Below are positions 1 to 64,000 of a DNA stretch of 64,000 bases, piece after piece. The notes under the pieces were generated by a model. The model was not told where the DNA came from and searched no databases. It worked only from the letters and a program-made list of their open reading frames with translations. The position numbers and the translations under genes are program-made. This DNA comes from Lachnospiraceae bacterium (lineage in GTDB: Bacteria > Bacillota > Clostridia > Lachnospirales > Lachnospiraceae), in contig JAILAD010000085.1 in the NCBI GenBank assembly GCA_024681795.1, forward strand, positions 1 through 64,000, read 5' to 3'. The stretch's first letter is position 1; each line of letters begins with the position of its first letter.

Positions 1-303
1 GCCTACAAAATTCACGAAAAAGTATGCAAAGCTCTGGGAATTGAAATTTCCAAAAATTTTGTTAAGGGGACCCATGCATTCCGGAGAGTACACGAAACCA
101 CCTTTTTAGAGGAAAACGGCTCCTCACAGATTGCTACAACAATTTACGGCCATACAGAGGATGTTATCAAGCAAAACTACCTTCTGGCGGTAAATGCAAA
201 GCTTGCGGCACCTACGGTTTCCACAATCCAGAGCAGGATTATAAACGAGTGCACACGGGTGCACAAAAATAACCGGAAAATGAAAAACCCGGAATCCGTA
301 TAA
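1..303 (+). CDS. Tyrosine recombinase/integrase, C-terminal part only (5' end outside window)
   Basis: Open from base 1 in frame 1 to TAA at 301-303, giving the last 100 residues of a phage-type integrase. The catalytic-domain residues are visible: HAFRR (His25, Arg28), then YGH (His51) and the tyrosine nucleophile candidate Tyr60 in the context KQNYL. These match the H-x-x-R...H...Y part of the tyrosine recombinase active site; the first catalytic Arg and the N-terminal DNA-binding domains lie left of the window. It is the only plus-strand gene and ends 27 bp before the 3' end of a tRNA-Arg gene, the usual attachment site for such enzymes. I infer that an integrated element extends leftwards and that this is its terminal integrase gene. 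The family call is firm; the element type is unknown. Confidence 0.88.
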   Translation, partial: AYKIHEKVCKALGIEISKNFVKGTHAFRRVHETTFLEENGSSQIATTIYGHTEDVIKQNYLLAVNAKLAAPTVSTIQSRIINECTRVHKNNRKMKNPESV

Positions 304-319
304 ATACTGAATTCCGGGT
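283..319 (-). terminator. Intrinsic terminator after tRNA-Arg
   Basis: A 9-bp perfect inverted repeat (ACCCGGAAT at 287-295, ATTCCGGGT at 311-319), with an inner GTAT/ATAC pairing, is followed on the minus strand by TTTT. It would end the tRNA-Arg transcript and also any read-through from the thi operon, which has no terminator of its own before the tRNA. The hairpin overlaps the last codons and stop of the convergent integrase gene. Confidence 0.75.
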
Positions 320-330
320 AATCCCAACCA

Positions 331-404
331 CGTGCGCTAGAGGATTCGAACCCCCGACCTTTTGGTCCGTAGCCAAACGCTCTATCCAGCTGAGCTAAGC
401 GCAC
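331..404 (-). tRNA. tRNA-Arg (anticodon ACG)
   Basis: The minus strand folds as a complete cloverleaf: acceptor GTGCGCT/AGCGCAC, D-arm with AGCTGGATA, anticodon stem TTTGG/CCAAA enclosing the loop CTACGGA (anticodon ACG), variable loop AGGTC and a T-arm with TTCGAAT. The discriminator base is G at 331. The 3' CCA is not encoded (the next bases are TGG), so it must be added after transcription. A consensus promoter lies about 55 bp upstream and a hairpin terminator just downstream. The integrase end next to its 3' side suggests use as an attB site. Confidence 0.96.
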
Positions 405-458
405 ATTCCATATTTAACTTATACGCGGATACACTTTGAATTCTCACGCGCAAAAGAT

Positions 459-487
459 ATTTTATCGCAAGAAAATAATCTTGTCAA
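459..487 (-). promoter_or_regulatory. Sigma-A promoter of tRNA-Arg
   Basis: TTGACA (482-487) and TAAAAT (459-464) are separated by exactly 17 bp on the minus strand, upstream of the tRNA. The -35 hexamer contains the TGA stop codon (484-486) of the preceding ABC ATPase gene. Confidence 0.88.
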
Positions 488-1260
488 GAAAAAGCTATCT
501 GATCCACAAACAAAAGCCTTCTGATATCCTTCTTATACTGAAGGAACTCGTCTGTCATCGTAAATGACTGATTTCTCGGCTTCGGCTGTTCGATCCTGAA
601 TTCCCCGGTTAATGTCGCGGGAGAACCCGTCATCATATAAATCCGGTCCGACAAAAGAATTGCTTCATCAATATCATGCGTAATAAAAATCGTTGACATT
701 CCGAGGTCTTCCATAACCTCCAAAAACCACTCCTGCAGGGATGCTTTTGTAATGGTATCGAGTGCGGAAAACGGTTCATCCAGAAGGGCAACCTTATTCC
801 CGCAAAGGTATGTCCTGAGAAGCGCTGCTCTTTGTCTCATACCTCCGGATAACTGTGCCGGATATTTATTCTGTGTCCCGTCCAGACCGAATCTTCTAAA
901 ATACTCCGATGCCGTTTCCCTCGCCTTTTTTTTCGGCACTCCCTTTAAGGTAAGAGGGAGTGCCACATTGTCGACCACGTGCATGTGCGGCAAAAGCAAA
1001 TCCTTTTGCAGCATATAACTTAACATTCCGTTTTTTTCGGTAATATCCGTAAAACCATTCTCCGACGCGAGCAATACCTTCCCCTTGTCCGGTGCCGTAA
1101 GACCGGACAATACATTAAACAGTGTGGTTTTTCCGACACCGCTTACACCAAGCAGACAGACCAGTTCTCCCTCCTTTAAGGAAAAATTGATGTCATTTAA
1201 CACCTGCTTTTCTCCGTATGATTTTGTAATGTGCTCTGCACGGAGGATTTCTTTTTCCAT
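484..1260 (-). CDS. thiZ: ABC transporter ATP-binding protein, thiamine-precursor uptake (ThiZ-like)
   Basis: The 258-residue ABC ATPase carries all standard motifs: Walker A GVSGVGKT at 38-45, Q-loop Gln85, signature LSGGMRQR at 137-144, Walker B ending Asp161-Glu162 and the H-loop His195. It resembles the nitrate/taurine/pyrimidine (SsuB/TauB/ThiZ) branch. It is the last gene of a TPP-riboswitch operon with a permease and an NMT1-like lipoprotein, so it most probably energises import of a thiamine pyrimidine precursor. Substrate is inferred from context. The start is the ATG after a weak GGCGG site. The stop codon lies inside the -35 box of the downstream tRNA-Arg promoter. Confidence 0.88.
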   Translation of the reverse strand: MEKEILRAEHITKSYGEKQVLNDINFSLKEGELVCLLGVSGVGKTTLFNVLSGLTAPDKGKVLLASENGFTDITEKNGMLSYMLQKDLLLPHMHVVDNVALPLTLKGVPKKKARETASEYFRRFGLDGTQNKYPAQLSGGMRQRAALLRTYLCGNKVALLDEPFSALDTITKASLQEWFLEVMEDLGMSTIFITHDIDEAILLSDRIYMMTGSPATLTGEFRIEQPKPRNQSFTMTDEFLQYKKDIRRLLFVDQIAFS

Positions 1261-1309
1261 CTTTTCCGCCTACATTTGTAGTACAATTTATTCCTTGTAT
1301 TTTATCCCT

Positions 1310-2308
1310 TTACTCCGGTAAATAATCATTCGTAAAACCATATCCTGCAGGAATCTCATCGCTTAACTGATTCTCGTATAACCATTTGTAGAAGGCATCC
1401 CATCTGTTTTGGTCGATGTAACCCCATCTTTCCACTTCCGCCTTGTACTCGTCGGCAAGCCATTCCTGACTTTCCTTCACAAGTTCCGGATCCAGTTCGG
1501 GAACCTGCTTGCAGAGAATCTCGGCAGCCTCATCCGGATTTTCAATCGCGAATTCATATCCTCTCTTGCATGCAGTAAGGAAGCCCTTTGCTGCCTTCGG
1601 ATTGGATGCAAGATAATCGGTGTTGGCGATAATTACCGGACTGTAATAATCAAACTCCGGAGTAATATCCTTAAAGTAAATCATATTGGTATCGAGACCT
1701 GCCTGCTTACAGGAAATTCCTGCCCATGCATAATATACCCAGATTGCGTCGATGTCCTGCTGTAATGCTGCCGGCTCATTCTCGACATATTCGGGAATCA
1801 GATTTACTTTGGAAAAATCTCCCCCGTCCGCTTCCACGATATTCTTCAACATAGCCTGCTCCACCGGCAAATCCCATGTTGCATAATTCTTTCCTTCCAG
1901 TCCCTTCGGCGTATCGATTCCGTCTTCCTTTAGGGAAATGATGCCCGATGTATTATGCTGGATCAATGTTGCAACAGCCTTTACCGGGATATTTTCCTCG
2001 GAAGTAAATACCGGTGCAAGATAATCCTGAAAATCAATTCCGAACTGTGCCTGACCGGATGCCACCATTGTTGTTGCACCATCCTCGGGCGGCTGGACAA
2101 TTGATACATTTAATCCCTCTTCTTCAAAATAGCCCTTCTCCAGTGCTACATAGAAACCGGTATGATTGGTGTTCGGTGTCCAGTCAAGAACAAGTGTAAT
2201 ATTCTCAACGGGATCCTGTGCAGGTGATTCCGGTGTGCATGCAGCCAAAGATACACACATAGCAGTTGCAATTCCAAGTCCTAACAACTTTTTCAATAAC
2301 TTTTTCAT
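1310..2308 (-). CDS. thiY: NMT1/THI5-like substrate-binding lipoprotein (ThiY-like)
   Basis: The 332-residue lipoprotein has a signal peptide with lipobox LAAC (Cys24) and then the NMT1/THI5-type binding domain starting around residue 36. The motif DWTPNTNHTGFY at 42-53 is the hallmark of proteins binding formylaminopyrimidine-type thiamine precursors, as in Bacillus ThiY. The mature protein would sit on the outer face of the membrane and deliver ligand to the ThiX-like permease. A strong GAAGGAAGG ribosome site precedes the ATG. Position downstream of a TPP riboswitch supports a thiamine-salvage role. The exact ligand (thiamine, HMP or a degradation product) cannot be read from sequence. Confidence 0.9.
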   Translation of the reverse strand: MKKLLKKLLGLGIATAMCVSLAACTPESPAQDPVENITLVLDWTPNTNHTGFYVALEKGYFEEEGLNVSIVQPPEDGATTMVASGQAQFGIDFQDYLAPVFTSEENIPVKAVATLIQHNTSGIISLKEDGIDTPKGLEGKNYATWDLPVEQAMLKNIVEADGGDFSKVNLIPEYVENEPAALQQDIDAIWVYYAWAGISCKQAGLDTNMIYFKDITPEFDYYSPVIIANTDYLASNPKAAKGFLTACKRGYEFAIENPDEAAEILCKQVPELDPELVKESQEWLADEYKAEVERWGYIDQNRWDAFYKWLYENQLSDEIPAGYGFTNDYLPE

Positions 2309-2366
2309 CTTTTTTCCTTCCTTCTTTAGTTAAATCTGGGTCTTATAAATCTATAGAAATATCTTT

Positions 2367-3137
2367 CTATTCTTTCCTTGCATGCTCCCACGGCATTGCC
2401 TTATATTGAATAACTTTGACAACTGCCATTAAGAGCAGACTGATTGCGGAAACCAATAGAATTACCGCAAACATTTTATCGTAAGATAATGATTTCTTGA
2501 CTCTGGTCATATAGACTCCGAGACCAATAAAACCGCCGAGCCACTCCGCAATAACCGCACCGACCACGGAATAGGATACCGCAATTTTTAACCCGGAAAA
2601 GAAATTGCCCAGTGCCGAAGGAACCTTTACCTTCCAGAAAATCTGCCATTTCGTGGCCTTCATGGATTTCATCAGACGGATTAAATCGGAATCCACCGAC
2701 TGGAAACCTTCCAAAAGTCCCACCGCCATCGGAAAAAACGCAACCAGCACAACCAGAATTACTTTCGGCCAGATTCCGTAGGAAAACCAGAGAATCAAAA
2801 GAGGTGCAATGGCAACAGGCGGGATGGTCTGCGTAAGCACAAGAATCGGATATAACGCACTTTTCACGACGGGAAAGGTATCCATTAAAGCTGCGCAGCA
2901 AAATCCCAGCATAACACCGATTGTGAGTCCGAAAAATGCTTCCAGTAACGTAATTCCCGCATGATGCATAAGCAGCGGAAAATCCGTAACAAAAGCCTTT
3001 CCGACATCCAGCGGTGACGGAAGCATAAATCCCGGAACCAGTTCAAATACGCAGATCAGCTGCCATATCAGAATAAAAATCAGAATGGCTGCTACGGGAA
3101 CCCATATTTCTTTGATACTTTTTTTCTTTCGGTTCAT
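2367..3137 (-). CDS. thiX: ABC transporter permease, thiamine precursor uptake (ThiX-like)
   Basis: The 256-residue permease is of the BPD_transp_1 family with about six membrane segments: the first near residues 11-32, a run from about 60 to 130, and the last near 220-240. The cytoplasmic EAA-type loop (around residues 140-165, LLEGFQSVDSDLIRLMKS and after) contacts the ATPase. It has the usual length for the SsuC/TauC/ThiX branch. It lies between the small thiamine-binding protein gene and the lipoprotein gene, all in one orientation with gaps of about 50 bp. Upstream of the ATG the ribosome site is poor. The substrate assignment comes from the riboswitch and partner genes. Confidence 0.87.
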   Translation of the reverse strand: MNRKKKSIKEIWVPVAAILIFILIWQLICVFELVPGFMLPSPLDVGKAFVTDFPLLMHHAGITLLEAFFGLTIGVMLGFCCAALMDTFPVVKSALYPILVLTQTIPPVAIAPLLILWFSYGIWPKVILVVLVAFFPMAVGLLEGFQSVDSDLIRLMKSMKATKWQIFWKVKVPSALGNFFSGLKIAVSYSVVGAVIAEWLGGFIGLGVYMTRVKKSLSYDKMFAVILLVSAISLLLMAVVKVIQYKAMPWEHARKE

Positions 3138-3187
3138 TTACTGAATGTAATCCTGTTCTCCGAAAAATTTATGTTGTCCTGTTCAGA

Positions 3188-3529
3188 CTATGCCGTCTTA
3201 TTTTTCATAGACTTTGCCAGATCATTTTTATGATGCTTTGCAGTCTTTCGCTCAATCGTGAGTTTTTCGCCGTCCGGCTTGTAGGTGATTTTTACATAAC
3301 TCATCACGCTCGGCGCACCGGCTTTAATCGCAATGTACTGGCACTGCTTAACAATTTCCATCAGTTCCTCATAATCACCTTCCATGGATGTTTCGCAGGG
3401 ACCTACATAATATTCAACGCCCGTGCTTTTGATATAATCAATTACCTCATCCACGATGCGTACGATTTCTTCATCCTCCAAAACAGAGGGAAGTACCTGA
3501 ATGGCAACATTCGCATTTAATTTTTCCAT
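3188..3529 (-). CDS. MTH1187/YkoF-type thiamine-binding protein
   Basis: The 113-residue cytoplasmic protein of the MTH1187/YkoF-like superfamily (older name DUF77) shows NVAIQVLPSV near the N-terminus, then VGPCETSMEGDYEELMEI, a pattern typical of this ferredoxin-like fold. Members bind thiamine or related pyrimidines. I chose the ATG at 3529 because AAGGAG lies 8 bp upstream; an upstream in-frame ATG at 3571 would add 14 Arg-rich residues without a ribosome site. It is the first gene after the TPP riboswitch and precedes the thiX-thiY-thiZ genes, as in other TPP-regulated transport operons. Its role (ligand buffering or sensing) is not certain. Confidence 0.85.
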   Translation of the reverse strand: MEKLNANVAIQVLPSVLEDEEIVRIVDEVIDYIKSTGVEYYVGPCETSMEGDYEELMEIVKQCQYIAIKAGAPSVMSYVKITYKPDGEKLTIERKTAKHHKNDLAKSMKNKTA

Positions 3530-3625
3530 GTTCCTTCTCCTTATCGTTTGTTCACGGCGAAATGTATGCATTGCACGGTCCGGATTATCTTCCTTAATGA
3601 ATAAATAGAAAATGAATATACGTAG

Positions 3626-3653
3626 AAAAAGCTCTTCCTGCCACAGGAAGAGC
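3626..3653 (-). terminator. Riboswitch expression-platform terminator
   Basis: A 10-bp perfect stem, GCTCTTCCTG/CAGGAAGAGC with a 3-base loop, is followed on the minus strand by TTTTT. It sits between the TPP aptamer and the first gene of the thi operon, so control is probably by transcription termination when TPP is bound. Confidence 0.88.
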
Positions 3654-3674
3654 CAAACTATACGAATTCATCAT

Positions 3675-3778
3675 TCTACCTACGCCGGCATTATCCGGAT
3701 CAGGTTCTGGGTTTCTCCCATGGGATTGACGGTGGTTTTTCCGCCTCTCAGCCTAAAGCCTTAAGCACTCCCGTGACG
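3675..3778 (-). promoter_or_regulatory. TPP (THI-box) riboswitch aptamer
   Basis: On the minus strand the hallmark conserved segments occur in order: GGGAGTGC, GGCTGAGAGG, then ACCCAGAACCTGATCCGGATAAT and GCCGGCGTAGG. This is the THI element. It lies directly downstream of a perfect promoter and upstream of a terminator hairpin and the thiamine transport genes. When cellular TPP is high, uptake genes would be shut off. Confidence 0.96.
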
Positions 3779-3784
3779 CAATAC

Positions 3785-3813
3785 ATTATATGATTTTAAA
3801 ACTTAGGTGTCAA
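3785..3813 (-). promoter_or_regulatory. Sigma-A promoter of the thi operon
   Basis: TTGACA (3808-3813) and TATAAT (3785-3790) are both perfect consensus with a 17-bp spacer. Transcription would start near 3778, immediately before the riboswitch aptamer. Confidence 0.93.
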
Positions 3814-3875
3814 CCGATTTTTTACCCTTCCGGAAAAGTTCGTACGGATGATCTTCCGACACCTTCTGATGCTGT

Positions 3876-5042
3876 TTATGCACCGATTAAAGGCTGGTCA
3901 TGTTCGAACAAAGCAAGATTAATTGTATAAGTATCATATATTTCATTCTGAATAAAATACTCCACAATCAGATCAAAACGGTTGCTCGGAGAGAATGCAT
4001 AACCGGCACGTCCGAGAAAATCTTTCGTTTCGTCCAAATTTAATTCAAGGGCAAGTGCAAAAGCCACGGCGGTCATTTTCTTCGGCTGGTAGTTCGGATT
4101 GGAACGGATTTTGGAAAACAGTTTTCTGTCGATATTGGCCTTTTTATAGGTCTGTGCATCCGTATATCCTTTTTCGTCAATCATCCTAAGAAGGCTTTCC
4201 TGCCAGGTTTCTCCTATCCGGTCCATCAGTTCGTCCAGACTTCTTGCGGATTTTTCCTGAGGAGCTTCCGGAATTTTTTCCAAAAATGTCATGCATTCCT
4301 CAACATCGGCGCATTCTTCGACATCGGCATATTCTTCTTCATCAGCGCTTTCCGCATCGGCGAAAGCCCCGGTTTTCAAGGAAGATTTATGAAAAAGATC
4401 CCTGAGCTTATTCTTCGGTTTTCCCGATTCTCTCCGGCTGCGGGAATTTCCCGATACCGAATTTTTCATTCTCACGGATTCACCCGCGTACTCGGACATC
4501 AGCTTTTCTTCGACATAATTTCCGTCGATAAACGCATCCACACCGTCATAAATCTGTCCGGAAAGTACAAAGGAATCCCTGTCAAATACGACCAGGATTA
4601 CTTCCATGTCATCCTCTTTTTCCAGAAAAGATTTAATCTCCGATGTAGCAATACCAAGCGCAACATTTTTCGGAAAATCATAGGCTCCGGTCGAAATAAG
4701 CGGGAATGCAACGGATTCACATTTCAGTTCTTTGGCAAGGGATAAAGACCTGCGGTAACAGGAAGCCAGCGTTTCATATTCACCCGACGCTCCCCCTTCC
4801 CAAACCGGTCCGACCGTATGAATAATATACTCTGCATCAAGATCAAACGCAGGGGTTGCAAAAGCTTCTCCGGGACTGATTACACCGATTTCTTTTCTTG
4901 CCGCAAGAAGTTTTTCCGCTCCCGCTGCCTGATAAATTGCAGTATCCGTTCCTCCTCCGCAAACAGGATTCGGATTCGCCGTATTTACAATGGCGTCGGC
5001 GCTTACTTTCGTAATATCGTTTCGAACAATCTGAAATGCCAT
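3876..5042 (-). CDS. Macrodomain protein with C-terminal helical domain
   Basis: The 388 residues form three parts. Residues 1-165 are a macrodomain (ADP-ribose binding or hydrolysis) with NTAN at 20-23, GGG at 29-31 and the phosphate loop STGAY at 117-121. Residues 166-265 are a charged linker including a near-duplicate acidic stretch (EYADVEECADVEEC). Residues 265-388 form a helical domain, KKANIDRKLFSKIRSNPNY and on, that looks like a helix-turn-helix fold. Macrodomains reverse ADP-ribosylation or clear ADP-ribose adducts; the partner here is unknown. There is no ADP-ribosyltransferase gene next to it. The gene stands alone, with a terminator-like hairpin in its leader. AAGGGG lies before the ATG. 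Confidence 0.85.
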   Translation of the reverse strand: MAFQIVRNDITKVSADAIVNTANPNPVCGGGTDTAIYQAAGAEKLLAARKEIGVISPGEAFATPAFDLDAEYIIHTVGPVWEGGASGEYETLASCYRRSLSLAKELKCESVAFPLISTGAYDFPKNVALGIATSEIKSFLEKEDDMEVILVVFDRDSFVLSGQIYDGVDAFIDGNYVEEKLMSEYAGESVRMKNSVSGNSRSRRESGKPKNKLRDLFHKSSLKTGAFADAESADEEEYADVEECADVEECMTFLEKIPEAPQEKSARSLDELMDRIGETWQESLLRMIDEKGYTDAQTYKKANIDRKLFSKIRSNPNYQPKKMTAVAFALALELNLDETKDFLGRAGYAFSPSNRFDLIVEYFIQNEIYDTYTINLALFEHDQPLIGA

Positions 5043-5093
5043 ATGACAACCCCTTCCGTCATGATCGTTATAATTCAGGTCTGTATCAGTCTG

Positions 5094-5117
5094 TCTCTAT
5101 ATAAATCTCTATATAAA
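5094..5117. repeat. Perfect 12-bp tandem duplication
   Basis: TCTCTATATAAA occurs twice head to tail, in the leader of the macrodomain gene and just downstream (minus strand) of a hairpin with a T-run. The period matches microrepeats elsewhere in the window. Confidence 0.9.
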
Positions 5118-5118
5118 T

Positions 5119-5154
5119 AAAAAAGGAGCATTTGAAACCGTACTTCCATGCTCC
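5119..5154 (-). terminator. Intrinsic terminator or leader attenuator before the macrodomain gene
   Basis: GGAGCAT (5125-5131) pairs with ATGCTCC (5148-5154), and the minus-strand transcript continues into a run of T. It may end transcription of the gene at 5353-5868, although it lies 200 bp past that stop. If the promoter at 5194-5223 is real, it would instead sit in the leader of the macrodomain gene as an attenuator. Confidence 0.65.
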
Positions 5155-5193
5155 GATACTTTCGTATTAAGTTTTCGGCAGGCATGCTTTTAT

Positions 5194-5223
5194 GTTATAT
5201 CATTCGTCAGAGAGTTTCAACAA
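5194..5223 (-). promoter_or_regulatory. Possible promoter for the macrodomain gene
   Basis: TTGTTG (5218-5223) and TATAAC (5194-5199) are 18 bp apart on the minus strand. An alternative TTGAAA at 5215-5220 gives a too-short 15-bp spacer. The match is moderate. Confidence 0.4.
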
Positions 5224-5352
5224 TGAACAATTATTGAATAACGCAATAACGAAATAATCGCTAACAAAAACAATGAACTTTGCTGATTCCACAGTCAGAT
5301 AACGATCCAGCATCCTAATCACGTATTATGCATGTCTGCCCGGAAAATGCCT

Positions 5353-5868
5353 TTATACCGGCACTTCAAATTCAAAAGTCTGATTGTACTTATCAAGTGC
5401 AATCTGCATTGCCGCAATTTCTGCGTCGATGCGCTCGTACTCCTTTTTTACAAGTTCAATGTCATAATTGACATACTCGTATTCCGGAGCGGTTTTTCTG
5501 GAAGAATAAAGGCCGGAGTTTATTCTGGTTTTGGGTTCGCGCTTTCTGAGGGTATCCAGAAAAGCTTTTCTTTTACCGAGTTGTGCCATTTTGACAAGAA
5601 TTTCGTCAATGGTCATCTCGGTTTCGCCGACCGCGATTCTGTTGGTTGCATTGTTTACATTGATGGCATGTTTGATTTTCAAAATTTTGTCATCAATTGC
5701 AGCGATTTCTCCCGCAACCTTTGCATAGTCATAGTCGGGAATTACCGGCTCCTCGTCGGTTGCTGCCACATAGGTGCTGGCTTCGTTTTCTTTTCTGCGC
5801 CAGAACTCCTTGTCTTCATTCAGTTTTCTGATTACTTTATTTGCATATGCAGATGTCATCATTGTCAT
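5353..5868 (-). CDS. DIP1984-like (DUF6847) helical protein
   Basis: The 171-residue soluble protein is predicted to be mostly helical and coiled-coil. The central stretch AIDDKILKIKHAINVNNATN followed by a short Gly-Glu-rich turn and EILVKMAQLGKRKAFLDTL resembles the DIP1984 family pattern of a helix, INxxNAxxR, a turn and a helix with paired Arg/Lys. The function of that family is unknown, so none is proposed. The start at 5868 is supported by AGGAGG eight bases upstream. No membrane segment or signal peptide is visible. It appears to be a single-gene unit, with gaps over 130 bp on both sides. Confidence 0.6.
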   Translation of the reverse strand: MTMMTSAYANKVIRKLNEDKEFWRRKENEASTYVAATDEEPVIPDYDYAKVAGEIAAIDDKILKIKHAINVNNATNRIAVGETEMTIDEILVKMAQLGKRKAFLDTLRKREPKTRINSGLYSSRKTAPEYEYVNYDIELVKKEYERIDAEIAAMQIALDKYNQTFEFEVPV

Positions 5869-6001
5869 TTTTTCATCCTCCTGCGTTAAATGAATTCCGT
5901 TTTTCCGGTTACAAAAACATCATATCCTTTTTTTCGGATGATGAACAGCAACCAATAGTTGTATATCGAAACCGTTCCTTCCTGTGCATAACCGGCTGCC
6001 C

Positions 6002-6472
6002 TCAGTGAAGCTTCACATCTTCCAGCGTATCATCCTTTGCGTATTTCAGTTTCAGGGAAAAGAAATCCTCCCGCTCGTTTAAAAGCCTGAAGAAAATTTT
6101 ATCCCCTTCCCAGATCGGAAGCTCGAAAACATCTTTTATCGGTACCCAGACCAGTTCCCCTTCGTCGCACTCCGTCAGCGTACCTTCGAACTCATCCGCC
6201 GTATACAGGTGCATGTATTCTACCACGTCTTCTCCGTAAAGAAACGTGATGATTCCCCTTTCTTTATAATTGGTCAGAGTGAGTCCGGTCTCTTCTTTCA
6301 CTTCCCGAAGGAGACATTCATCGGGACTTTCCCCGTACTCAAAATGTCCGCCCACTCCGATCCATTTATCCTTATTGATATCTTTTTTCTTTTTCACTCT
6401 GTGCATCATCAGATAACAGTTATCTTTTATGATGTAACAAAGCGTCGTAAATTCCGGAGCCTTTCCGCTCAT
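6002..6472 (-). CDS. Nudix hydrolase (MutT/8-oxo-dGTPase type)
   Basis: The 156-residue Nudix enzyme has a perfect box G-x5-E-x7-REVxEExGL: Gly42, Glu48, Arg56-Glu57, Glu60-Glu61, Gly63. It should cleave a nucleoside diphosphate linked to another group; the short length and the YMHLYTADEFEG strand are typical of 8-oxo-dGTP diphosphatase-like members, but the substrate is inferred. I place the start at 6472, where ATG overlaps the stop of the upstream HAD gene as ATGA and AAAGGA lies upstream; an in-frame ATG at 6511 would overlap that gene by 43 bp. It is probably translationally coupled to the HAD protein. Confidence 0.88.
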   Translation of the reverse strand: MSGKAPEFTTLCYIIKDNCYLMMHRVKKKKDINKDKWIGVGGHFEYGESPDECLLREVKEETGLTLTNYKERGIITFLYGEDVVEYMHLYTADEFEGTLTECDEGELVWVPIKDVFELPIWEGDKIFFRLLNEREDFFSLKLKYAKDDTLEDVKLH

Positions 6473-7131
6473 ACCGGCAAATTTCCTTTCTGTCCGTTTT
6501 TCCCCGGACAATTCTCTCCCTGTACGTTTCCTTCGGAATCCACGATTCCGTTAATTTTTTCCCAGCCGCTGCACCTGATATAATTTTCTCCCGGAAATTC
6601 ACACTCTTTATTCCACGGACGGTCAAATACCAGCACCTTTAAATCCGGCAGATGATCAAAAAAACGGAATGCGGACGGAGAATCCTCAACGGCATAATCA
6701 AATGTCATTTTATAATAATCTTCAAGTTCAAGACTGAAATCATCTTTTTTAATAAAACTGTCCCAGCTGTATTTATTCAGGCAGTAAAGATTTGCCCGCT
6801 CCAGTCCGTGTAAATCAAGCCATTTTCTCGAAGCTTCATAGGAACTGTACGGACGCCCGGTTATGATAAAAACCTCATACCCTCTGTCAATCCAGTCGTT
6901 CACCGTTTTTACCGCACCCGGTGTTTCCGTATAAGACAAAAGCCGTTCCGCTTTGTGTCCTTCCGTCATCAGAAGTCTGTACTCTTCGTCATTCAGCAGA
7001 AAGGACTTCTGCAGGTTGAAAAAACGGATTTTCTCATACGGAATATTTTTACCGAAAAGTTCCGCTGCCAGTTTTGAAAAGTACCTCGCGGTTTCGCAAA
7101 GACAGTCATCGTAATCGATATAAATTCTCAT
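6469..7131 (-). CDS. HAD-like phosphatase / 5'-nucleotidase family protein
   Basis: The 220-residue HAD-superfamily hydrolase has motif I DYDD (nucleophile Asp6, acid Asp8), motif II in IITGRP (Thr91) and motif IV at Glu149-Asp150 (VEDSP). The layout with an alpha-helical cap between motifs I and II resembles the 5'(3')-deoxyribonucleotidase/YqfW-like group. Likely reaction is dephosphorylation of a nucleotide or small phosphometabolite; the substrate is not determinable. The gene begins 1 bp after the tex stop codon and overlaps the Nudix start, so tex, this gene and the Nudix gene form one coupled operon. The Nudix neighbour suggests nucleotide-pool cleaning. Confidence 0.78.
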   Translation of the reverse strand: MRIYIDYDDCLCETARYFSKLAAELFGKNIPYEKIRFFNLQKSFLLNDEEYRLLMTEGHKAERLLSYTETPGAVKTVNDWIDRGYEVFIITGRPYSSYEASRKWLDLHGLERANLYCLNKYSWDSFIKKDDFSLELEDYYKMTFDYAVEDSPSAFRFFDHLPDLKVLVFDRPWNKECEFPGENYIRCSGWEKINGIVDSEGNVQGENCPGKNGQKGNLPV

Positions 7132-7132
7132 A

Positions 7133-9283
7133 TTATTTCGCCTGTTTAATGGAAAGAGAAATTCTCTTCTTTGCCTCGTTCACATCGAGTACAACCACTT
7201 TCACGTTGTCCCCGACCGAGAGTACTTCACTTGCATGTTTGATATAACGGTCCGCAATTTCGGAAATATGAACCAGGCCGTCCTGATGAACACCGATATC
7301 CACAAAAGCGCCGAAATCAACTACGTTTCGAACCGTTCCGGAGAGTACCATTCCCGGTTTTAAATCCTTTAAATCCAGTAAATCCTGTCTGAAAATCGGA
7401 GCCGGTAGACTTTCACGCGGGTCCCTTCCGGGTTTCATCAGTTCCTTAATGATATCCTTAAGAGTCGGAAGTCCTATGCCGCATTCTTCCGCCGCCTTTC
7501 CTTCCCCGTACGCATCCACTTTTTTGGCAAGGTCTTTAATATTTCCGTTCTTTACGTCATCCAGCGTATAACCGCAGATTGCAAGCAGTTTTTCCGCTGC
7601 CTCATAACTTTCCGGATGCACACCGGTATTGTCCAGTACGTTCTTACTTTCCACCACACGCAGGAATCCGGCACACTGCTCATATGCCTTCGGTCCGAGT
7701 TTCGGGACTTTCAGCACCTGTTTTCTGGAAGTATAGATTCCGTTTTCCTCACGGTAGGTTACGATATTTTTTGCAATAGTCGCATTGAGTCCCGATACTC
7801 TTTTTAAAAGAGAAGGGGATGCGGTATTCAGATCCACTCCGACCGCATTTACACAGTCTTCCACAACTCCGTCAAGACTTTCTTCCAGTCGTTTTTGCGG
7901 CATGTCATGCTGATACTGTCCGACACCGATTGCTTTCGGTTCGATTTTAACAAGTTCCGCAAGCGGGTCCTGTAATCTTCTGGCAATGGAAACCGCAGAA
8001 CGTAAATTTACGTCATACTGCGGAAATTCCTCTGCTGCCAGCTTGGATGCGGAATAAACCGAGGCACCCGCTTCGCTGACAACCATGTAAGAAACACCCG
8101 GGCAGGATTTTAACATCTCAGCCGTCATGCTTTCCGTTTCCCTCGAAGCCGTTCCGTTACCGATTGCGATATGTTCTACGCCGTGCTTCTTTATTAATGC
8201 CGACAGTATTCTGATTGCTTCCGCTTTCTTTCCTTCCCCGAGTGTCGGATAGACAACCGCGGTATCCAGAACCTTTCCCGTTCCGTCCACAACGGCTACC
8301 TTGCATCCCATACGATATCCCGGATCCAGTCCCATCGTAACTTTTCCTTTTACGGGCGGCTGCATCAGAAGCGGTTTTAAATTCAGTGCAAAATTGTGAA
8401 TGGCACCTTCGGATGCCGTTTCCGTCAGAACACCTCTTATTTCATTTTCCATGGAAGGTGCAAGAAGTCTGTCATATCCGTCCGCAACGGCTCCTTTTAA
8501 GAAATTCTCCGACCGGCTTCCCGTATTAATCATTTTTTTCTCTATTATGGCAATTGCCTTATCTCTGTCGGTTTCGATTTTTACTTTTAAGAAACCTTCT
8601 TTTTCTCCCCTGTTTAACGCAAGTACCTGATGGCCTGCAATTTTACTTACAGGCTGGGTAAACCGGTAATACATACTGTAAACGGAATCTTCCTCTTTCG
8701 CGGCGACCGAATTTACAAGGGAGTCTTTCATCATCAGATTACGCAGTTGTTTTCTGATTTCCGCATTGTCCGATACCATTTCCGCAATAATGTCACTCGC
8801 TCCCGCTAACGCATCCTCAACGGTTTCCACGCCCTTCCCGGGGTTAATGTATTTTTTTGCCTCTTCTTCGGGTTTCGGGCAGTTCGGTGCCTGAAGATAA
8901 AGAATCATGGCAAGATTTTCCAGTCCCTTTTCCTTTGCAATTGTCGCTCTTGTTCTTCTTTTCTGCTTATACGGACGGTATAAATCCTCTGCTTCCGCAA
9001 GCGTCTTTGCATTCTCAATCTCCGCTTTCAGTTCATCCGTAAGTTTGCCCTGTTCTTCGATACTTTTGATAATCTCCTCTTTTCTTGCCGCGAGATTTCT
9101 TAAGTATTTCAGACGATCCTCCAGGGCACGAAGGGAGGTGTCGTCCATCGCTCCGTGTGCTTCTTTCCGGTATCTTGCGATAAAAGGAATCGTACATCCC
9201 TCATCCAGCAGTGCGATAACATTCTCGACCGCTTTGACCGGCTTTCTGATTTCTTCTGCAATCAGCTGTGCAATACTTTCCAT
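7133..9283 (-). CDS. tex: Tex family transcription accessory / RNA-binding S1 protein
   Basis: The 716-residue Tex protein has a helical N-terminal domain (1-190), a YqgF-like RNase H fold beginning GLDPGYRMGCK in mid-protein, helix-hairpin-helix motifs (DLNTASPSLLKRVSGL and KVPKLGPKAYEQ) and a C-terminal S1 domain (about 645-712, GTVRNVVDFGAFVDIGVHQDG). Tex binds nucleic acids and affects transcription and stress tolerance; it is close to the size of Pseudomonas and Bacillus homologues. The start is the ATG at 9283 with AAGGAG seven bases upstream; a 28-residue upstream extension has no ribosome site and runs through a hairpin. First gene of a tex-HAD-Nudix operon. Confidence 0.95.
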   Translation of the reverse strand: MESIAQLIAEEIRKPVKAVENVIALLDEGCTIPFIARYRKEAHGAMDDTSLRALEDRLKYLRNLAARKEEIIKSIEEQGKLTDELKAEIENAKTLAEAEDLYRPYKQKRRTRATIAKEKGLENLAMILYLQAPNCPKPEEEAKKYINPGKGVETVEDALAGASDIIAEMVSDNAEIRKQLRNLMMKDSLVNSVAAKEEDSVYSMYYRFTQPVSKIAGHQVLALNRGEKEGFLKVKIETDRDKAIAIIEKKMINTGSRSENFLKGAVADGYDRLLAPSMENEIRGVLTETASEGAIHNFALNLKPLLMQPPVKGKVTMGLDPGYRMGCKVAVVDGTGKVLDTAVVYPTLGEGKKAEAIRILSALIKKHGVEHIAIGNGTASRETESMTAEMLKSCPGVSYMVVSEAGASVYSASKLAAEEFPQYDVNLRSAVSIARRLQDPLAELVKIEPKAIGVGQYQHDMPQKRLEESLDGVVEDCVNAVGVDLNTASPSLLKRVSGLNATIAKNIVTYREENGIYTSRKQVLKVPKLGPKAYEQCAGFLRVVESKNVLDNTGVHPESYEAAEKLLAICGYTLDDVKNGNIKDLAKKVDAYGEGKAAEECGIGLPTLKDIIKELMKPGRDPRESLPAPIFRQDLLDLKDLKPGMVLSGTVRNVVDFGAFVDIGVHQDGLVHISEIADRYIKHASEVLSVGDNVKVVVLDVNEAKKRISLSIKQAK

Positions 9284-9316
9284 TTGATTCTCCTTGTCTT
9301 TCCTTCTGTATTTCCA

Positions 9317-9347
9317 ATCAAAAGGGACCTGTTTTCCCGGTCCCTTT
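9317..9347 (-). terminator. Intrinsic terminator after the CapA-like gene
   Basis: AAAGGGACC (9321-9329) pairs with GGTCCCTTT (9339-9347), a 9-bp stem with a 9-base loop, followed on the minus strand by TTTTGATT. It separates the CapA-like gene from tex. Confidence 0.7.
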
Positions 9348-9373
9348 ATAATATTCCGTATGATCAATCTCCG

Positions 9374-11074
9374 TTAATTCTGCTCCACATATAAATCGCC
9401 CCATACCTTCCTTGCGAGATCTTTACACATCTGTATGGTAAATGCGGGATCCTGCCGGTGGATGCTGTTGTAATTCATATCTTCTTCCGTATAATTCTTC
9501 AGGTATTTTACATAGATACTTCCGTGTCCGCCGCGGACATCCACATGTGCCACCGTCGGTTCGATTCCGTAATCTTCAATGACTACCTTACCGCTTTCAT
9601 CCCTGGTCAGTTCCACTTTTGCCATTCCTCCGACTGCCTGCTCACCCGTCTTCGGGTTGGTGGATCTGGTTCCGGTTACAAAGTTACCGAGGGAATAGTA
9701 AACCAGCATTTTATGTCCGGTTGCTTCGTTCTCATACCATTCAATCGGCTGGATTACGTGCGGATGTGCGCCGATGATTAAATCGACATCGTGATCCAGA
9801 AACCACTTGCACCACATCTTCTGGTTATCGGATGCATAGGTCTGGTATTCGTTTCCCCAGTGGATTAAAACCACAACAAAATCCGCAACCTCGTGCGCCT
9901 TATTGATATTGCGTTCCATCAGTCCCTCTTCTATAAGGTTTACGGCAAACGGCATATCATCCGGCATCGGCATTCCGTTCAGGCCGTATGTATAGTTAAG
10001 GAGCGCAATTTTCATTCCGTCCTTTTCATAGACGTAAACTTCTTCCTGCTGTTCTTTGGTTTCATTAATTCCGAGAACCTTGATATCGGGGAACTGTTTC
10101 CAAACCTCCATGGTGTGCAGAAGACCTTTCTTCCACTTGTCCATGGTATGATTGGTTGCATGTAAAACCACGTTAAATCCTGCATCGTGAATGGATGTCG
10201 CCAGTTCGTCCGCCGTATTAAACATCGGATATCCGGAGTATTCCAAATCGGCACCGCCCATCATAATCTCCTGGTTTACGATGGAAATGTCGGCTGCCTG
10301 AACATCATCCTTTACATCCGCAAAAATCGCGTCATAATTTTTCTGCGTTCCGGCATCATCCAAAAAACCGCTCTTGGTTACATTCAGATGCATCAGCATG
10401 TCTCCGACCATAATAATGGAAATATGCGGATCCACCTTTCCCGTCTGCGCCGCTTCCAGACTTAACCAATCCTCCGGTACTCCCGCCGCAAGTACATTCT
10501 GCGGCATTTCATACTGAATGATGGTTCCTTCCCTCATCGCCATTGCCCGGAACGGATTCGGAAATCCTTTTCCGTTTGCCACCCTTACTATTCCGAAGGT
10601 CACAAATCCGATTAAGGCAAGCAGTACGGCAAAAAATAAAAATGCACGGGGCTGAACGCGAAACCTTTTTCTTCTTCTCCTTCTTCTTGAATTCCTTGAA
10701 GAATATCCGCTTCTGCCGTCATCGATTCTTCCGTAACCCGGATTCTTTCTTACCGTATTATTCAAAGAACTTCTGCCGGAGGTACTTCTTCCTGAGGTAC
10801 TTCTTCCTGAGGTACTTCTTCCCGATGCAGGTCTGCCGGAGGTACTTCTTCCGGACGCAGGTCTGCCGGAGGTACTTCTCCCCGACGCGGGTCTGCCGGA
10901 GGTACTTCTTCCGGACGCAGGTCTGCCGGAGGTACTTCTTCCGGACGCAGGTCTGCCGGAGGTACTTCTTCCCGACGAGCTTCTTCCGGGTGTGCTTCTT
11001 CCGGAGGTACTTCTTCCGGAAGAATTTCTTTCGGATGAACTTCTTTTCGGTCTGTCAAAACGATCGGATGCCAT
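9374..11074 (-). CDS. CapA-family (PGA_cap) metallophosphatase-like membrane protein
   Basis: The 566-residue protein starts with a Ser-Gly-Arg repeat region (residues 18-102), then a run of Arg, one membrane segment (about 143-165) and an extracellular CapA domain. The domain keeps the metal-site motifs of this calcineurin-like fold: GDMLMH, ATNHTMD, HWGNEY, GAHPHVIQ and YSLGNF. CapA proteins act in poly-gamma-glutamate capsule formation, but stand-alone members like this one, without capB/capC nearby, have no settled role. The basic N-terminal tail (10-residue unit RPASGRSTSG) would be cytoplasmic. Start at 11074 with AGGAG upstream. A terminator follows. Confidence 0.85.
   Translation of the reverse strand: MASDRFDRPKRSSSERNSSGRSTSGRSTPGRSSSGRSTSGRPASGRSTSGRPASGRSTSGRPASGRSTSGRPASGRSTSGRPASGRSTSGRSTSGRSTSGRSSLNNTVRKNPGYGRIDDGRSGYSSRNSRRRRRRKRFRVQPRAFLFFAVLLALIGFVTFGIVRVANGKGFPNPFRAMAMREGTIIQYEMPQNVLAAGVPEDWLSLEAAQTGKVDPHISIIMVGDMLMHLNVTKSGFLDDAGTQKNYDAIFADVKDDVQAADISIVNQEIMMGGADLEYSGYPMFNTADELATSIHDAGFNVVLHATNHTMDKWKKGLLHTMEVWKQFPDIKVLGINETKEQQEEVYVYEKDGMKIALLNYTYGLNGMPMPDDMPFAVNLIEEGLMERNINKAHEVADFVVVLIHWGNEYQTYASDNQKMWCKWFLDHDVDLIIGAHPHVIQPIEWYENEATGHKMLVYYSLGNFVTGTRSTNPKTGEQAVGGMAKVELTRDESGKVVIEDYGIEPTVAHVDVRGGHGSIYVKYLKNYTEEDMNYNSIHRQDPAFTIQMCKDLARKVWGDLYVEQN
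10769..11023 (-). repeat. Ser-Gly-Arg coding repeats in the CapA-like gene
   Basis: Residues 18-102 are almost only S, G, R, T, P and A. Five consecutive copies of RPASGRSTSG (30 bp each) span 10805-10954, flanked by half-units of five residues. DNA copies are nearly identical, so unit number probably varies between strains. Confidence 0.92.
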
Positions 11075-11203
11075 TCTTTTCTCCTGATTCTATATCTTGT
11101 TTTATTAATTCCCGATTTAATTTTATAATAATAAGTGACTGTTTCAGTCATTTTCACAGCTTTTGCTTTAAAATCAAGCCTTGCCGTCCGTCAATGCCGG
11201 ACA

Positions 11204-11458
11204 TCAGTACTCTCTTAACACCAATTCCGTAATCCCCGGATTTGTGCCGTTCTCAATCCGCTTTACCTTCGAATTCCGGCCGTATGAGAACTCATCATAG
11301 ATCATATTCCGGAGAGAAATCCCTCCGTGATACCCGTGAATCAGTCTTACCCGGTAGGTGGAAGTACCACAACCGCAAAGGGCCCTTTCGATTGTCGAAA
11401 GAGCCTCTTCTTTGTTCAGTCCGTGTAAATCAATTTCAATAATACCGCCTGCCGCCAT
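11204..11458 (-). CDS. Small stand-alone Smr-domain protein
   Basis: At 84 residues, it is essentially a bare Smr domain (the C-terminal endonuclease-like domain of MutS2). It shows the DLHG motif (Asp10-Gly13) and the second conserved block IHGYHGGISLR at 40-50, a variant of the usual HGxGxG. Smr domains bind or nick nucleic acids, and recent work links them to ribosome rescue and RNA cleavage; the role of mini-Smr proteins is open. No membrane or linker regions. The ribosome site AAGGAAG precedes the ATG, and a TGATATAAT extended -10 lies about 50 bp upstream, so it is probably its own transcription unit. Confidence 0.82.
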   Translation of the reverse strand: MAAGGIIEIDLHGLNKEEALSTIERALCGCGTSTYRVRLIHGYHGGISLRNMIYDEFSYGRNSKVKRIENGTNPGITELVLREY

Positions 11459-11507
11459 TTATACTTCCTTAATACAACCGAATTTCAACGCTTTCCTTAA
11501 CTACTGT

Positions 11508-11516
11508 ATTATATCA
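11508..11516 (-). promoter_or_regulatory. Extended -10 promoter of the Smr gene
   Basis: TGATATAAT on the minus strand: the -10 hexamer TATAAT at 11508-11513 is preceded by TG one base away. No good -35 is seen at 17 bp, as is common for extended -10 promoters. It sits between the VWA gene start region and the Smr gene. Confidence 0.5.
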
Positions 11517-11533
11517 CAGAAAAGGATAAATGG

Positions 11534-14500
11534 CTATTTCCGGGTCCATGTTTTTGTCTGGTTCGAGCCGCCGTCCGGCATTCCTCCGGGTCCTCCCGGC
11601 GGATTTGTGCCGTTACCACGGTTCATATAACCGTTTCCGGGATTGACGCGGTTTACCCAGCTGTTTCCGCCCTGCGGAGCCTGACCGGGTCTTTGCTGCT
11701 GCATCGGAGCACCCTGCGGTCTTTGCTGCATCGGCGAACCCTGCATGGGACGCTGCTGCATCGGTGCGCCCTGCGGTCTTTGCTGCATCGGCGAACCCTG
11801 CATGGGACGCTGCTGCATCGGCGAACCCATGGGACGCTGTTGCATCGGGGCACCCTGCCTTCCTGCACCTCCCGGCTGTCCCGTGGGCCCAAATCCCTGT
11901 CCGTTCATATATGCCTGCTGCATTGCAGCCTGTTTCTGCGAAGTCTCGAAGGAACGTTTCTGATTCATTTCCGCAAAGAGAGTAGTTGCCTTCGGTGCAT
12001 CGTCTTCCTGTTTCTTTGCTTTCTTTGCAGCCTTCTTTGCTGCTTTCTTTGCATCTTTTTCGGAAAGCTGCTTCTCCCCCTCTTCTGCCGAGGCATGTTC
12101 CGCGGAAGCGGCACTTACTCCGCCGACAGCGCCGGCTGTTTCCACACCGCTTACCACTTCTTTTGCAATCTTCGCTCTTTCAATGCTTTCTTTGTTCTTC
12201 TTGTAATCTTCAAGCTGTGCCGCTTTGGCATTGATTTTTTTCTGCAGTTTGTCAAGTCTTAAAAGGTGCCATACATCAACATGGAACCGTCGGATTGCAA
12301 TATCGCATAAGAAGAGGATTACCGAAAGAAGTAACAGGGTAAGCGTCAGGCTGTAACGGTTCTTTACAAACTCAGGCGGATTCCGGAATACTTCTGCCGC
12401 ATTATCCTCGAACGTCGCACCGACTACCGCGGCGTAATCATCAAGAAGCGTATTGTTCGGATAGAATCTGTATTCCAGCGAATACTGCATAATTGCGGCG
12501 GTATTCGTACTTCCCACCACTTTTCCGTCGTCTTCCTGCTGTACGTTAATGGAATATACACCCGTACTCTTTGTCTCAAACTCTGCGGAGTACTCGCCTG
12601 GTCTGGACGGATCCAGAGTGATTTCCTTTACGTTTCCTTCATCGTCAAAAATCGTAGCCTTGACTTTTGTTCCTGCACTGAAATCTTCCGTGGAATAGTT
12701 GATGATTGCCTTGGAACCCTTCTGATCAACGGATACATAAGCACCTTCCATTCCCATGTCTTCCGTAACATACTGAAGGATGTTATGCCAAAGCAGCTGG
12801 TAATTTTCCCAGCCGGAATAATTCGCCGTCCACTCTCCCGTCGCATCCGATGTCCAGGCAACCGTCTTTCCGAGACCGTACTGCCAGTATGCAAGAATCG
12901 GATCATCGAACGGAGAACGAAGCGCTTCAATACTTCTTTCCTTTGTCGATGTCGCCACATAACCGAGAAGCGTAGGCATTCCGTCTGTTACAACATCACG
13001 GATAATCTGGTCGGAAGAAGAAAGAATCGGAACGAATTCCTCGTTTACCAGGTAGGTATTGGAAGATAAATAAATTTCCTGTGCGAAAATCCTCGGCACG
13101 TCGGTATTTAAGTCCGTATGGAAATATCTTCCGCCGCAGCTTTCGGCAAGCATGGTAAGAAGTGCATCGTTGCTTCCGTCTCCGACGGATACGCAGGATA
13201 AGGTAATACCGGAATCGTTAATCGCCTTGATTAAGTCATCATACATCGTATTTCCGTCCTGACCGTCCGTTAACAGAATAATATGTTTTACCTTTGCGGG
13301 ATTCTTTGACAAATCAAGTGCAGCAGCCGCAACCGCAGGATAAATACTGGTACCGCCGTCCGGCGCCAGAGAGTAGATTGCGTCTTTTACCGCATCCTTA
13401 TCCGATACTTTCTCGAGAGGAACCAGTTTCTCATAGGAATCATCAAAAGAGATGACCCCGACATAATCATCATCGTCTCTTAAATTATCAACCGCTGCCG
13501 CAGCCGATTCCTTTGCAAGATCGAGGTTCGAAATGATTCCGTTTCCGTCGGACATGGAACCCGACTGGTCGATTACCATTTCAATTGCAATGGAGGGAAT
13601 CTCATTTTCGCCCTTCGGCTCCATATAAACCGGAAGCACTTCTTCCAGCGGCGTATCGCGGTATCCGCCGAGCGCATAACTGTTCGGTCCGCCGGTGGCA
13701 ACAAAACCTCCGCCGTAATTTTTTACATATTCATCCAGGTTATCCAGGAACCCTTCTCTTAAATCATCCTTGTAAACATCCACGAAAATAACTGCGGAAT
13801 ACTCCAGAAAATCCGAAATGGTCGCAGGTGCACCGCCCGGGGAAACCACATCGTAGCGCTTTCCGATACTGTCCAGAATTCCCTGAAGTTCTCTGGATTT
13901 TCCGTTATTTCCTTCCACCAGAAGAACCGGCAGATTGGTTTCGATATTGGTATATGCGGAAAACTCATTGTTAACGGAAACCGTATCTTTCTCCGACTCC
14001 ACAACGACACGGTATGTCTTTAAACCTTCATCGGACTGCGTATCCTTGAAAATAAACTGGTTCGTACCTTTCTGCAGGTTTACCTTCTGCTGCCCTTTTA
14101 AGGTACGGCCGGAATACAGTTTAACGATGGCAGGAGAAGCCACGTTGCTTTCCACCTCAACCGTAATGCTGAAATTTTCTCCGACTCCCACTTCCTGCGG
14201 AACCGAAACGTTTGCAACATAGACTTCTTCGGAAACATTTTCCTCAAGTCTCTTGATGTCAAAATCGACGCCGGATGCAATTACCGCGCTTGCGGTCATG
14301 TTTAAATTGCCTTCGTTTTCGTTTCCGTCCGTAATCAGCACGATACGTTTTGCGCAGTCATCCGGCATCTGTGCCAGCGCCATGTTGACGGCATCTTCAA
14401 GGTTTGTCGCCTGGGTATTGACCTCCGTCATCAGACCGGAAAAAGTAACATCCTTCGAAATAAACTGCTCTACTCTCGTATCGCCGCCGAACGCAATCAC

Positions 14501-14809
14501 GCCGACGTAATCATGTCTTCCCTTGGTTTTGATGGCATCGGAAATATAGGTTGTAACTTCATCCTTCCGCTCTTTTACGGAATCGGACACGTCCACCAGA
14601 AAAATTGTCGTAACGTCTTTTCCGACAATTTTAAACGTAATTCCGGATAATGCGAGAACCAGAAGCCCGGCCACGATAAAACGAACCAGAATCCTGCTGA
14701 CTTTCTGCGCCATATTTCTGGAATACATAAATTTCATTGATACGATGAGTGCTGCAATGATTACCGGCAGTAACAGCAGTACCCATGGATGTTGAAACGA
14801 AATATTCAT
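11534..14809 (-). CDS. Large membrane protein with two VWA domains flanking a GATase-like domain
   Basis: 1091 residues. Two membrane helices (about 8-26 and 41-58) precede VWA domain 1 with MIDAS DVSDS (Asp73, Ser75, Ser77). Residues 295-395 look like a class I amidotransferase-fold domain without a catalytic Cys context. VWA domain 2 starts near 405 with DQSGS (Asp414, Ser416, Ser418) and TDGQDG. A further membrane helix lies near 835, then a Lys/Ala-rich region and a tail rich in QQRPMQGSPM repeats (985-1091). VWA domains bind protein partners through metal. Last gene of a ten-gene unit, 9 bp after the second VWA gene. It belongs to the BatA/MoxR-associated group; partner and function unknown. 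Confidence 0.85.
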   Translation of the reverse strand: MNISFQHPWVLLLLPVIIAALIVSMKFMYSRNMAQKVSRILVRFIVAGLLVLALSGITFKIVGKDVTTIFLVDVSDSVKERKDEVTTYISDAIKTKGRHDYVGVIAFGGDTRVEQFISKDVTFSGLMTEVNTQATNLEDAVNMALAQMPDDCAKRIVLITDGNENEGNLNMTASAVIASGVDFDIKRLEENVSEEVYVANVSVPQEVGVGENFSITVEVESNVASPAIVKLYSGRTLKGQQKVNLQKGTNQFIFKDTQSDEGLKTYRVVVESEKDTVSVNNEFSAYTNIETNLPVLLVEGNNGKSRELQGILDSIGKRYDVVSPGGAPATISDFLEYSAVIFVDVYKDDLREGFLDNLDEYVKNYGGGFVATGGPNSYALGGYRDTPLEEVLPVYMEPKGENEIPSIAIEMVIDQSGSMSDGNGIISNLDLAKESAAAAVDNLRDDDDYVGVISFDDSYEKLVPLEKVSDKDAVKDAIYSLAPDGGTSIYPAVAAAALDLSKNPAKVKHIILLTDGQDGNTMYDDLIKAINDSGITLSCVSVGDGSNDALLTMLAESCGGRYFHTDLNTDVPRIFAQEIYLSSNTYLVNEEFVPILSSSDQIIRDVVTDGMPTLLGYVATSTKERSIEALRSPFDDPILAYWQYGLGKTVAWTSDATGEWTANYSGWENYQLLWHNILQYVTEDMGMEGAYVSVDQKGSKAIINYSTEDFSAGTKVKATIFDDEGNVKEITLDPSRPGEYSAEFETKSTGVYSINVQQEDDGKVVGSTNTAAIMQYSLEYRFYPNNTLLDDYAAVVGATFEDNAAEVFRNPPEFVKNRYSLTLTLLLLSVILFLCDIAIRRFHVDVWHLLRLDKLQKKINAKAAQLEDYKKNKESIERAKIAKEVVSGVETAGAVGGVSAASAEHASAEEGEKQLSEKDAKKAAKKAAKKAKKQEDDAPKATTLFAEMNQKRSFETSQKQAAMQQAYMNGQGFGPTGQPGGAGRQGAPMQQRPMGSPMQQRPMQGSPMQQRPQGAPMQQRPMQGSPMQQRPQGAPMQQQRPGQAPQGGNSWVNRVNPGNGYMNRGNGTNPPGGPGGMPDGGSNQTKTWTRK

Positions 14810-14818
14810 ATCCTTTTC

Positions 14819-16636
14819 CTACTTCCGTAAATATGCAATCCATTCCACTCCCAAAAGAAGCAGAATCAGTATAATCACTATGTTCTTCAAATCGAGATCC
14901 GCGGATGCACTCTTTTTGACATCCGTATTCTGATCCTCATTCATGGAAGGAACACTCTCCACAAAACTTTCCGTAGACGGGAAGTTTACGGCAAAAAATT
15001 CTTCCTCACCCGAGAATTTGTCTTCGCTCTGTGTAACCGTATACACACCGACTTCATCCGTTCCCGTAAATACGATTCTGTAATCGGATAATGAAACGGA
15101 AGTCTCATCCGGTTTTGTAATCACGGGAAGCATTTTATCCGCCTTCGCATTAATCTGAACTCCGTCTCCGACATTGACCACATTCTGGGTAAGCATACCG
15201 GTTGTAACGTTTCCGTTGATGATGTTGTACATAAGCAGCGGAAATTCCATCTTAAGGGGGAGTTCGGAATTGTGTACGTCAAAACCGAATACCGTAATTC
15301 TCTGTCCGTCCTTTATTCCGGAAAATGCCACGTCCATGTCTCCGTTATCCGTGCCTGCCGTAAGGAACGGGTTCGCCCAGGAAGGAGTCACGTAAGCCGT
15401 CAGATTGGCGGCACCGAAATCCATATTTTCAATGTATCTCGTCTCATCCGTCGGAAGCGATTTTACCAATGCTCCCTCAATCACACCTTTGGATCTGTAA
15501 AGGTTCGGATTCGGTGCATCAAAAATAATAACGTTACCGCTTTCCGGGAAGTTTGCAGGCATCATACAATCGAAAATATAAAGATCATATTTCTGTGATA
15601 CAAAGGAATCAAAGGAGGCAATATCATTGGATTTGGTAACCGTAATTCCGTCCATCAGTTCAAGTGCTTTTTCGATATATGCATTTTTCTCCGTCATCAG
15701 AAGAATGTTAATCTGTTTGCTTTCCGACACGATATCGTAGCAGACATTATCTTCCGTAAGGTTGTCCGTACCGTTTAATTCCGCCCTTAAAACAGAGCCG
15801 TTAAAGTTTACTTTGTCAAAATAAACAATCTTGCTCTCGCCCGGTTCGAAGCTGACGCTCTGGCTTGTAATAATCTGATTGTCCCCGTAAAGCGTAACCT
15901 CTTTTGCGGTCTGCATTTTTCCGTAATTCGTAACCTTTGCAAGAACCACAAGTTTTCCGTTTGAATCGCCGTGACTTAAATAGTTGATGCCGACGTTCTC
16001 TTTTTCCTTGTATACATCAACGATATAACCCGGCACGTCTTCCATATCCACGTTGGTATCCGTAAAGCAGACCGTGGTAAGAGACGGCCACTGCGACTGC
16101 ATGGTTTTTACCATTTCCACGCCCGGCTGTGCATTTCCGGAATTTAACGTAGGCTTGATTTCCTTGATTTTTTCAATCGCCTCGTCCTTTTCTTCCGTGG
16201 ACGAAAGCACCAGAACGGCATTGTCACTGCTTGAAATAACGGAAATGCCGGTGCCGTTTCTTAAGCCTTTCACATAATCACAAGCTTCCGATACCGCCTT
16301 GTCAAATCTGGTTTTTTCGCCGTCATGAACGGTATTCATACTTCCCGACTGATCGATAATCACCACAACATGTTCACTGCTTCTGCCGCAATTTTCAAGA
16401 AAAGGTCCCATGATTGCAAAAATCAGTAAAAGAAGCAGTATAATCTGCAAAATCATTAACCAGTTTTTCTTCAGTTTTTCCCAGGGTGTATTGGCCTCAA
16501 TATTCTGATATGTTTCTCTCCACAGAAATAACGACGGCACTTCGTGTTTGTCCGCCTTCTGTTTTAACAGATACATAAAAATTATAACCGGAACCAGCGC
16601 AAGGAGCGCCAATGGCCAAAAATATAAAACTTTCAC
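14819..16636 (-). CDS. BatA-type VWA membrane protein
   Basis: The 605-residue protein has the BatA N-terminal arrangement: membrane helices at about 5-24 and 59-80, then a VWA domain with a complete MIDAS DQSGS (Asp95, Ser97, Ser99). An Ig-like region and an amidotransferase-like segment (NILLMTEKNAYIEKAL and after) follow, and a C-terminal membrane helix (585-602) ends in Arg-Lys. The central part is therefore extracytoplasmic. It lies between DUF58 and the larger VWA gene with gaps of 15 and 9 bp. MoxR AAA+ ATPases are thought to act as chaperones or metal-loading factors for such VWA proteins. Specific role unknown. Confidence 0.87.
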   Translation of the reverse strand: MKVLYFWPLALLALVPVIIFMYLLKQKADKHEVPSLFLWRETYQNIEANTPWEKLKKNWLMILQIILLLLLIFAIMGPFLENCGRSSEHVVVIIDQSGSMNTVHDGEKTRFDKAVSEACDYVKGLRNGTGISVISSSDNAVLVLSSTEEKDEAIEKIKEIKPTLNSGNAQPGVEMVKTMQSQWPSLTTVCFTDTNVDMEDVPGYIVDVYKEKENVGINYLSHGDSNGKLVVLAKVTNYGKMQTAKEVTLYGDNQIITSQSVSFEPGESKIVYFDKVNFNGSVLRAELNGTDNLTEDNVCYDIVSESKQINILLMTEKNAYIEKALELMDGITVTKSNDIASFDSFVSQKYDLYIFDCMMPANFPESGNVIIFDAPNPNLYRSKGVIEGALVKSLPTDETRYIENMDFGAANLTAYVTPSWANPFLTAGTDNGDMDVAFSGIKDGQRITVFGFDVHNSELPLKMEFPLLMYNIINGNVTTGMLTQNVVNVGDGVQINAKADKMLPVITKPDETSVSLSDYRIVFTGTDEVGVYTVTQSEDKFSGEEEFFAVNFPSTESFVESVPSMNEDQNTDVKKSASADLDLKNIVIILILLLLGVEWIAYLRK

Positions 16637-16651
16637 TGTCTATCCTCCGGT

Positions 16652-17521
16652 TTAATTATTCGTTGCAAGTTTTGATAAAGAACCGTAAAGTAAGGAATCC
16701 ACACTCGCATCGGAAGAAATCGGGATATAAATTATCGCATGCTTTTTGCAGACCGCCTCAATGTTACGGATGAATTCGTCATAGGTTTTCTTATAGCTTC
16801 GAAGTACGGAGCCGCTCATACTCATACGGATATCCGCACCGGTCTCGCAATCCACCATCTGAACGGTTCCTTCAAAGGTCGGATCCTTTTCTTCCGGTGA
16901 AAGGACGTGTAAGAATACCACTTCCTGATGGCAGAATCTTAAGTACTTAAACACTTCCTCAATATTGTCGCAGTACCCGTCCGAAATAAAGAAACTCATT
17001 CCGTGCTGTTTGAAATTTCCCCTCTTAAGACTTGCGAGAAAATCTCCGCCGCCGTCAAACTCTTCCCGGTCAATAATCTCAATTGATTTACGGAAGGCCT
17101 GCATTCCGGTCAGCCCTCTGTGCGTCTCGATTCCTCCGTCTTTCATAATATCGATAAACAGACGGTCACCGTTTTCAAGCACAATATAAGAAATCGCACC
17201 GGCAAGTCTTTTCGCCGCCACGGCTTTATTTTTTACCCCGTAATCCATGGATTTGCTTGCATCCAGTATTACATGGAAGAGTCCTTCCTTTTCCTCCATG
17301 AAGAGCTTGATAAAAAGCCTGTCAAAACGTCCGTATGCATTCCAGTCGATACGACGGATATCGTCTCCGAGCATGTATTCGCGGAAATCCGAAAATTCCA
17401 CGGAATTACCCTTCGCCTTTGATTTTCTTCCTCCGCTCATACCGGCCGCATTGCTGAGTGCAATGGACATTCTCAGGGTACGAAGTTTTGAATAAAATTC
17501 GCTGTTAAACGCCTGCTCCAT
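16652..17521 (-). CDS. DUF58 domain protein
   Basis: At 289 residues it has the conserved DUF58 core FREYMLGDDIRRIDWNAYG followed by the LFIKLFMEE segment, and a VWA-like DASKS motif about 20 residues later. DUF58 proteins accompany MoxR ATPases in nearly all MoxR operons and are predicted to be their adaptors or clients. Here no membrane helix is predicted, so it should be cytoplasmic. It starts 16 bp after the MoxR stop, with TGGAGG-like spacing upstream, and is followed 15 bp later by the BatA-like gene. The usual length of the family is 290-430, so this is a short member lacking the N-terminal membrane pair. Confidence 0.9.
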   Translation of the reverse strand: MEQAFNSEFYSKLRTLRMSIALSNAAGMSGGRKSKAKGNSVEFSDFREYMLGDDIRRIDWNAYGRFDRLFIKLFMEEKEGLFHVILDASKSMDYGVKNKAVAAKRLAGAISYIVLENGDRLFIDIMKDGGIETHRGLTGMQAFRKSIEIIDREEFDGGGDFLASLKRGNFKQHGMSFFISDGYCDNIEEVFKYLRFCHQEVVFLHVLSPEEKDPTFEGTVQMVDCETGADIRMSMSGSVLRSYKKTYDEFIRNIEAVCKKHAIIYIPISSDASVDSLLYGSLSKLATNN

Positions 17522-17537
17522 TGTTTCCTCCGGCTCA

Positions 17538-18521
17538 CTAATTCATCGGAACGGATGCAATAATATTTGCAATGATTTCATCTACTTTGATACCGTCAGC
17601 CATTGCCTCGAAACCGGGCACGATACGGTGACGAAGTGCAGGGAATGCAACCGCTTTGATATCATCAAAGGATACGTTAAAGCGTCCCTCCAGCATTGCT
17701 TTTGCTTTCGCACTCTGGAAAATCGCCTGTCCCGCACGGGGAGATGCACCGCAGGAAACGTAACGCTGTACGTAGGAGTCAGCCCCCGCAACTTCGGGAT
17801 GAGTGGCAACCACAATGCGAAGTGCGTAATCCTCCACCGCTTCTGCCATCGGAATATCACGGATTGCTTTCTTTGCCGCGATGATATCGTCACCCGTAAG
17901 AACCGGGCTTAAAGTAATGTTCTTATTGGTAACGGTAATATTCATAATTTCTTTTAATTCTTCAATCGTCGGGAAATCTACCTGAATCTTGAAAAGGAAA
18001 CGGTCCAGCTGTGCCTCGGGAAGGGGATAGGTACCCTCGTTCTCAATCGGGTTCTGGGTTGCGAGTACCATGAACGGCTCTTTTAAACGATATGTCGTAT
18101 TTCCGACGGTAACGGTATGCTCCTGCATGGCCTCCAGAAGTGCAGATTGCGTTTTCGGAGTCGCACGGTTAATTTCGTCGGCAAGTACCAGATTTGCAAA
18201 TACAGGACCGGGTTGGAACTGGAATACGTTCTGGTCATTCTGCTTTACAATCAGGTTGGTACCGGTAACATCCGCAGGCATTAAATCGGGTGTAAACTGG
18301 ATTCTTGAAAAATCCATGGAACACACGGCCGCAGTGGCTTTTACGAGCTGTGTTTTACCAAGTCCCGGAACACCCTCGAGAAGTACGTTACCACCGGATA
18401 ACATCGCCCAGAGTACCTGGCGGATTACTTCTCTCTGACCGATAATTGCCTTCCCGATTTCGGCCTCGGCAGCATTGATTTTTGCTACCATCTCCCTTAA
18501 TTCATTTTCATTCTGGATCAT
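17538..18521 (-). CDS. MoxR-family AAA+ ATPase
   Basis: The 327-residue AAA+ ATPase has Walker A GVPGLGKT (50-57), Walker B LVLADE (Asp115, Glu116), then the MoxR signature INRATPKTQSALLEAMQE and sensor motif ATQNPIENEGTYPLPEAQLDR. It is full-length and intact. MoxR proteins form hexamers and act as chaperone-like factors on VWA-domain partners. Directly downstream lie DUF58 and two VWA genes, the classic order, while upstream lie the coiled-coil repeat protein and an ABC exporter. Expression is probably driven by the ECF sigma factor at the head of the unit. Substrate unknown. Confidence 0.95.
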   Translation of the reverse strand: MIQNENELREMVAKINAAEAEIGKAIIGQREVIRQVLWAMLSGGNVLLEGVPGLGKTQLVKATAAVCSMDFSRIQFTPDLMPADVTGTNLIVKQNDQNVFQFQPGPVFANLVLADEINRATPKTQSALLEAMQEHTVTVGNTTYRLKEPFMVLATQNPIENEGTYPLPEAQLDRFLFKIQVDFPTIEELKEIMNITVTNKNITLSPVLTGDDIIAAKKAIRDIPMAEAVEDYALRIVVATHPEVAGADSYVQRYVSCGASPRAGQAIFQSAKAKAMLEGRFNVSFDDIKAVAFPALRHRIVPGFEAMADGIKVDEIIANIIASVPMN

Positions 18522-18628
18522 AGTGACGCGTCTCCTTTTATGCTTTTGCTTTTTTCTTTATGCTTCTGCTGAATTGCTTTTATATTTATTTTTTTATTCT
18601 TCCGGTGTTTCGAAACCGTTCTCAAAAA

Positions 18629-20452
18629 TCAGTTCAGACCGGAAAAATATCCCTTTACAAACTCTTTCATAGAATTCGGAATCTTGCTCTGATTCATCTT
18701 GGAATATGCCTTGTTGGTGTAATCTCCGACAACCTGTTTATAGTCCTTCTGTTCTCCGGTAGTGGTTTTTGAGTACTGCGATTCAAACTTCTGTGACTCA
18801 CCGCCCGTGACGGCTTTTCCTGTCAGGCTTTCTTCGGAACCGGTGCCTTCCTCGAACATCATAATATGTTCTCCGCCTTTTGCTCCGGGTAGTTCTTCTG
18901 CATACTGGCTGCCGTTATACCATCCGTTGCCCTGGCCGCCGCCCGGGGTCTGCTGACCTCCGCCCTGGCCGGGTTCAACGCCGGGACTCTGTTGTCCGCC
19001 CTGTTGGCCGCCCTGACCTTCCTGACCACCCTGGCCTTGCTGTCCGCCCTGGCCTTCCTGACCGCCCTGGCCTTCCTGTCCGCCCTGGCCCTGCTGTCCT
19101 TGCTGGCCCTGCTGGCCTTGCTGACCCTGCTGGCCTTGCTGACCACCCTGACCTTGCTGGCCCTGTTGTCCTTGCTGGCCCTGCTGACCCTGTTGTCCTT
19201 GCTGACCCGGCTCGCCTTGCTGACCCTGCTGGCCTTGCTGACCCTGCTGGCCTTGCTGACCCTGCTGACCTTGCTGACCCTGCTGGCCTTGCTGACCCTG
19301 CTGGCCCTGCTGACCCTGCTGGCCTTGTTGTCCCTGCTGACCTTGCTGGCCTTGCTGACCCTGCTGGCCTTGCTGGCCCTGCTGGCCTTGCTGACCCTGC
19401 TGGCCTTGCTGACCCTGCTGACCCTGCTGGCCTTGCTGACCTTCCTGGCCCTGCTGCTGTTGCTGCTGTTTCTGCTGCTCTATAAATTCCTGCTGCTCTT
19501 TTTGGAACTGCTCCAGTTTTTCCTGAGCCTGTTTCATGGTCTCTTCCGTAATCTCATGATTTTCCTGCAGTTCCTGCTGCATTTTCTCGGCCTGTTCTTT
19601 TAATTCGTCATCCTGCGTCTGCTCTGCCAGTTTCTCCAACTCGTCGGCTATTTTTTGCTGTTCCGATTCCGTCATGGTTTTTCCTTCTGTTTCAGTCAGC
19701 TCATCCTGCAGTCGCTTCGCCGCATCTCCGAATTCAATCGGATTCGTAATCTGGCTTTCAATTTTATTCTTTAATCTTTCTTCTATTTTCTGAAGTTCTT
19801 CGTTGGTTTTGGCGCCATCCACCTCATCTTTTGCTTCTTCGATAATATTTTCCAGCAGTTCTTTCTGTTCCTTGGTCAGATCATACTTCTCTTCGATTTC
19901 TTCCTGCATCTCTTCGAACTGCTTTTTCATTTCTTTCTGATGATTCCACATTTCATGATTCAGTTTTGCCTGATCTTTCATCTTTGCCGGAATCATTGCA
20001 GTAGAAAGCACGAATGCAGCACACAGAAACAGAATCAAAAGCATTCTTTTCGAAACCTTCGTCGGGAAAAACTGCTTTGTAGGATAATTATTAATGTGAC
20101 GGATTGTATCGTCCTTTACAATTGTACTACAAACGTCGTTCTTTCCTTTCAGATCCATGGATGTTGTCACTCTCTCCTTAAGACCGGTAGCATCCACGCG
20201 GAATGCGGTCTGACGAAGATTCGGGAAAAACCGTATGGAGATAAGGCTTCCCGCAATCATAATGATTAAGAATGCAAAGAAACCGTAAAGAACCGCTCCG
20301 TAAAACGGTACAAAACATGAGATGGTATTCATGATGCCCCAGACAATCAACCCCGCTGAAGCAGCATATAAAAACCATTTAAAAAATGTCTGAAAACAGA
20401 GCCTTTTCCGTACTCTTTTCACAAATTGAAGAATTAACTGATCTTTTCCCAT
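18629..20452 (-). CDS. Membrane-anchored coiled-coil protein with a Gly-Gln-Gln repeat tract
   Basis: 607 residues. Two close membrane helices (about 24-72) and a third at 136-154 are followed by a long charged coiled coil (160-330), a Gln run, then about 50 GQQ triplets (335-488), and a 119-residue tail ending in a helical segment (KMNQSKIPNSMKEFVKGYF). The tail resembles the C-terminal ends of DUF4175-like proteins next to MoxR genes, which I take as weak evidence for membership. The triplet tract is collagen-like in period but lacks Pro at the expected positions. Located between the ABC permease and MoxR genes. Function not known; a scaffold or wall-spanning tether is possible. Confidence 0.8.
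   Translation of the reverse strand: MGKDQLILQFVKRVRKRLCFQTFFKWFLYAASAGLIVWGIMNTISCFVPFYGAVLYGFFAFLIIMIAGSLISIRFFPNLRQTAFRVDATGLKERVTTSMDLKGKNDVCSTIVKDDTIRHINNYPTKQFFPTKVSKRMLLILFLCAAFVLSTAMIPAKMKDQAKLNHEMWNHQKEMKKQFEEMQEEIEEKYDLTKEQKELLENIIEEAKDEVDGAKTNEELQKIEERLKNKIESQITNPIEFGDAAKRLQDELTETEGKTMTESEQQKIADELEKLAEQTQDDELKEQAEKMQQELQENHEITEETMKQAQEKLEQFQKEQQEFIEQQKQQQQQQGQEGQQGQQGQQGQQGQQGQQGQQGQQGQQGQQGQQGQQGQQGQQGQQGQQGQQGQQGQQGQQGQQGQQGQQGQQGQQGEPGQQGQQGQQGQQGQQGQQGQGGQQGQQGQQGQQGQQGQQGQGGQEGQGGQEGQGGQQGQGGQEGQGGQQGGQQSPGVEPGQGGGQQTPGGGQGNGWYNGSQYAEELPGAKGGEHIMMFEEGTGSEESLTGKAVTGGESQKFESQYSKTTTGEQKDYKQVVGDYTNKAYSKMNQSKIPNSMKEFVKGYFSGLN
18989..19450 (-). repeat. 9-bp coding repeats (GQQ triplets)
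   Basis: About 50 tandem 9-bp units encode Gly-Gln-Gln, with a few GEP, GGQ and GQE variants towards the C-terminus. Alternation of CAG/CAA and of Gly codons keeps DNA units slightly different. Antisense frames over this tract are long but are only shadows. Copy number is expected to be unstable. Confidence 0.95.
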
Positions 20453-20489
20453 AGTCCTACCTCACTGCATTAAATCAAACTATGTTCGT

Positions 20490-21767
20490 TTACTGCTGTA
20501 TTACATCCTGCGAAACCTGCTCCGGTACGGTCATTTCCGGAATACCGGCTTCCGGAACAACCGGTTCGTTTCCCATACCGGTCTGCATAGCTTCATTTAC
20601 AAACGCATCAGCATTTACACTTGTATCAACATTTACATTTGTATCAACAGTTACACCTGTATCAGTGTTCGTATTTGCCTCTGCTTCCATATTTTCCGGT
20701 GTCTGTTCCGAATTGTCGGAAGGGATGATCCCCTGCATCGGCATACCCGTAAATTCAGATTCAAAAGTAGGCTGAACTCCGACTTTTTTCATGTTTCTTC
20801 TTTCATATTCGCGTTCACGCTTTTTGTTATTTTTCACCGGATTTAAACATACACCGGCAAGCTTCAGAAAACCGAAACCGATACCCGCCTGAATTAACAT
20901 ACTGATCGGAGTCCACGCAATAATCAGCGGATTCTTTCCGGTAATATAATTCAAATCAACTATCGTCTTCATTCCTTTAAATGCAACATCGTCTATCTCA
21001 ACACCCAGAAATGCACCGACACAGTCAAAAATTGTCACCACCGGATTTACATACAAGAGGAAAATTGCCCAATCCGCATGAAACTCAGGCAGGAAATTTA
21101 AAGTCGAGTAGGAACGATGAATCTCATCATTAAACACTTCCACCAAACCGTATACGGCACCGAATGCGGAAAGTGTACCGGCGACCATCATTCCAAGCAT
21201 CACATAGGACAAAATGACCGCAACCACGGTTCGCTTGGTAAGCGCTGAGAAGAATACTCCGAAAACGGCTATAAAAGCAATTTCATACAGCATAACCGCC
21301 AGCAATCCCAACAACTGCAGGAAATTCAGTCCGCCGTAAATGAATACAAGTGCCAGAAAAGGCAGCGTGGAAACTACAAGTAAAATTCCCTGTGTTACCG
21401 CCGACAGATATTTTCCCATAACTATTTCGAACGGAGTCATTCTTGTAGTAAGCAGAACATCAAGAGTCTGTCTTTCCCGTTCTCCCGAAATGGTACTTGC
21501 CGTCAGGGCCGGTGTTACCAGAAAAAGAATCCCTGCTTCTTCCGCTATCAGAACAATCAGCATTATTGCCAGAGAACGGTAAGGAATTGATTCTCCCTCC
21601 ATTCCCGCTATCAGGATATAAATGAAAAATCCTGCCACAACGGTCATAACCAATGCATTGAAAATCATCATCAGAATCAGCATTTTCGGCCGTTTGATGT
21701 CAATGGACATATCTTTAAACAATACTGCATTTTTGGTAAACAGATTTTTTGCTGTAAGATTACTCAC
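20490..21767 (-). CDS. ABC-2 type transporter permease
   Basis: 425 residues with about six membrane helices spread over residues 25-330, including an N-terminal helix (28-53) and a run of hydrophobic segments near 70-185. The sequence GERERQTLDVLLTTRMTPFEIVMGKY is characteristic of ABC-2 permeases. After the last helix comes a basic stretch (NNKKREREYERRN) and an acidic/Thr-Val-Asn-rich tail (from about 345, units of the form VTVDTNVNVDTS). It overlaps the ATPase gene by 4 bp, so the two are translationally coupled and form one exporter. Transported substrate unknown. The tail is not part of the family core and may contact other proteins of the unit. Confidence 0.9.
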   Translation of the reverse strand: MSNLTAKNLFTKNAVLFKDMSIDIKRPKMLILMMIFNALVMTVVAGFFIYILIAGMEGESIPYRSLAIMLIVLIAEEAGILFLVTPALTASTISGERERQTLDVLLTTRMTPFEIVMGKYLSAVTQGILLVVSTLPFLALVFIYGGLNFLQLLGLLAVMLYEIAFIAVFGVFFSALTKRTVVAVILSYVMLGMMVAGTLSAFGAVYGLVEVFNDEIHRSYSTLNFLPEFHADWAIFLLYVNPVVTIFDCVGAFLGVEIDDVAFKGMKTIVDLNYITGKNPLIIAWTPISMLIQAGIGFGFLKLAGVCLNPVKNNKKREREYERRNMKKVGVQPTFESEFTGMPMQGIIPSDNSEQTPENMEAEANTNTDTGVTVDTNVNVDTSVNADAFVNEAMQTGMGNEPVVPEAGIPEMTVPEQVSQDVIQQ

Positions 21768-22945
21768 TGTCTCATTCCTCCCTGATTTGAAGGTCCCCCC
21801 ATTGGTGTTCCGTAAGGCGGCTGGTTTACAGGGCCTCCCATCGGTGCTCCGTAAGGCGGCTGGTTTGAAGGGCCTCCCATCGGTGCCCCGTAAGGCGGCT
21901 GATTAGCGTATCCTCTCGCCGGAGCTCCGTAAGGGTTTCCGTACGGAGGCTGATTTGCAGGTCTTCCCTGAGGCGGTACGGGTCTTCTTCCTCCCCCGGA
22001 ATTCTGTGCTCTTCTGTCCATGGCAGAACGGTTGATAATCTGCATAAACAACGCTTCCAGACTTCCTTCCTGTCTGGTAAACGAAAGAATCGGAATACCG
22101 TTGGAAACCAGAGACGAAAGCAGTGCCGCTTCCTCCATCTTATTTCCGGTAAATACAACATCAATTGTATTTCCTCTTGCATTAATATGCTGTACGAAAG
22201 GGTTCTCCTGAAGTATGCGGAAGGTATCGTCCACCGCATGTTCTTCCACCACCACAATCAGAGGGCTCTGCATTGCGGCTGCCCTGTGAATTTCATCGAT
22301 GGTTCCCTTTAACATCATCTGTCCGTGATCGATAATTCCGATTGTCGTACACATTTCCGACAATTCCGGTAAAATATGGGAGCTGATAATAATCGTCTTT
22401 CCCATCGAAGAAAGATTTTTTAAAATTTCCTTTAATTCAAATCTTGCTCTCGGATCCAGTCCGCTTGCCGGCTCATCCAGAAATAAAATATCCGGATTGT
22501 GTACCAGACCACGGGCAAGGCAGAGTCTTTGTTTCATACCTCTCGAGAGCCCGTTTACGTCGGTCTCCGCTTTGTGGTCCAGTTTTACGAGTCTTAAAAG
22601 ATCCATGCATAAATTATCCGCATCGGTTCCGACAAGGCCGTAGGAAGCGGCAAAAAACTGCATGTATTCCATGGCGGTAAGGGACGGATAAACGCCAAAG
22701 AAATCCGGAACATATCCAACCTTGTTGCTGAGCAGGCGGTGATTGGAGAGCATTCTTTTTCCGTCAATAAATACTTCACCCGAGTCTGCACCCAGAAGGC
22801 CCACACAGATTCGCATGGTGGTGGTTTTTCCCGCACCGTTCGCGCCGACAAAACCAAAGAGTTCACCGTCTCCCACGGTAAGGTTTAAGTTTCGAAGGGC
22901 ATAAAAACTGCCGTATCTTTTGTTCAGATTTTTAATCTCAAGCAT
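21764..22945 (-). CDS. ABC transporter ATP-binding protein with Pro-Tyr-Gly repeat tail
   Basis: 393 residues. Walker A GANGAGKT (34-41), signature LSRGMKQ (133-139), Walker B ILFLDE (153-158) and the H-loop in IIISSHILPEL are all intact, in the subgroup that partners ABC-2 permeases. Residues beyond about 305 form a low-complexity tail with repeated NQPPYGAPMGGPS units, absent from the usual 300-residue family members. Because the ATPase is cytoplasmic, so is this tail. It follows the 818-residue membrane protein by 10 bp and overlaps the permease. Resemblance to the GldA/GldF/GldG arrangement of gliding-motility ABC systems is suggestive only. Confidence 0.92.
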   Translation of the reverse strand: MLEIKNLNKRYGSFYALRNLNLTVGDGELFGFVGANGAGKTTTMRICVGLLGADSGEVFIDGKRMLSNHRLLSNKVGYVPDFFGVYPSLTAMEYMQFFAASYGLVGTDADNLCMDLLRLVKLDHKAETDVNGLSRGMKQRLCLARGLVHNPDILFLDEPASGLDPRARFELKEILKNLSSMGKTIIISSHILPELSEMCTTIGIIDHGQMMLKGTIDEIHRAAAMQSPLIVVVEEHAVDDTFRILQENPFVQHINARGNTIDVVFTGNKMEEAALLSSLVSNGIPILSFTRQEGSLEALFMQIINRSAMDRRAQNSGGGRRPVPPQGRPANQPPYGNPYGAPARGYANQPPYGAPMGGPSNQPPYGAPMGGPVNQPPYGTPMGGPSNQGGMRQ

Positions 22946-22955
22946 TTTTCCCCTC

Positions 22956-25412
22956 CTACTGTTTTTTTACGGTTCTCATCTGTGAATAATCAATTCTCTG
23001 AATGATAATTTCCGTACGCTCGTTTCTGTACTTTTTATCGAACTGAATATCCTTGCAGACGGGTTCTTTCGGGAATCCCACAACGTAGATGAACTTCACG
23101 TCATCAGGGTCCGGTGTACCTGAATTGGTGTAACTTCTTAATTCATCCTCCGCTACATTGATTACATAGTTCAGAAGATTTCTTCTGCTCTTGTATTTTT
23201 TAAATCCTTCCGACAGACTTCCGAGGAAAACACCGGAAAAAATGTGTTTGTCGGCATCCGTAAAGGCAACGCTTTCTTCATAACCTGTTTTCATTTTTCC
23301 GGTTACGGACGAATCCGTCAAATCAACGGTCTCACCGTTCTTCCATGTCCCGACTGAGTGCACAATCATGTCATAATAAGAATAACTTCCGGGCTGGCTC
23401 GGGTTTTCGGGAGCAAGAACTACCGCATTCTCCAAATCAACGGAGGTTTCATTCTTTATGATGGTGTTATTGGCAAAAGACTTTCCTCCGGGAGCGTTTA
23501 CGACATACTGTACGTCAAATCCCCTCGTAGAAGGGTAAATGCTCTCAAGTACAAATGAATCCGAGCTTAATGCCACATTACCGGAAAACGTAACCTCCGT
23601 CCGGTCAACGCCTTTTTTGAATCCGACACGATATTTGTTAAAATCAATTTTATCCGACTGGTCGGAATACGAGCTCAATTGCCTCATCAGCTCCAGGTTG
23701 TAATCATTGGAAAATTCCACCGTGCAGTCCCTGTTGGAAGGTGTCGTCACACCGACATAGTTTTTCTCAATTGCAGCCGGTTTCTGTAAATCAAGAACCG
23801 TTGCGGTATTGATTCTCGGTCTGATAATTCTCGTGGAGAAACCGATGCAGAATACCACTACCGCAACACCCACTGCCATTACCGGATACCAGTACCATAA
23901 GCGGAATGTTTTTCCTTTTTTCCGGCTGACAAGATACATTACAAGAATGGCAACCAGATATCCCAAAACAGGAATGATATAAAACAGCAAAGGCGGCATC
24001 GGCGCCGAAGCAAACGATTCCAGAAGATTATCCAGAACATAATTGCTTCCGCCCAAATTATATTGATAGTAGGAACCCATATTTGAAACATCATCATAAT
24101 GTTCCACTACCTTTCTGAGGACATACTTTTCAATCAGCACACTGATGATTTCCGATGCATTCTGGTAACCGGGAATCGGGTTCATTGTAAAATCAATTCC
24201 GTATATTGCTATATATCCCTCTGCTTTTTCGTAGATTCGTGCAAGAATATAATCTTCGCCGGCAGTGTTGTCGCCGTATAAAATCTCCTTCAGATTTGCA
24301 TCCTTTGCATCCTCGGAAAATATCAGGACATCGGCAGTTGCCACCGGATAGGAATACGCAACGTAATTCGGATCCTGTGGCTGATACTGATACCCGTACA
24401 TGGTCTGCAGACAGAACTCATAGTATTCTTCTTCGTAATAGTAAGGCAGACTTCCGTCATCCTCAAGATCGGATTCGTCAAGTCCCTGGTTCGCCATAAA
24501 ATCTTCCAGGAAAAAAGAATCAACATCGTCGCGATAGTTATAAAACCAATCATCGAAATATTCCATAAAATCCTCGTCATCACGCGGATCCGGTGCATCT
24601 TCCGGCGCAGTGGACTGATATGTGGAAGACATGCTTCCGTAATAGTTCAGACCGAAAGTAGTGGAATAACGGTTCATTTTATCCGGGTCGATATTGAGTA
24701 CGTGGCCCCTTATTTTTGACAGGGTTTTGGAAGAATTCGAACCGGTTCCGATTACAAGCATTCCGCCTCTGTTTACCCAGAGATTCAGCGCCTCAATCTG
24801 TTTGTCGGTAAGAATATCCGTACTGAAATTGCTGATGATAATCATTTCAAGCATGTCCAGTGAATTCACGTCTTCCGGGAAATCATCGGCAGTTAACTCC
24901 ACAAGATTGGTTTTAAATGTTTCCCTGTCATAAAACTCGATATTGTCCATGTATCCGAGTGCGGAAAAATCATCGCTCAAAACTCCGATGTCGATTTTCG
25001 TGGATGCCGTCTTGTCCACGTTGAAACGCTTAATCTCGCTCCATACCACTTTTCCTTTTTTATTGATAATCCGGATATTGACCTTTCCGAGATTATCCAG
25101 TACTTTGGCGGAAAAAGTGACGGTTTTTTTCTCGCCTTTGGCAATGGAGAAATCCGACTCATACATCAGATTGTAATTTACTTTATTCGGTAAAATCATC
25201 TGGATTTTACCGGAAAAATCGGTTCCGTTATTTTCCACCGTAATTGCAAACGGAGCATAGCGGAGGATTTCCGCTTTATCGTCAACTCCCACTTTCAGTT
25301 CTGCGGCGAAATCTCCCTTGTCTGCCGCCACAACCGGAAGAACCGGCAGTATCGCTACTGCCAGTAAAAATACGGCAAGAATTAAAGTAAGATGCTTTTT
25401 AAACAATTTCAT
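22956..25412 (-). CDS. Secreted/membrane protein with GATase-like domain, ABC accessory
   Basis: 818 residues. A cleavable signal peptide (residues 1-30, VAADKGDF after the core) leads an Ig-like region (35-130), then a segment that resembles the class I amidotransferase fold (ALNLWVNRGGMLVIGTGSNS) without obvious catalytic Cys. Two hydrophobic helices (about 480-500 and 505-530) anchor it, and a further beta-rich domain follows to the C-terminus. It precedes the ABC ATPase and permease by 10 bp and plausibly forms the extracytoplasmic part of that exporter. No family name is assigned with confidence; a GldG/DUF4350-type relation is the best guess. Confidence 0.7.
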   Translation of the reverse strand: MKLFKKHLTLILAVFLLAVAILPVLPVVAADKGDFAAELKVGVDDKAEILRYAPFAITVENNGTDFSGKIQMILPNKVNYNLMYESDFSIAKGEKKTVTFSAKVLDNLGKVNIRIINKKGKVVWSEIKRFNVDKTASTKIDIGVLSDDFSALGYMDNIEFYDRETFKTNLVELTADDFPEDVNSLDMLEMIIISNFSTDILTDKQIEALNLWVNRGGMLVIGTGSNSSKTLSKIRGHVLNIDPDKMNRYSTTFGLNYYGSMSSTYQSTAPEDAPDPRDDEDFMEYFDDWFYNYRDDVDSFFLEDFMANQGLDESDLEDDGSLPYYYEEEYYEFCLQTMYGYQYQPQDPNYVAYSYPVATADVLIFSEDAKDANLKEILYGDNTAGEDYILARIYEKAEGYIAIYGIDFTMNPIPGYQNASEIISVLIEKYVLRKVVEHYDDVSNMGSYYQYNLGGSNYVLDNLLESFASAPMPPLLFYIIPVLGYLVAILVMYLVSRKKGKTFRLWYWYPVMAVGVAVVVFCIGFSTRIIRPRINTATVLDLQKPAAIEKNYVGVTTPSNRDCTVEFSNDYNLELMRQLSSYSDQSDKIDFNKYRVGFKKGVDRTEVTFSGNVALSSDSFVLESIYPSTRGFDVQYVVNAPGGKSFANNTIIKNETSVDLENAVVLAPENPSQPGSYSYYDMIVHSVGTWKNGETVDLTDSSVTGKMKTGYEESVAFTDADKHIFSGVFLGSLSEGFKKYKSRRNLLNYVINVAEDELRSYTNSGTPDPDDVKFIYVVGFPKEPVCKDIQFDKKYRNERTEIIIQRIDYSQMRTVKKQ

Positions 25413-25426
25413 GTCTGTTTCCTCTT

Positions 25427-26311
25427 TTACTCCGTAATCTCCAAAAGAATAATCGTATCTCCGTCGAATTCAACCCGGTAAATCCCGCCGATTTCCGCTT
25501 TCTCTTTGGATTTTTCCGATAATTCAATCATGTATAATTCAATGCATTTATCTTCGTTGTCTTCGGAAAGTTCCTCCATATTTTCCGATATCGAGCATTC
25601 GATATATGTTTTGCCGTCTTCTTTCAGAATACTCTCTACCCGGGCAAAATAATTCATGACTTCCTCAGCTTTGCCACCCGATTCCTTTGCGTAAACCATT
25701 CCTTTTCGGTCGTCTGCACCCGCCGGTTCCTTTCCGGTTTCTTCCGTTTCAACGTCTTCCGTTTCAATGTCTTCCGCTTCAACTGCTTCCGCATTTTCTG
25801 CGGCTGCAGGTTCCACCGCAAATCCAAACCCGTCGGCATATTCCGGAACCGCCGAAGCCCCGTCTCCCTTTTCCCGGACCTCTGCCGAATTTGTCATTCT
25901 TCCGGTCAGATTGTCCGTAATATCTAACGACATATCGGTTTCCCCGACAGCCTGGGTTTCTTCCGCTACGACAGCTCCCATATCATTTGCTTCATACATA
26001 GGTGTCGCAGTCGCGTTCAGTGCAGCCTTTTTGCTGAAATTGGAAATCAGAATCGCAGGTAATGCGATAATCAGGACAAGCGCTGCTGCCGTGGCCACTC
26101 CGATCCAGGGAAGGATTTTAAAAATTACGGGCTTTTTCTTTCCCGTCGGTTTCGCTTCCGCGGTCTTTACTTCTTCCGTTCCCGTTTCCGTTGTCTCTGC
26201 CTGTTTTGATACAGCCTGCTTTTCGGGAAGCTTCGCTTCAATCCTGTCCCACAAATCAGGGACCTCGGATGCTATCATTTTCTTGTATTCTTCATCAAGC
26301 CGCTTACTCAT
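25427..26311 (-). CDS. Probable anti-sigma factor (single-pass membrane protein)
   Basis: The 294-residue protein has a short cytoplasmic N-terminal part (KRLDEEYKKMIASEVPDLW), a Lys/Thr/Glu-rich linker, one membrane helix (KILPWIGVATAAALVLIIAL) and an acidic extracytoplasmic domain with Glu/Thr-Val-Glu repeats. It overlaps the ECF sigma gene by 8 bp, the standard arrangement of an anti-sigma factor. The canonical zinc-binding motif HxxxCxxC is absent, so any sigma binding would use a non-ZAS helix. The start at 26311 is the ATG seven bases after AGGAGG, with an alternative ATG at 26317. Role inferred from position and topology. Confidence 0.72.
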   Translation of the reverse strand: MSKRLDEEYKKMIASEVPDLWDRIEAKLPEKQAVSKQAETTETGTEEVKTAEAKPTGKKKPVIFKILPWIGVATAAALVLIIALPAILISNFSKKAALNATATPMYEANDMGAVVAEETQAVGETDMSLDITDNLTGRMTNSAEVREKGDGASAVPEYADGFGFAVEPAAAENAEAVEAEDIETEDVETEETGKEPAGADDRKGMVYAKESGGKAEEVMNYFARVESILKEDGKTYIECSISENMEELSEDNEDKCIELYMIELSEKSKEKAEIGGIYRVEFDGDTIILLEITE

Positions 26312-26855
26312 AACCATACCTCCTGAGCTTTTCCAGGGCATTCTTATAACGCCAGGTTACGGTTCCGAGAGGTTGTGATAAGGCATCTGCTATTTCCTGG
26401 AACGTCATATCCGACAGAATCTTCATGGATACAACCGTTCTTTCCGACTCCTTCAGATGACTGAGAGCTTCTTTTAAACCGACGTCGGAAATCACTTCTT
26501 CCTCCACCGTCGATGTCGGGTCCGCCTCTTCCGGCAATTCCTCAGCCAGGACTTCTCTCTTGTTCTTTCTTAAGAAATCCAGTGCCATATTTCTCGCCAC
26601 CGTAGCAAGATAAGCCTTGTGGCCTTTGTCCTGCGGTACATAAGTATCCGCAATGCCCCAAAGCTTGACGAAAAACTCCTGGGTCAGATCCTCCGCATTC
26701 TCTTTGGAAGTTACAACGCCGTATATAATTGTGTAAATGTAGGAAATGTAGGCGAGGTAGATTTCCTTCAGTCCATCCTTGTCTCCGCCCTTGATTCTTT
26801 CCATACATCCGTTGAATTCTTCCTGTGTCACGGATGTCCTTTCCGAGTCTTTCAT
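26304..26855 (-). CDS. ECF-type RNA polymerase sigma factor
   Basis: 183 residues with the two regions of ECF sigma factors. Region 2 contains LTQEFFVKLW and LATVARNMALDFLRK, and region 4 has the helix-turn-helix TFQEIADALSQPLGTVTWRYKNALEKLR. It is predicted to direct transcription of its own operon of envelope genes. The ATG at 26855 has no clear ribosome site; a GTG at 26831 has AAAGGA five bases upstream and may be the true start (175 residues). It overlaps the putative anti-sigma gene by 8 bp and lies 27 bp after the hsp33 stop, so it may also be read from the hsp33 promoter. Confidence 0.9.
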   Translation of the reverse strand: MKDSERTSVTQEEFNGCMERIKGGDKDGLKEIYLAYISYIYTIIYGVVTSKENAEDLTQEFFVKLWGIADTYVPQDKGHKAYLATVARNMALDFLRKNKREVLAEELPEEADPTSTVEEEVISDVGLKEALSHLKESERTVVSMKILSDMTFQEIADALSQPLGTVTWRYKNALEKLRRYGYE

Positions 26856-26882
26856 AAGAAGATACGTATGAAAGCATCTTTT

Positions 26883-27758
26883 TTATGGATTTTTTGAATA
26901 AATTTCTTCCAGCTCCGACAGTTCAAACACATAATCGGTATTGCAGAATCCGCAGTGCATGGTAATCGGTTCGCCTTCTTTAATCAGACTTTCAAGTTCC
27001 TTTTTCCCGATACTGATTAAAGCTTTCTCAACTCTTTCTTTGCTGCAGTTACAGGAAAACTTAGTCGGAACGGTATCGGTAATCTGCACGTCCATTCCCC
27101 TGCAAATTGCATAAACCAGGTCTTCCGGGGTATGTCCTTGATCAAAAAACGAGGTAACGCTTGTGATTTCTTTTAAATTTTCCTCAAGTTTGTCGATTAC
27201 CTCATCCTCCGCAAAAGGAAGAAGCTGAACCAGAAAGCCCCCGGCCGTCTTTACACTGAAATCACGGTCTACCAAAACTCCGAGACCGACACTGGAAGGA
27301 ACCTGTTCGGAATTTGCAAAATAATACGTGATGTCCTCAGCAATTTCACCGCTGATTAAAGGCGTTTGTCCGACATAAGGCTCTTTTAATCCCATATCGC
27401 GGATTACATCCAGTCGTCCTTTTCCCACGGCTCCCGCCACATCAAGTTTTCCCTTTGCATTAAGAGGCAGATCAACCTGCGGATTTCCGACATACCCTTT
27501 TACTTCCGCTTTCGAATTTGCCGTTACCGTGATTCCCCCGATCGGGCCGTCACCGGCAATTCTTAGCGTAAGCAGGTCATCCTCTCCCTTAAGGGTTTCA
27601 CTCATCATCACGGCTGCCGTCATCAGTCTTCCGAGCGCCGCCGTTGCCACGGGATAAGTGGAATGCCTTTTTCTTGCTTCTTCCGTTAAATCTTTTGTAT
27701 ATGCCGCAAAAATGCGAATCTGCGCATTTGCCGCCGTTGCTCTTACGATTCGGTCCAT
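26883..27758 (-). CDS. hslO: Redox-regulated chaperone Hsp33
   Basis: At 291 residues it begins DRIVRATAANAQIRIFA, characteristic of Hsp33, and ends with the zinc-binding Cys switch: CNC (Cys236, Cys238) and CGFC (Cys269, Cys272). Oxidation of these cysteines activates holdase activity. Start chosen at 27758 because the ATG lies one base after the stop of the methyltransferase gene, which gives the usual length; upstream in-frame ATG codons would overlap that gene. It shares an operon with the methyltransferase and precedes the ECF sigma factor gene. Confidence 0.95.
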   Translation of the reverse strand: MDRIVRATAANAQIRIFAAYTKDLTEEARKRHSTYPVATAALGRLMTAAVMMSETLKGEDDLLTLRIAGDGPIGGITVTANSKAEVKGYVGNPQVDLPLNAKGKLDVAGAVGKGRLDVIRDMGLKEPYVGQTPLISGEIAEDITYYFANSEQVPSSVGLGVLVDRDFSVKTAGGFLVQLLPFAEDEVIDKLEENLKEITSVTSFFDQGHTPEDLVYAICRGMDVQITDTVPTKFSCNCSKERVEKALISIGKKELESLIKEGEPITMHCGFCNTDYVFELSELEEIYSKNP

Positions 27759-27759
27759 T

Positions 27760-28527
27760 TTACTTCCCGCATCCTGCAATGTCATGTTGTTTCCCATGCT
27801 CTCTTGCAATGACATAAATTCTTTCGCTTTTTTTCGTAATATCCTTTTGGGTATCGGCATCCGTTACGGAAATCAGTTCCATCCCGGAAGCCTTCACCGC
27901 CGCGCGGATTTCTCTCAGGGTAAAAGCCCTCTGTATATGCACTTCACTGCTTCTCTTGTATGAATCACCGTCTTTGAAGAAAAAGGTCAGGTCATACTCG
28001 TTGAGTCTTTTTTCGCTGTCATATTCATTTTCCCACACGCAGTAAACAGATTCCAACTCTTCTGCGATGGTACCGTTTCCAAGCACATGCCGGTAAAAAT
28101 ACGGCGTCTTTAAATCAAAAATCATAATCCCGCCGGGATCCAGATAATTGTTGACAAGCTTTAAGACTTTTTCCAGATCTCCGTCCTCCGTCAGATAATT
28201 CATGCTGTCGCAGACACTGACAACGGCGCGGACGGTACCGTAAAGTTCAAAGGAACGCATATCCTGATTCAGATACAGAATTCCGTCATGATCCTGCTCA
28301 TATGCGGAAAAGAGCATCTCTTCGGAGAGATCGACACCTATCATGTCATATCCGCGATTTTTCAGTCTTCTCGTCATTTCTCCGGTTCCGCAGCCCAGAT
28401 CAAGTACAAGCCCGTCGGTAATTTTATATTTTTTTAAAATCTTTGCCAGATACTTTTCCCACTTCTCATACGGGGTATCCGACATCATCTCGGAATATAC
28501 TTTTGCAAAATCGGTATATGCTTCCAT
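27760..28527 (-). CDS. Class I SAM-dependent methyltransferase
   Basis: The 255-residue Rossmann-fold methyltransferase has motif I LVLDLGCGTGEMT, acidic loop GVDLSEEML and a downstream GGIMIFDLKTP strand. The N-terminal EAYTDFAKVYSEMM block is widely seen in Firmicute methyltransferases adjacent to hsp33. Substrate unknown; small molecules, RNA or protein are all possible. Start at 28527 (ATG); a TTG start further upstream would add ten residues. A terminator lies immediately upstream, separating it from the export-protein gene. Coupled to hsp33 through the one-base spacing. Confidence 0.87.
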   Translation of the reverse strand: MEAYTDFAKVYSEMMSDTPYEKWEKYLAKILKKYKITDGLVLDLGCGTGEMTRRLKNRGYDMIGVDLSEEMLFSAYEQDHDGILYLNQDMRSFELYGTVRAVVSVCDSMNYLTEDGDLEKVLKLVNNYLDPGGIMIFDLKTPYFYRHVLGNGTIAEELESVYCVWENEYDSEKRLNEYDLTFFFKDGDSYKRSSEVHIQRAFTLREIRAAVKASGMELISVTDADTQKDITKKSERIYVIAREHGKQHDIAGCGK

Positions 28528-28560
28528 ACCAGCCAAAACCCTTTGAAAACAGTCCAAAAA

Positions 28561-28607
28561 AGTATAAAAGGAACACGTACGCAGATTTTATCTTGCGTCT
28601 GTGCTCC
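28561..28607 (-). terminator. Long intrinsic terminator after the small export-protein gene
   Basis: An imperfect hairpin, outer stem GGAACAC/GTGCTCC and inner ACGCA-AGAT pairing, is followed on the minus strand by TTTTATACTTTTTT. It separates the upstream export-protein gene from the methyltransferase-hsp33 genes. Confidence 0.72.
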
Positions 28608-28619
28608 AAAGATACAAAA

Positions 28620-29123
28620 CTAAAAGAAGGAAAATACTCCCGGCAGCGCATAGGTCAGAATCGACATGATTGTAATTGCCATAACCAGACCGATCAGTTC
28701 CGCCACCACCGCTTTTTTTATGTCCATTTCCAGAAGTGCCGCGATTAAAGATCCCATCCATGCACCCGTACCGGGTAAGGGGATTCCGACAAAAAGAATC
28801 AGAGCTATAAATTCACCGTTCTTAAATTTGTCGCTTTTCTTCATGGCCTTGTTTTCAAAGAATTCGGCGACTTTCCCGAGTCCTTTGAATTTCTTCATCC
28901 AGCTGAAAATCTGTTTGATAAACAGAAGGATGAACGGAATCGGAATGATATTTCCCAAAACGCAGAAAAGAACCGATTTCCAATACTGTAAATCCAGAAT
29001 TCTGGCTACAATCATACCACCCCTGAGTTCCAGCAAGGGCACCATGGAAACCAGCATTACCGCCAGTTCTCTCGGAATTTTCCCCTGCGTTACGGTGGCA
29101 AACCACTCTGCTACTGCATGCAT
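28620..29123 (-). CDS. Small multidrug export family membrane protein
   Basis: The 167-residue membrane protein has about five hydrophobic helices. The sequence VPLLELRGGMIVA and, later, VGIPLPGTGAWMGSLIAALL are the two glycine/proline-rich blocks of the small multidrug export (COG2426) family. The name comes from an old experimental link; the actual substrate of most members is unproven. Start is the ATG at 29123 with GAGGA seven bases upstream. Its promoter (TTGCTT-N18-TATAAT) and terminator are visible, so it is a single-gene unit. Confidence 0.88.
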   Translation of the reverse strand: MHAVAEWFATVTQGKIPRELAVMLVSMVPLLELRGGMIVARILDLQYWKSVLFCVLGNIIPIPFILLFIKQIFSWMKKFKGLGKVAEFFENKAMKKSDKFKNGEFIALILFVGIPLPGTGAWMGSLIAALLEMDIKKAVVAELIGLVMAITIMSILTYALPGVFSFF

Positions 29124-29196
29124 TTCAAATCCTCACTTTTTATAAACGACTCCGTTGATTCGTTTATCTTTTGTATTCCCTTTTCGCACAAAGTAC

Positions 29197-29226
29197 ATTA
29201 TAACATAACTACCTATATAAAAGCAA
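29197..29226 (-). promoter_or_regulatory. Promoter of the small export-protein gene
   Basis: TTGCTT (29221-29226) and TATAAT (29197-29202) with an 18-bp spacer on the minus strand. The -35 touches the base of the hisC terminator hairpin. Confidence 0.75.
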
Positions 29227-29257
29227 ATACGGGATTATGCCAGATAATCCCGTATTT
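29225..29257 (-). terminator. Intrinsic terminator of hisC
   Basis: AAATACGGGATTAT pairs perfectly with ATAATCCCGTATTT around a 5-base loop. The minus-strand transcript continues GCTTTTAT. Situated 30 bp after the hisC stop. Confidence 0.85.
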
Positions 29258-29286
29258 TAAGCCATTTTTTCATATAATCGGAACTT

Positions 29287-30342
29287 TTAAAGAATGTTTT
29301 TCAATACACTCACCAGTTTTTTCATTTCCTCATCCGTTCCGATTGAGATTCTGAGATAATTGTCAATTCTCGGTTTCTTAAAATGTCTTACGATAATTCC
29401 CTCATCCCTTAATCTTTTCATGATTTCTTCCGCATTTTTCTGCGGGTGTGATACGAACAGGAAGTTTGTCGAACTCTCCGTCATGGTAAATCCGAGTTCC
29501 TTCAGTTCCTTCTTTGTCCACTCCCTTGTTTTAATTACGGCATCCACCTTTTCCCTGAAGTATGCTTCGTCCAGAACCGATTCCCTTCCCAGAACCAGGG
29601 ACGGGGTATTCATGGTGTAGGAATTTACGGAAAACTTCACGTCTTTTAAATATCCGATTAATTTCCTGCTGCCGAATGCCATTCCGATCCGAAGTCCCGC
29701 AAGGGATCTGGATTTGGAAAATGTCTGCGTAACAAGCAGGTTATCATACTTTTCAATGAGGGGAATGCAGGTTTCTCCTCCGAAATCCACATATGCCTCA
29801 TCCACAATCACAACCACGTCTCTGTGGCGGGAGATAAACTCATCCATCCACTCCCCCGGCTTCGCAATTCCGGTCGGTGCATTCGGATTGGCAATCACGA
29901 TTCCTCCGTTCGGAATATCGTAATCATCCGCGTTTATTTCAAACTCTCCGGTAAGCGGAACGGTCTTATAAGGAATTCCGTATACTTCCGCCCAGACATC
30001 ATAAAAGGAATACGTAATATCCGGGAAAAGAACCGGCTTCTCCCCATGGAAAAATGCCAGAAATGCCATCGAAAGCACGTCATCCGAACCGACTCCGACA
30101 AAAAGCTGTTCCCTCGGAAGTCCGTAATAATCGCTCAGTACCTCTTCCAGAATATCGCACGCAGGCGCCGGATATTTACGAAGAATATCGTATCCTTCTT
30201 TCAGTTCTTCAAGTGCTTTTTGTACCCCGGGCGCGGGCGGATACGGGTTTTCATTTGTGTTCAGTTTGATAATGTTTTCAATTTTGGGCTGTTCTCCCGG
30301 AACATAGGGAACGGTTTTTCGTACATTTTCTTCCCAGCTCAT
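29287..30342 (-). CDS. hisC: Histidinol-phosphate aminotransferase
   Basis: The 351-residue PLP enzyme of class II aminotransferases matches HisC: KLNTNENPYPPAP near the start, VDEAYVDF, and the PLP lysine Lys210 in TQTFSKSRSLAGLR, with C-terminal Arg-containing LRISIGT. It converts imidazole acetol phosphate and glutamate to histidinol phosphate and oxoglutarate; such single copies may also act on aromatic amino acids. No other his gene is nearby. Start at 30342 (second ATG after GTG), with GGAGG seven bases upstream. Its promoter is built over the previous stop codon and a terminator follows. Confidence 0.92.
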   Translation of the reverse strand: MSWEENVRKTVPYVPGEQPKIENIIKLNTNENPYPPAPGVQKALEELKEGYDILRKYPAPACDILEEVLSDYYGLPREQLFVGVGSDDVLSMAFLAFFHGEKPVLFPDITYSFYDVWAEVYGIPYKTVPLTGEFEINADDYDIPNGGIVIANPNAPTGIAKPGEWMDEFISRHRDVVVIVDEAYVDFGGETCIPLIEKYDNLLVTQTFSKSRSLAGLRIGMAFGSRKLIGYLKDVKFSVNSYTMNTPSLVLGRESVLDEAYFREKVDAVIKTREWTKKELKELGFTMTESSTNFLFVSHPQKNAEEIMKRLRDEGIIVRHFKKPRIDNYLRISIGTDEEMKKLVSVLKNIL

Positions 30343-30388
30343 CACGGTTCCTCCGTTTCTGTATTGCCGCTTTCAAAATACACCACAC

Positions 30389-30417
30389 ATTTTATCCGTC
30401 CTGCAAGTTTCTGTCAA
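30389..30417 (-). promoter_or_regulatory. Sigma-A promoter of hisC
   Basis: TTGACA (30412-30417) and TAAAAT (30389-30394) with 17-bp spacing on the minus strand. The -35 contains the TGA stop (30414-30416) of the upstream surface-protein gene. Confidence 0.88.
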
Positions 30418-32462
30418 TGAAGGAAACCGGGCAGGTGAACCGATATTCTTTTTTCCACATACTGAGAAACCGTAGTATTTCCGATACCTATCGTAATCGG
30501 CCGGTATTTATGAAGCAACGTAAAAATACCCGGCAGACGGATTCTTAAATCCCCCGTTTCGGCATTCATCAAACTGCTTCTGTTTACCGTAAGGGAATAA
30601 ATCTCTCCCTTCCTGCGAATCGGAATTCTCGCAAGAAAATGTTCCTTTCCGTCTCCGTCAACCCAGAATACTCCGGCACTTCTTACCAGCAGAAATATAC
30701 CGAAGCCCGTCGCAGCCGCACCGGTCAGTGCGGACGACGTGATTCCGAGAACGCGGATTTCTTTCGGAATATTCATGAATTTCAAACGGAGTTTTTTCAG
30801 GAATATATCGTTTTCCCTCTTTTTCTGCGTTTCCTCTCCGGCGTCCCCGTCCGGTCTCAAGTCCGGGGATTCCGGGTTCTCCTTCCTGCCGGTCTGAACC
30901 GATTCTTTTTCCGGAGAAGAAACGGTTTCATTTAATTCCTCTCTCCCGTTTTCTTCCTCTTTTTCCGGATTATCACTTTCCGGATTATCGCTTCCCGGAT
31001 TTTCTTTTTTCTGCTTTTCTTTTTTCTTTTTTTGTTCAACAGCCTTCGTTTTATTCTCTCCGGCTTTTTCCGTTACTTCATCTCCTTTCGGAAGGGTATC
31101 CCTTTCCGTAATAAAAGTACCTTCTTCAATGACTTCACCGAGTTGTTTTTCGTTTTCTGTTTCCTGTTTTTCCTTTTCCGGTTTTTCTGTTTCCGAATTA
31201 TCTTTTTCCTTTTTTTCTTCCTCCTCTTTTGCCGGTTCTTCCCCGTTGTCCCCATCTTTCTTTTCTTCACTCATTTCTTCCTCCGGAACCTCGGATTCTT
31301 CTTCGATTTTCGGTTTCAGAACGGCATCAAGCGTCATCGTGTTTTTGTTTCCCGCGGCATCTTTTACCTTTACCTCAACCGTTCCGGACTCTGTAAGCGT
31401 GATACTGTTTTTGTTTCCCCATGTTTTTCCTTTGTCAAAAGAGTACGGATTCTCCGCAAGACCAAACCCTGTATCCGTTGCTTCGACGGTTACCACGCAC
31501 TCTCCTTCTTCCCATACTTCCGGACTCATTTGCAGTTTCAGCTCCGGCGGTTCGGTATCGATATTGTCAATTATCATTTCCTTCGAAGACAGGTTCCCGA
31601 GTCTGTCCGAAACCGTAATCTTGTATGTTCCGTTATCCGTTACCTCAAATACATTTCCTTCCTGAAAATGAACTCCGTCAATGCTGTATGCCGCTTCCGA
31701 AAGTCCCGCCATTCGATCTTCCGCCTTCACCGTAATCTTTACCGGACGGTTCGTCGGTTCCGTCCGGTTCACCTTCAGCACCTTAATTTCCGGTCCTTCC
31801 GAATCGATGTTGTGAATCTGTATTTCTTTACTTATGCTGTACATGTTCCCTTCTGCGGAACAAACGGAAATCAGGGTATATAATCCGTTCTTCTCAACCG
31901 AAATACTGCTGCCGGGTAACGGATTTCCTTCCGGATCTTCCCATGCAAAATCCGAATATCTGATTTCTCCGCTGTAATCCGCCTTTAACGTAACCGTTCT
32001 CGCCGGTTCCGTATCAGAAATACCGATTCCGATATGCCCTATAACATCGTTCTCTTCCTTTCCGCATACAAGCCCTTCCGTCTTATGCTCATGTTCCGTG
32101 TTAAAATCAATCTCACTGTAAGTCGGACAACCATCCGGATCATCCCCGAAAATACTGTGATAGCATGCCCAGCCTTCTCTTTCGATGTGAAAACCGCAGC
32201 TGCATTCCGCAATAAAACGATAATCATGAACCACGCCGCCGCATACCGGACAGACTGATTCAGAGACCGTCCGAAGGCTTGTGTCTCCGTCCGCTTCCTG
32301 AAGTATCATAATTTCTCCCGTGCACTTCTCCGTATGCCGGTGATACAACGGAATTTCAATTCCGTTTTCTTTCCCGGAAACCGTAAGAATACATGAAAAA
32401 GCAGCAATGAATAATGCCGCTGAAACAGCGGATAAAATGAATAATATTCTCTTTCCTTTCAA
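30414..32462 (-). CDS. Surface protein with Cys/His-rich head and Ig-like domains
   Basis: 682 residues. A signal peptide/anchor (about 1-28) precedes a compact Cys/His-rich head (40-140: HRHTEKC, CPVC, CSCGFH, WACYHS, HEHK, LVCGK) that looks like paired zinc ribbons. Then come about three Ig-like beta repeats with Tyr/Asp-rich loops (200-390) and a very charged Lys/Glu linker (395-570). A membrane helix follows near 575-595, with a C-terminal basic tail of about 90 residues. The start is TTG, supported by AAAGGAG eight bases upstream. Function unknown; an outside zinc-bearing head on a long stalk is unusual. No close paralogue in this window. Confidence 0.72.
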   Translation of the reverse strand: MKGKRILFILSAVSAALFIAAFSCILTVSGKENGIEIPLYHRHTEKCTGEIMILQEADGDTSLRTVSESVCPVCGGVVHDYRFIAECSCGFHIEREGWACYHSIFGDDPDGCPTYSEIDFNTEHEHKTEGLVCGKEENDVIGHIGIGISDTEPARTVTLKADYSGEIRYSDFAWEDPEGNPLPGSSISVEKNGLYTLISVCSAEGNMYSISKEIQIHNIDSEGPEIKVLKVNRTEPTNRPVKITVKAEDRMAGLSEAAYSIDGVHFQEGNVFEVTDNGTYKITVSDRLGNLSSKEMIIDNIDTEPPELKLQMSPEVWEEGECVVTVEATDTGFGLAENPYSFDKGKTWGNKNSITLTESGTVEVKVKDAAGNKNTMTLDAVLKPKIEEESEVPEEEMSEEKKDGDNGEEPAKEEEEKKEKDNSETEKPEKEKQETENEKQLGEVIEEGTFITERDTLPKGDEVTEKAGENKTKAVEQKKKKEKQKKENPGSDNPESDNPEKEEENGREELNETVSSPEKESVQTGRKENPESPDLRPDGDAGEETQKKRENDIFLKKLRLKFMNIPKEIRVLGITSSALTGAAATGFGIFLLVRSAGVFWVDGDGKEHFLARIPIRRKGEIYSLTVNRSSLMNAETGDLRIRLPGIFTLLHKYRPITIGIGNTTVSQYVEKRISVHLPGFLH

Positions 32463-32500
32463 TGTTGAATCTCCTTTCCGATGGTTTTTACAGGTTCTTG

Positions 32501-32560
32501 GAATGAATCTTCGAATGAATATTTGAAATAATCTCTGAAATAATCTTTGAAGAATTACGA
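32501..32560. repeat. Five 12-bp tandem units in the surface-protein leader
   Basis: Degenerate head-to-tail units GAATGAATCTTC, GAATGAATATTT, GAAATAATCTCT, GAAATAATCTTT and GAAGAATTACGA each start at a 12-bp step. They lie between the predicted transcription start (near 32584) and the TTG start codon of the surface protein. Function unknown; slippage-prone. Confidence 0.78.
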
Positions 32561-32590
32561 CAGAAATGAAGAAAATGTTTGAGTAGATTA

Positions 32591-32619
32591 TTTATAACAC
32601 ACTCTTTTCTTTGCAAAAA
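32591..32619 (-). promoter_or_regulatory. Probable promoter of the surface-protein gene
   Basis: TATAAA (32591-32596) with an upstream TG one base away (extended -10) and TTTTTG (32614-32619) 17 bp further. The -35 is weak, the -10 good. Confidence 0.5.
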
Positions 32620-32663
32620 GACCTTTTTAGAAATTTAAAAAATATTGTGAATTCTGTCCAAAG

Positions 32664-32697
32664 AAAAAAGCGAAGAATGAACACTGTCATTCTTCGC
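32664..32697 (-). terminator. Intrinsic terminator of clpX
   Basis: GCGAAGAATGA pairs with TCATTCTTCGC (11 bp, 6-base loop), followed on the minus strand by TTTTTTCTTTG. Strong rho-independent terminator 80 bp after the clpX stop. Confidence 0.9.
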
Positions 32698-32777
32698 CCT
32701 GAAATAATCTGATTTTACTTGTAGAGAATCAAACTACATCCGTAGTTTATTTCAATCGCAAATCCTTATGTACGATT

Positions 32778-34343
32778 TCAATTTTCCTCACCGGAAGCCG
32801 TTTCGGACGGTGCCGGCAGGCTTTCCGTTTCAGATGGTTTCTTAATCTTCTCCACCGTTCTGATTTCCACGATCGGTCCGCCTTTTCCATCGATGAAATC
32901 ACCCGTAATGATTACGCGTCCGATATTTTCATCCTTCGGAATTTCATACATGATATCCAGCATGAATTCCTCTATAATCGCACGAAGCGCCCTGGCACCG
33001 GTATCTCTTTTCAGTGCTTTTTTTGCAATCGCACGAAGTGCTTCATCGTCAAAAACAAGTTCAACCTCATCCAGCTCCAGAAGTTTCTGATACTGCTTTA
33101 AAATGGCATTCTTCGGCTCTTTCAGAATCTGAACGAGACTGTCTTCGGAAAGTTCCTCCATCGGGCACAGAATCGGAAGTCTTCCTACAAACTCGGGAAT
33201 CATACCGAATTTCTTAATATCTTCCACGGTTACTTTATTCAGGATATTTTTGTCTTTGTCAAATTTATCCTTCAGTTCCCCGTTAAAGCCGATGCTGGTC
33301 TGTTTGGACAGTCTGGATTTGATAATTTCATCCAGATCCGGAAATGCGCCGCCGCAAATAAAGAGAATATTTCTGGTATTGATGGTGGTAAGCGGCACCA
33401 TTGCGTTTTTGCTGGTGGCTCCGACCGGAACTTCAACATCCGCTCCCTCCAGTAATTTTAACATTCCCTGCTGCACCGACTCGCCCGAAACGTCTCTGGA
33501 GTTCGTATTCTGCTTCTTTGCAATCTTATCGATTTCATCCACAAATACGATACCCATCTCGGCTTTCTCGATATCGTTGTCGGCAGCCATCAAAAGTTTA
33601 CTGAGTACGCTTTCGATATCGTCACCGATATATCCGGCCTCGGTAAGCGAAGTGGCATCCGCAATTGCAAGAGGAACATCCAGAAGCTTCGCCAGCGTTT
33701 TTACAAGATAGGTTTTACCGCAACCGGTAGGACCGATAATCAGGATATTGGACTTTTCGATTTCGATTTCATCCATGGTTTTGGTTGCAACCCTTTTATA
33801 GTGGTTGTAAACCGCAACGGAAATAATCTTCTTTGCTTTCTCCTGACCGATTACATATTCATCCAGCATTGCTTTGATTTTATGCGGTGCCGGAACTTTT
33901 TTAATGTCAATTAAAGGAGGATCGCCCTCTTTTCTCGTACTCTTTTTAATTCTTTGTCTTTCCGCATTCGGGTTCGAGCCGAAAATACTTCCGAGATTTA
34001 AGAATAAGGGAGTGGCGGTTGTTTTTTTATCGTCCTTTTTCTCCTCTTTCTTATCCTCTTTTTCGTCGTCCTTCTTTTCTTCGCCCGGCACCGGCTCAGC
34101 GTCTTTCTTATCCTGCATTCCGGTCAAGGGAACATTCTGCAGATCCACACCCTGCATCATTCTGGTCAGTTCATCAAGCTGTCCGTTATTCGACATCTCA
34201 TTAATCATGTCAAAAGATTTCTGCAGACAGTCGTTGCAGATGCAGAAGCCTTTCTGCAGTTCAATCATTTTTCCCGCTATGCTTTCCGTACGACGGCAGA
34301 CAGCGCAGACTTCTTCGTAGTTGTTGTCGTTGTTGTTTTCCAT
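32778..34343 (-). CDS. clpX: ClpX, ATP-dependent Clp protease ATPase, with an extended linker
   Basis: 521 residues, about 90-100 longer than typical ClpX. The N-terminal zinc site has Cys13, Cys16, Cys36 and Cys39. A 75-residue Lys/Glu/Asp-rich stretch (77-110) and a basic segment follow before the AAA+ core. Walker A GPTGCGKT is at 204-211, Walker B Asp269-Glu270, pore loop GYIG at 237-240 (GYVG in E. coli) and the ClpP-binding IGF tripeptide at 351-353. So it should unfold substrates and deliver them to ClpP. No clpP adjacent. Start at 34343 has a weak AAAGAG site. Confidence 0.9.
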   Translation of the reverse strand: MENNNDNNYEEVCAVCRRTESIAGKMIELQKGFCICNDCLQKSFDMINEMSNNGQLDELTRMMQGVDLQNVPLTGMQDKKDAEPVPGEEKKDDEKEDKKEEKKDDKKTTATPLFLNLGSIFGSNPNAERQRIKKSTRKEGDPPLIDIKKVPAPHKIKAMLDEYVIGQEKAKKIISVAVYNHYKRVATKTMDEIEIEKSNILIIGPTGCGKTYLVKTLAKLLDVPLAIADATSLTEAGYIGDDIESVLSKLLMAADNDIEKAEMGIVFVDEIDKIAKKQNTNSRDVSGESVQQGMLKLLEGADVEVPVGATSKNAMVPLTTINTRNILFICGGAFPDLDEIIKSRLSKQTSIGFNGELKDKFDKDKNILNKVTVEDIKKFGMIPEFVGRLPILCPMEELSEDSLVQILKEPKNAILKQYQKLLELDEVELVFDDEALRAIAKKALKRDTGARALRAIIEEFMLDIMYEIPKDENIGRVIITGDFIDGKGGPIVEIRTVEKIKKPSETESLPAPSETASGEEN

Positions 34344-34400
34344 TTTCTCTTTATTTCACTCTCTTTTTATGCGTATTTCGGATATTTTCCGGCTTTGATT

Positions 34401-36260
34401 TTACGGATTTCCTCTTCCGGTACCCGGCTTCGAATCCGTTGTGACGGTGGTATCGTATTCCACGAATTTACCGTTTTCAAGTCTCCTGTAAGTTACCGTA
34501 ACCTCCGCACCGGAAGGATATGATGCCAGATACTGCATCAGTTCCTGCGTGCTGACAACCGATTCCCCTTCAAACTCGGTAATGATATCGCCCTTCTTAA
34601 TTCCGGCAAGATCTGCGGGGCTTCCGGGAGTAACACTCGTTACATAAATTCCTTCCGGAATCGGGAGACCGTCGTTGGTGGTCAGACCGCCTTTTACCGT
34701 TGCACCCGAAATACCGAAATAAGACTGCTGCTCTTCCGGCAGTTCCTGAAGTTCTTTCTTTTCAATCAGAGTCTGAATAATCGGTCTTGCAGTATTAATC
34801 GGAATGGCATATCCCATACCTTCTACTACGGAACCGCCGAGTTTGTTGGAGTTAATACCGATCAGTTCACCCTTCATGTTAAGAAGTGCACCGCCCGAGT
34901 TACCGGGGTTAATTGCCGCATCCGTCTGAATGAAACGTCCCGTATATCCTTTTTCGGTGGTAACCTCTCTGTCAAGTGCGGAAATAATACCGGTTGTAAC
35001 GGACTGTCCGTATCCAAGCGCGTTACCGATTGCCACGCAGGACTCTCCGACCACAAGTTTGTCGGAATCACCGACTGTCGCCAGTTTGATGGCCTCTTTG
35101 GTCTTGGCGCCGAGAGAGTTAATGTCAATTGTTATAACGGCAAGGTCGGAAGATACCTTCTTTCCTTTTACGACCGCATTGGCAGTGGAAGCATCACAGA
35201 ACTGTACCGTGATTTCTTTCGCACCCTCCACAACGTGATAGTTTGTTGCGATAAACAGATCTTCTTCGTTCCTACCGACGATAACACCGGTACCGCTGGC
35301 CGGTACTTCCTGTGTATATCCGTAATAACTGTAATCTACCAGAGTATTGATAATGACGATTGCGGGCATACATTCCTCCGCAACTTCCGGAACCGTCATG
35401 TCTCCGGTGACATTGATAGCGGTAATTTCATTATTTCCGCCCGCTACTAAAACCCCGGATTCGGAGGGATTCTCGGAAGGATTTTCCGACGGAACCTCTG
35501 AGGCAATCTGTGACGGAACCTGACTTGTCACAACACCCGGATTATTTCCTCCCCTTGCAGGGAAAAGATGTGTCAAAAGTACGATGACTCCGCCGGCTAC
35601 CAGACCGAATACAAGTCCAAGCGCCGCCGTCATCAATATTTTCACAAAGAAATTCGGGCCTTTTTTCTTCATTTTTTCATCATCGCCCGAAGACGGGGAA
35701 TTGGTTGCAGCCGTGTACTGTGTCTGTCCCGAAGGTACCGAAGGCTGCACGGATGAAGTTCCGGGATTCGGCTTCGGTCCCGGCTGTCCCGCCTGCTGCA
35801 TTGCTTCCGCATTTGAAAAAGGAGCAGCTGCCGCTTCCGGTCTTGTAAACTGCCTCTCCGTTGCTACCGGCTGGGGCATGGGCTGTCTTTGCATAACAGG
35901 CTGTACCGGAACGGTCTGCTGTGTACGCTGCTGTACCACGGCAGGCTGGGGTGCAGGTGTATTCTGCTGCATTACCGGCTGGGGTGCAGGGACACTCTGC
36001 TGCACTACCGGCTGGGGTGCCGGGGCACTCTGCTGCACTACCGGCTGAGGTGCAGGAGCACTTTGCTGCACTACCGGCTGGGGTACAGGTGTACTCTGCT
36101 GCATTACCGGCTGAGGTGCCGGCTGCGGCTGACTGTATTCATTGTTTACATATCGGTTTCCGCTATTTACGGAATCCACGTAAGTTACCGTCTGATGACG
36201 TTCCGGTGCGGGAACGGTTACCTGTCCCGAATTCACATTGTTCATTTCATTTTCATTCAT
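34401..36260 (-). CDS. HtrA/DegP-family S1C serine protease
   Basis: 619 residues. The N-terminal cytoplasmic part is dominated by 11-residue Gln/Pro/Ala repeats (45-111), then one membrane helix (205-231), a Ser-Glu-Asn-Pro linker, a trypsin-like protease domain with triad His342, Asp372, Ser455 (GNSGGA), and a PDZ domain (about 520-600, with YFGISGATVKGG before it). HtrA proteases degrade or refold misfolded envelope proteins. Start at 36260 because AAAAGGAG lies nine bases upstream; a closer ATG would touch the ribosome site. It lies between clpX and the glycosyltransferase gene, and may have its own regulation. Confidence 0.92.
   Translation of the reverse strand: MNENEMNNVNSGQVTVPAPERHQTVTYVDSVNSGNRYVNNEYSQPQPAPQPVMQQSTPVPQPVVQQSAPAPQPVVQQSAPAPQPVVQQSVPAPQPVMQQNTPAPQPAVVQQRTQQTVPVQPVMQRQPMPQPVATERQFTRPEAAAAPFSNAEAMQQAGQPGPKPNPGTSSVQPSVPSGQTQYTAATNSPSSGDDEKMKKKGPNFFVKILMTAALGLVFGLVAGGVIVLLTHLFPARGGNNPGVVTSQVPSQIASEVPSENPSENPSESGVLVAGGNNEITAINVTGDMTVPEVAEECMPAIVIINTLVDYSYYGYTQEVPASGTGVIVGRNEEDLFIATNYHVVEGAKEITVQFCDASTANAVVKGKKVSSDLAVITIDINSLGAKTKEAIKLATVGDSDKLVVGESCVAIGNALGYGQSVTTGIISALDREVTTEKGYTGRFIQTDAAINPGNSGGALLNMKGELIGINSNKLGGSVVEGMGYAIPINTARPIIQTLIEKKELQELPEEQQSYFGISGATVKGGLTTNDGLPIPEGIYVTSVTPGSPADLAGIKKGDIITEFEGESVVSTQELMQYLASYPSGAEVTVTYRRLENGKFVEYDTTVTTDSKPGTGRGNP
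35937..36128 (-). repeat. 33-bp coding repeats in the HtrA N-terminus
   Basis: Five-and-a-half copies of an 11-residue unit (PQPVVQQSAPA and variants), DNA units near-identical. Located in the predicted cytoplasmic extension. Likely length-variable. Confidence 0.9.
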
Positions 36261-36349
36261 GAAACTCATCTCCTTTTTGAAAATCCTTTTACACACTGAA
36301 TCTTACAAACGCTTTGTGAAAAAAATATGTTCTTTTTTCGAAAAAATAA

Positions 36350-37468
36350 TTATTTCTGTTCCGAATCTTTTTCCGGATTTATTCCGAAATTTGTTTCCGA
36401 ATTTGTTTCCTGATTCGTTTCCGGCTTCCCTTCGGTACGTTTTACCTGTTTCCGGATATTTCTTCCCGCTCTCTCTTCCGAAGAAATACCGTATCCGCTG
36501 TACGGGTCAATGGAAGATGTGGCGTTTCTGATATTTTTCTTCAGCCAGTACTCCCGGTTGGTTGTAAACTTTAATACCCATTTTTCGGGTAATTTCCTGT
36601 AATTCTTTCCGAGTTTGTATCCGATAAACTTGTATCCGCAGGTAATTAAAAATCCCGGGATTTTGAAAAATTTCTTCTTTACCCTCAGGTACTGAAGCGT
36701 CTTCTTTACCAGCTTCTTTCCCTCCTTTGTGGAAGGAACCGCATCAAATACTTCGGGATGCTCTGCCTGCGATACCCCGAGATCGAAATTGCGGTGAAAC
36801 TGCTCCATATTGGTATAATGATGCGAGTGGATAACCTCCGCTTCCGCAACATAGGCAATTCTGTATCCTTCCTGAATTGCCCTGGCCGCAAAAAGCATAT
36901 CTTCATTGAAGAGCGTATACTTTACGAACCCGCCGAGTTTATCGTAAATATCCCGTCTGTATGCCGCACAGACATTAGAGAAGAAGTAGGTCTTGATGCC
37001 CATGGAATTTAAATCCCCGATGGATTTAATCCGGCTCTCCTTCGGATAATTGAAATTCCTGGTAAAACCCTCGATTACGCCGGCATTCTCTCTCGGGACC
37101 TGTCTCGCATAGGCAAAATCCGCTTTGTCCTCCAGAATCGGTGCAATCAGATTTTCAATCAGACGCGTATTCTTCGGAATTGCATCATCCGTCATGCAGA
37201 TAAAAATATCCGCATCCGATTTTTTAACGCCCTCTCTTCTGGTCAGCCCGTGATCGAATTCCATCTTGGAAATATGCGTAACGGATACGTTATGATCCAG
37301 CTCAAACTGCTTTCCAAACTGAATCCCGGAAAAATATCTTTCCTCCGTATTCATGATAATAATCTTACGGATCGGGTAACTCTGGCGTTCGAGTTTCTCT
37401 ATTAACTTGATGAATTCCTGCTTCGGTTTGTAAGTAGGAATGATGACATCCACTGTTTTCCGTTCCAT
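36350..37468 (-). CDS. Family 2 glycosyltransferase (rhamnosyltransferase-like)
   Basis: 372 residues with a GT-A fold: VDVIIPTYKP at the start, the metal site CMTDDA around residue 90, and an acceptor-side segment TLFNEDMLFAARA. It transfers a sugar from a nucleotide donor in the cytoplasm; the similarity to rhamnosyltransferases fits the rfb genes of the locus but the donor is not certain. The last 25 residues consist of 4-residue TNxE units, encoded by a six-copy 12-bp tandem repeat. AAAAAGGA precedes the ATG. A hairpin separates it from the LCP gene. Confidence 0.9.
   Translation of the reverse strand: MERKTVDVIIPTYKPKQEFIKLIEKLERQSYPIRKIIIMNTEERYFSGIQFGKQFELDHNVSVTHISKMEFDHGLTRREGVKKSDADIFICMTDDAIPKNTRLIENLIAPILEDKADFAYARQVPRENAGVIEGFTRNFNYPKESRIKSIGDLNSMGIKTYFFSNVCAAYRRDIYDKLGGFVKYTLFNEDMLFAARAIQEGYRIAYVAEAEVIHSHHYTNMEQFHRNFDLGVSQAEHPEVFDAVPSTKEGKKLVKKTLQYLRVKKKFFKIPGFLITCGYKFIGYKLGKNYRKLPEKWVLKFTTNREYWLKKNIRNATSSIDPYSGYGISSEERAGRNIRKQVKRTEGKPETNQETNSETNFGINPEKDSEQK
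36359..36430 (-). repeat. Six 12-bp tandem repeats at the glycosyltransferase 3' end
   Basis: Units begin TTCCG and repeat every 12 bp, encoding near-repeats of xETN. The same core TTTCCG-NN-TTTG also occurs in the gaps at 42494-42547 and 53385-53417. Confidence 0.88.
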
Positions 37469-37492
37469 GAGCGAATCCTTTTTAAAATGTTA

Positions 37493-37518
37493 AAGGGGAT
37501 TACTTTCGCAATCCCCTT
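37493..37518 (-). terminator. Hairpin between LCP and glycosyltransferase genes
   Basis: AAGGGGATT/AATCCCCTT stem of 9 bp with an 8-base loop. The following minus-strand bases are TAACATTTT, a weak T-run, so termination may be partial. Confidence 0.55.
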
Positions 37519-37557
37519 CATTTTACTCTATTCCTGTCAGTAAATGCAAACTTTTTC

Positions 37558-38676
37558 CTATCTTCCGACATACGGGCTTGTGTCCGCATGAATCTTTTCA
37601 CTGTAATTTACGACATCCTGTGAAGGAGTGTACTCTACATCCGGATAGAAGAACTTGTGCAGTTCGATTACGTTGCTCTCCAAATCAATCGGAACAACGC
37701 AGCTTCCCTTGGAACCGATCATACCGGTCGTTAATCCGTCGCTGAACGGGAATCCGGTCGTGCTCACAATCTTGTACTGTCCGATTTCGGAAATTCTGGA
37801 AACCAGATCTTCAAATTTGAAATTGGTTGCTATCAGAGGGAAAACATCCGTCGTTAACTGGTTTAACTGCGTCGGATTCATCTTCTGTGCCTTCAGCATA
37901 ATCTGCTGCAAAACGGCTCTCTGACGCTCGGTACGCTGGAAGTCGCTGCCGATATAACGGATACGGCAGTATGCAAGTGCCTGCTGTCCGTTCAGTGTCT
38001 GCATACCGGGCTTGGTAACCGGTGTATAGTCGGTAATTAATTTATGAGGATCTTCCTCCGTTGCATAGATGGAAGCCTGATAGTTGTTCAAATGGGAAAT
38101 CTCGTTTTCCTGTACGTCGATATCCACACCGCCAACCGCATCAACGGCACTGATAACACCCTGGAAACCTACGGTAATAAAGCTCTGGATATTTAAATCC
38201 AGGTTCATATTCAGCATGTTGATTGCCTGCTCGTATCCGCCCATTGCATATGCGGAGTTACACTTGTTGTAAGTATCGTTTCCGACATTCAGATAGGTAT
38301 CACGATAAACGGAAGCAAGTCTGATTTCCTTCGTATCCTCGTTGATGGAACAAACCATAATCGTATCGGTACGTGTTGACTTGGAAAGATCCGCTTTCTT
38401 CTCTCTTGCATCTACACCGAAAAATGCAATCTCGGTATGATTCAGGAGTTTCTCGTTCGTCTCGTATTCTTCCTTTACACCGGCATTAACGGAAATATCT
38501 TCGGAATTTAATTCGAAATTCTTGATACCGGTCTTTTTGTTCGTAGTCTTTATAACGATTACAAGCGCAACGATTGCCACTACCAAAGCAAGAAGTTCAA
38601 CAACCAGTAACGCTATTTTTCTCTTTTTGAATTTTCGTTTCGGCGGTCTTTTCTTAGAGCCTGCACCTGAAGCCAT
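37558..38676 (-). CDS. LytR-CpsA-Psr (LCP) family ligase
   Basis: 372 residues. A short basic cytoplasmic tail, one membrane helix (VVELLALVVAIVALVIVI) and an extracellular LCP domain. Conserved residues appear in FFGVDAR, STRTDTIMV, SVYRDTYL and the Arg-rich helix in RTERQRAVLQ. LCP enzymes attach lipid-linked polysaccharide to peptidoglycan, which fits its place at the end of the polysaccharide locus. Start at 38676 with GGGAGG ten bases upstream; an earlier in-frame start would lack a ribosome site. Its own promoter lies 57 bp upstream. Confidence 0.92.
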   Translation of the reverse strand: MASGAGSKKRPPKRKFKKRKIALLVVELLALVVAIVALVIVIKTTNKKTGIKNFELNSEDISVNAGVKEEYETNEKLLNHTEIAFFGVDAREKKADLSKSTRTDTIMVCSINEDTKEIRLASVYRDTYLNVGNDTYNKCNSAYAMGGYEQAINMLNMNLDLNIQSFITVGFQGVISAVDAVGGVDIDVQENEISHLNNYQASIYATEEDPHKLITDYTPVTKPGMQTLNGQQALAYCRIRYIGSDFQRTERQRAVLQQIMLKAQKMNPTQLNQLTTDVFPLIATNFKFEDLVSRISEIGQYKIVSTTGFPFSDGLTTGMIGSKGSCVVPIDLESNVIELHKFFYPDVEYTPSQDVVNYSEKIHADTSPYVGR

Positions 38677-38732
38677 TTTCTGATATCCTCCCGTGAATAT
38701 GATATGCCCCTTTCGCATAAACACACGAATAT

Positions 38733-38761
38733 ATTTTACTCCCCTTTTACTCTTCTGTAAA
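38733..38761 (-). promoter_or_regulatory. Promoter of the LCP gene
   Basis: TTTACA (38756-38761) and TAAAAT (38733-38738) with 17-bp spacing on the minus strand. Confidence 0.78.
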
Positions 38762-38801
38762 GAAGAAACTTTCGCCGAAAAATCAAGGGAAAAACCGTCT
38801 T

Positions 38802-40202
38802 TTAATATGCATTCTTGTTAATAAATCCCTTAAAAATCGTCAGGAACATAATCTTGATATCGAACGTAAAACTCCAGTTTTCGATATAGTAAATATCATA
38901 TTCGATTCGCTTGTAAATGGACGTATCGCCTCTGTATCCGTTTACCTGCGCCCAGCCCGTAAGACCGGGACGAACCTGGTGTTTGATCATGTAGCGGGGA
39001 ATCTCTTCCTTGAATTTTTCCACCCACTGCGGTCTTTCCGGACGCGGACCGACCAAAGACATGTCTCCCTTCAGGATGTTGAAAAACTGCGGTACCTCGT
39101 CCATACTCGTTTTTCGCAGGAATTTGCCGAATTTGGTCACGCGTTCATCATCCTTCGTTGTCCATCCTTTTGCTTCGTCCTCCTCCGTCTGCTTACGCAT
39201 GGTCCGGAATTTATACATTTCGAATTCCTTATTGTGAAGACCGACTCTCGTCTGTTTAAAAATGACTTCGCCCCCGTCTCCTGCTTTTATGGCAATTGCG
39301 GAAACCAGCATGACCGGCGAAAAAATCACAATCGCAACCAGGGAACCTATGATATCCACGATTCTCTTAATAACAAGATTAAACGTATTGGTAAGAGGAA
39401 CACGCCGGATATTGATTACAGGCAGTCCCTGAAGGTCCTCCGTATACGGATTCGAAGGAATGACGGAATTGTAGTCCGGAATAAATTTGGTGTGAACACC
39501 GAATTTCTCGCACAGATTCACGATTCCCTCAAGTTTGTCGTAATCCGAAAGCGAGAGCGTAATTCCGATTTCGTCCATTTTATTCTCCGGAAGAATATAC
39601 TGAAGGTTTCCGATTCCGCCAAGGACCTTGATTCCGCGGTAAAGCGTTCCGGCAGGGATTTTATCATCCAGAATTCCGCATACCATATACCCCCACTCGG
39701 GATTGGCAAGCAGTCTGTCAATATATCCTTCTGTAGCCCTTGAATATCCGACCAGCAGAATATGTTTGATATTGTAACCGCGTTTGCGGATGGATCTTAA
39801 CGCAACCCTTAAAATCTTGCGGACAATCAGCATCGTAAAGATGTTGATTCCGAAGAATACAAAAATCATGGAACGTGAGAAGTTCGGCTCGTTGACAATA
39901 TATAACGCCACGAAGAACAAAACGAGTCCCAGAATATTGGCCCTTACAACGTCCACCGCCTCTTTCCAGGGAGACGAAAACCGCTTGGAACGGTAAAGAT
40001 TCATCATCCAGTAAAGAAGAAGGTAACCGGGCACAATGAAATAAAGCGCCGTAAAATAGGTCTCCATGGGAAGGACACCTTTTCCCGGCTCTGCAAACAG
40101 AATGATACGAATGTACCAGGCCGCAATATAGGAAATGGCCGTAATCATGGCGTCAAGAACGACATGAAGACGATTGAAATATGTCTGATTATCCTTAATC
40201 AA
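38802..40202 (-). CDS. Polyprenyl-phosphate sugar phosphotransferase (WcaJ/WbaP type)
   Basis: 466 residues. The N-terminal half holds about five membrane helices and a Rossmann-like region; the C-terminal bacterial sugar transferase domain has FKQTRVG, YKFRTMR, DEVPQFFNILKGDMSLVGPRPE and TGWAQV motifs. It adds the first sugar-1-phosphate to undecaprenyl phosphate to start the repeat unit. The start is TTG with AGGAG nine bases upstream, as no in-frame ATG fits. First transferase of the chain; glucose or galactose are the common substrates but not proven here. Confidence 0.93.
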   Translation of the reverse strand: MIKDNQTYFNRLHVVLDAMITAISYIAAWYIRIILFAEPGKGVLPMETYFTALYFIVPGYLLLYWMMNLYRSKRFSSPWKEAVDVVRANILGLVLFFVALYIVNEPNFSRSMIFVFFGINIFTMLIVRKILRVALRSIRKRGYNIKHILLVGYSRATEGYIDRLLANPEWGYMVCGILDDKIPAGTLYRGIKVLGGIGNLQYILPENKMDEIGITLSLSDYDKLEGIVNLCEKFGVHTKFIPDYNSVIPSNPYTEDLQGLPVINIRRVPLTNTFNLVIKRIVDIIGSLVAIVIFSPVMLVSAIAIKAGDGGEVIFKQTRVGLHNKEFEMYKFRTMRKQTEEDEAKGWTTKDDERVTKFGKFLRKTSMDEVPQFFNILKGDMSLVGPRPERPQWVEKFKEEIPRYMIKHQVRPGLTGWAQVNGYRGDTSIYKRIEYDIYYIENWSFTFDIKIMFLTIFKGFINKNAY

Positions 40203-40214
40203 ATTTCCATTCTC

Positions 40215-41186
40215 CTAAAAATTGAACACTCTTCTAAGCGTTCCCACAATCATTTCCCACTGGATTTCAAAAGAGCGGGACATCATTTTGGGGGTAAAAT
40301 TAACTTTGTTTTCCATGGCATCCGAGGTTTTGATAAATTCCTTTCCTTCCCGGATTCCCTGATTATACGCGTCCAGAAGTCCTTTCTTTGCAAAGAAGGA
40401 ACGCTTGATCTGACGGCCGAGCCACATCATCGGCGCATTGATAATTTTCTGCCAGGGAAGCTGGTTTTTGTATGCCAGATAAATCGTATTCCTTGCGGAA
40501 AGTCTTACCTTGAATTCGTTATACTGTGAGCCGGAGGAGGCACTTCCCGCATGATAGCAGATTGCCGTCGGCTCATAAAAATTATAAAAACCGTACAGTT
40601 TTGCCCGGTAACCGATATCGATATCTTCCAGATAACAGAAATGCTGCTCGTCAAACAGACCGAACAGTTCAAAGCCCTGCCTTCTGTAAATCGCGGCTCC
40701 CGCACATGCCGCAAATACGTTGCTTCGGAATATGAAATCCGCAACGCTTCTGCCTTTCCCTCTCGCAAATGCCCAGCCGAGTGTGGAATAAAAATCCCCG
40801 GCATCGTCAATCAGTGTCTGATTATACATATTGACAAGCTTTGCCTGTGCCGAAAAACAGCTGGGGCGCGGCTCAATGGCATGATATAATTTTTCCACAA
40901 AATCACTTGCAACCGTGGTGTCGTTATTCAGAAGAATCACGAAAGGGGCATCCGATGCCTTGATTCCGTCATTGACGGCAGCGGAAAAACCTCCGTTGGT
41001 GCTTCTTTCGATATAATGCGCCCTCGGATAGGAATATACCAGGCTCTTCTGGCTGGCTTCCGTGGAAGCATCATCCACAACCCAGATATCGAAATCCTTC
41101 ATGGTCTGATTCTGCAGAGAATCCAGACATCCCTTCAAATATTCACTTCCGTTGTAATTCGGTATTACGATGGAAATCTGCGGCAT
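40215..41186 (-). CDS. Family 2 glycosyltransferase
   Basis: The 323-residue GT-A enzyme begins ISIVIPNYNGSEYLKGCL, with the metal-binding region LLNNDTTVASDFV and a later FYEPTAICYHAG segment. It looks like the WbbL/rhamnosyltransferase branch. The ribosome site AAAGGG overlaps the stop region of the preceding gene, 3 bp away, so it is coupled. Donor and acceptor unknown. Confidence 0.9.
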   Translation of the reverse strand: MPQISIVIPNYNGSEYLKGCLDSLQNQTMKDFDIWVVDDASTEASQKSLVYSYPRAHYIERSTNGGFSAAVNDGIKASDAPFVILLNNDTTVASDFVEKLYHAIEPRPSCFSAQAKLVNMYNQTLIDDAGDFYSTLGWAFARGKGRSVADFIFRSNVFAACAGAAIYRRQGFELFGLFDEQHFCYLEDIDIGYRAKLYGFYNFYEPTAICYHAGSASSGSQYNEFKVRLSARNTIYLAYKNQLPWQKIINAPMMWLGRQIKRSFFAKKGLLDAYNQGIREGKEFIKTSDAMENKVNFTPKMMSRSFEIQWEMIVGTLRRVFNF

Positions 41187-41189
41187 ATT

Positions 41190-42467
41190 TTAACCCTTTT
41201 TCTGCATGGGATCGTAGACGATAATATATCCCTCATCCCTGATTTTATCGGAAAACAAAAGACTTCTTTTGACTGCCTCTTCCGGTTTTAATTTACTGAC
41301 GTCTCCGACCGTGGAATCATATAATTCCTTTAACTCCGGCCGTACCTTCATGTTTCTGACATCGCCCGCCGGAATCTCCTGCTGAAGCGCAGCACGGTGA
41401 AGATATCCCGTATAACCAATCGGAAGATTTTTATAAAATACCGTTCCGTCCGCCTGCATTGCCCCTCCGCTGATGCGGCCGAGCGTATAAACAGGTCCTG
41501 CCACGGCTCCGACTTCCGGTCTGTTTGCAAAAATGTCGGGATAATAATACAGATGGTAAAATCCGTAGTGCGGAGTATCGTTTACCACAACATCCCAGCC
41601 TTTTTTCTTGCAAAAGTCCTCAATGGCTTTTTTCCCGTTTTCGTACGCATACCCTTTGGCATCCGTATTGATTGCGGTGGAAGTATCGGATACTCTCCAG
41701 TGATATAGAATTTTCGGAATATGTACCACCTGCTCCCCGTTCTCGATTGCAAAATCAGATGCCCGGAGAATCAGATCGTAATCCTGGCTTCCGTCATATT
41801 CCGGACGGAATTTCAGTTTCTTTATGACATCCTCTCTCAATACCAGAAAATGACAGATATAATTGTTGGTTAAAAGCAAATCCAGATTCAGTTTTTTCTT
41901 CCGGTTCGGTTCGAAGAAATGATGGAGATTTTCATCCGTCTTGTCTTCGTCCGAGTAAATGAACGCCGGCGAATAACGGACTGCTGCCCTTGCTACCTGA
42001 TACAGACAGTCCCGGGTCAGCACGTCGTCGTGATCCAGAAGCCCTATATAATCTCCCGTTGCCTCTTTTAACGCTTCATTGGTATTATTGGAAATACCTC
42101 TGTTACGCGGAAGTTTCACATAACGGATTCTCTCATCTTCAATGACAAGACCGGACAGCCCGGAATTCTCCGACGCATCTGCGATTATCAGTTCCCATTT
42201 CGGATAGGTCTGTCTTAACATACAGTCAATCAACTCGACAAAAAACTTTTCCTTTGTTTCGTATGCCGGAACCAGAACGCTGATTTTCGGCCCTTTTTCA
42301 TAATTAAAACCGAGCTGTTTTTCCAATTCTTCTCCCTTTGTCTCGGAGTAAGCATAATTCGGGTTGTCTTTTGAAAAAACACGCTCCGTTACGGCTACAG
42401 CCGTTTTGGCAAAGCCGTTTCTTTTATAATATCTCTTTGTCTGATTGATTCGCTGTTTAATCCCCAT
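41190..42467 (-). CDS. Family 2 glycosyltransferase
   Basis: 425 residues. After about 70 residues of preceding sequence the GT-A domain starts KISVLVPAYETKEKFFVEL, with YIGLLDHDDVL (metal site) and NNYICHFLVLRED. The N-terminal half of the 653-residue protein at 44336-46297 shows the same motif order and is a probable paralogue. Assembly of the repeat unit; donor unknown. A 12-bp tandem repeat occupies the gap before this gene. The ribosome site is weak. Confidence 0.88.
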   Translation of the reverse strand: MGIKQRINQTKRYYKRNGFAKTAVAVTERVFSKDNPNYAYSETKGEELEKQLGFNYEKGPKISVLVPAYETKEKFFVELIDCMLRQTYPKWELIIADASENSGLSGLVIEDERIRYVKLPRNRGISNNTNEALKEATGDYIGLLDHDDVLTRDCLYQVARAAVRYSPAFIYSDEDKTDENLHHFFEPNRKKKLNLDLLLTNNYICHFLVLREDVIKKLKFRPEYDGSQDYDLILRASDFAIENGEQVVHIPKILYHWRVSDTSTAINTDAKGYAYENGKKAIEDFCKKKGWDVVVNDTPHYGFYHLYYYPDIFANRPEVGAVAGPVYTLGRISGGAMQADGTVFYKNLPIGYTGYLHRAALQQEIPAGDVRNMKVRPELKELYDSTVGDVSKLKPEEAVKRSLLFSDKIRDEGYIIVYDPMQKKG

Positions 42468-42493
42468 ACCGCAGTAATCCCTCTTTGAATCCG

Positions 42494-42547
42494 ATTCCGG
42501 TTTTTATTTCCGCTTATGTTTCCGCTTTTGTTTCCGGTTTTGCTTTT
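42494..42547. repeat. 12-bp tandem microrepeat between pgm and a glycosyltransferase gene
   Basis: TTTCCG starts at 42507, 42519 and 42531, giving units TTTCCGCTTATG, TTTCCGCTTTTG and TTTCCGGTTTTG, with degenerate flanks. It lies in the 85-bp gap between the two genes. Confidence 0.85.
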
Positions 42548-42552
42548 GTATA

Positions 42553-44274
42553 TCAGATTTTGCTCTTTAACGCATCGGTCAGTGCATTTAACTGCTCATC
42601 TGCATCCTTCAGGCTCGTTCCCTTGATTCCCATGTAGAATTTGATTTTGGGCTCGGTTCCGGAAGGACGTGCGCAGCACCATGCATCATCCGTCAAATCA
42701 AAATACAGAACGTTGGAGGAAGGAAGACCTGTCGTACCTTCTTCTCCGGTTTCGTAATTCTTTCTGTAATCCTTCTTGTAATCCCTAAATTCACGCACTT
42801 TCCAGGCACCGAATTCGGTGGGAGGATTGGTGCGGAGTTTTTCCATCATCGCCGCAATTTCTTCCAGACCTTCTTTGCCCTTCTTGGAAATTGCGTACTG
42901 GGTTTCCTTGTAATATCCGTATTTCTCGTATACTTCAATCATCATATCCCAGAGAGTGATGCCGTGAACCTTGCAGTAAGAAGCAACTTCGCATAAGCAC
43001 ATAACCGCAACGATTGCATCCTTATCCCTTGCATGGGTTCCGGCAAGGCAGCCGTAGGATTCTTCCAGACCGAATACATAATTGTTGCAGCCGGTCTGCT
43101 CAAAAATCTTAATCTGCTCACCGATATATTTGAATCCGGTTAAGGTCTCGATTTCCTTCACACCGTAATTTGCGCAGATTGCTTTTGCAAGATTCGTCGT
43201 AACGATGGTGGTAACAAGTGCAGGATTTTCAGGCATTGCACCGGTTGCCTTCTTTTCCCTTAAAATATATTCCGCAATTAACATACCTGACATGTTTCCG
43301 GTAAACGGAACATACTCACCCGACTTTGTATCAAGTGCATAGATTCCGAGACGGTCGGCATCCGGGTCGGTCGCCATAACGATGTCCGCACCCTTTTCTT
43401 TTGCAAGCGCAAGTGCATAGGTAAATGCCTTGGGGTCTTCCGGATTCGGATACTCAAGTGTTGTAAAATCAGGGTCCGGAAGTTCCTGCTCGGGAACAAC
43501 ATATACATTTTTAAATCCGAGTTCCGCAAGAACACGGCGAACCGGAATGTTACCGGTACCGTGGAACGGAGTGTAAACAATTTTGATTTCCTCGGCAACC
43601 TTGGCAATTACATCGGGATGAATAATCTGTTTCTTTAACTCTTCCATGTAAAGATCGTCAATCTCTTTACCGATTACATTGTAAAGACCTTTTTCGATGG
43701 CCTCTTTTTTGTCCATGGTCTTCATGGTGTGATAATCGGTAATTGCGTTTACTTCCCCGATAATATTTACGTCGTGAGGCGGAGTTACCTGTGCGCCGTC
43801 TTCCCAGTATACCTTGTATCCGTTATACTCGGGAGGATTGTGGCTTGCCGTAACCATAACTCCGGCAATACATTTTAAAGTACGAAGTGCAAAGGAAAGT
43901 TCCGGGGTCGGACGAAGTGCATCAAACACATAGGTTTTAATTCCGTTTGCAGCGAGGCAGAGTGCCGTTTCATCCGCAAACTCGGGAGACATTCTTCTGT
44001 TATCGTATGAAATTGCAACGCCTCTTTCGGCACCGTTATGTTTCAGTACATAATTTGCAAGTCCCTGGGAAGCCTTTCTTACGGTATAACTGTTCATACG
44101 GTTGCATCCTGCACCGATAACGCCGCGAAGTCCGCCGGTACCGAACTCCAGATCCTTATAAAAACGATCCTCGACCTCCTTTTCGTCATTGCGGATTGCA
44201 AGGAGTTCCTCCTTCGTTTTGGCATCAAAATAATCATCATTCAACCAAAATTCAAACTGTTCTCTGTAGCCCAT
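42553..44274 (-). CDS. pgcA: Phosphoglucomutase / phosphomannomutase
   Basis: The 573-residue alpha-D-phosphohexomutase has the active-site serine Ser144 in GVMVTASHNP, a metal loop DPDADRLG, a sugar-binding loop with GLEESYG, and the phosphate-binding RPSGTEPKIKFY. It interconverts glucose 6-phosphate and glucose 1-phosphate, which feeds RfbA in the same locus; it may also use mannose. Size matches Firmicute PgcA. The ATG at 44274 has AAGGAG seven bases upstream; a GTG two codons earlier is less likely. Confidence 0.93.
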   Translation of the reverse strand: MGYREQFEFWLNDDYFDAKTKEELLAIRNDEKEVEDRFYKDLEFGTGGLRGVIGAGCNRMNSYTVRKASQGLANYVLKHNGAERGVAISYDNRRMSPEFADETALCLAANGIKTYVFDALRPTPELSFALRTLKCIAGVMVTASHNPPEYNGYKVYWEDGAQVTPPHDVNIIGEVNAITDYHTMKTMDKKEAIEKGLYNVIGKEIDDLYMEELKKQIIHPDVIAKVAEEIKIVYTPFHGTGNIPVRRVLAELGFKNVYVVPEQELPDPDFTTLEYPNPEDPKAFTYALALAKEKGADIVMATDPDADRLGIYALDTKSGEYVPFTGNMSGMLIAEYILREKKATGAMPENPALVTTIVTTNLAKAICANYGVKEIETLTGFKYIGEQIKIFEQTGCNNYVFGLEESYGCLAGTHARDKDAIVAVMCLCEVASYCKVHGITLWDMMIEVYEKYGYYKETQYAISKKGKEGLEEIAAMMEKLRTNPPTEFGAWKVREFRDYKKDYRKNYETGEEGTTGLPSSNVLYFDLTDDAWCCARPSGTEPKIKFYMGIKGTSLKDADEQLNALTDALKSKI

Positions 44275-44335
44275 AAGCACTCTCCTTTTCTTGTAACTGT
44301 TTATATTATTTGTAACTGTATCTGTTTACCGAAAA

Positions 44336-46297
44336 TTAATCCCTCACAATCTTCAGCGTGTAATCGAGATATTTCAGGCTGAAGTTCTCGTTGTAATACG
44401 GATCCCCCGCCTCAATCTCTGCCTTCCACCTGTTCCGGAATGCCTCGCTTTCTTTTTCGAAAGCCTCCTTTGCCTCTTCGCTGTCATTTACGGGAGCCAT
44501 CGGAATCTCGTTATAGAAAGATTCGGCAAACGGTGTAAAGACGTTGAGTTTTCCGAGCGCACGAAGTTTTAAACAAAGATCCACGTCGTAATAATGCTCG
44601 TCGAAAAGTTTCTCCTCAAATCCTCCGGCTTCCTCAAAATCCTTCTTTTTTACCATCATCGAAGCACCGGAGACCGCCGTCATATTCTGTGCATAGCAGA
44701 GTCTTCCCATATATCCGATATGCGTGTAATAACACTTGTAATGGACGTGTCCCGCGCATCCCTGATCACCGAGACCGAGAACGATTCCGGCATGTTCAAC
44801 GGTCTTATCGTCAAACAGGCATTTGCCGCCCGCTGCACCGATATCGTCCCTCTGTACGTACATCAAAAGTTCCTCGATATAATCCGCAGTGGTCGGACGG
44901 ATTCCGGGTTTTAAGAATAACAGGAATTCTCCCTTTGCAATCTTTGCACCCGCATTATAAAATGCCGGAAGATGACTTCCTTTTGCGATGTTCATGACCT
45001 TGATGAAGGGATCCGTTTCATATTCCTTCTGAAGCATTACCACGTCTTCCGCAGAACCGTCGCTTACAAGAATCAGTTCGTCAATCTCATCATCCGTCTT
45101 TTTCAGGGCTTCTATCGTATCCTTAAAGGAAACATCCCCGCCTCTTGCAGGCAGAATCACGGATACCTTTCCGGTTGTCGTAATATCGTACTGCAGTCTG
45201 AAAATCGTCTCAAACGCACGGGTACTTGTAATCGTCGTATCGTAGATTCCGTAGGTGTTTAAGTGTGCATCCACCGCTCTTTTCGCAGCATCCACCGCAT
45301 AAAATTTGGCATTGATGTCTTTCGCCACACTGCCCGCATGTGCTCTCCAATAATATAAAATTTTCGGCACATGGACTACATGCTTTGCAAGGGAAGTCAG
45401 TCTTAAAATCATGTCATGGTCCTGGCTTCCGTCAAATTCCGTCCGGAATAACTGTGTTTCCGCCAGAAGGCTTCTCTTAAACAAACTGAAATGGCAGATA
45501 TAGTTGTTTGCACGGAGTGTGTCCAATGCATAATCCGGCTTAAAATGCAGGGTATCCATGTTGTTGATGGAGTCTCCCATAAAGGTTGCTTCATCACAGT
45601 ATACGTAGTCTGCATTTTTCTCGTCTATTGCTTTCCGGTATTCGAAAAATGCGCATGGATGCAGAATATCGTCGTGATCAAACAAACCGATGTAATCACC
45701 GGTTGCCATCTTGTAGCACTCATTCGTATTCCCTGAAATACCCTCATTCTTTTCCAGTTTCTCATAGCGGATTCTCGGATCTGCCTCCGCATATTTTCTG
45801 CAGATATCACCGACATACGCATGCTCCGCATCGGACCCGTCCGCAAGACATAATTCCCAGTCCGGATAAGTCTGGTATTTCACGGAATCTATCATGTCCG
45901 TCAGGAATTTTTCCGGGGTATTATAAAGCGGAACCAGTACGGAAAACGTAATCTTCTGCTCATACTTTACACTTTCCTGACGCTTTCTTTCTTCCTCTGA
46001 AGGGAAAGAATCCGTACCGAGAAGGGAGTAAGCACGCTTTAAGCGTTTCTTGTAATCCGCGCGTTCCATGATTCTCTTCGGGGTTCTGTAACATTCCAGT
46101 TTTGCGATTCCGACTCTTGCAAGACGCAACGGTTTGGAAAGTTTCCATGCAAAACTGTGCTTAATCCGGTAGAGATTTTCCTCCGTTTCTTTTTTGGAGG
46201 TCTCCATCAGGGTAAGCCTGGAATTTAACTCACGGTTTTCCTGTTTTAACTTTTTTACCTGCTGTCTTAAATACAGCAGTTCCTCTTTTTCGTCCAT
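44336..46297 (-). CDS. Family 2 glycosyltransferase with two GT-A segments
   Basis: 653 residues. A coiled-coil start (about 1-55, LRQQVKKLKQENRELNSR) leads to a first GT-A domain (118-330, SVLVPLYNTPEKFLTDM and FDHDDI metal site) and a second, divergent one (from about 390, KVSVILPARGGD). The second half also carries FDEHYYDVDLC, a typical later GT-2 motif. One or both domains may be active. It adds one or two sugars during assembly of the polysaccharide. The ATG is preceded by AAGGA, 10 bp after the preceding stop. Confidence 0.87.
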   Translation of the reverse strand: MDEKEELLYLRQQVKKLKQENRELNSRLTLMETSKKETEENLYRIKHSFAWKLSKPLRLARVGIAKLECYRTPKRIMERADYKKRLKRAYSLLGTDSFPSEEERKRQESVKYEQKITFSVLVPLYNTPEKFLTDMIDSVKYQTYPDWELCLADGSDAEHAYVGDICRKYAEADPRIRYEKLEKNEGISGNTNECYKMATGDYIGLFDHDDILHPCAFFEYRKAIDEKNADYVYCDEATFMGDSINNMDTLHFKPDYALDTLRANNYICHFSLFKRSLLAETQLFRTEFDGSQDHDMILRLTSLAKHVVHVPKILYYWRAHAGSVAKDINAKFYAVDAAKRAVDAHLNTYGIYDTTITSTRAFETIFRLQYDITTTGKVSVILPARGGDVSFKDTIEALKKTDDEIDELILVSDGSAEDVVMLQKEYETDPFIKVMNIAKGSHLPAFYNAGAKIAKGEFLLFLKPGIRPTTADYIEELLMYVQRDDIGAAGGKCLFDDKTVEHAGIVLGLGDQGCAGHVHYKCYYTHIGYMGRLCYAQNMTAVSGASMMVKKKDFEEAGGFEEKLFDEHYYDVDLCLKLRALGKLNVFTPFAESFYNEIPMAPVNDSEEAKEAFEKESEAFRNRWKAEIEAGDPYYNENFSLKYLDYTLKIVRD

Positions 46298-46306
46298 ACA
46301 ATATCC

Positions 46307-48388
46307 TTAATTGTTCCCTTCCATCACGAGCTTTTCACCGGTCCGCTGGTAGAGATACAGTTTCTTTAATACATCGTCCGCATAGATGCCGATTTCATAG
46401 GTATCCGGCGGCAGTTCGCCCGTTGTGACGAAATTGCAGAAACCTGAGAGCTGAAGATTCGTTGCACCCTGATAGGTTCCTTCCAGATTCGTCCGCAAAA
46501 ATTCCGGCATCGGCATTACATATTTACCCTTCGTTCCTTCGAATACCATGTAGAAACGAAACCGCATGTTGTCAATCATCGGAACCACATGATATCCCTG
46601 AAGGACAAAAAATTCTTCTCCGCAGGAGCGGGCAAATTCTTCTTTTTCAAGCCGGTCGAAATGTACGATAATTCCTTCCGGATATTTGCGGTAATCGAAA
46701 TTCGTCGGTCTCGGGCATTCCTCTTTCGGTTTCTTTCTTAAGAAATTGTTCTCCGCATCAAACCCGAGTTCCGAGCCGCCTGCTGCCGGTGCCGACTCAT
46801 ACGGATCCATATTGTAAATATCCGGATGAAGCGAGTAAAGGAGTTTTCTTTCTTTGGAAAGCCTCTCCAGTTTCTCTTCCGAAAGATGGTCCGCCCCGCG
46901 GCTTAAGGATTCATGATGATAAAAAACGCAGTCCGGTCTTAATACCATCCTCTTTTTCAGATCCCGGAGGGAGAAGCATAAATCCACATCGTTATATGCT
47001 ATCCTGAGTTCTTCCTTCAGTCCTCCGACGGCATCGTAATCTTCTTTCCTGATCATCAGGCAGGCACCTGTAACGCCGATGCAGTCGTGCACGAAACGGT
47101 TTCTTAAATAATCCGTTTTTTCACGGTCATCCTTCCCGATGAATTTATGAACGGGACCGTCCACCGCATTCGTAATTCCGACATGCTGAATGACGGAAGA
47201 ATTCGGGTATAAAAGCTTTGCACCCACCGCTCCGACTCCGGGAACGGATAGCTGTCCCGCCATCCTTTTTAATGCATCACCGGTAATCATCTCCATGTCA
47301 TCGTTTAACAAAAGCAGAAGATTTCCCTTCGCATGCCTTACTCCCACATTGTTCATATGGGAAAAATTAAACTCTTCTTTTTCGTAAATATAAGTAAATC
47401 CTGCAGTTTCGGAAGCATCCCCGATTCTTTTTTTATTCTCATCGCTGCTTCCGTTATCCACAACGATAATTTCCGTCTCAAACGGCTGCTCATGTGCGTT
47501 AAGCGATTCGATACACCTAAGCAGGACATCCGGATTGTCCTTCGAAGGAATAATGACGGAAAGAACGGTTCCTTCCTTAACGGGATATACCGGATACTCT
47601 CTGTTTAAATCCTCTTCCGTCATATAATCCGGCTGAAACAGGCTCTTTTCAAATGACGGCCGTACCGTTTCCGGTGTGTCGTCCCAACCATCGTCCGTAT
47701 TTCCGAAGGAGTCTGCTTTTTTCATAAAAAGCTCTTCTTTCCGCTTTGCATCCCCTTCTTCAAATACAATCGGCTCTTCGCCGGGGCGACGGTGTACATG
47801 CTGCAGAATCAACGGAAGATGATATACCGTATCCTCTCCGTAACGGTAAAGATTTCGGAGCATATAATCATAAATGCTTTCCCCTTCCGTTCCGGGAAAC
47901 TTTTCAAATGCTTCTTTCCGGAATGCAACCATGTTGCCGAAGTAAAAGTAAGAAAGCAGGGTTTCCGGAGAATAAACCGGTTTAAAGCGGATATTGCTTC
48001 TTTTACTTACTTTAATCCCCTGTTTTTTTAACGTATCCCACTCGGAATCCTCCGCAATAACACAGTCCTCATCCGCATAAATTACCAGTACTCCGGGGTG
48101 TTCCTCAAATGCTTTTACAATCTCCCATTCGGCAGTTTTGGAAAGAACGGAATCGGAGGATAAATAAATCATCACATCCGAATTTGCCGGCCTTACTCCG
48201 CCTTCGAGTTCGCAAAGTTCCGACGACAGGTGTAGTTCTTTTTCCGACCGGACTTTTTCTTCCAGTTCTTTTTCCTGCTGCTGTACATATACATCAAAGG
48301 AGTTGCTTAAAAAAGCCAGGCGGTTTTCATATTCTTTTTTTCTCGGAGCAATCATGATGCTCCTTGCAAGTTTCTTTATCGTACCCAT
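46307..48388 (-). CDS. Large family 2 glycosyltransferase, probably two-domain
   Basis: 693 residues. The first third resembles a GT-A fold lacking its start (YLSSDSVLSKTAEWEI, YADEDCVI). From about residue 278 a clear GT-A domain follows: LSVIIPSKDNPDVLL, VDNGSSDENKK, LLLNDDMEMI and AYNDVDLC. Residues after about 570 form a separate beta-rich region. The first domain may be inactive. Usual rhamnan/O-polysaccharide clusters carry such large enzymes. Ribosome site poor; gap to the methyltransferase gene is 14 bp. Confidence 0.85.
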   Translation of the reverse strand: MGTIKKLARSIMIAPRKKEYENRLAFLSNSFDVYVQQQEKELEEKVRSEKELHLSSELCELEGGVRPANSDVMIYLSSDSVLSKTAEWEIVKAFEEHPGVLVIYADEDCVIAEDSEWDTLKKQGIKVSKRSNIRFKPVYSPETLLSYFYFGNMVAFRKEAFEKFPGTEGESIYDYMLRNLYRYGEDTVYHLPLILQHVHRRPGEEPIVFEEGDAKRKEELFMKKADSFGNTDDGWDDTPETVRPSFEKSLFQPDYMTEEDLNREYPVYPVKEGTVLSVIIPSKDNPDVLLRCIESLNAHEQPFETEIIVVDNGSSDENKKRIGDASETAGFTYIYEKEEFNFSHMNNVGVRHAKGNLLLLLNDDMEMITGDALKRMAGQLSVPGVGAVGAKLLYPNSSVIQHVGITNAVDGPVHKFIGKDDREKTDYLRNRFVHDCIGVTGACLMIRKEDYDAVGGLKEELRIAYNDVDLCFSLRDLKKRMVLRPDCVFYHHESLSRGADHLSEEKLERLSKERKLLYSLHPDIYNMDPYESAPAAGGSELGFDAENNFLRKKPKEECPRPTNFDYRKYPEGIIVHFDRLEKEEFARSCGEEFFVLQGYHVVPMIDNMRFRFYMVFEGTKGKYVMPMPEFLRTNLEGTYQGATNLQLSGFCNFVTTGELPPDTYEIGIYADDVLKKLYLYQRTGEKLVMEGNN

Positions 48389-48402
48389 TTATCGCTGACT
48401 CT

Positions 48403-50424
48403 CTACAGATACCTTGCCGCTTCCCCGGACAGCTGTTCAATCCGAAGCTGAATCCGGAGTTTTTCCCCGTTTTTTGTCAGTCCGTGCGCATTCTTCGGCA
48501 GGACAAATGCAAAATGCGGATCGTTATCAGTAAATAAAAAACCGTTGCTTCCGAGACGTTTCCCGTTGGTGTCCCTTTTTGAAAAATTCTTCTTCAGGGC
48601 GATATCCGAAAGATCCTCCGTTCCGACGGATACCGCACGCACCAGCACGATTGCGGGTCTGTTCCCGGGATCGATTCTTAATTTTTTCAGTCCCTCTTTC
48701 ACCGGCAGGAAGAACTCCACTTCCTTTCCCACCTGATGATAATCATTCACAATATAAGAATTTTCTTCCGAAAAGCCTTTTCCGAAATCTTCATAAATCT
48801 GAATGCTTCCGTCATATCTGCCGCATTCTTCACGCATATAATCAAGAGAAAATGCCGGCTTCCCGATTTCATGACGAATGTCACTCATTGCAGGGTGGCC
48901 GCCCTGAACCTTCTTCTGGAAATTTCTTTCCCTTTGGACAACGGAAGAGAAATCCTCCGTAATTTTGCACCAGTCCTTGCAGATTGCGCGTTTGGAATTT
49001 CCCTGAATATAGCACCAGATTGCTCTCTTTTTGATCTCATCCGAAGGGATTACTTCGAACTCGGTCCATTCGTAATCGATTACACTCCAGTGTGCACCGT
49101 CCACGAGAATATTCTGGAAAATCAGATCGTAATCGCTGACCGGATCCTCTTCGTGATAGGATATGATTTTTACGTATCTTTCATAAAGTTTTAAAAATCC
49201 TTCCCTGTCGCCCGTATCAATGCAGCGGTCCAGCAGTTCTTCCAGCGAAGTCCCGGAGAGGAATTCAAACCGCAGGGTATCTTCCGAAATTCTTTTGCAT
49301 TTGTTAAACGCAATTTCACTTCCCTCAAAACGTTTCGTCAATGCTTCATAAGCTTTTTCGAGATTTCTTATATGTTCTTCTGCTTCTTTCGTTACGGCAC
49401 GTTTTGTAACGAAAAATCCGTCCGCATCCTTTTCAATGGTTGTACAGATTCCGAAACAGTCATCCCTGTCATTGGAATACTTTACCATTTTCTGCGGAAG
49501 CTCCGGCCCGATTACGGCAAGATAGGAATTCGAAAACAGCGGAAATTCCTTCTCCTCGAGAATCGTATCGAACACCTTTGTCTCATCCATTAAAATCAGC
49601 CGCTCACGGTCGAAATTCCGGATGTTGTCATGAAGTTCTCCCTTCTTCGGAAGGTACTCATCCGAATAAATCATATGCGGAAATTTATAATCCGGATAGG
49701 GATAATAAAACGAGTACTCTTTTACGTTACAGGTGGAAAAAATATCTTCCAGCCCCCTTCTCGTAAACGTCTTCGCAACGCCCCTTCCGGGATACCCTTC
49801 CAGTCCTTCGAAATACCGTCCCGCATGGTCTTCCGTGCATCCGGCAAAGTATTTAAGTCCCATTTTATTTTCAATCGCGATATAGATTCTTCCGCCGGGT
49901 TTTAAATGCTTTAAAAGAATCTTCAGGAAATCTTCATACGGTGTATCTCCGCTCATATAGCCGAACGCATATTCAAAAACACCGATCAGCATAATTGCAT
50001 CGAAGTCACTGTCAAGGGAGGTTTCGATATCCTTAAAATTACCGACCATAATCGTTACATTGTCGGCATCCTTTAAGCGGTACGCATTTACCAGACTTCT
50101 CTTTTCGGATAAATCAATCCCCGTAACGGAACCTGCTTTTTTGGAAAGCGCACCGGTAATGGCACCGCACCCCGAACCGACTTCCAGAACCTTATCCGTT
50201 TTGCCGATCGGAAGCCACTCGACAATATTGGTCCTGAACGGGGAAAAATGATAAAGCACGGGCCAGTTTTTCCGTTTCTCCGTAACGGTACGGTATTCCT
50301 TTTCGGAGTGATTTTTCGCAATCTCCAAAAGCTCGTCCTCGATATCCCCGTCGGAATAGCGGTCAACGCCTTCGTAGAAACGCTCATCCAATATGATTTT
50401 TCCGACTGTCTTCGTTTCCGCCAT
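48403..50424 (-). CDS. Methyltransferase-kinase fusion (WbdD-like, inferred)
   Basis: 673 residues in three parts. Residues 55-250 form a SAM methyltransferase with motif I LEVGSGCG at 80-87. Residues about 300-460 look like a protein-kinase-type fold: lysine Lys341 (FFVTKRAV), helix-C glutamate Glu356 or Glu360, catalytic loop YDLIFQN (Asp433, Asn438), and metal-site IDYEW (Asp450). The rest to 673 is beta-rich. E. coli WbdD, a methyltransferase-kinase, caps O9a polymannose chains and its product is recognised by Wzt. The gene overlaps wzt by 41 bp. No long C-terminal coiled-coil ruler as in WbdD is seen. Family is seen directly; cap function is inferred. Confidence 0.75.
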   Translation of the reverse strand: MAETKTVGKIILDERFYEGVDRYSDGDIEDELLEIAKNHSEKEYRTVTEKRKNWPVLYHFSPFRTNIVEWLPIGKTDKVLEVGSGCGAITGALSKKAGSVTGIDLSEKRSLVNAYRLKDADNVTIMVGNFKDIETSLDSDFDAIMLIGVFEYAFGYMSGDTPYEDFLKILLKHLKPGGRIYIAIENKMGLKYFAGCTEDHAGRYFEGLEGYPGRGVAKTFTRRGLEDIFSTCNVKEYSFYYPYPDYKFPHMIYSDEYLPKKGELHDNIRNFDRERLILMDETKVFDTILEEKEFPLFSNSYLAVIGPELPQKMVKYSNDRDDCFGICTTIEKDADGFFVTKRAVTKEAEEHIRNLEKAYEALTKRFEGSEIAFNKCKRISEDTLRFEFLSGTSLEELLDRCIDTGDREGFLKLYERYVKIISYHEEDPVSDYDLIFQNILVDGAHWSVIDYEWTEFEVIPSDEIKKRAIWCYIQGNSKRAICKDWCKITEDFSSVVQRERNFQKKVQGGHPAMSDIRHEIGKPAFSLDYMREECGRYDGSIQIYEDFGKGFSEENSYIVNDYHQVGKEVEFFLPVKEGLKKLRIDPGNRPAIVLVRAVSVGTEDLSDIALKKNFSKRDTNGKRLGSNGFLFTDNDPHFAFVLPKNAHGLTKNGEKLRIQLRIEQLSGEAARYL

Positions 50425-51727
50425 CTGCTTCCTCTTCTTTTTCCACTATCTTCGGAGTCCAGGTTCCCGTAATATTTTTTACTTCCACCTTCGATTCCAT
50501 ATCGTAGAAACCGACCGTATCCTTATCGGACACAACCGTAATGTTAATCGCATCATAAAGCCTGTGATAAACCGTAAAATCACTGCCTTCATATCCCGTC
50601 AGGCCGAAGGATAAAAGATATTCCCCGCCCTGCAGAGTCATTCTCTGACGGAAGGTAATCTCCTTTCTTTCACCGGCGTGCATGGGCTCTAAAAAGGTTC
50701 TCTCAAACATCGTATTGGTTCCGGTGATTTCCGTACCGCGTACATTCTTTACGGAGAATGCAAAAATCGGAGCCTGCAGTTCTTCAAATGCCTCAACCTG
50801 CATGTGAACCGTAAATTCGTTTCCCTTGATGATGGCATTGGTTTCCCTGTCCTTTTCGTCCGTCACGGATACCGAGGAAATCTCCGCTTTCCGGGAACCG
50901 TATTCCAGTGTATCCGGATTTAATCCCTTGCTCAGTGCAGCTTCCACCGCATTCTTCGTTTCCTCTTCCGATTCTCCGTCCGCATTGTACTGTCCGACGA
51001 GTACCTGCTTGTAGATATCAATCATTTCCTTCGGAGTCCCTTCACCGAGTTTCACTCCCTGATTGAGAAGGATTACGCGGTCGCAGTATTTTGAAACGGA
51101 ACTTAAATCGTGGCTTACAAAAAGAATCGTTTTGCCGAGCTTTTTAAATTCCTCGAATTTGCGGTAGCATTTCGCCTGAAAGAAAACATCCCCGACGCTC
51201 AGAGCCTCGTCGACAATCAGAATTTCCGGCTCAATATTGATTGCAATCGCAAACGCGAGTCTGACAAACATACCGGAAGAGTATGTTTTTACGGGCTGGT
51301 ATACAAACTCTCCGATATCGGCAAATTCAAGAATTCCCTGAAGTTTTGCATCGATTTCCTCTTTGGAAAAACCGATCATCGTACCGTTTAAGTAAATATT
51401 CTCCATTCCGGTATACTCGGAATTAAATCCCGCGCCGAGTTCGAGAAGCGCGGAAATACGGCCGTTTACCTGAATACTTCCGCTTGTCTCGTGCAAAACT
51501 CCGGTAATGATTTTCAAAATGGTGGATTTTCCGGAACCGTTCGTTCCGATAATGCCGACCGTCTCACCGCGTTTTACTTCAAAACTCACATCCTTTAATG
51601 CCGCATGTTCCCCGTATTTTCTCCAGGGCATTAAATGAAACGTGTCAATGACACGATCCATGGGCTTCGGATAAAGCTTATATATTTTATTGACATGTTC
51701 GATTGATATCGCTGTATTTTCGTCCAT
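50384..51727 (-). CDS. wzt: ABC transporter ATPase for polysaccharide export (Wzt-like), with carbohydrate-binding tail
   Basis: 447 residues. Residues 1-245 form an ABC ATPase with Walker A GTNGSGKS (61-68), signature YSSGMFVRLAFA and Walker B LIVDEALS. Residues after about 285 form a beta-sandwich tail of the Wzt C-terminal type (EFTVHMQVEAF, VKNVRGTEITGTNT), which in E. coli O9a recognises the chain terminus. The gene ends within the start of the methyltransferase-kinase gene, 41 bp overlapping. It pairs with the Wzm-like permease. Start with AAAGGA and a gap of 51 bp. Confidence 0.93.
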   Translation of the reverse strand: MDENTAISIEHVNKIYKLYPKPMDRVIDTFHLMPWRKYGEHAALKDVSFEVKRGETVGIIGTNGSGKSTILKIITGVLHETSGSIQVNGRISALLELGAGFNSEYTGMENIYLNGTMIGFSKEEIDAKLQGILEFADIGEFVYQPVKTYSSGMFVRLAFAIAINIEPEILIVDEALSVGDVFFQAKCYRKFEEFKKLGKTILFVSHDLSSVSKYCDRVILLNQGVKLGEGTPKEMIDIYKQVLVGQYNADGESEEETKNAVEAALSKGLNPDTLEYGSRKAEISSVSVTDEKDRETNAIIKGNEFTVHMQVEAFEELQAPIFAFSVKNVRGTEITGTNTMFERTFLEPMHAGERKEITFRQRMTLQGGEYLLSFGLTGYEGSDFTVYHRLYDAINITVVSDKDTVGFYDMESKVEVKNITGTWTPKIVEKEEEADGGNEDSRKNHIG

Positions 51728-51778
51728 TTCCGTCCTTTAAGGCTTATACAAAACCTTATTTCTTCAAAAATAATATCC

Positions 51779-52798
51779 TTACAATACATCCGCAAAATGC
51801 GGTTTCAGACGTTTGAAAATCAGTGCGCCGATTACAAAAATAATCGCGGTGATAATCCAGAAAAACATCGTGGAGTAAAAGTCCTCAAAAAACCATTCCT
51901 TCTCAAACATCGCCGTCCGATATCCGTTGATGATGTAGAATACCGGGTTCAGTTTAAAAATGATGCGGAATTTCTCGGGAATCACTCCGATTTCCCAGAG
52001 AATCGGGGTTCCCCACATTCCGAGCTGCAATCCGATTCCGATAATCTGCGACAGATCCCGGAAGAATACGACAACCGCACAGGTGGAATAGGAAATCGCA
52101 AGTGTCAGGCAGAACATACAGAAGCTGTAATAAACCACCTGGATCAGATACAGACTCGGTTTATATCCGTAAAAGAAATACAAAGCCAGCATTACCAGCA
52201 CAAAAAACGAATGGATAAACGTTGCCGCAATGACTTTGATAATCGGCAGAATACTGATTTTAAAAACCACTTTTTTAACCAGATAATTGTATTCGATTAA
52301 TGCATTCATTCCGCCGACCAGTGCTTCCGAAAAATAAAACCACGGAATCAGACCTGCCGTCAGCCAGAGCACGTACGGTGCAGCAATCCCGCTCGCCGCA
52401 AGCTGCGCCCTCGCAGGGAAAATCAGTCCGAATACAAAATAGTACATAGCAATGGTAACCACCGGCTGGATAAATGCCCAGACACGTCCCATCGTGGATC
52501 CGGCATAACGTTTCTTAAAATCATTTTTTGCCAGTTTCCAGATTAATTCTCTGTTCGCCCACAATTCCCCCGGCAGACTCATGATTTTTTCATAGAAACC
52601 GATATAGGCCGTAAGCGCACTAAGGACCATTGCTACTGCAATGGCCTTTTTTATCAGCTCCTCTTTCGGTACGGCAAAAGGATTGTGATGGAAAATAATG
52701 ATTGCGATAAAGATTAAATCAACCACCACTCCGATTGCAATTCCGGCACCTTTCGGAAGCGTTGTATTTTTATTGTTTTTCGTAAGCGCCTTTGCCAT
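51779..52798 (-). CDS. wzm: ABC-2 permease for polysaccharide export (Wzm-like)
   Basis: The 339-residue ABC-2 permease has two N-terminal helices (about 17-35 and 53-70) not usual for Wzm, followed by the standard cytoplasmic amphipathic segment LIWKLAKNDFKKRYAGSTMG and six helices. It exports lipid-linked polysaccharide across the membrane with Wzt. Start at 52798 with AAAGGAG ten bases upstream; the longer reading would overlap rfbC. Confidence 0.92.
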   Translation of the reverse strand: MAKALTKNNKNTTLPKGAGIAIGVVVDLIFIAIIIFHHNPFAVPKEELIKKAIAVAMVLSALTAYIGFYEKIMSLPGELWANRELIWKLAKNDFKKRYAGSTMGRVWAFIQPVVTIAMYYFVFGLIFPARAQLAASGIAAPYVLWLTAGLIPWFYFSEALVGGMNALIEYNYLVKKVVFKISILPIIKVIAATFIHSFFVLVMLALYFFYGYKPSLYLIQVVYYSFCMFCLTLAISYSTCAVVVFFRDLSQIIGIGLQLGMWGTPILWEIGVIPEKFRIIFKLNPVFYIINGYRTAMFEKEWFFEDFYSTMFFWIITAIIFVIGALIFKRLKPHFADVL

Positions 52799-52803
52799 TC
52801 TGA

Positions 52804-53361
52804 TTACTGCTCCTTTTTCAGATCCGTTATGGAGCCCCATCTGGTATCCTTATCCGAAAGGATCAGTTCCATGCCCTCCGGTATCGGCCACTCGATTCCG
52901 ATAGCAGGATCGTTGTATAAGATTCCGCCCTCATCGTTCGGGTGATAAAAATCCGTACACTTATAACAGAATTCCGCATAATCGGAAAGTACCAAAAATC
53001 CGTGTGCAAAATTCTTCGGAATAAAAAACTGTTTCTTGTTTTCTTCGGAAAGCAGTACACCGAACCATTTTCCGTAGGTTTCGGAACCTTCTCTTAAATC
53101 CACCGCCACATCAAATACTTCTCCTCTGATGACACGGACCAGTTTGTCCTGAGGAAACTGTATCTGAAAATGAAGTCCTCTTAAAACTCCTTTTTTGGAT
53201 GCGGACTGATTGTCCTGTACAAACGGCAAATCGATTCCGATTTCCTTAAAATCATTTGCCTGATAGGTCTCCATGAAATATCCGCGCTTATCACCGAAAA
53301 CCTGCGGAGTAATTACCTTTAATCCTTCAATCTCACATGTTTCGACCGTTAATTTACCCAT
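52804..53361 (-). CDS. rfbC: dTDP-4-dehydrorhamnose 3,5-epimerase
   Basis: The 185-residue cupin enzyme has the conserved LRGLHFQ (catalytic His), the IRGEVFDVAVDLR strand and the FAHGFLVLSD segment. It converts dTDP-4-keto-6-deoxyglucose to dTDP-4-keto-rhamnose. It is in the rfbB-rfbA-rfbC set; rfbD, the last reductase, is not in this window. The gap upstream holds a 20-bp-spaced repeat. Confidence 0.95.
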   Translation of the reverse strand: MGKLTVETCEIEGLKVITPQVFGDKRGYFMETYQANDFKEIGIDLPFVQDNQSASKKGVLRGLHFQIQFPQDKLVRVIRGEVFDVAVDLREGSETYGKWFGVLLSEENKKQFFIPKNFAHGFLVLSDYAEFCYKCTDFYHPNDEGGILYNDPAIGIEWPIPEGMELILSDKDTRWGSITDLKKEQ

Positions 53362-53384
53362 TTTTCGTTCATATCCTTTGTTTT

Positions 53385-53417
53385 ATTTCCGATTTGTATT
53401 TTGTATTTCCGATTTGT
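53385..53417. repeat. Direct repeat between rfbA and rfbC
   Basis: ATTTCCGATTTGT occurs at 53385 and 53405, a period of 20 bp, in the 123-bp AT-rich gap between the genes. The core TTTCCGATTTG is shared with the 12-bp repeats at 36359 and 42507. Confidence 0.85.
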
Positions 53418-53484
53418 TTTTTGTCTTTACATTTACGCTTTACAATTTGCGCCTATCTTTACATTTTTATGTTTTATATTTCGC

Positions 53485-54354
53485 TTACAGTCCTTCCGCG
53501 ATGTCCTTTAAATACTGTCCGTAAGCGGTTTTCATTAAAGGCTCTGCAAGTTTTAAAAGCTGTTCCCTTGAAATAAAGCCTCTCTTGTATGCGATTTCCT
53601 CAATGCAGGAAATATAAAGTCCCTGACGTTTCTGGAATGCGGACACAAAATCCGAAGCATCCAAAAGTGCATCGTGATTTCCGGTATCCAGCCAGGCAAA
53701 ACCTCTTCCGAGCGGCTCCACGTGAAGCGTTCCTCTTCTTAAATACTCATTGTTGATGCTGGTAATTTCGATTTCGCCTCTTGCGGAAGGTTTCACGTTC
53801 CTGGCGATTTCCACAACGTCATTGTCGTAAAAATACAATCCCGGAACCGCGTAATTGCTCTTCGGATGCTCCGGTTTTTCCTCGATGGAAATTGCTTTTC
53901 CGTTTTCGTCAAATTCGACAACACCGTATTCTCTCGGGTCTCTTACATAGTATCCGAAAATAGTCGCGCCTTCTTTTCTCGAAGCCACCTCGCGAAGTAC
54001 CTTGGAAAAACTCTGCCCGTAAAAAATATTGTCGCCGAGAATCAGGGATACCGAATCGTCACCGATAAATTTTTCTCCGATCAGAAATGCATCCGCCAGT
54101 CCTCTCGGATACTCCTGTACGGCATATTCCATATGCAGTCCGAGATCGCTTCCGTCACCAAACAGTTCTTTAAATACCGGGAGATCCCTCGGTGTGGAAA
54201 TAATCAGAATATCCCGGATATCCGCAAGCATCAGAATGGATAACGGATAATAAATCATCGGCTTGTCATAAACCGGCATAATCTGTTTGGATATGGCTTT
54301 GGTAAGCGGATATAATCTTGTACCGGATCCTCCGGCGAGGATAATACCTTTCAT
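53485..54354 (-). CDS. rfbA: Glucose-1-phosphate thymidylyltransferase
   Basis: The 289-residue nucleotidyltransferase starts [17 protein letters not shown], with LGDNIFYG and DTGNHDALL signatures, in the RfbA/RmlA family. It makes dTDP-glucose from dTTP and glucose 1-phosphate, supplied by the phosphoglucomutase of this locus. AAAGGAG lies six bases before the ATG; the gap to rfbB is 11 bp. Confidence 0.96.
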
Positions 54355-54365
54355 GGCAGGCTCCT

Positions 54366-55451
54366 TTATCTTCCTGTATACATATCGTTATAATATTTCT
54401 GATAATCTCCGCTGGTGACGTTCTTCATCCAGTCTTCGTGTTCGAAATACCACTGAATGGTCAGGCGGATTCCGTCCTTAAACATTGTTTCCGGTTCCCA
54501 GCCGAGATCTTTCTTAATCTTGTCAGGTGCAATTGCATATCTTCTGTCATGCCCCTTGCGGTCCGTAACATAGGTGATCAGATCACGGTTGATATATGCT
54601 TTTCTCGGATCGCCTTCCGGAAGCATTTCCTGAAGGGTGTCCAGAATAATTTCAATAATTTCGATATTCTTTTTTTCATTATGACCGCCGATATTGTAAC
54701 GTTCAAATAATTTTCCCTGCTCCTGAACCATGTCGATTGCTTTTGCGTGATCCATTACATATAGCCAGTCACGGACATTTTTTCCGTCTCCGTATACCGG
54801 AAGTTTCTTTCCCTGAAGTGCATTGTTGATAATTAACGGAATCAATTTTTCCGGGAACTGGTAAGGTCCGTAGTTATTGGAACAGTTCGTGATGTTTGCC
54901 GGGAATTTATAAGTGTCCATATACGCCTTTACCAAAAGATCGGAAGAAGCCTTACTGGAGGAGTAAGGGGAGTGCGGATCAATCGGGGACGTCTCATAGA
55001 AATACGCATTCGGATCATCCGGAAGAGAACCGTATACTTCATCCGTGGATACATGAAGGAATTTCTTTCCCTCCTTAAAACTTCCGTCGGGAAGTTCCCA
55101 TGCAGCTTTTGCGCAGTTTAACATTACCGCGGTACCAAGAACGTTTGTATTTACAAAAACCTCCGGGTTTTTAATGGAACGGTCCACATGACTCTCCGCA
55201 GCAAAATGAACCACGCGGTCGATATCGTTTTCTTCAAAAATCTCGCTGATTGCCGCCTTATCCGTGATATCGGCTTTTACAAAAGTGTAATTCGGCAGTT
55301 TTTCAATATCCTTTAAGTTTTCCAGATTACCTGCATAGGTTAAAACATCAACATTGATAATACGGATTTCATCCCCGTATTTTTTTAACATATAGTGAAT
55401 GTAATTGGATCCGATAAAACCGGCACCTCCCGTAACAAGATACGTTCTCAT
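54366..55451 (-). CDS. rfbB: dTDP-glucose 4,6-dehydratase
   Basis: The 361-residue short-chain dehydrogenase (SDR extended) has a nucleotide-binding [11 protein letters not shown] near the start, the HVSTDEVYG block and a catalytic Tyr/Lys pair in [11 protein letters not shown]. It gives dTDP-4-keto-6-deoxyglucose. AAGGAG before the ATG. First gene of the surface-polysaccharide operon, driven by the promoter at 55555-55583. Confidence 0.96.
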
Positions 55452-55507
55452 TTTTATTCTCCTTTATTCTCTTTACTATTTATTTTCTCTCAAAACACGA
55501 ATTGCCG

Positions 55508-55538
55508 TGCGCCGTTGATTTTTATCCTTCTCGGCGCA
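55508..55538. repeat. Inverted repeat in the rfbB leader
   Basis: TGCGCCG (55508-55514) and CGGCGCA (55532-55538) with a 17-base spacer, between the rfbB promoter and start. Could be an operator or leader hairpin; no T-run follows. Confidence 0.55.
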
Positions 55539-55554
55539 TAGGCATACACAATAA

Positions 55555-55583
55555 ATTCTATCATAAAAGGGCATTTATATCAA
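55555..55583 (-). promoter_or_regulatory. Sigma-A promoter of the rfb operon
   Basis: TTGATA (55578-55583) and TAGAAT (55555-55560) with 17-bp spacing on the minus strand. The -35 covers the TGA stop (55580-55582) of the preceding gene. Confidence 0.82.
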
Positions 55584-56356
55584 CATTTCGGAATATTTGA
55601 GGAGTCCACATAGACAATATACCCTTCCGTTTCAAAAAACACCTCAAACCCGTAATCCGTCAGGCTTTTGTCAACATAATGGTTTTTGTTTAAAACAATA
55701 TAGTGGCAGCCTCTTTCTCTGGCAAGACCGGTAAGGTTTTCGGCATTGGAAACATCATTCAGCATTTCATACTCCAAATCATCCGTAAATCCCCATCTTG
55801 CAACCAGCGTCTCATATCCGTAAGGCATCTTGATATAAGGCGTATACTGGCGCACGTAAGGCACCAGTTCGTGGGGAAATACCGCTTCCACCTCACGCCC
55901 CGGAACATTCATCGCATCACAGAGTTCAATTACCTGTTCCGGAATCTGATATGCATTCGTAGCAGGAATCATGACCGGACTTTGGTAACCCGGATTTCCG
56001 CCGATTGCAATACAGATTAAGGCAACCGCTCCGATTACGAATTTCAGCCATTTGAATTTGATTTTCTCCATGAAGACTATCGTTGCATAAGTGGAAACCG
56101 CACTCATCGGAATCAGCCATAAAAAACGGTAAAATGTTTCTCCTTCATGAAAAACATTGCAAACAAGATACGGAAAGAGCGGAATAAAGAAAATCAAAAG
56201 AATTACCATCGGGTACTCCGCCATCAGTTTTCGGATGCCTCTGTCTTTTTCCGTAACCAGCAGAAAAACAACCGCTACCAGAAAATACAAAAGCAGAAGC
56301 CCGTTCCCGCCGAAAGCCAGAACGGTATCAAGTGACTGTTTCAAATATGTAACCAT
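55580..56356 (-). CDS. Membrane protein, possible C-terminal half of a DUF6077-like protein
   Basis: The 258-residue protein has about four N-terminal membrane helices (residues 15-125) then a soluble C-terminal domain (130-258, HYIVLNKNHYVDKSL). The ATG at 56356 follows AGGAGG five bases upstream. In the DNA, the preceding ORF ends at TAG and this one continues in the same frame only four codons later, so the two may be parts of one protein of about 607 residues. Function unknown; probably envelope-related. Confidence 0.6.
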   Translation of the reverse strand: MVTYLKQSLDTVLAFGGNGLLLLYFLVAVVFLLVTEKDRGIRKLMAEYPMVILLIFFIPLFPYLVCNVFHEGETFYRFLWLIPMSAVSTYATIVFMEKIKFKWLKFVIGAVALICIAIGGNPGYQSPVMIPATNAYQIPEQVIELCDAMNVPGREVEAVFPHELVPYVRQYTPYIKMPYGYETLVARWGFTDDLEYEMLNDVSNAENLTGLARERGCHYIVLNKNHYVDKSLTDYGFEVFFETEGYIVYVDSSNIPKC

Positions 56357-56365
56357 CCGGACCTC

Positions 56366-57403
56366 CTAAAAACAGATTTTATAAAGCAGTGCCAGAATCC
56401 CGACCGGGAGTACGGCAATCATGCTTACCACCACCGGCGATATTTTTTTCCGGGCGATTGCAACCGCCGCACTTCCGATTAAAAACATCGGCGGCAGCAG
56501 AAGCACTCCCGTTGTGGCATTCGTAAGTGCCGCAAGCATGGTACAGGCAGAAAGAATACCGTATATCAGTCTTTTTTGTCTCCACTGCTTACCGGTCTCC
56601 TCCTCTTTTACCAGAAGCAGAAGAAGCCAGAACGCAAAGGGAATGCATAAATTTGCGATTACGCTCTTTCCCTGCCAGGTTCTGGTAAGTAAAAATGTCG
56701 CACCCGTAAAGAACGAGACATTTCCGAATACGTCAAAAACACAGATAAAGCAGGCGAAAAGCGCTGCATTTTCTTCTTTCTTTTCAAACAGAATCCGTCC
56801 GATTCCGTAATAAACGATATAGTGAAGAATCAGGAGAATGTCCGCATAAACAATATGCGCCGTGATTGCCGGATGAAGTTTGATGCAGTCAGAGAGAAAC
56901 GCAAGAAAAACTCCTCCGGGCGAAATGGCATGCCTTACATCAAGCCCCGTCTCAAATCCCGTATAAGGATCCAGAACATACATGGAGTTACCGAAGTAGG
57001 AATTAACCGCCGTTCCGAGAAAGAACGCATCGTCCCCGTCCGTTACCCCCTGAAACCATCTTGCAACACACTGCAGAACAACAAGGATTATAAAGACGAT
57101 AAAAAGAGGATGGATTTTCGGGAACGTAAGACTCTTAATATCCCTCCACCCGAGCAGTAAAAATGAAAAAGAAAGGAAGCCCGCACTGAGTCTGAAAATC
57201 AGACAAAGCGTCCGGAAATCCGCTTTGAAAAACAAAGCCGGGAGATATTCGCACTCAAAGAGGGCCATCATAATCAGATAGCCCACCACGAAAATCATTC
57301 CCGGCGAACGGTATTTTTTTTGCAGGTAAGAACAGGGGAAAATCCCCAGGCCGAACGGAACCGCAATCAGCCAGAGGATCCCCAGAACTACATTCAGTAT
57401 CAT
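56366..57403 (-). CDS. Multi-spanning membrane protein, N-terminal half of a DUF6077-like protein
   Basis: The 345-residue protein has about ten hydrophobic helices and a Gly-Asp-Asp-rich loop (GVTDGDDAFFLGTAVN) near residue 120. It resembles the polytopic DUF6077-type proteins, perhaps GT-C enzymes with Asp in the first large loop; this relationship is tentative. It ends with TAG, in frame with the next ORF. Poor ribosome site; the start is 3 bp after the GH25 gene's stop. Confidence 0.62.
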   Translation of the reverse strand: MILNVVLGILWLIAVPFGLGIFPCSYLQKKYRSPGMIFVVGYLIMMALFECEYLPALFFKADFRTLCLIFRLSAGFLSFSFLLLGWRDIKSLTFPKIHPLFIVFIILVVLQCVARWFQGVTDGDDAFFLGTAVNSYFGNSMYVLDPYTGFETGLDVRHAISPGGVFLAFLSDCIKLHPAITAHIVYADILLILHYIVYYGIGRILFEKKEENAALFACFICVFDVFGNVSFFTGATFLLTRTWQGKSVIANLCIPFAFWLLLLLVKEEETGKQWRQKRLIYGILSACTMLAALTNATTGVLLLPPMFLIGSAAVAIARKKISPVVVSMIAVLPVGILALLYKICF

Positions 57404-57406
57404 ATT

Positions 57407-60400
57407 TTAATATCCCAGATAGCTGGTGTTGATATCCACATTGCCGTTAATACCGTTGATTCTGCCGGTGCTGGAACTCTGCCAGAGTTCGTACTTACCG
57501 GTATAATCGGTCTGCGAGCAGTAATGTGCCAGCCATATTTTATAATTATTAAGGGAACCTGCGTCCAGGTTGTTGTAATACCAGGACTTGGAAGCATAAA
57601 CTCCGGGGGTATATCCCGCCGAACGAATGGTCTCGCAGAATGCACGGCATACCGCGGTTCTCTCTGCTTTACCGAGGCCGTCCGCCCTTGCATTATGTGC
57701 GGTACTTCCGTATTCGCTGTCGATAAAAATCGGATAGGAAATACGGTGTCTCTGCGCCATGGAAATTGCCATGGAAGCCTCTTCCACCGCTTCTCTTTCG
57801 TTAACCGCCTGGGAGAAGAAGTATACGCCGACTTTCAGTCCCGCTGCTTCCGCACCGGATGCATAAGTATGGAAATTCGGATCTTCAATCAGTCCGCCGA
57901 GCGTACATCCTCTGTATCCGCAACGGATAATAACGAAGGATACGCCGGACTGTTTTACCGCATTCCAGTTGATGGAACCGTTCCACTTGCTGACATCGAT
58001 TCCCATGGTACCGCTTCCGACCGAAAGCGTTCCGTCACTGGCGAAATTATATTTTACCCCGCCGATGACCTGTTCCCCGGTCACATATTTTCCTTCGGAA
58101 TTGTAGTACCTGGTACTTCCGTTTTCATTCTGCCAGCCGTATAACTTAACTTCCATGAGATAGAAAACATTGTACTTATAGTAATCGGCAATCTTTGCCT
58201 CTCTGTAATTCTCTCCGTCTTTTACATAAAGGGTAACAACGGTACCGTCTTCCTTCTTGTAGGTAAGCGGTGTCTTTGTATCGTTCACGGCTGAATTAAC
58301 GGTAACCGTACAACTTACGGTAATTCTCTTTCCGTCCTTTGTCTTTCCTTCAGTCTTGCAGGTTATGGTTGCTTTTCCTTTTGCTTTACCGGTTACGGTT
58401 CCGTCCGAGGAAACGGTTGCAATCGATTCGTCGCTTGAACTCCATGTAACGGAGGTGTCCGCAGAAGGACCTTCCGTCGATACATTGGGAGTCAGTTTTG
58501 CAGTCGCACCGATTGATACGGACAGCGTATTCTTATCAAGAGTGAGATCGGTCACATATCCCTTTGCCGCAGCCACGGTGATGTTGAGGGTTGACGTCGC
58601 GGGATTTCCGTCGCTCTTTTTTCCGTTTGAAGTGATGGTAATGGTTGCACTGCCTTCACCCTTTGCCTGAATTGTTCCGTCCACTGCAACCGAAACCACA
58701 CCGGTATCGGAAGAACTGAAAGTGACGGAAGTATCCACTCCCGGACCGTCCGACAAAACATCCACACTGATCCATGCGGTATCCCCGACATTCAGATTTG
58801 TTCCGGGATCCACCGCCGCATTGATTCCCGTAACATAATACTCGGGTGCTTTTACGGTAATACTGCAGGAAGCGGTTACCTTATTTCCGTTATCGTCTTT
58901 CGCTCGACAGGAAACAGTCGTGCTTCCGGTTCCGCGAGCCGTAACGTTTCCGTTTTCATCCACCGTTGCAACCCCCGGATTATCGGTTGTCCAACGTAAG
59001 GAAACACTGATTTCACTTCCTTCTTCATCCCAAGCGGAAACGGATAAAGAAGAACTGTCCCCGACATTCATGGTCATGGAGGATTCGCTGATATCAAGCG
59101 ATGTTACCCTGTGTTCAACCGGCTCGGGTTCCGGTTCCGGCTTGTCCGTCTCATCCGGCTCCGTTTCGTCGTCGGGAGAAGGCTCCGCGTTATAGGAGGA
59201 CTGCCCTACCGAAATCATGGCCTGCGGATCCGCAATTTTATCCTTCGAAATCTCGGTATAAACCGTCTTCTTCGAAGAGTCCACCCAGCCGACCGTATCG
59301 GATAAAACCACACCGGTATCCACGGTTTTCGCCTTTTTATCTTCCGTTGCAACGTTTATGTCTTTTTCTTTTTTAATCTCGTTTACGATATTGATTGCGG
59401 TATAGGAAATCTTATCCTTTACCGTTACCTCCGACTCCGTATCGGGGAAAACATAATCTTCCACGTTCAGGATTTTTACATAATATTTTCCGGGTGTTAA
59501 GTTCTCCATATAGATCACACCGTCTTTGTCGGAATCATCCCAGGTAACCGTTTTACCGTCCGGAGTTCTTGCTTCCACGCGGAATAAAATTCCCTTAATC
59601 AGGGTATCCGTCTGCTTGTCGGAGAATTTGATTTTCAGGTCTTTTTCAATCGAGGCGAAATTAACCGACACATCCTTCCTGGGTGCTTTCTCCTCGGAAG
59701 GCTTTTCGCTTTTCTTCTCTTCTTCCGAAACAGATTCAACTACAGTTGTAGTCTTATTTGCAACAATCTCATCAATTCCGTTCCGGCCGATATCTCCAAC
59801 CGACATTAACCGGTTTCCGGCACTTGCAAGAGTCTCATACTGTGTCTGGCTTCTGTTCTTTGAAATAAAAGTGATTGCCAGCGCACAGATTACCAGAACT
59901 GCCACAATTGCACTTACAACAAGGAGAATATCAAATACTCCCGTTTTCTTTTTCTGTTTCCGGGGTGCGGCACCGGCTTTGGAAGCTCCGGAATTTGCAC
60001 CGGCCGGATGATTTTTCCCGGATGCACTGCTGCCGCTTTTTTCACCTTTCTTAGCAACCGCAGGCGTTTCACCCTTTTTATGTTCCTCTGCTTTTTTTTG
60101 TTCCGTCCCCTTATTTTTCTCCCGGGGTTTTTTCTTTACATCTTCGTCATGGTAGGACAAATCACCCAATGCTTCCGCTTCCGCTCTGCTTACCGGAACG
60201 TCGTCATCGATTTCGTCGCCGGGGAGAAGTTCAATGTCACGATGAACTTTTCTCCGCGCAGGTGCAACTTCTTTAGATTCCCCTTCCACCGTGGTGTTTT
60301 CTTCATCCTCACCGGAAGCATCTTCCTCATAAGAATCATCATCTTCTTCATAAGAATCGTCTTCTTCCTCATAAGAATCGTCTTCTTCCTCGGCAGCGGA

Positions 60401-60829
60401 ATCCTCTTCCTCTGTTTCATCCTCATATTTTACTTCCGGTATTTCCGAAGCCGGACCAGCTTCCGCCATGGCTTCTTTTTCCGACGCCTCAACCGTTTCG
60501 GCAATATCTTCCGTCGGAATCCGGATGCTGTCTGTCGGGAGAAGCTCCAGATTCGGAACCACTCCGGAATTTCCTTTCCTGTGGATAATTTGGGAAGTAT
60601 CCATCGGAACCGGGGTTTCCTCCGACTTGCCGGTCTCCTCTTCCGCCGCCTCCGCTTCCGCGTTTTCCTCATCCTCGTAGTATTCCATTTCTTCCATGCT
60701 GTGTGTATTTTCCGGCACGGTAAATGCTTTTACGCTTTCGGAAATGCTTTCCGTATCCACTTCAATCGGACTCTCAATCTCTTTTGAGAAATCAAACTCC
60801 GTATTTTCATTCCTGTTGTTTTCGCTCAT
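57407..60829 (-). CDS. Membrane-anchored GH25 lysozyme with Ig-like repeats
   Basis: 1140 residues. A very acidic cytoplasmic region (1-298), including a DDSYEEE repeat (150-170), precedes one membrane helix (299-323). Extracellular: a charged segment, about three BIG2-type Ig domains (610-860), a cell-wall-binding-like turn repeat (YYNSEGKYVTG) and a GH25 muramidase domain (942-1140) with Asp945, Asp1037 and Glu1039 as likely catalytic residues. It cuts peptidoglycan N-acetylmuramyl links. The 300-residue cytoplasmic acidic head is unusual for a lysozyme. Start with AAAGGA nine bases upstream. Confidence 0.9.
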   Translation of the reverse strand: MSENNRNENTEFDFSKEIESPIEVDTESISESVKAFTVPENTHSMEEMEYYEDEENAEAEAAEEETGKSEETPVPMDTSQIIHRKGNSGVVPNLELLPTDSIRIPTEDIAETVEASEKEAMAEAGPASEIPEVKYEDETEEEDSAAEEEDDSYEEEDDSYEEDDDSYEEDASGEDEENTTVEGESKEVAPARRKVHRDIELLPGDEIDDDVPVSRAEAEALGDLSYHDEDVKKKPREKNKGTEQKKAEEHKKGETPAVAKKGEKSGSSASGKNHPAGANSGASKAGAAPRKQKKKTGVFDILLVVSAIVAVLVICALAITFISKNRSQTQYETLASAGNRLMSVGDIGRNGIDEIVANKTTTVVESVSEEEKKSEKPSEEKAPRKDVSVNFASIEKDLKIKFSDKQTDTLIKGILFRVEARTPDGKTVTWDDSDKDGVIYMENLTPGKYYVKILNVEDYVFPDTESEVTVKDKISYTAINIVNEIKKEKDINVATEDKKAKTVDTGVVLSDTVGWVDSSKKTVYTEISKDKIADPQAMISVGQSSYNAEPSPDDETEPDETDKPEPEPEPVEHRVTSLDISESSMTMNVGDSSSLSVSAWDEEGSEISVSLRWTTDNPGVATVDENGNVTARGTGSTTVSCRAKDDNGNKVTASCSITVKAPEYYVTGINAAVDPGTNLNVGDTAWISVDVLSDGPGVDTSVTFSSSDTGVVSVAVDGTIQAKGEGSATITITSNGKKSDGNPATSTLNITVAAAKGYVTDLTLDKNTLSVSIGATAKLTPNVSTEGPSADTSVTWSSSDESIATVSSDGTVTGKAKGKATITCKTEGKTKDGKRITVSCTVTVNSAVNDTKTPLTYKKEDGTVVTLYVKDGENYREAKIADYYKYNVFYLMEVKLYGWQNENGSTRYYNSEGKYVTGEQVIGGVKYNFASDGTLSVGSGTMGIDVSKWNGSINWNAVKQSGVSFVIIRCGYRGCTLGGLIEDPNFHTYASGAEAAGLKVGVYFFSQAVNEREAVEEASMAISMAQRHRISYPIFIDSEYGSTAHNARADGLGKAERTAVCRAFCETIRSAGYTPGVYASKSWYYNNLDAGSLNNYKIWLAHYCSQTDYTGKYELWQSSSTGRINGINGNVDINTSYLGY

Positions 60830-60896
60830 CCTGTAAATCCTTTCAATTCCTTTTTCGTATTCCCCTTACCGCATTTTGCGGGTTATCCCGACTTTT

Positions 60897-61868
60897 TTAC
60901 TTTACTTCCACTCTCCTGATTACCTTGTTCAAAACGTGTGCGGCGATCAGTTTCTTTCCTTCAAGATTCGGAACAACGTTGTCGTTCGTTAAATATAAAT
61001 CCGCCGTTTCCTCATTGATCTTTACTCCGAAATAATCATCCACATAGGAAAGTCCGTACTCCCCTGTCTTCACCTTCATAAAAAGGATCATATCCGTCAG
61101 AGTCTGTCCGTCTATTTTGACAAAATTGCCGCCCCTCTTTTTTCCTGTTTTATCCACTGCATAGCAATATGCAGGGGAAACAACGGCAATCTGCATTCCG
61201 GGATAATTTCCCGTTACCTTTTCATACATACCGTATAAAACTCCGTTTACACACATCGGATTGAATTCGTCACCCTGTTTGATATACGGATGTCCCAGAA
61301 GATAATCGTGGGCATCATAACAAATCAGCATAAAATCCACCGTATTTAAATCAATGGATTCCAGTGTCGCAAGATGTTCCCTGTAAAGCGCCTTATCCAC
61401 TCCCTCAAGAGAACCGATTACCTGTTTCTGGTCGTTTAAACTTCCGTTTTTTGCACATTCCCATAACCAGTAAAGGCAGAACCAGTCAATCGGATGTCCG
61501 GACTCGCCGGGACCTCCGGAAGTTGCCGTACACATGGTGGAACCCGGAAAAGTGCAGTCATAAATGGTTGCCGTGGAGTTTTCCTGAAGCAGTTTCACAA
61601 TACTCGGCCCGTCCGTGGAATCTCCGAACGTGTCATTTCCGAAAACCAGAATCGTGGTAATCCCGTCATCGTCCTCACGGAACAAATCCGAAGGAATTAA
61701 GGTAACCCGATCATCCGTTTCCGTCTCGGTATCAATTGACGTATCGATATGAAATTCGCTGCTTCCTTCCCATTTCTTAATCAGAAAATAACTCAGCCCG
61801 AAAAGAGCGAGAATCAGGAATGCTCCCGAAATAATAACATACCAGGGAATCGTTTTCTTCTGTTCCAT
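60897..61868 (-). CDS. SGNH/GDSL-like membrane-anchored protein
   Basis: 323 residues. Membrane helix near residues 8-30, then an extracellular domain with FGNDTFGDSTD (block I-like), ICYDAHDYLLG (GxND-like region) and a late NDN...H motif. This order resembles SGNH hydrolases and O-acetyl-modifying enzymes, but the catalytic serine of the usual GDS motif is not in its standard context, so activity is uncertain. Start at 61868: GAGG nine bases upstream; an ATG three codons earlier is also possible. Driven by a strong promoter at 62000-62028. Confidence 0.6.
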   Translation of the reverse strand: MEQKKTIPWYVIISGAFLILALFGLSYFLIKKWEGSSEFHIDTSIDTETETDDRVTLIPSDLFREDDDGITTILVFGNDTFGDSTDGPSIVKLLQENSTATIYDCTFPGSTMCTATSGGPGESGHPIDWFCLYWLWECAKNGSLNDQKQVIGSLEGVDKALYREHLATLESIDLNTVDFMLICYDAHDYLLGHPYIKQGDEFNPMCVNGVLYGMYEKVTGNYPGMQIAVVSPAYCYAVDKTGKKRGGNFVKIDGQTLTDMILFMKVKTGEYGLSYVDDYFGVKINEETADLYLTNDNVVPNLEGKKLIAAHVLNKVIRRVEVK

Positions 61869-61999
61869 ATATTTCATCCTCAAAAACCGTTTTTCGAAAC
61901 CTTTCCGAAACGGTTTCAAAAAATAAGCCTGTCCGGTTTCAATATTGCACGCCGGATAACGTTTAAAACATCCGGTATTCTTGTTTACATAATTAAAAT

Positions 62000-62028
62000 A
62001 TTATACCATATTTATAATGAGAGTTCAA
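62000..62028 (-). promoter_or_regulatory. Sigma-A promoter upstream of the SGNH-GH25 genes
   Basis: TTGAAC (62023-62028) and TATAAT (62000-62005) with 17-bp spacing. It would give a 5' leader of about 125 bases for the SGNH-like gene. Confidence 0.85.
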
Positions 62029-62100
62029 ATATCACTACCATATCTTGTCAGGATACCGTACATACGCCGAAAATCACGGTACCAAACGAAAAACGCACCT

Positions 62101-63894
62101 TCAGCGGATATCCGCGGCAGCCTCCTCCGGAAGGCAGATTACGTAGCGCCCGTTTCGAAGCACCTCCCGGTATCCGTGTTTCCGTAAGAATCCGGCAAAC
62201 ACTTTCTGCTTCTCGTTTTCCAGTTCCTCCATATTGCATACCGTCAGATCAGGAAACGTTCCCGCATAAAAGAATACAGGCAATTCGCCGGATGTCCCCA
62301 CTGCATTTAAATCCCTTTTTAATTCCTCCATCGGAAAAGAATCCAGTCCCGGCCACGAATGGGTGAGCACACATTCTTCCTCGAAATAATACAGAAATCC
62401 GGGAATAAATCCGTATGCAACCGCCCCTTTATGCTTTAAGCCGTTTTGGTTCAGATAATCATTGACTTCCTGCAGGTCGGCTGCATTCGAAACGCCGGTG
62501 CGGCATCCGGCAAGAACCGGATTATCCCTTACGATCGTAAATTTTCCGCGGATAAAGGATTCATCACGGAAGACAAAGTCCGTTCCGAAACAGATTCCGC
62601 TGACAAACGCCATCACGGCAATCATCATTCCGACCGCACGGAAAGAAAATACACCCCACCAGAGACGCGTGGTCTTTTCCTCTTTTATTTCCGCAATTTT
62701 TTCTTTATCGATACCGGATACCAGTTCCCCGATGACAAAAGGTGCAACAAAATACAGATTGTTTAAAGCCGTATATAAGCCGTTGTTACTTCCGATCGGT
62801 GTAATAAAAATAATTACCAGAACCGCAGCTCCGAACAGTTTCCGGTCAATCGGAACCGTTTTGGAGAAGAGGTTATAAACGGAATAAAAAATGGCAATCA
62901 TCAGTACAAAAGTGCCCCACATATAGATGGAACGGTAATCGATGAAATTAAAATTGAAAAATCCGAAGTAATAAAGGACTCTCATGACGACTCCGAACAG
63001 AAGCCCCATAAGAAGCAGAATCGGAATTCTGATTTTGTTCTTTTTTGCAAAAGCAAGTGCCGGCGCACCCAATACCGCAAGTCCAAGCATCGGAAGAAGC
63101 GGTTTTACATATCTTAAATAATCCCCGAAAATAGTCTTAAGCATCGCCTTCGGTGCATAGCTCGTCGCTTCCGAAGTCATTCCGAAAAGAGAATGAATCA
63201 TATCCGGGAAAGCACTGATTCCGAACAGCAGCGAAACAACCGCAATTCCGAGAAGAAATACCGCAAGATATCCTCCGATACAGAGCAAAAACTCTTTGAT
63301 GATATTTTTCTTTTCCAGAATTCCGTATAAAAACAGAACTACAATCAGCGTGCATTCCACGACATTCGGAAAGCGAACGAATACATTAAGTGCAAGAACT
63401 CCTCCCGCAACCGCATACAGATATTTCTTTCCCGTTTTGATTGCAGTTAAAAGCAGCGCGGCACCTGTCGCAAACAGATAATAGGAAAGATAATGATACA
63501 GAATGACGCGCGGACACCACGCAAATCCCTGGGCAAGAAGAAGCCCCGTAAAAACAGCGAATTTCGGGTACTGTTTTTTCAGGAAAACATAAAACAGCAC
63601 CACAAATGCATTGCAAAGAATCATGCAGTAAATCTCCATTGCAAGCATCGTGTGTCCGAACGGAAGTTTTGTAAATGCGTGCCCGATTACGTTTGCAAGA
63701 AAAGTGGATATTGCCCACGTACGGTTCATATGCGGAAACGACATAAAATTAAGGAGATTATATGCCGAATCCGTCACATCGATTCCGACTCCGATATGAA
63801 TAAAAGGAAAGAGGAAGAGAAGGGATGCCAAAATCACATCCGATACACTCCCCCTTATTCTGTTATTCTTTTTTGTCTGACTCATATTATTCAT
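62101..63894 (-). CDS. Polytopic GT-C-like membrane protein
   Basis: 597 residues with about 11-12 membrane helices. The first loop after helix 1 contains GIDVTDSAYNLL, an Asp-bearing motif typical of lipid-sugar-dependent GT-C glycosyltransferases; the C-terminal 150 residues form a soluble domain. It would transfer a sugar outside the membrane, possibly onto a surface glycan. Acceptor unknown. GGAG lies eight bases before the ATG. Same layout as the membrane protein at 56366, which may be related. Confidence 0.72.
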   Translation of the reverse strand: MNNMSQTKKNNRIRGSVSDVILASLLFLFPFIHIGVGIDVTDSAYNLLNFMSFPHMNRTWAISTFLANVIGHAFTKLPFGHTMLAMEIYCMILCNAFVVLFYVFLKKQYPKFAVFTGLLLAQGFAWCPRVILYHYLSYYLFATGAALLLTAIKTGKKYLYAVAGGVLALNVFVRFPNVVECTLIVVLFLYGILEKKNIIKEFLLCIGGYLAVFLLGIAVVSLLFGISAFPDMIHSLFGMTSEATSYAPKAMLKTIFGDYLRYVKPLLPMLGLAVLGAPALAFAKKNKIRIPILLLMGLLFGVVMRVLYYFGFFNFNFIDYRSIYMWGTFVLMIAIFYSVYNLFSKTVPIDRKLFGAAVLVIIFITPIGSNNGLYTALNNLYFVAPFVIGELVSGIDKEKIAEIKEEKTTRLWWGVFSFRAVGMMIAVMAFVSGICFGTDFVFRDESFIRGKFTIVRDNPVLAGCRTGVSNAADLQEVNDYLNQNGLKHKGAVAYGFIPGFLYYFEEECVLTHSWPGLDSFPMEELKRDLNAVGTSGELPVFFYAGTFPDLTVCNMEELENEKQKVFAGFLRKHGYREVLRNGRYVICLPEEAAADIR

Positions 63895-63899
63895 GCTTA

Positions 63900-64000
63900 T
63901 TACTCCGCTGCGGAAAAATCCTCATCCTTTTTCGGGAAGATCACATCCGTTTTTCCGAGCAGGGAGAAAAACCGCTTTCCCGCCCCGGAACGGTAGAGAA
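63900..64000 (-). CDS. C-terminal end of an unidentified protein (5' end outside window)
   Basis: In frame from the right edge to TAA at 63900-63902, giving 32 or more residues with the end LGKTDVIFPKKDEDF followed by SAAE. Reading is open, with no stop in this frame. The stop lies within the spacing region of the next gene's ribosome site, so the two are likely co-transcribed. Too short to name; may be another glycosyltransferase. Confidence 0.5.
   Translation of the reverse strand, partial: LYRSGAGKRFFSLLGKTDVIFPKKDEDFSAAE

Follow-up and report, generated by a model that had tools for sequence, protein, structure and literature searches.

O antigens that Gram-negative bacteria export through ABC transporters are capped, and the cap is checked. 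In Escherichia coli O9a, WbdD is coupled to the cap-binding domain of Wzt; its catalytic Asp lies five residues before N356. This Asn and D369, the Asp of the DFG motif, are the metal residues of WbdD (PMC3482155). In Klebsiella pneumoniae O7, the kinase of ORF6 phosphorylates the terminal rhamnose and the methyltransferase methylates that phosphate (PMC11231755). The same paper describes SAM-binding residues (Y28, Y66, G91, G93, E112, and Y158) and the kinase catalytic residue D441, and its Discussion calls this kinase "quite different" from that of WbdD. The ORF6 orthologues given there come from alpha- and gammaproteobacteria and cyanobacteria; one Methanoculleus and one Gluconacetobacter are mentioned as carrying homologues. 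All of these orthologues have a coil and some end after it; therefore, in the family as described there, a glycosyltransferase (GT) fusion is not required. In Geobacillus stearothermophilus, the WsaE system caps a rhamnan by 2-O-methylation, and wzm, wzt, and wsaE overlap (PMC2943079). The Wzt of Aquifex aeolicus, which has Trp362, works with a methyl-sugar cap (PMC9445017).

The MTK gene and its cluster

We analyzed a window of 64,000 nt from a Lachnospiraceae bacterium (contig JAILAD010000085.1, positions 1 to 64,000). Its features are listed in Table 1. As originally predicted, the ORF of the 673-residue protein, here named MTK, overlaps the Wzt ORF by 41 bp and encodes the SAM motif LEVGSGCG at residues 80-87. 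Pfam matched Methyltransf_11, Methyltransf_12, and Methyltransf_25 above cut-off. The carbohydrate-binding tail proposed for Wzt was recovered as PF14524 (141.4 bits, cut-off 30.4), next to PF00005 (84.6 bits, also above cut-off). The proposed Gram-positive polysaccharide setting is borne out by PF03816, PF02397, and rml-type genes in the cluster.

Table 1. Features of the MTK locus, with positions in the window
Feature	Position	Strand	Description
LytR-CpsA-Psr (LCP) protein	37558-38724	-	PF03816; likely joins polymer to wall
Initiating sugar transferase	38802-40202	-	PF02397; putative WbaP type
Two GT2 glycosyltransferases	40215-41186 and 41190-42467	-	PF00535
Phosphohexomutase	42553-44280	-	PF02878-PF02880
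GT653	44336-46297	-	N-terminal coiled coil, GT2, GT2; PF00535 twice; proposed polymerase half of an O7-type machine
GT653 coiled coil	46172-46297	-	Residues 1-42; heptad score z 6.0
GT693	46307-48388	-	GT2 glycosyltransferase; PF00535
MTK	48403-50424	-	673 aa; class I methyltransferase, predicted kinase, and putative beta-rich CBM-like domain; proposed chain terminator
MTK C-terminal domain	48445-48837	-	Residues 530-660; predicted beta-rich; putative counterpart of the O7 ORF6 Ig/CBM-like domain
MTK kinase domain (predicted)	48850-49557	-	Residues 290-525; K341, D433, N438, D450, E452, W453
MTK methyltransferase domain	49570-50403	-	Residues 8-285
Wzt	50384-51727	-	447 aa; ABC ATPase with C-terminal cap-binding domain
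Wzt_C cap-binding domain	50498-50908	-	Residues 274-410
Wzm permease	51779-52840	-	PF01061
rmlC	52804-53361	-	PF00908; dTDP-rhamnose gene
rmlA (putative)	53485-54354	-	PF00483
rmlB (putative)	54366-55451	-	PF16363/PF01370

At E <= 1e-10, MTK had matches in 156 of 299 genomes of the family, many to the methyltransferase part alone. Its sole named relative, 80% identical, is from an uncultured Lachnospiraceae bacterium. No relative was found in the viral contigs searched. On a Citrobacter braakii plasmid, the homologous gene lies in the order rml-permease-ATPase-MTK-GT, and a transposase has inserted ahead of the permease; the E. coli genomes searched had no match to this Citrobacter gene.

MTK residues 290-525 are a predicted kinase domain

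K341, D433, N438, and D450, the kinase-type residues of the original prediction, are at the predicted places and were invariant in all 38 aligned relatives. Loss of D433, N438, or D450 among homologues had been named as evidence against the kinase; instead, the set with K341 was complete in 138 of 140 loci. When a profile of the kinase part was compared with the PDB, it matched protein kinases (best E 6.7e-5), including PKR, GCN2, and JAK2. In both alignments shown, which are to PKR, D433 aligns with the catalytic Asp and D450 with that of the DFG motif. By sequence comparison, residues 290-525 are thus a predicted kinase domain.

Several results stand against this assignment. No kinase family was among the 12 Pfam families matched to MTK, among the best 25 of 48 Pfam families for the 38 members, or among the best 25 of 41 NCBIfam families for MTK. 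The Gram-negative homologues deviate at two positions: K341 is replaced by H359 in Pseudomonas and R361 in Citrobacter (another alignment gives Lys in Citrobacter), and Citrobacter has E464 at the place of D450. E356 and E360, originally labeled as helix-C Glu, are present in MTK. However, Glu occurred at these positions in just 20 and 51 of 149 aligned kinase-domain pieces, so the label is unsupported. AlphaFold2 models built from two-row alignments (the window protein and relative L033) gave pLDDT 45.9 and pTM 0.32 for residues 225-673, and pLDDT 39.6 and pTM 0.32 for residues 296-530, values too low to read a fold from. In the low-confidence model of residues 225-673, the C-terminal domain was mostly strands (block pLDDT 45-78).

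MTK resembles Klebsiella O7 ORF6

Kinship with ORF6 was traced through a proxy, the Pseudomonas asturiensis homologue L105, and the published ORF6 residue numbers. L105 has Y28, Y66, G91, G93, E112, and Y158 at the residue numbers of ORF6 itself, and its kinase Asp is at 443, compared with 441 in ORF6. Through L105, the SAM-binding residues correspond to MTK Y23, Y58, G83, G85, D104, and Y152, with E112 replaced by D104. D433 of MTK aligns with D443 of L105 and D446 of the Citrobacter protein, and by proxy with ORF6 D441. In the C-terminal domain, R583, D585, P586, D635, and P636 are also present in L105; the R583-x-D585-P586 motif is incomplete in Citrobacter. On this proxy evidence, the nearest characterized enzyme found for MTK is O7 ORF6, with which it is best filed.

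The original prediction held that the coiled-coil ruler of WbdD is missing. This is so for MTK, which had a heptad score of z 1.3 and zero segments at or above 0.85. A ruler absent from the whole locus is ruled out by the coil on GT653, two genes downstream. The score is home-made rather than a published predictor. Among 26 GT653 homologues above 400 bits in L033-L073, 22 scored above 30 shuffles. As controls, proteins were scored along their whole length, and those exceeding each of 20 shuffles numbered 0/25 for PGM, 0/23 for GT425, 2/31 for RmlB, and 3/28 for GT693. The corresponding number for MTK relatives was 7/37; therefore some of them score for a coil, long fused ones among them. A count of 32/48 also included proteins without a GT match. 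GT653 was 30% identical to the C-terminal half of L105 over 586 aligned positions (E 3.6e-77).

Kinase residues persist in loci with a decayed methyltransferase

Wzt_C was present in 180 of 299 sampled genomes. When stretches were picked by Wzt_C alone, methyltransferase and kinase domains were found downstream in 99 of 110, showing that the pairing of MTK with Wzt is more than chance. The two domains were in one ORF in 44 of these 99 stretches and in adjacent ORFs in 55, and the first gene lay within 200 bp of Wzt in 86. Neither domain was found within 6 kb in 8 of the 110, two of which are at contig ends. The stretches L068, L070, and L071, which lack a Wzt, were left out, and Lachnospiraceae counts leave out L104 and L105. 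The genes, their domain homology, conservation, and linkage, and both fusion and fission of the halves are direct observations.

Of 149 loci, 40 had an altered or degraded methyltransferase, against one for the kinase. Kinase residues were complete in all 21 loci with a Q-type methyltransferase and in 17 of 18 with a degraded one. In a sizeable share of relatives, the methyl step seems to have been lost and the phosphate step kept.

The solved chain nearest to Wzt is that of Aquifex (8dku; E 4.8e-79 over residues 9-398). In the alignment, R389 is at Trp362, G375 at Ala348, and N338 at Asn313, and A323 is next to Ile299. Matching by hand had equated F384 with His355; this was rejected because the alignment places F384 at 357. 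R389 was invariant in 149/149, and Arg at this position is also found in Citrobacter, Pseudomonas, and 2r5o, in contrast to Trp362 of Aquifex. Residues 323 and 375, the latter at a methyl-pocket position of Aquifex, track the methyltransferase state. Among the columns listed, phylogenetic sign tests for residue 323 were not significant (kinase tree, median p 0.125, 8 supported pairs; NBD tree, median p 0.5, 4 pairs). Position 333, outside the four methyl-pocket residues, ranked second in this covariation. The degraded set used in the Wzt tests leaves out L158, which is at a contig end. The covariation of residue 323 is a lead.

Proposed mechanism and alternatives

We propose, with a probability of about three in four, that MTK is a phosphate-then-methyl terminator of a rhamnose-containing wall polymer, with the cap read by Wzt. 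We infer the phosphate and methyl chemistry, the acceptor sugar, the reading of the cap, the wall attachment, and the role of the coil as follows. The cluster would build the polymer on a lipid carrier. MTK would stop growth: its kinase domain would add a phosphate to the non-reducing end, and its methyltransferase domain would then methylate this phosphate, as ORF6 does on rhamnose. The capped end would be bound by the C-terminal domain of Wzt, admitted to Wzm/Wzt, and exported, and the LCP protein would attach the exported chain to the cell wall. MTK and GT653 (coil-GT2-GT2) may be the halves of a single ORF6-like chain, the coil staying on the polymerase, where it may still fix the distance between polymerase and terminator. 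The position of MTK beside a Wzt with a cap-reading domain thus supports, by analogy, the original idea of a cap-and-export system working like WbdD/Wzt.

Strict kinship with WbdD, as the original name implied, fared less well than the likeness of a methyltransferase-kinase beside a cap-reading Wzt, since ORF6 is nearer. MTK does have the WbdD domain order adjoining Wzt and its catalytic Asp, and N438 and D450 are counterparts of WbdD N356 and the DFG-type D369. This residue set is not diagnostic because the O7 type shares it, as far as is known. Moreover, WbdD was absent among the best 60 of 228 and the best 60 of 210 PDB profile matches, the heptad score gives MTK no coil after the kinase, unlike WbdD, and the residue pattern and domain order fit ORF6, WbdD having been compared through its published features. 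We therefore consider a true WbdD-family enzyme quite unlikely. It is unlikely, too, that the kinase-like domain has a target other than the chain end (a lipid carrier, an inner sugar, or a protein) and plays no part in capping. The nearest kinase domain was in a separate gene <900 aa in 28 of 149 loci and inside a protein >900 aa in 46, leaving room for a substrate other than that of the methyltransferase; however, in all 99 positive Wzt_C stretches it was in the same ORF as the methyltransferase or an adjacent one, and the O7 kinase, as published, targets the terminal rhamnose. The Geobacillus precedent, with its 2-O-methyl cap and overlapping genes, would suit direct methylation of the terminal rhamnose beside a dead kinase scaffold. 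Retention of the kinase residues despite methyltransferase decay is the opposite of what a dead kinase predicts, making this explanation very improbable. A further idea is tentative and stands somewhat short of even odds: in Lachnospiraceae, the phosphate rather than the methyl group may be the conserved export ticket. Methylation would have been lost repeatedly, the Wzt pocket switched from Gly375 to Ser and from Ala323 to Thr, and Arg389 kept to hold the phosphate, giving a two-state cap code readable from sequence.

Comparison with known systems

In the literature searches made, no Gram-positive report of such a phosphate-cap terminator was found. The capping logic of Gram-negatives appears in an apparent wall polymer of gut and rumen bacteria that form a large family, presumably Lachnospiraceae. 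Natural variation in this family includes loss of the methyl step, separation of terminator, coil, and polymerase, and a candidate switch of the Wzt pocket. With these variants one could test which portion of a cap is recognized and whether the terminator has to carry the ruler.

As far as the cited descriptions go, the known systems compare as follows. WbdD is likewise a methyltransferase-kinase terminator, but it has its own coil, acts on a mannan end, and has a kinase described as differing from the O7 type. WsaE shares the Gram-positive host, the rhamnan, end modification beside overlapping wzm-wzt, and a WbaP-type start. It differs in its direct O-methyl cap, its two GT domains in one chain, and its S-layer glycan, and the part of its description available mentions no kinase. 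WsaE is a fusion of a methyltransferase to two rhamnosyltransferases; in the 673-aa MTK, Pfam matched no GT family, and the profile comparison points to a kinase-type domain instead. Among solved Wzt structures that include a cap-binding domain, that of Aquifex Wzm/Wzt (8dku; PMC9445017) is the closest; its cap is a 3-O-methyl sugar, and Trp362 stands where the MTK-linked Wzt family has the invariant Arg389. O7 ORF6 is a single chain with a coil and two GT2 modules in an LPS setting, whereas the MTK chain is cut before the coil and belongs to a Gram-positive wall cluster with an LCP protein; the lack of a coil in MTK itself speaks against the kinship, the orthologues in the ORF6 paper (PMC11231755) all being coil-bearing. 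ORF6 and MTK have in common the methyltransferase, a kinase (predicted in MTK) missed by Pfam-type searches, and Wzm/Wzt-type export; a putative Ig/CBM-like segment follows the kinase in MTK as it does in ORF6, and the O7 chain ends in rhamnose.

Results

Table: Genes of the polysaccharide locus and its upstream flank
Feature	Positions	Strand	Description
GT653	44336-46297	-	Coiled coil, GT2, GT2
GT693	46307-48388	-	GT2 glycosyltransferase
MTK	48403-50424	-	673-aa ORF
Wzt	50384-51727	-	PF00005 and PF14524 (Pfam)
Membrane-type pair	55580-57403		345 aa, matching DUF6077 (PF19554) over nearly its whole length, and 258 aa without Pfam family
GH25 protein	57407-60829		1140 aa; also matches Big_2 and a choline-binding-like repeat; upstream

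As originally predicted, the ORF of MTK, the proposed chain terminator, overlaps wzt by 41 bp. Its N-terminus is a methyltransferase by Pfam. The gene order on the coding strand is rmlB, rmlA, rmlC, wzm, wzt, MTK, GT693, GT653, phosphohexomutase, GT425, GT323, WbaP-type transferase and LCP, with the names rmlA, rmlB and WbaP-type inferred from Pfam. This order was largely repeated in 41 stretches (L033-L073) selected for MTK matches; the single named relative is an uncultured Lachnospiraceae bacterium, 80% identical. The 345-aa/258-aa pair recurs as two ORFs in L033 and L034 and so does not reflect a frameshift confined to the window. A second GH25 gene lies between rmlA and rmlC in many of the relatives L035-L066 and is absent from the window.

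No Pfam kinase family was found in the window MTK, nor among the 25 families listed, out of 48, for 38 members. Residues K341, D433, N438, D450, E452 and W453 were invariant across 38 aligned relatives. The whole-MTK profile matched JAK2 over residues 331-450 (E ~2e-4), and a kinase-only profile matched PKR (6.7e-5), GCN2 (1.1e-4) and JAK2 (5.8e-4); in the printed PKR alignment, D433 pairs with the catalytic Asp and D450 with that of the DFG motif. Loss of D433, N438 and D450 in homologues, named beforehand as evidence against a kinase, did not occur: together with K341, the set was complete in 138 of the 140 loci having a kinase domain, where one complete kinase gene per locus sufficed and the profile, built from sequences bearing these residues, favors finding them. 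The two exceptions are L155, truncated by a contig end, and L193, which lacks the residues. The predicted helix-C Glu (Glu356 or Glu360) is not supported, as neither position is conserved. Two AlphaFold2 models of MTK parts were of too low quality to read a fold. Judged by sequence, the second MTK domain is a putative kinase.

L193 (1747-3372) is the only one of the 140 loci in which all four kinase residues (K, D, N, D) are replaced; its methyltransferase is also reduced, and it directly follows a Wzt with T323/S375. L219 carries tandem methyltransferase-kinase genes after Wzt; the 622-aa copy has Gln in place of the catalytic Asp, and the residues of the 1431-aa copy are complete.

Of 299 genomes sampled from the window's family, 180 carry Wzt_C, the cap-binding domain of Wzt. 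We fetched 110 stretches by Wzt_C alone and searched within 6 kb downstream for both domains. The gene pair, which the original prediction had proposed to look for in other Lachnospiraceae, recurred: both domains were found in 99 stretches, in a single ORF (44) or adjacent ORFs (55), and the first of these genes began at most 200 bp from Wzt in 86 of the 99. Two stretches had the kinase only, one (at a contig end) the methyltransferase only, and eight, two of them at contig ends, neither domain within 6 kb. MTK searches matched 156/299 genomes of the family, many over the methyltransferase part only, and 33/199 of a phylum-wide sample at E 1e-6, mostly as short methyltransferase matches.

A terminator was not found within 6 kb downstream in the Wzt_C loci L134, L162, L164, L201, L202 and L222. 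For terminator-less loci, an MTK match lay upstream on the same contig in genomes G139 and G298 and on another contig in G034, G116 and G261.

We classed 149 loci (110 selected by Wzt_C, 39 by MTK or being the window itself) by their SAM motif: 99 were intact, 21 Q-type and 19 degraded (L158 solely through a contig end), and in ten no methyltransferase was found. The Q-type enzyme also lacks Y23 and mostly E151/Y152. Ten degraded or near-degraded sequences were inspected, and several lack most of the domain; L048, labeled degraded, differs little and may be a recent loss or mislabeled. On a quick kinase tree (139 rows), switching between intact and other motifs requires 15 changes, at least eight of them forced by well-supported branches. 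The kinase residues were kept in 21/21 Q-type, 17/18 degraded and 2/2 methyltransferase-less loci. The putative methyl step thus appears to vary and the putative phosphate step hardly.

In the Aquifex Wzt structure (PMC9445017), Leu300, Thr346, Ala348 and Trp362 form the pocket that takes up the cap methyl. By alignment, these correspond to S325, S373, G375 and R389 of the window Wzt, N338 corresponds to Asn313, and A323 aligns beside Ile299. R389 and N338 were invariant (149/149). Arg also occupies the R389 place in 2r5o, which we take to be the E. coli O9a domain. Position 375 was G in 96/99 intact and S in 21/21 Q-type loci (degraded, S 11 and G 8; none, S 8 and G 2); position 323 was A in 96/99 and T in 21/21 (degraded, T 15 and A 4; none, T 8 and A 2). 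The exceptions are intact loci with T/S (L188, L178) or another letter at one site (L140, L214), loci labeled degraded with A/G (L048, L149, L116, L158), and loci with T but G (L066, L196, L199, L208).

Among 333 columns scored over independent pairs on the kinase tree, 375 ranked highest and 323 third, with 333, which does not belong to the methyl pocket, between them. That tree has just eight well-supported pairs (sign test for 323, median p 0.125); the ATPase-part tree gave four pairs (p 0.5). Shared ancestry accounts for part of this covariation, because ATPase-part columns also differ between intact and Q-type loci (16/135 variable columns; cap-binding domain, 8/120).

The coiled-coil ruler is missing from MTK, as predicted (home-made heptad score, z 1.3), but the same locus has a coil, at residues 1-42 of GT653 (z 6.0). 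An N-terminal coil scored above all 30 shuffles in 22/26 GT653 homologues, with 0/23 to 3/28 in four control families and 7/37 among MTK relatives. The C-terminal half of L105, a homologue on a Pseudomonas asturiensis plasmid, aligned with GT653 (30% identity over 586 positions, E 3.6e-77). A coil lay between the kinase and the first GT match in 32 of 48 proteins (47 kinase-domain proteins >900 aa and L105), a count that includes proteins without a GT match. MTK and GT653 thus look like halves of one ORF6-type machine, cut before the coil.

PMC11231755 describes Klebsiella O7 ORF6 as a methyltransferase, an unannotated kinase (D441), a CBM-like domain, a coil and two GT2 modules. In vitro, it acts on a repeat-unit mimic, phosphorylating and partly methylphosphorylating its terminal rhamnose, and the D441A change abolishes that activity. 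We compared MTK with ORF6 through L105 as proxy and the published residue numbers: L105 has Y28, Y66, G91, G93, E112 and Y158 at the ORF6 numbers, with the kinase Asp falling at 443, and these align with Y23, Y58, G83, G85, D104, Y152 and D433 of the window. A Citrobacter braakii plasmid carries rml genes, a transposase, permease and ATPase, then a 649-aa MTK homologue. Identity is not exact: K341 is His in Pseudomonas and Arg or Lys, depending on the alignment, in Citrobacter, which has Glu at the D450 place.

In L079 (G320:C1:6231135-6231455), from another family of the same phylum, a 480-aa frame matches only the CBM-like C-terminal part (E 2e-13 over profile 544-650).

Discussion

The best-supported reading is a methyltransferase-kinase terminator of the O7 ORF6 type that has been separated from its coil-polymerase. 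It would be coupled to a Wzt that reads the cap, and the locus would make a rhamnose wall polymer in a Gram-positive bacterium. The predicted cap-and-export arrangement, a methyltransferase-kinase beside a cap-reading Wzt, is supported, but the residue matches via L105 favor O7 ORF6 over WbdD as its type. We infer the chemistry and acceptor of the terminator, the attachment of the polymer to the wall and the role of the coil, which on GT653 would still measure chain length. Searches of openly licensed PMC papers found no Gram-positive report of such a terminator. The known Gram-positive precedent is WsaE, which provides a methyl cap (PMC2943079).
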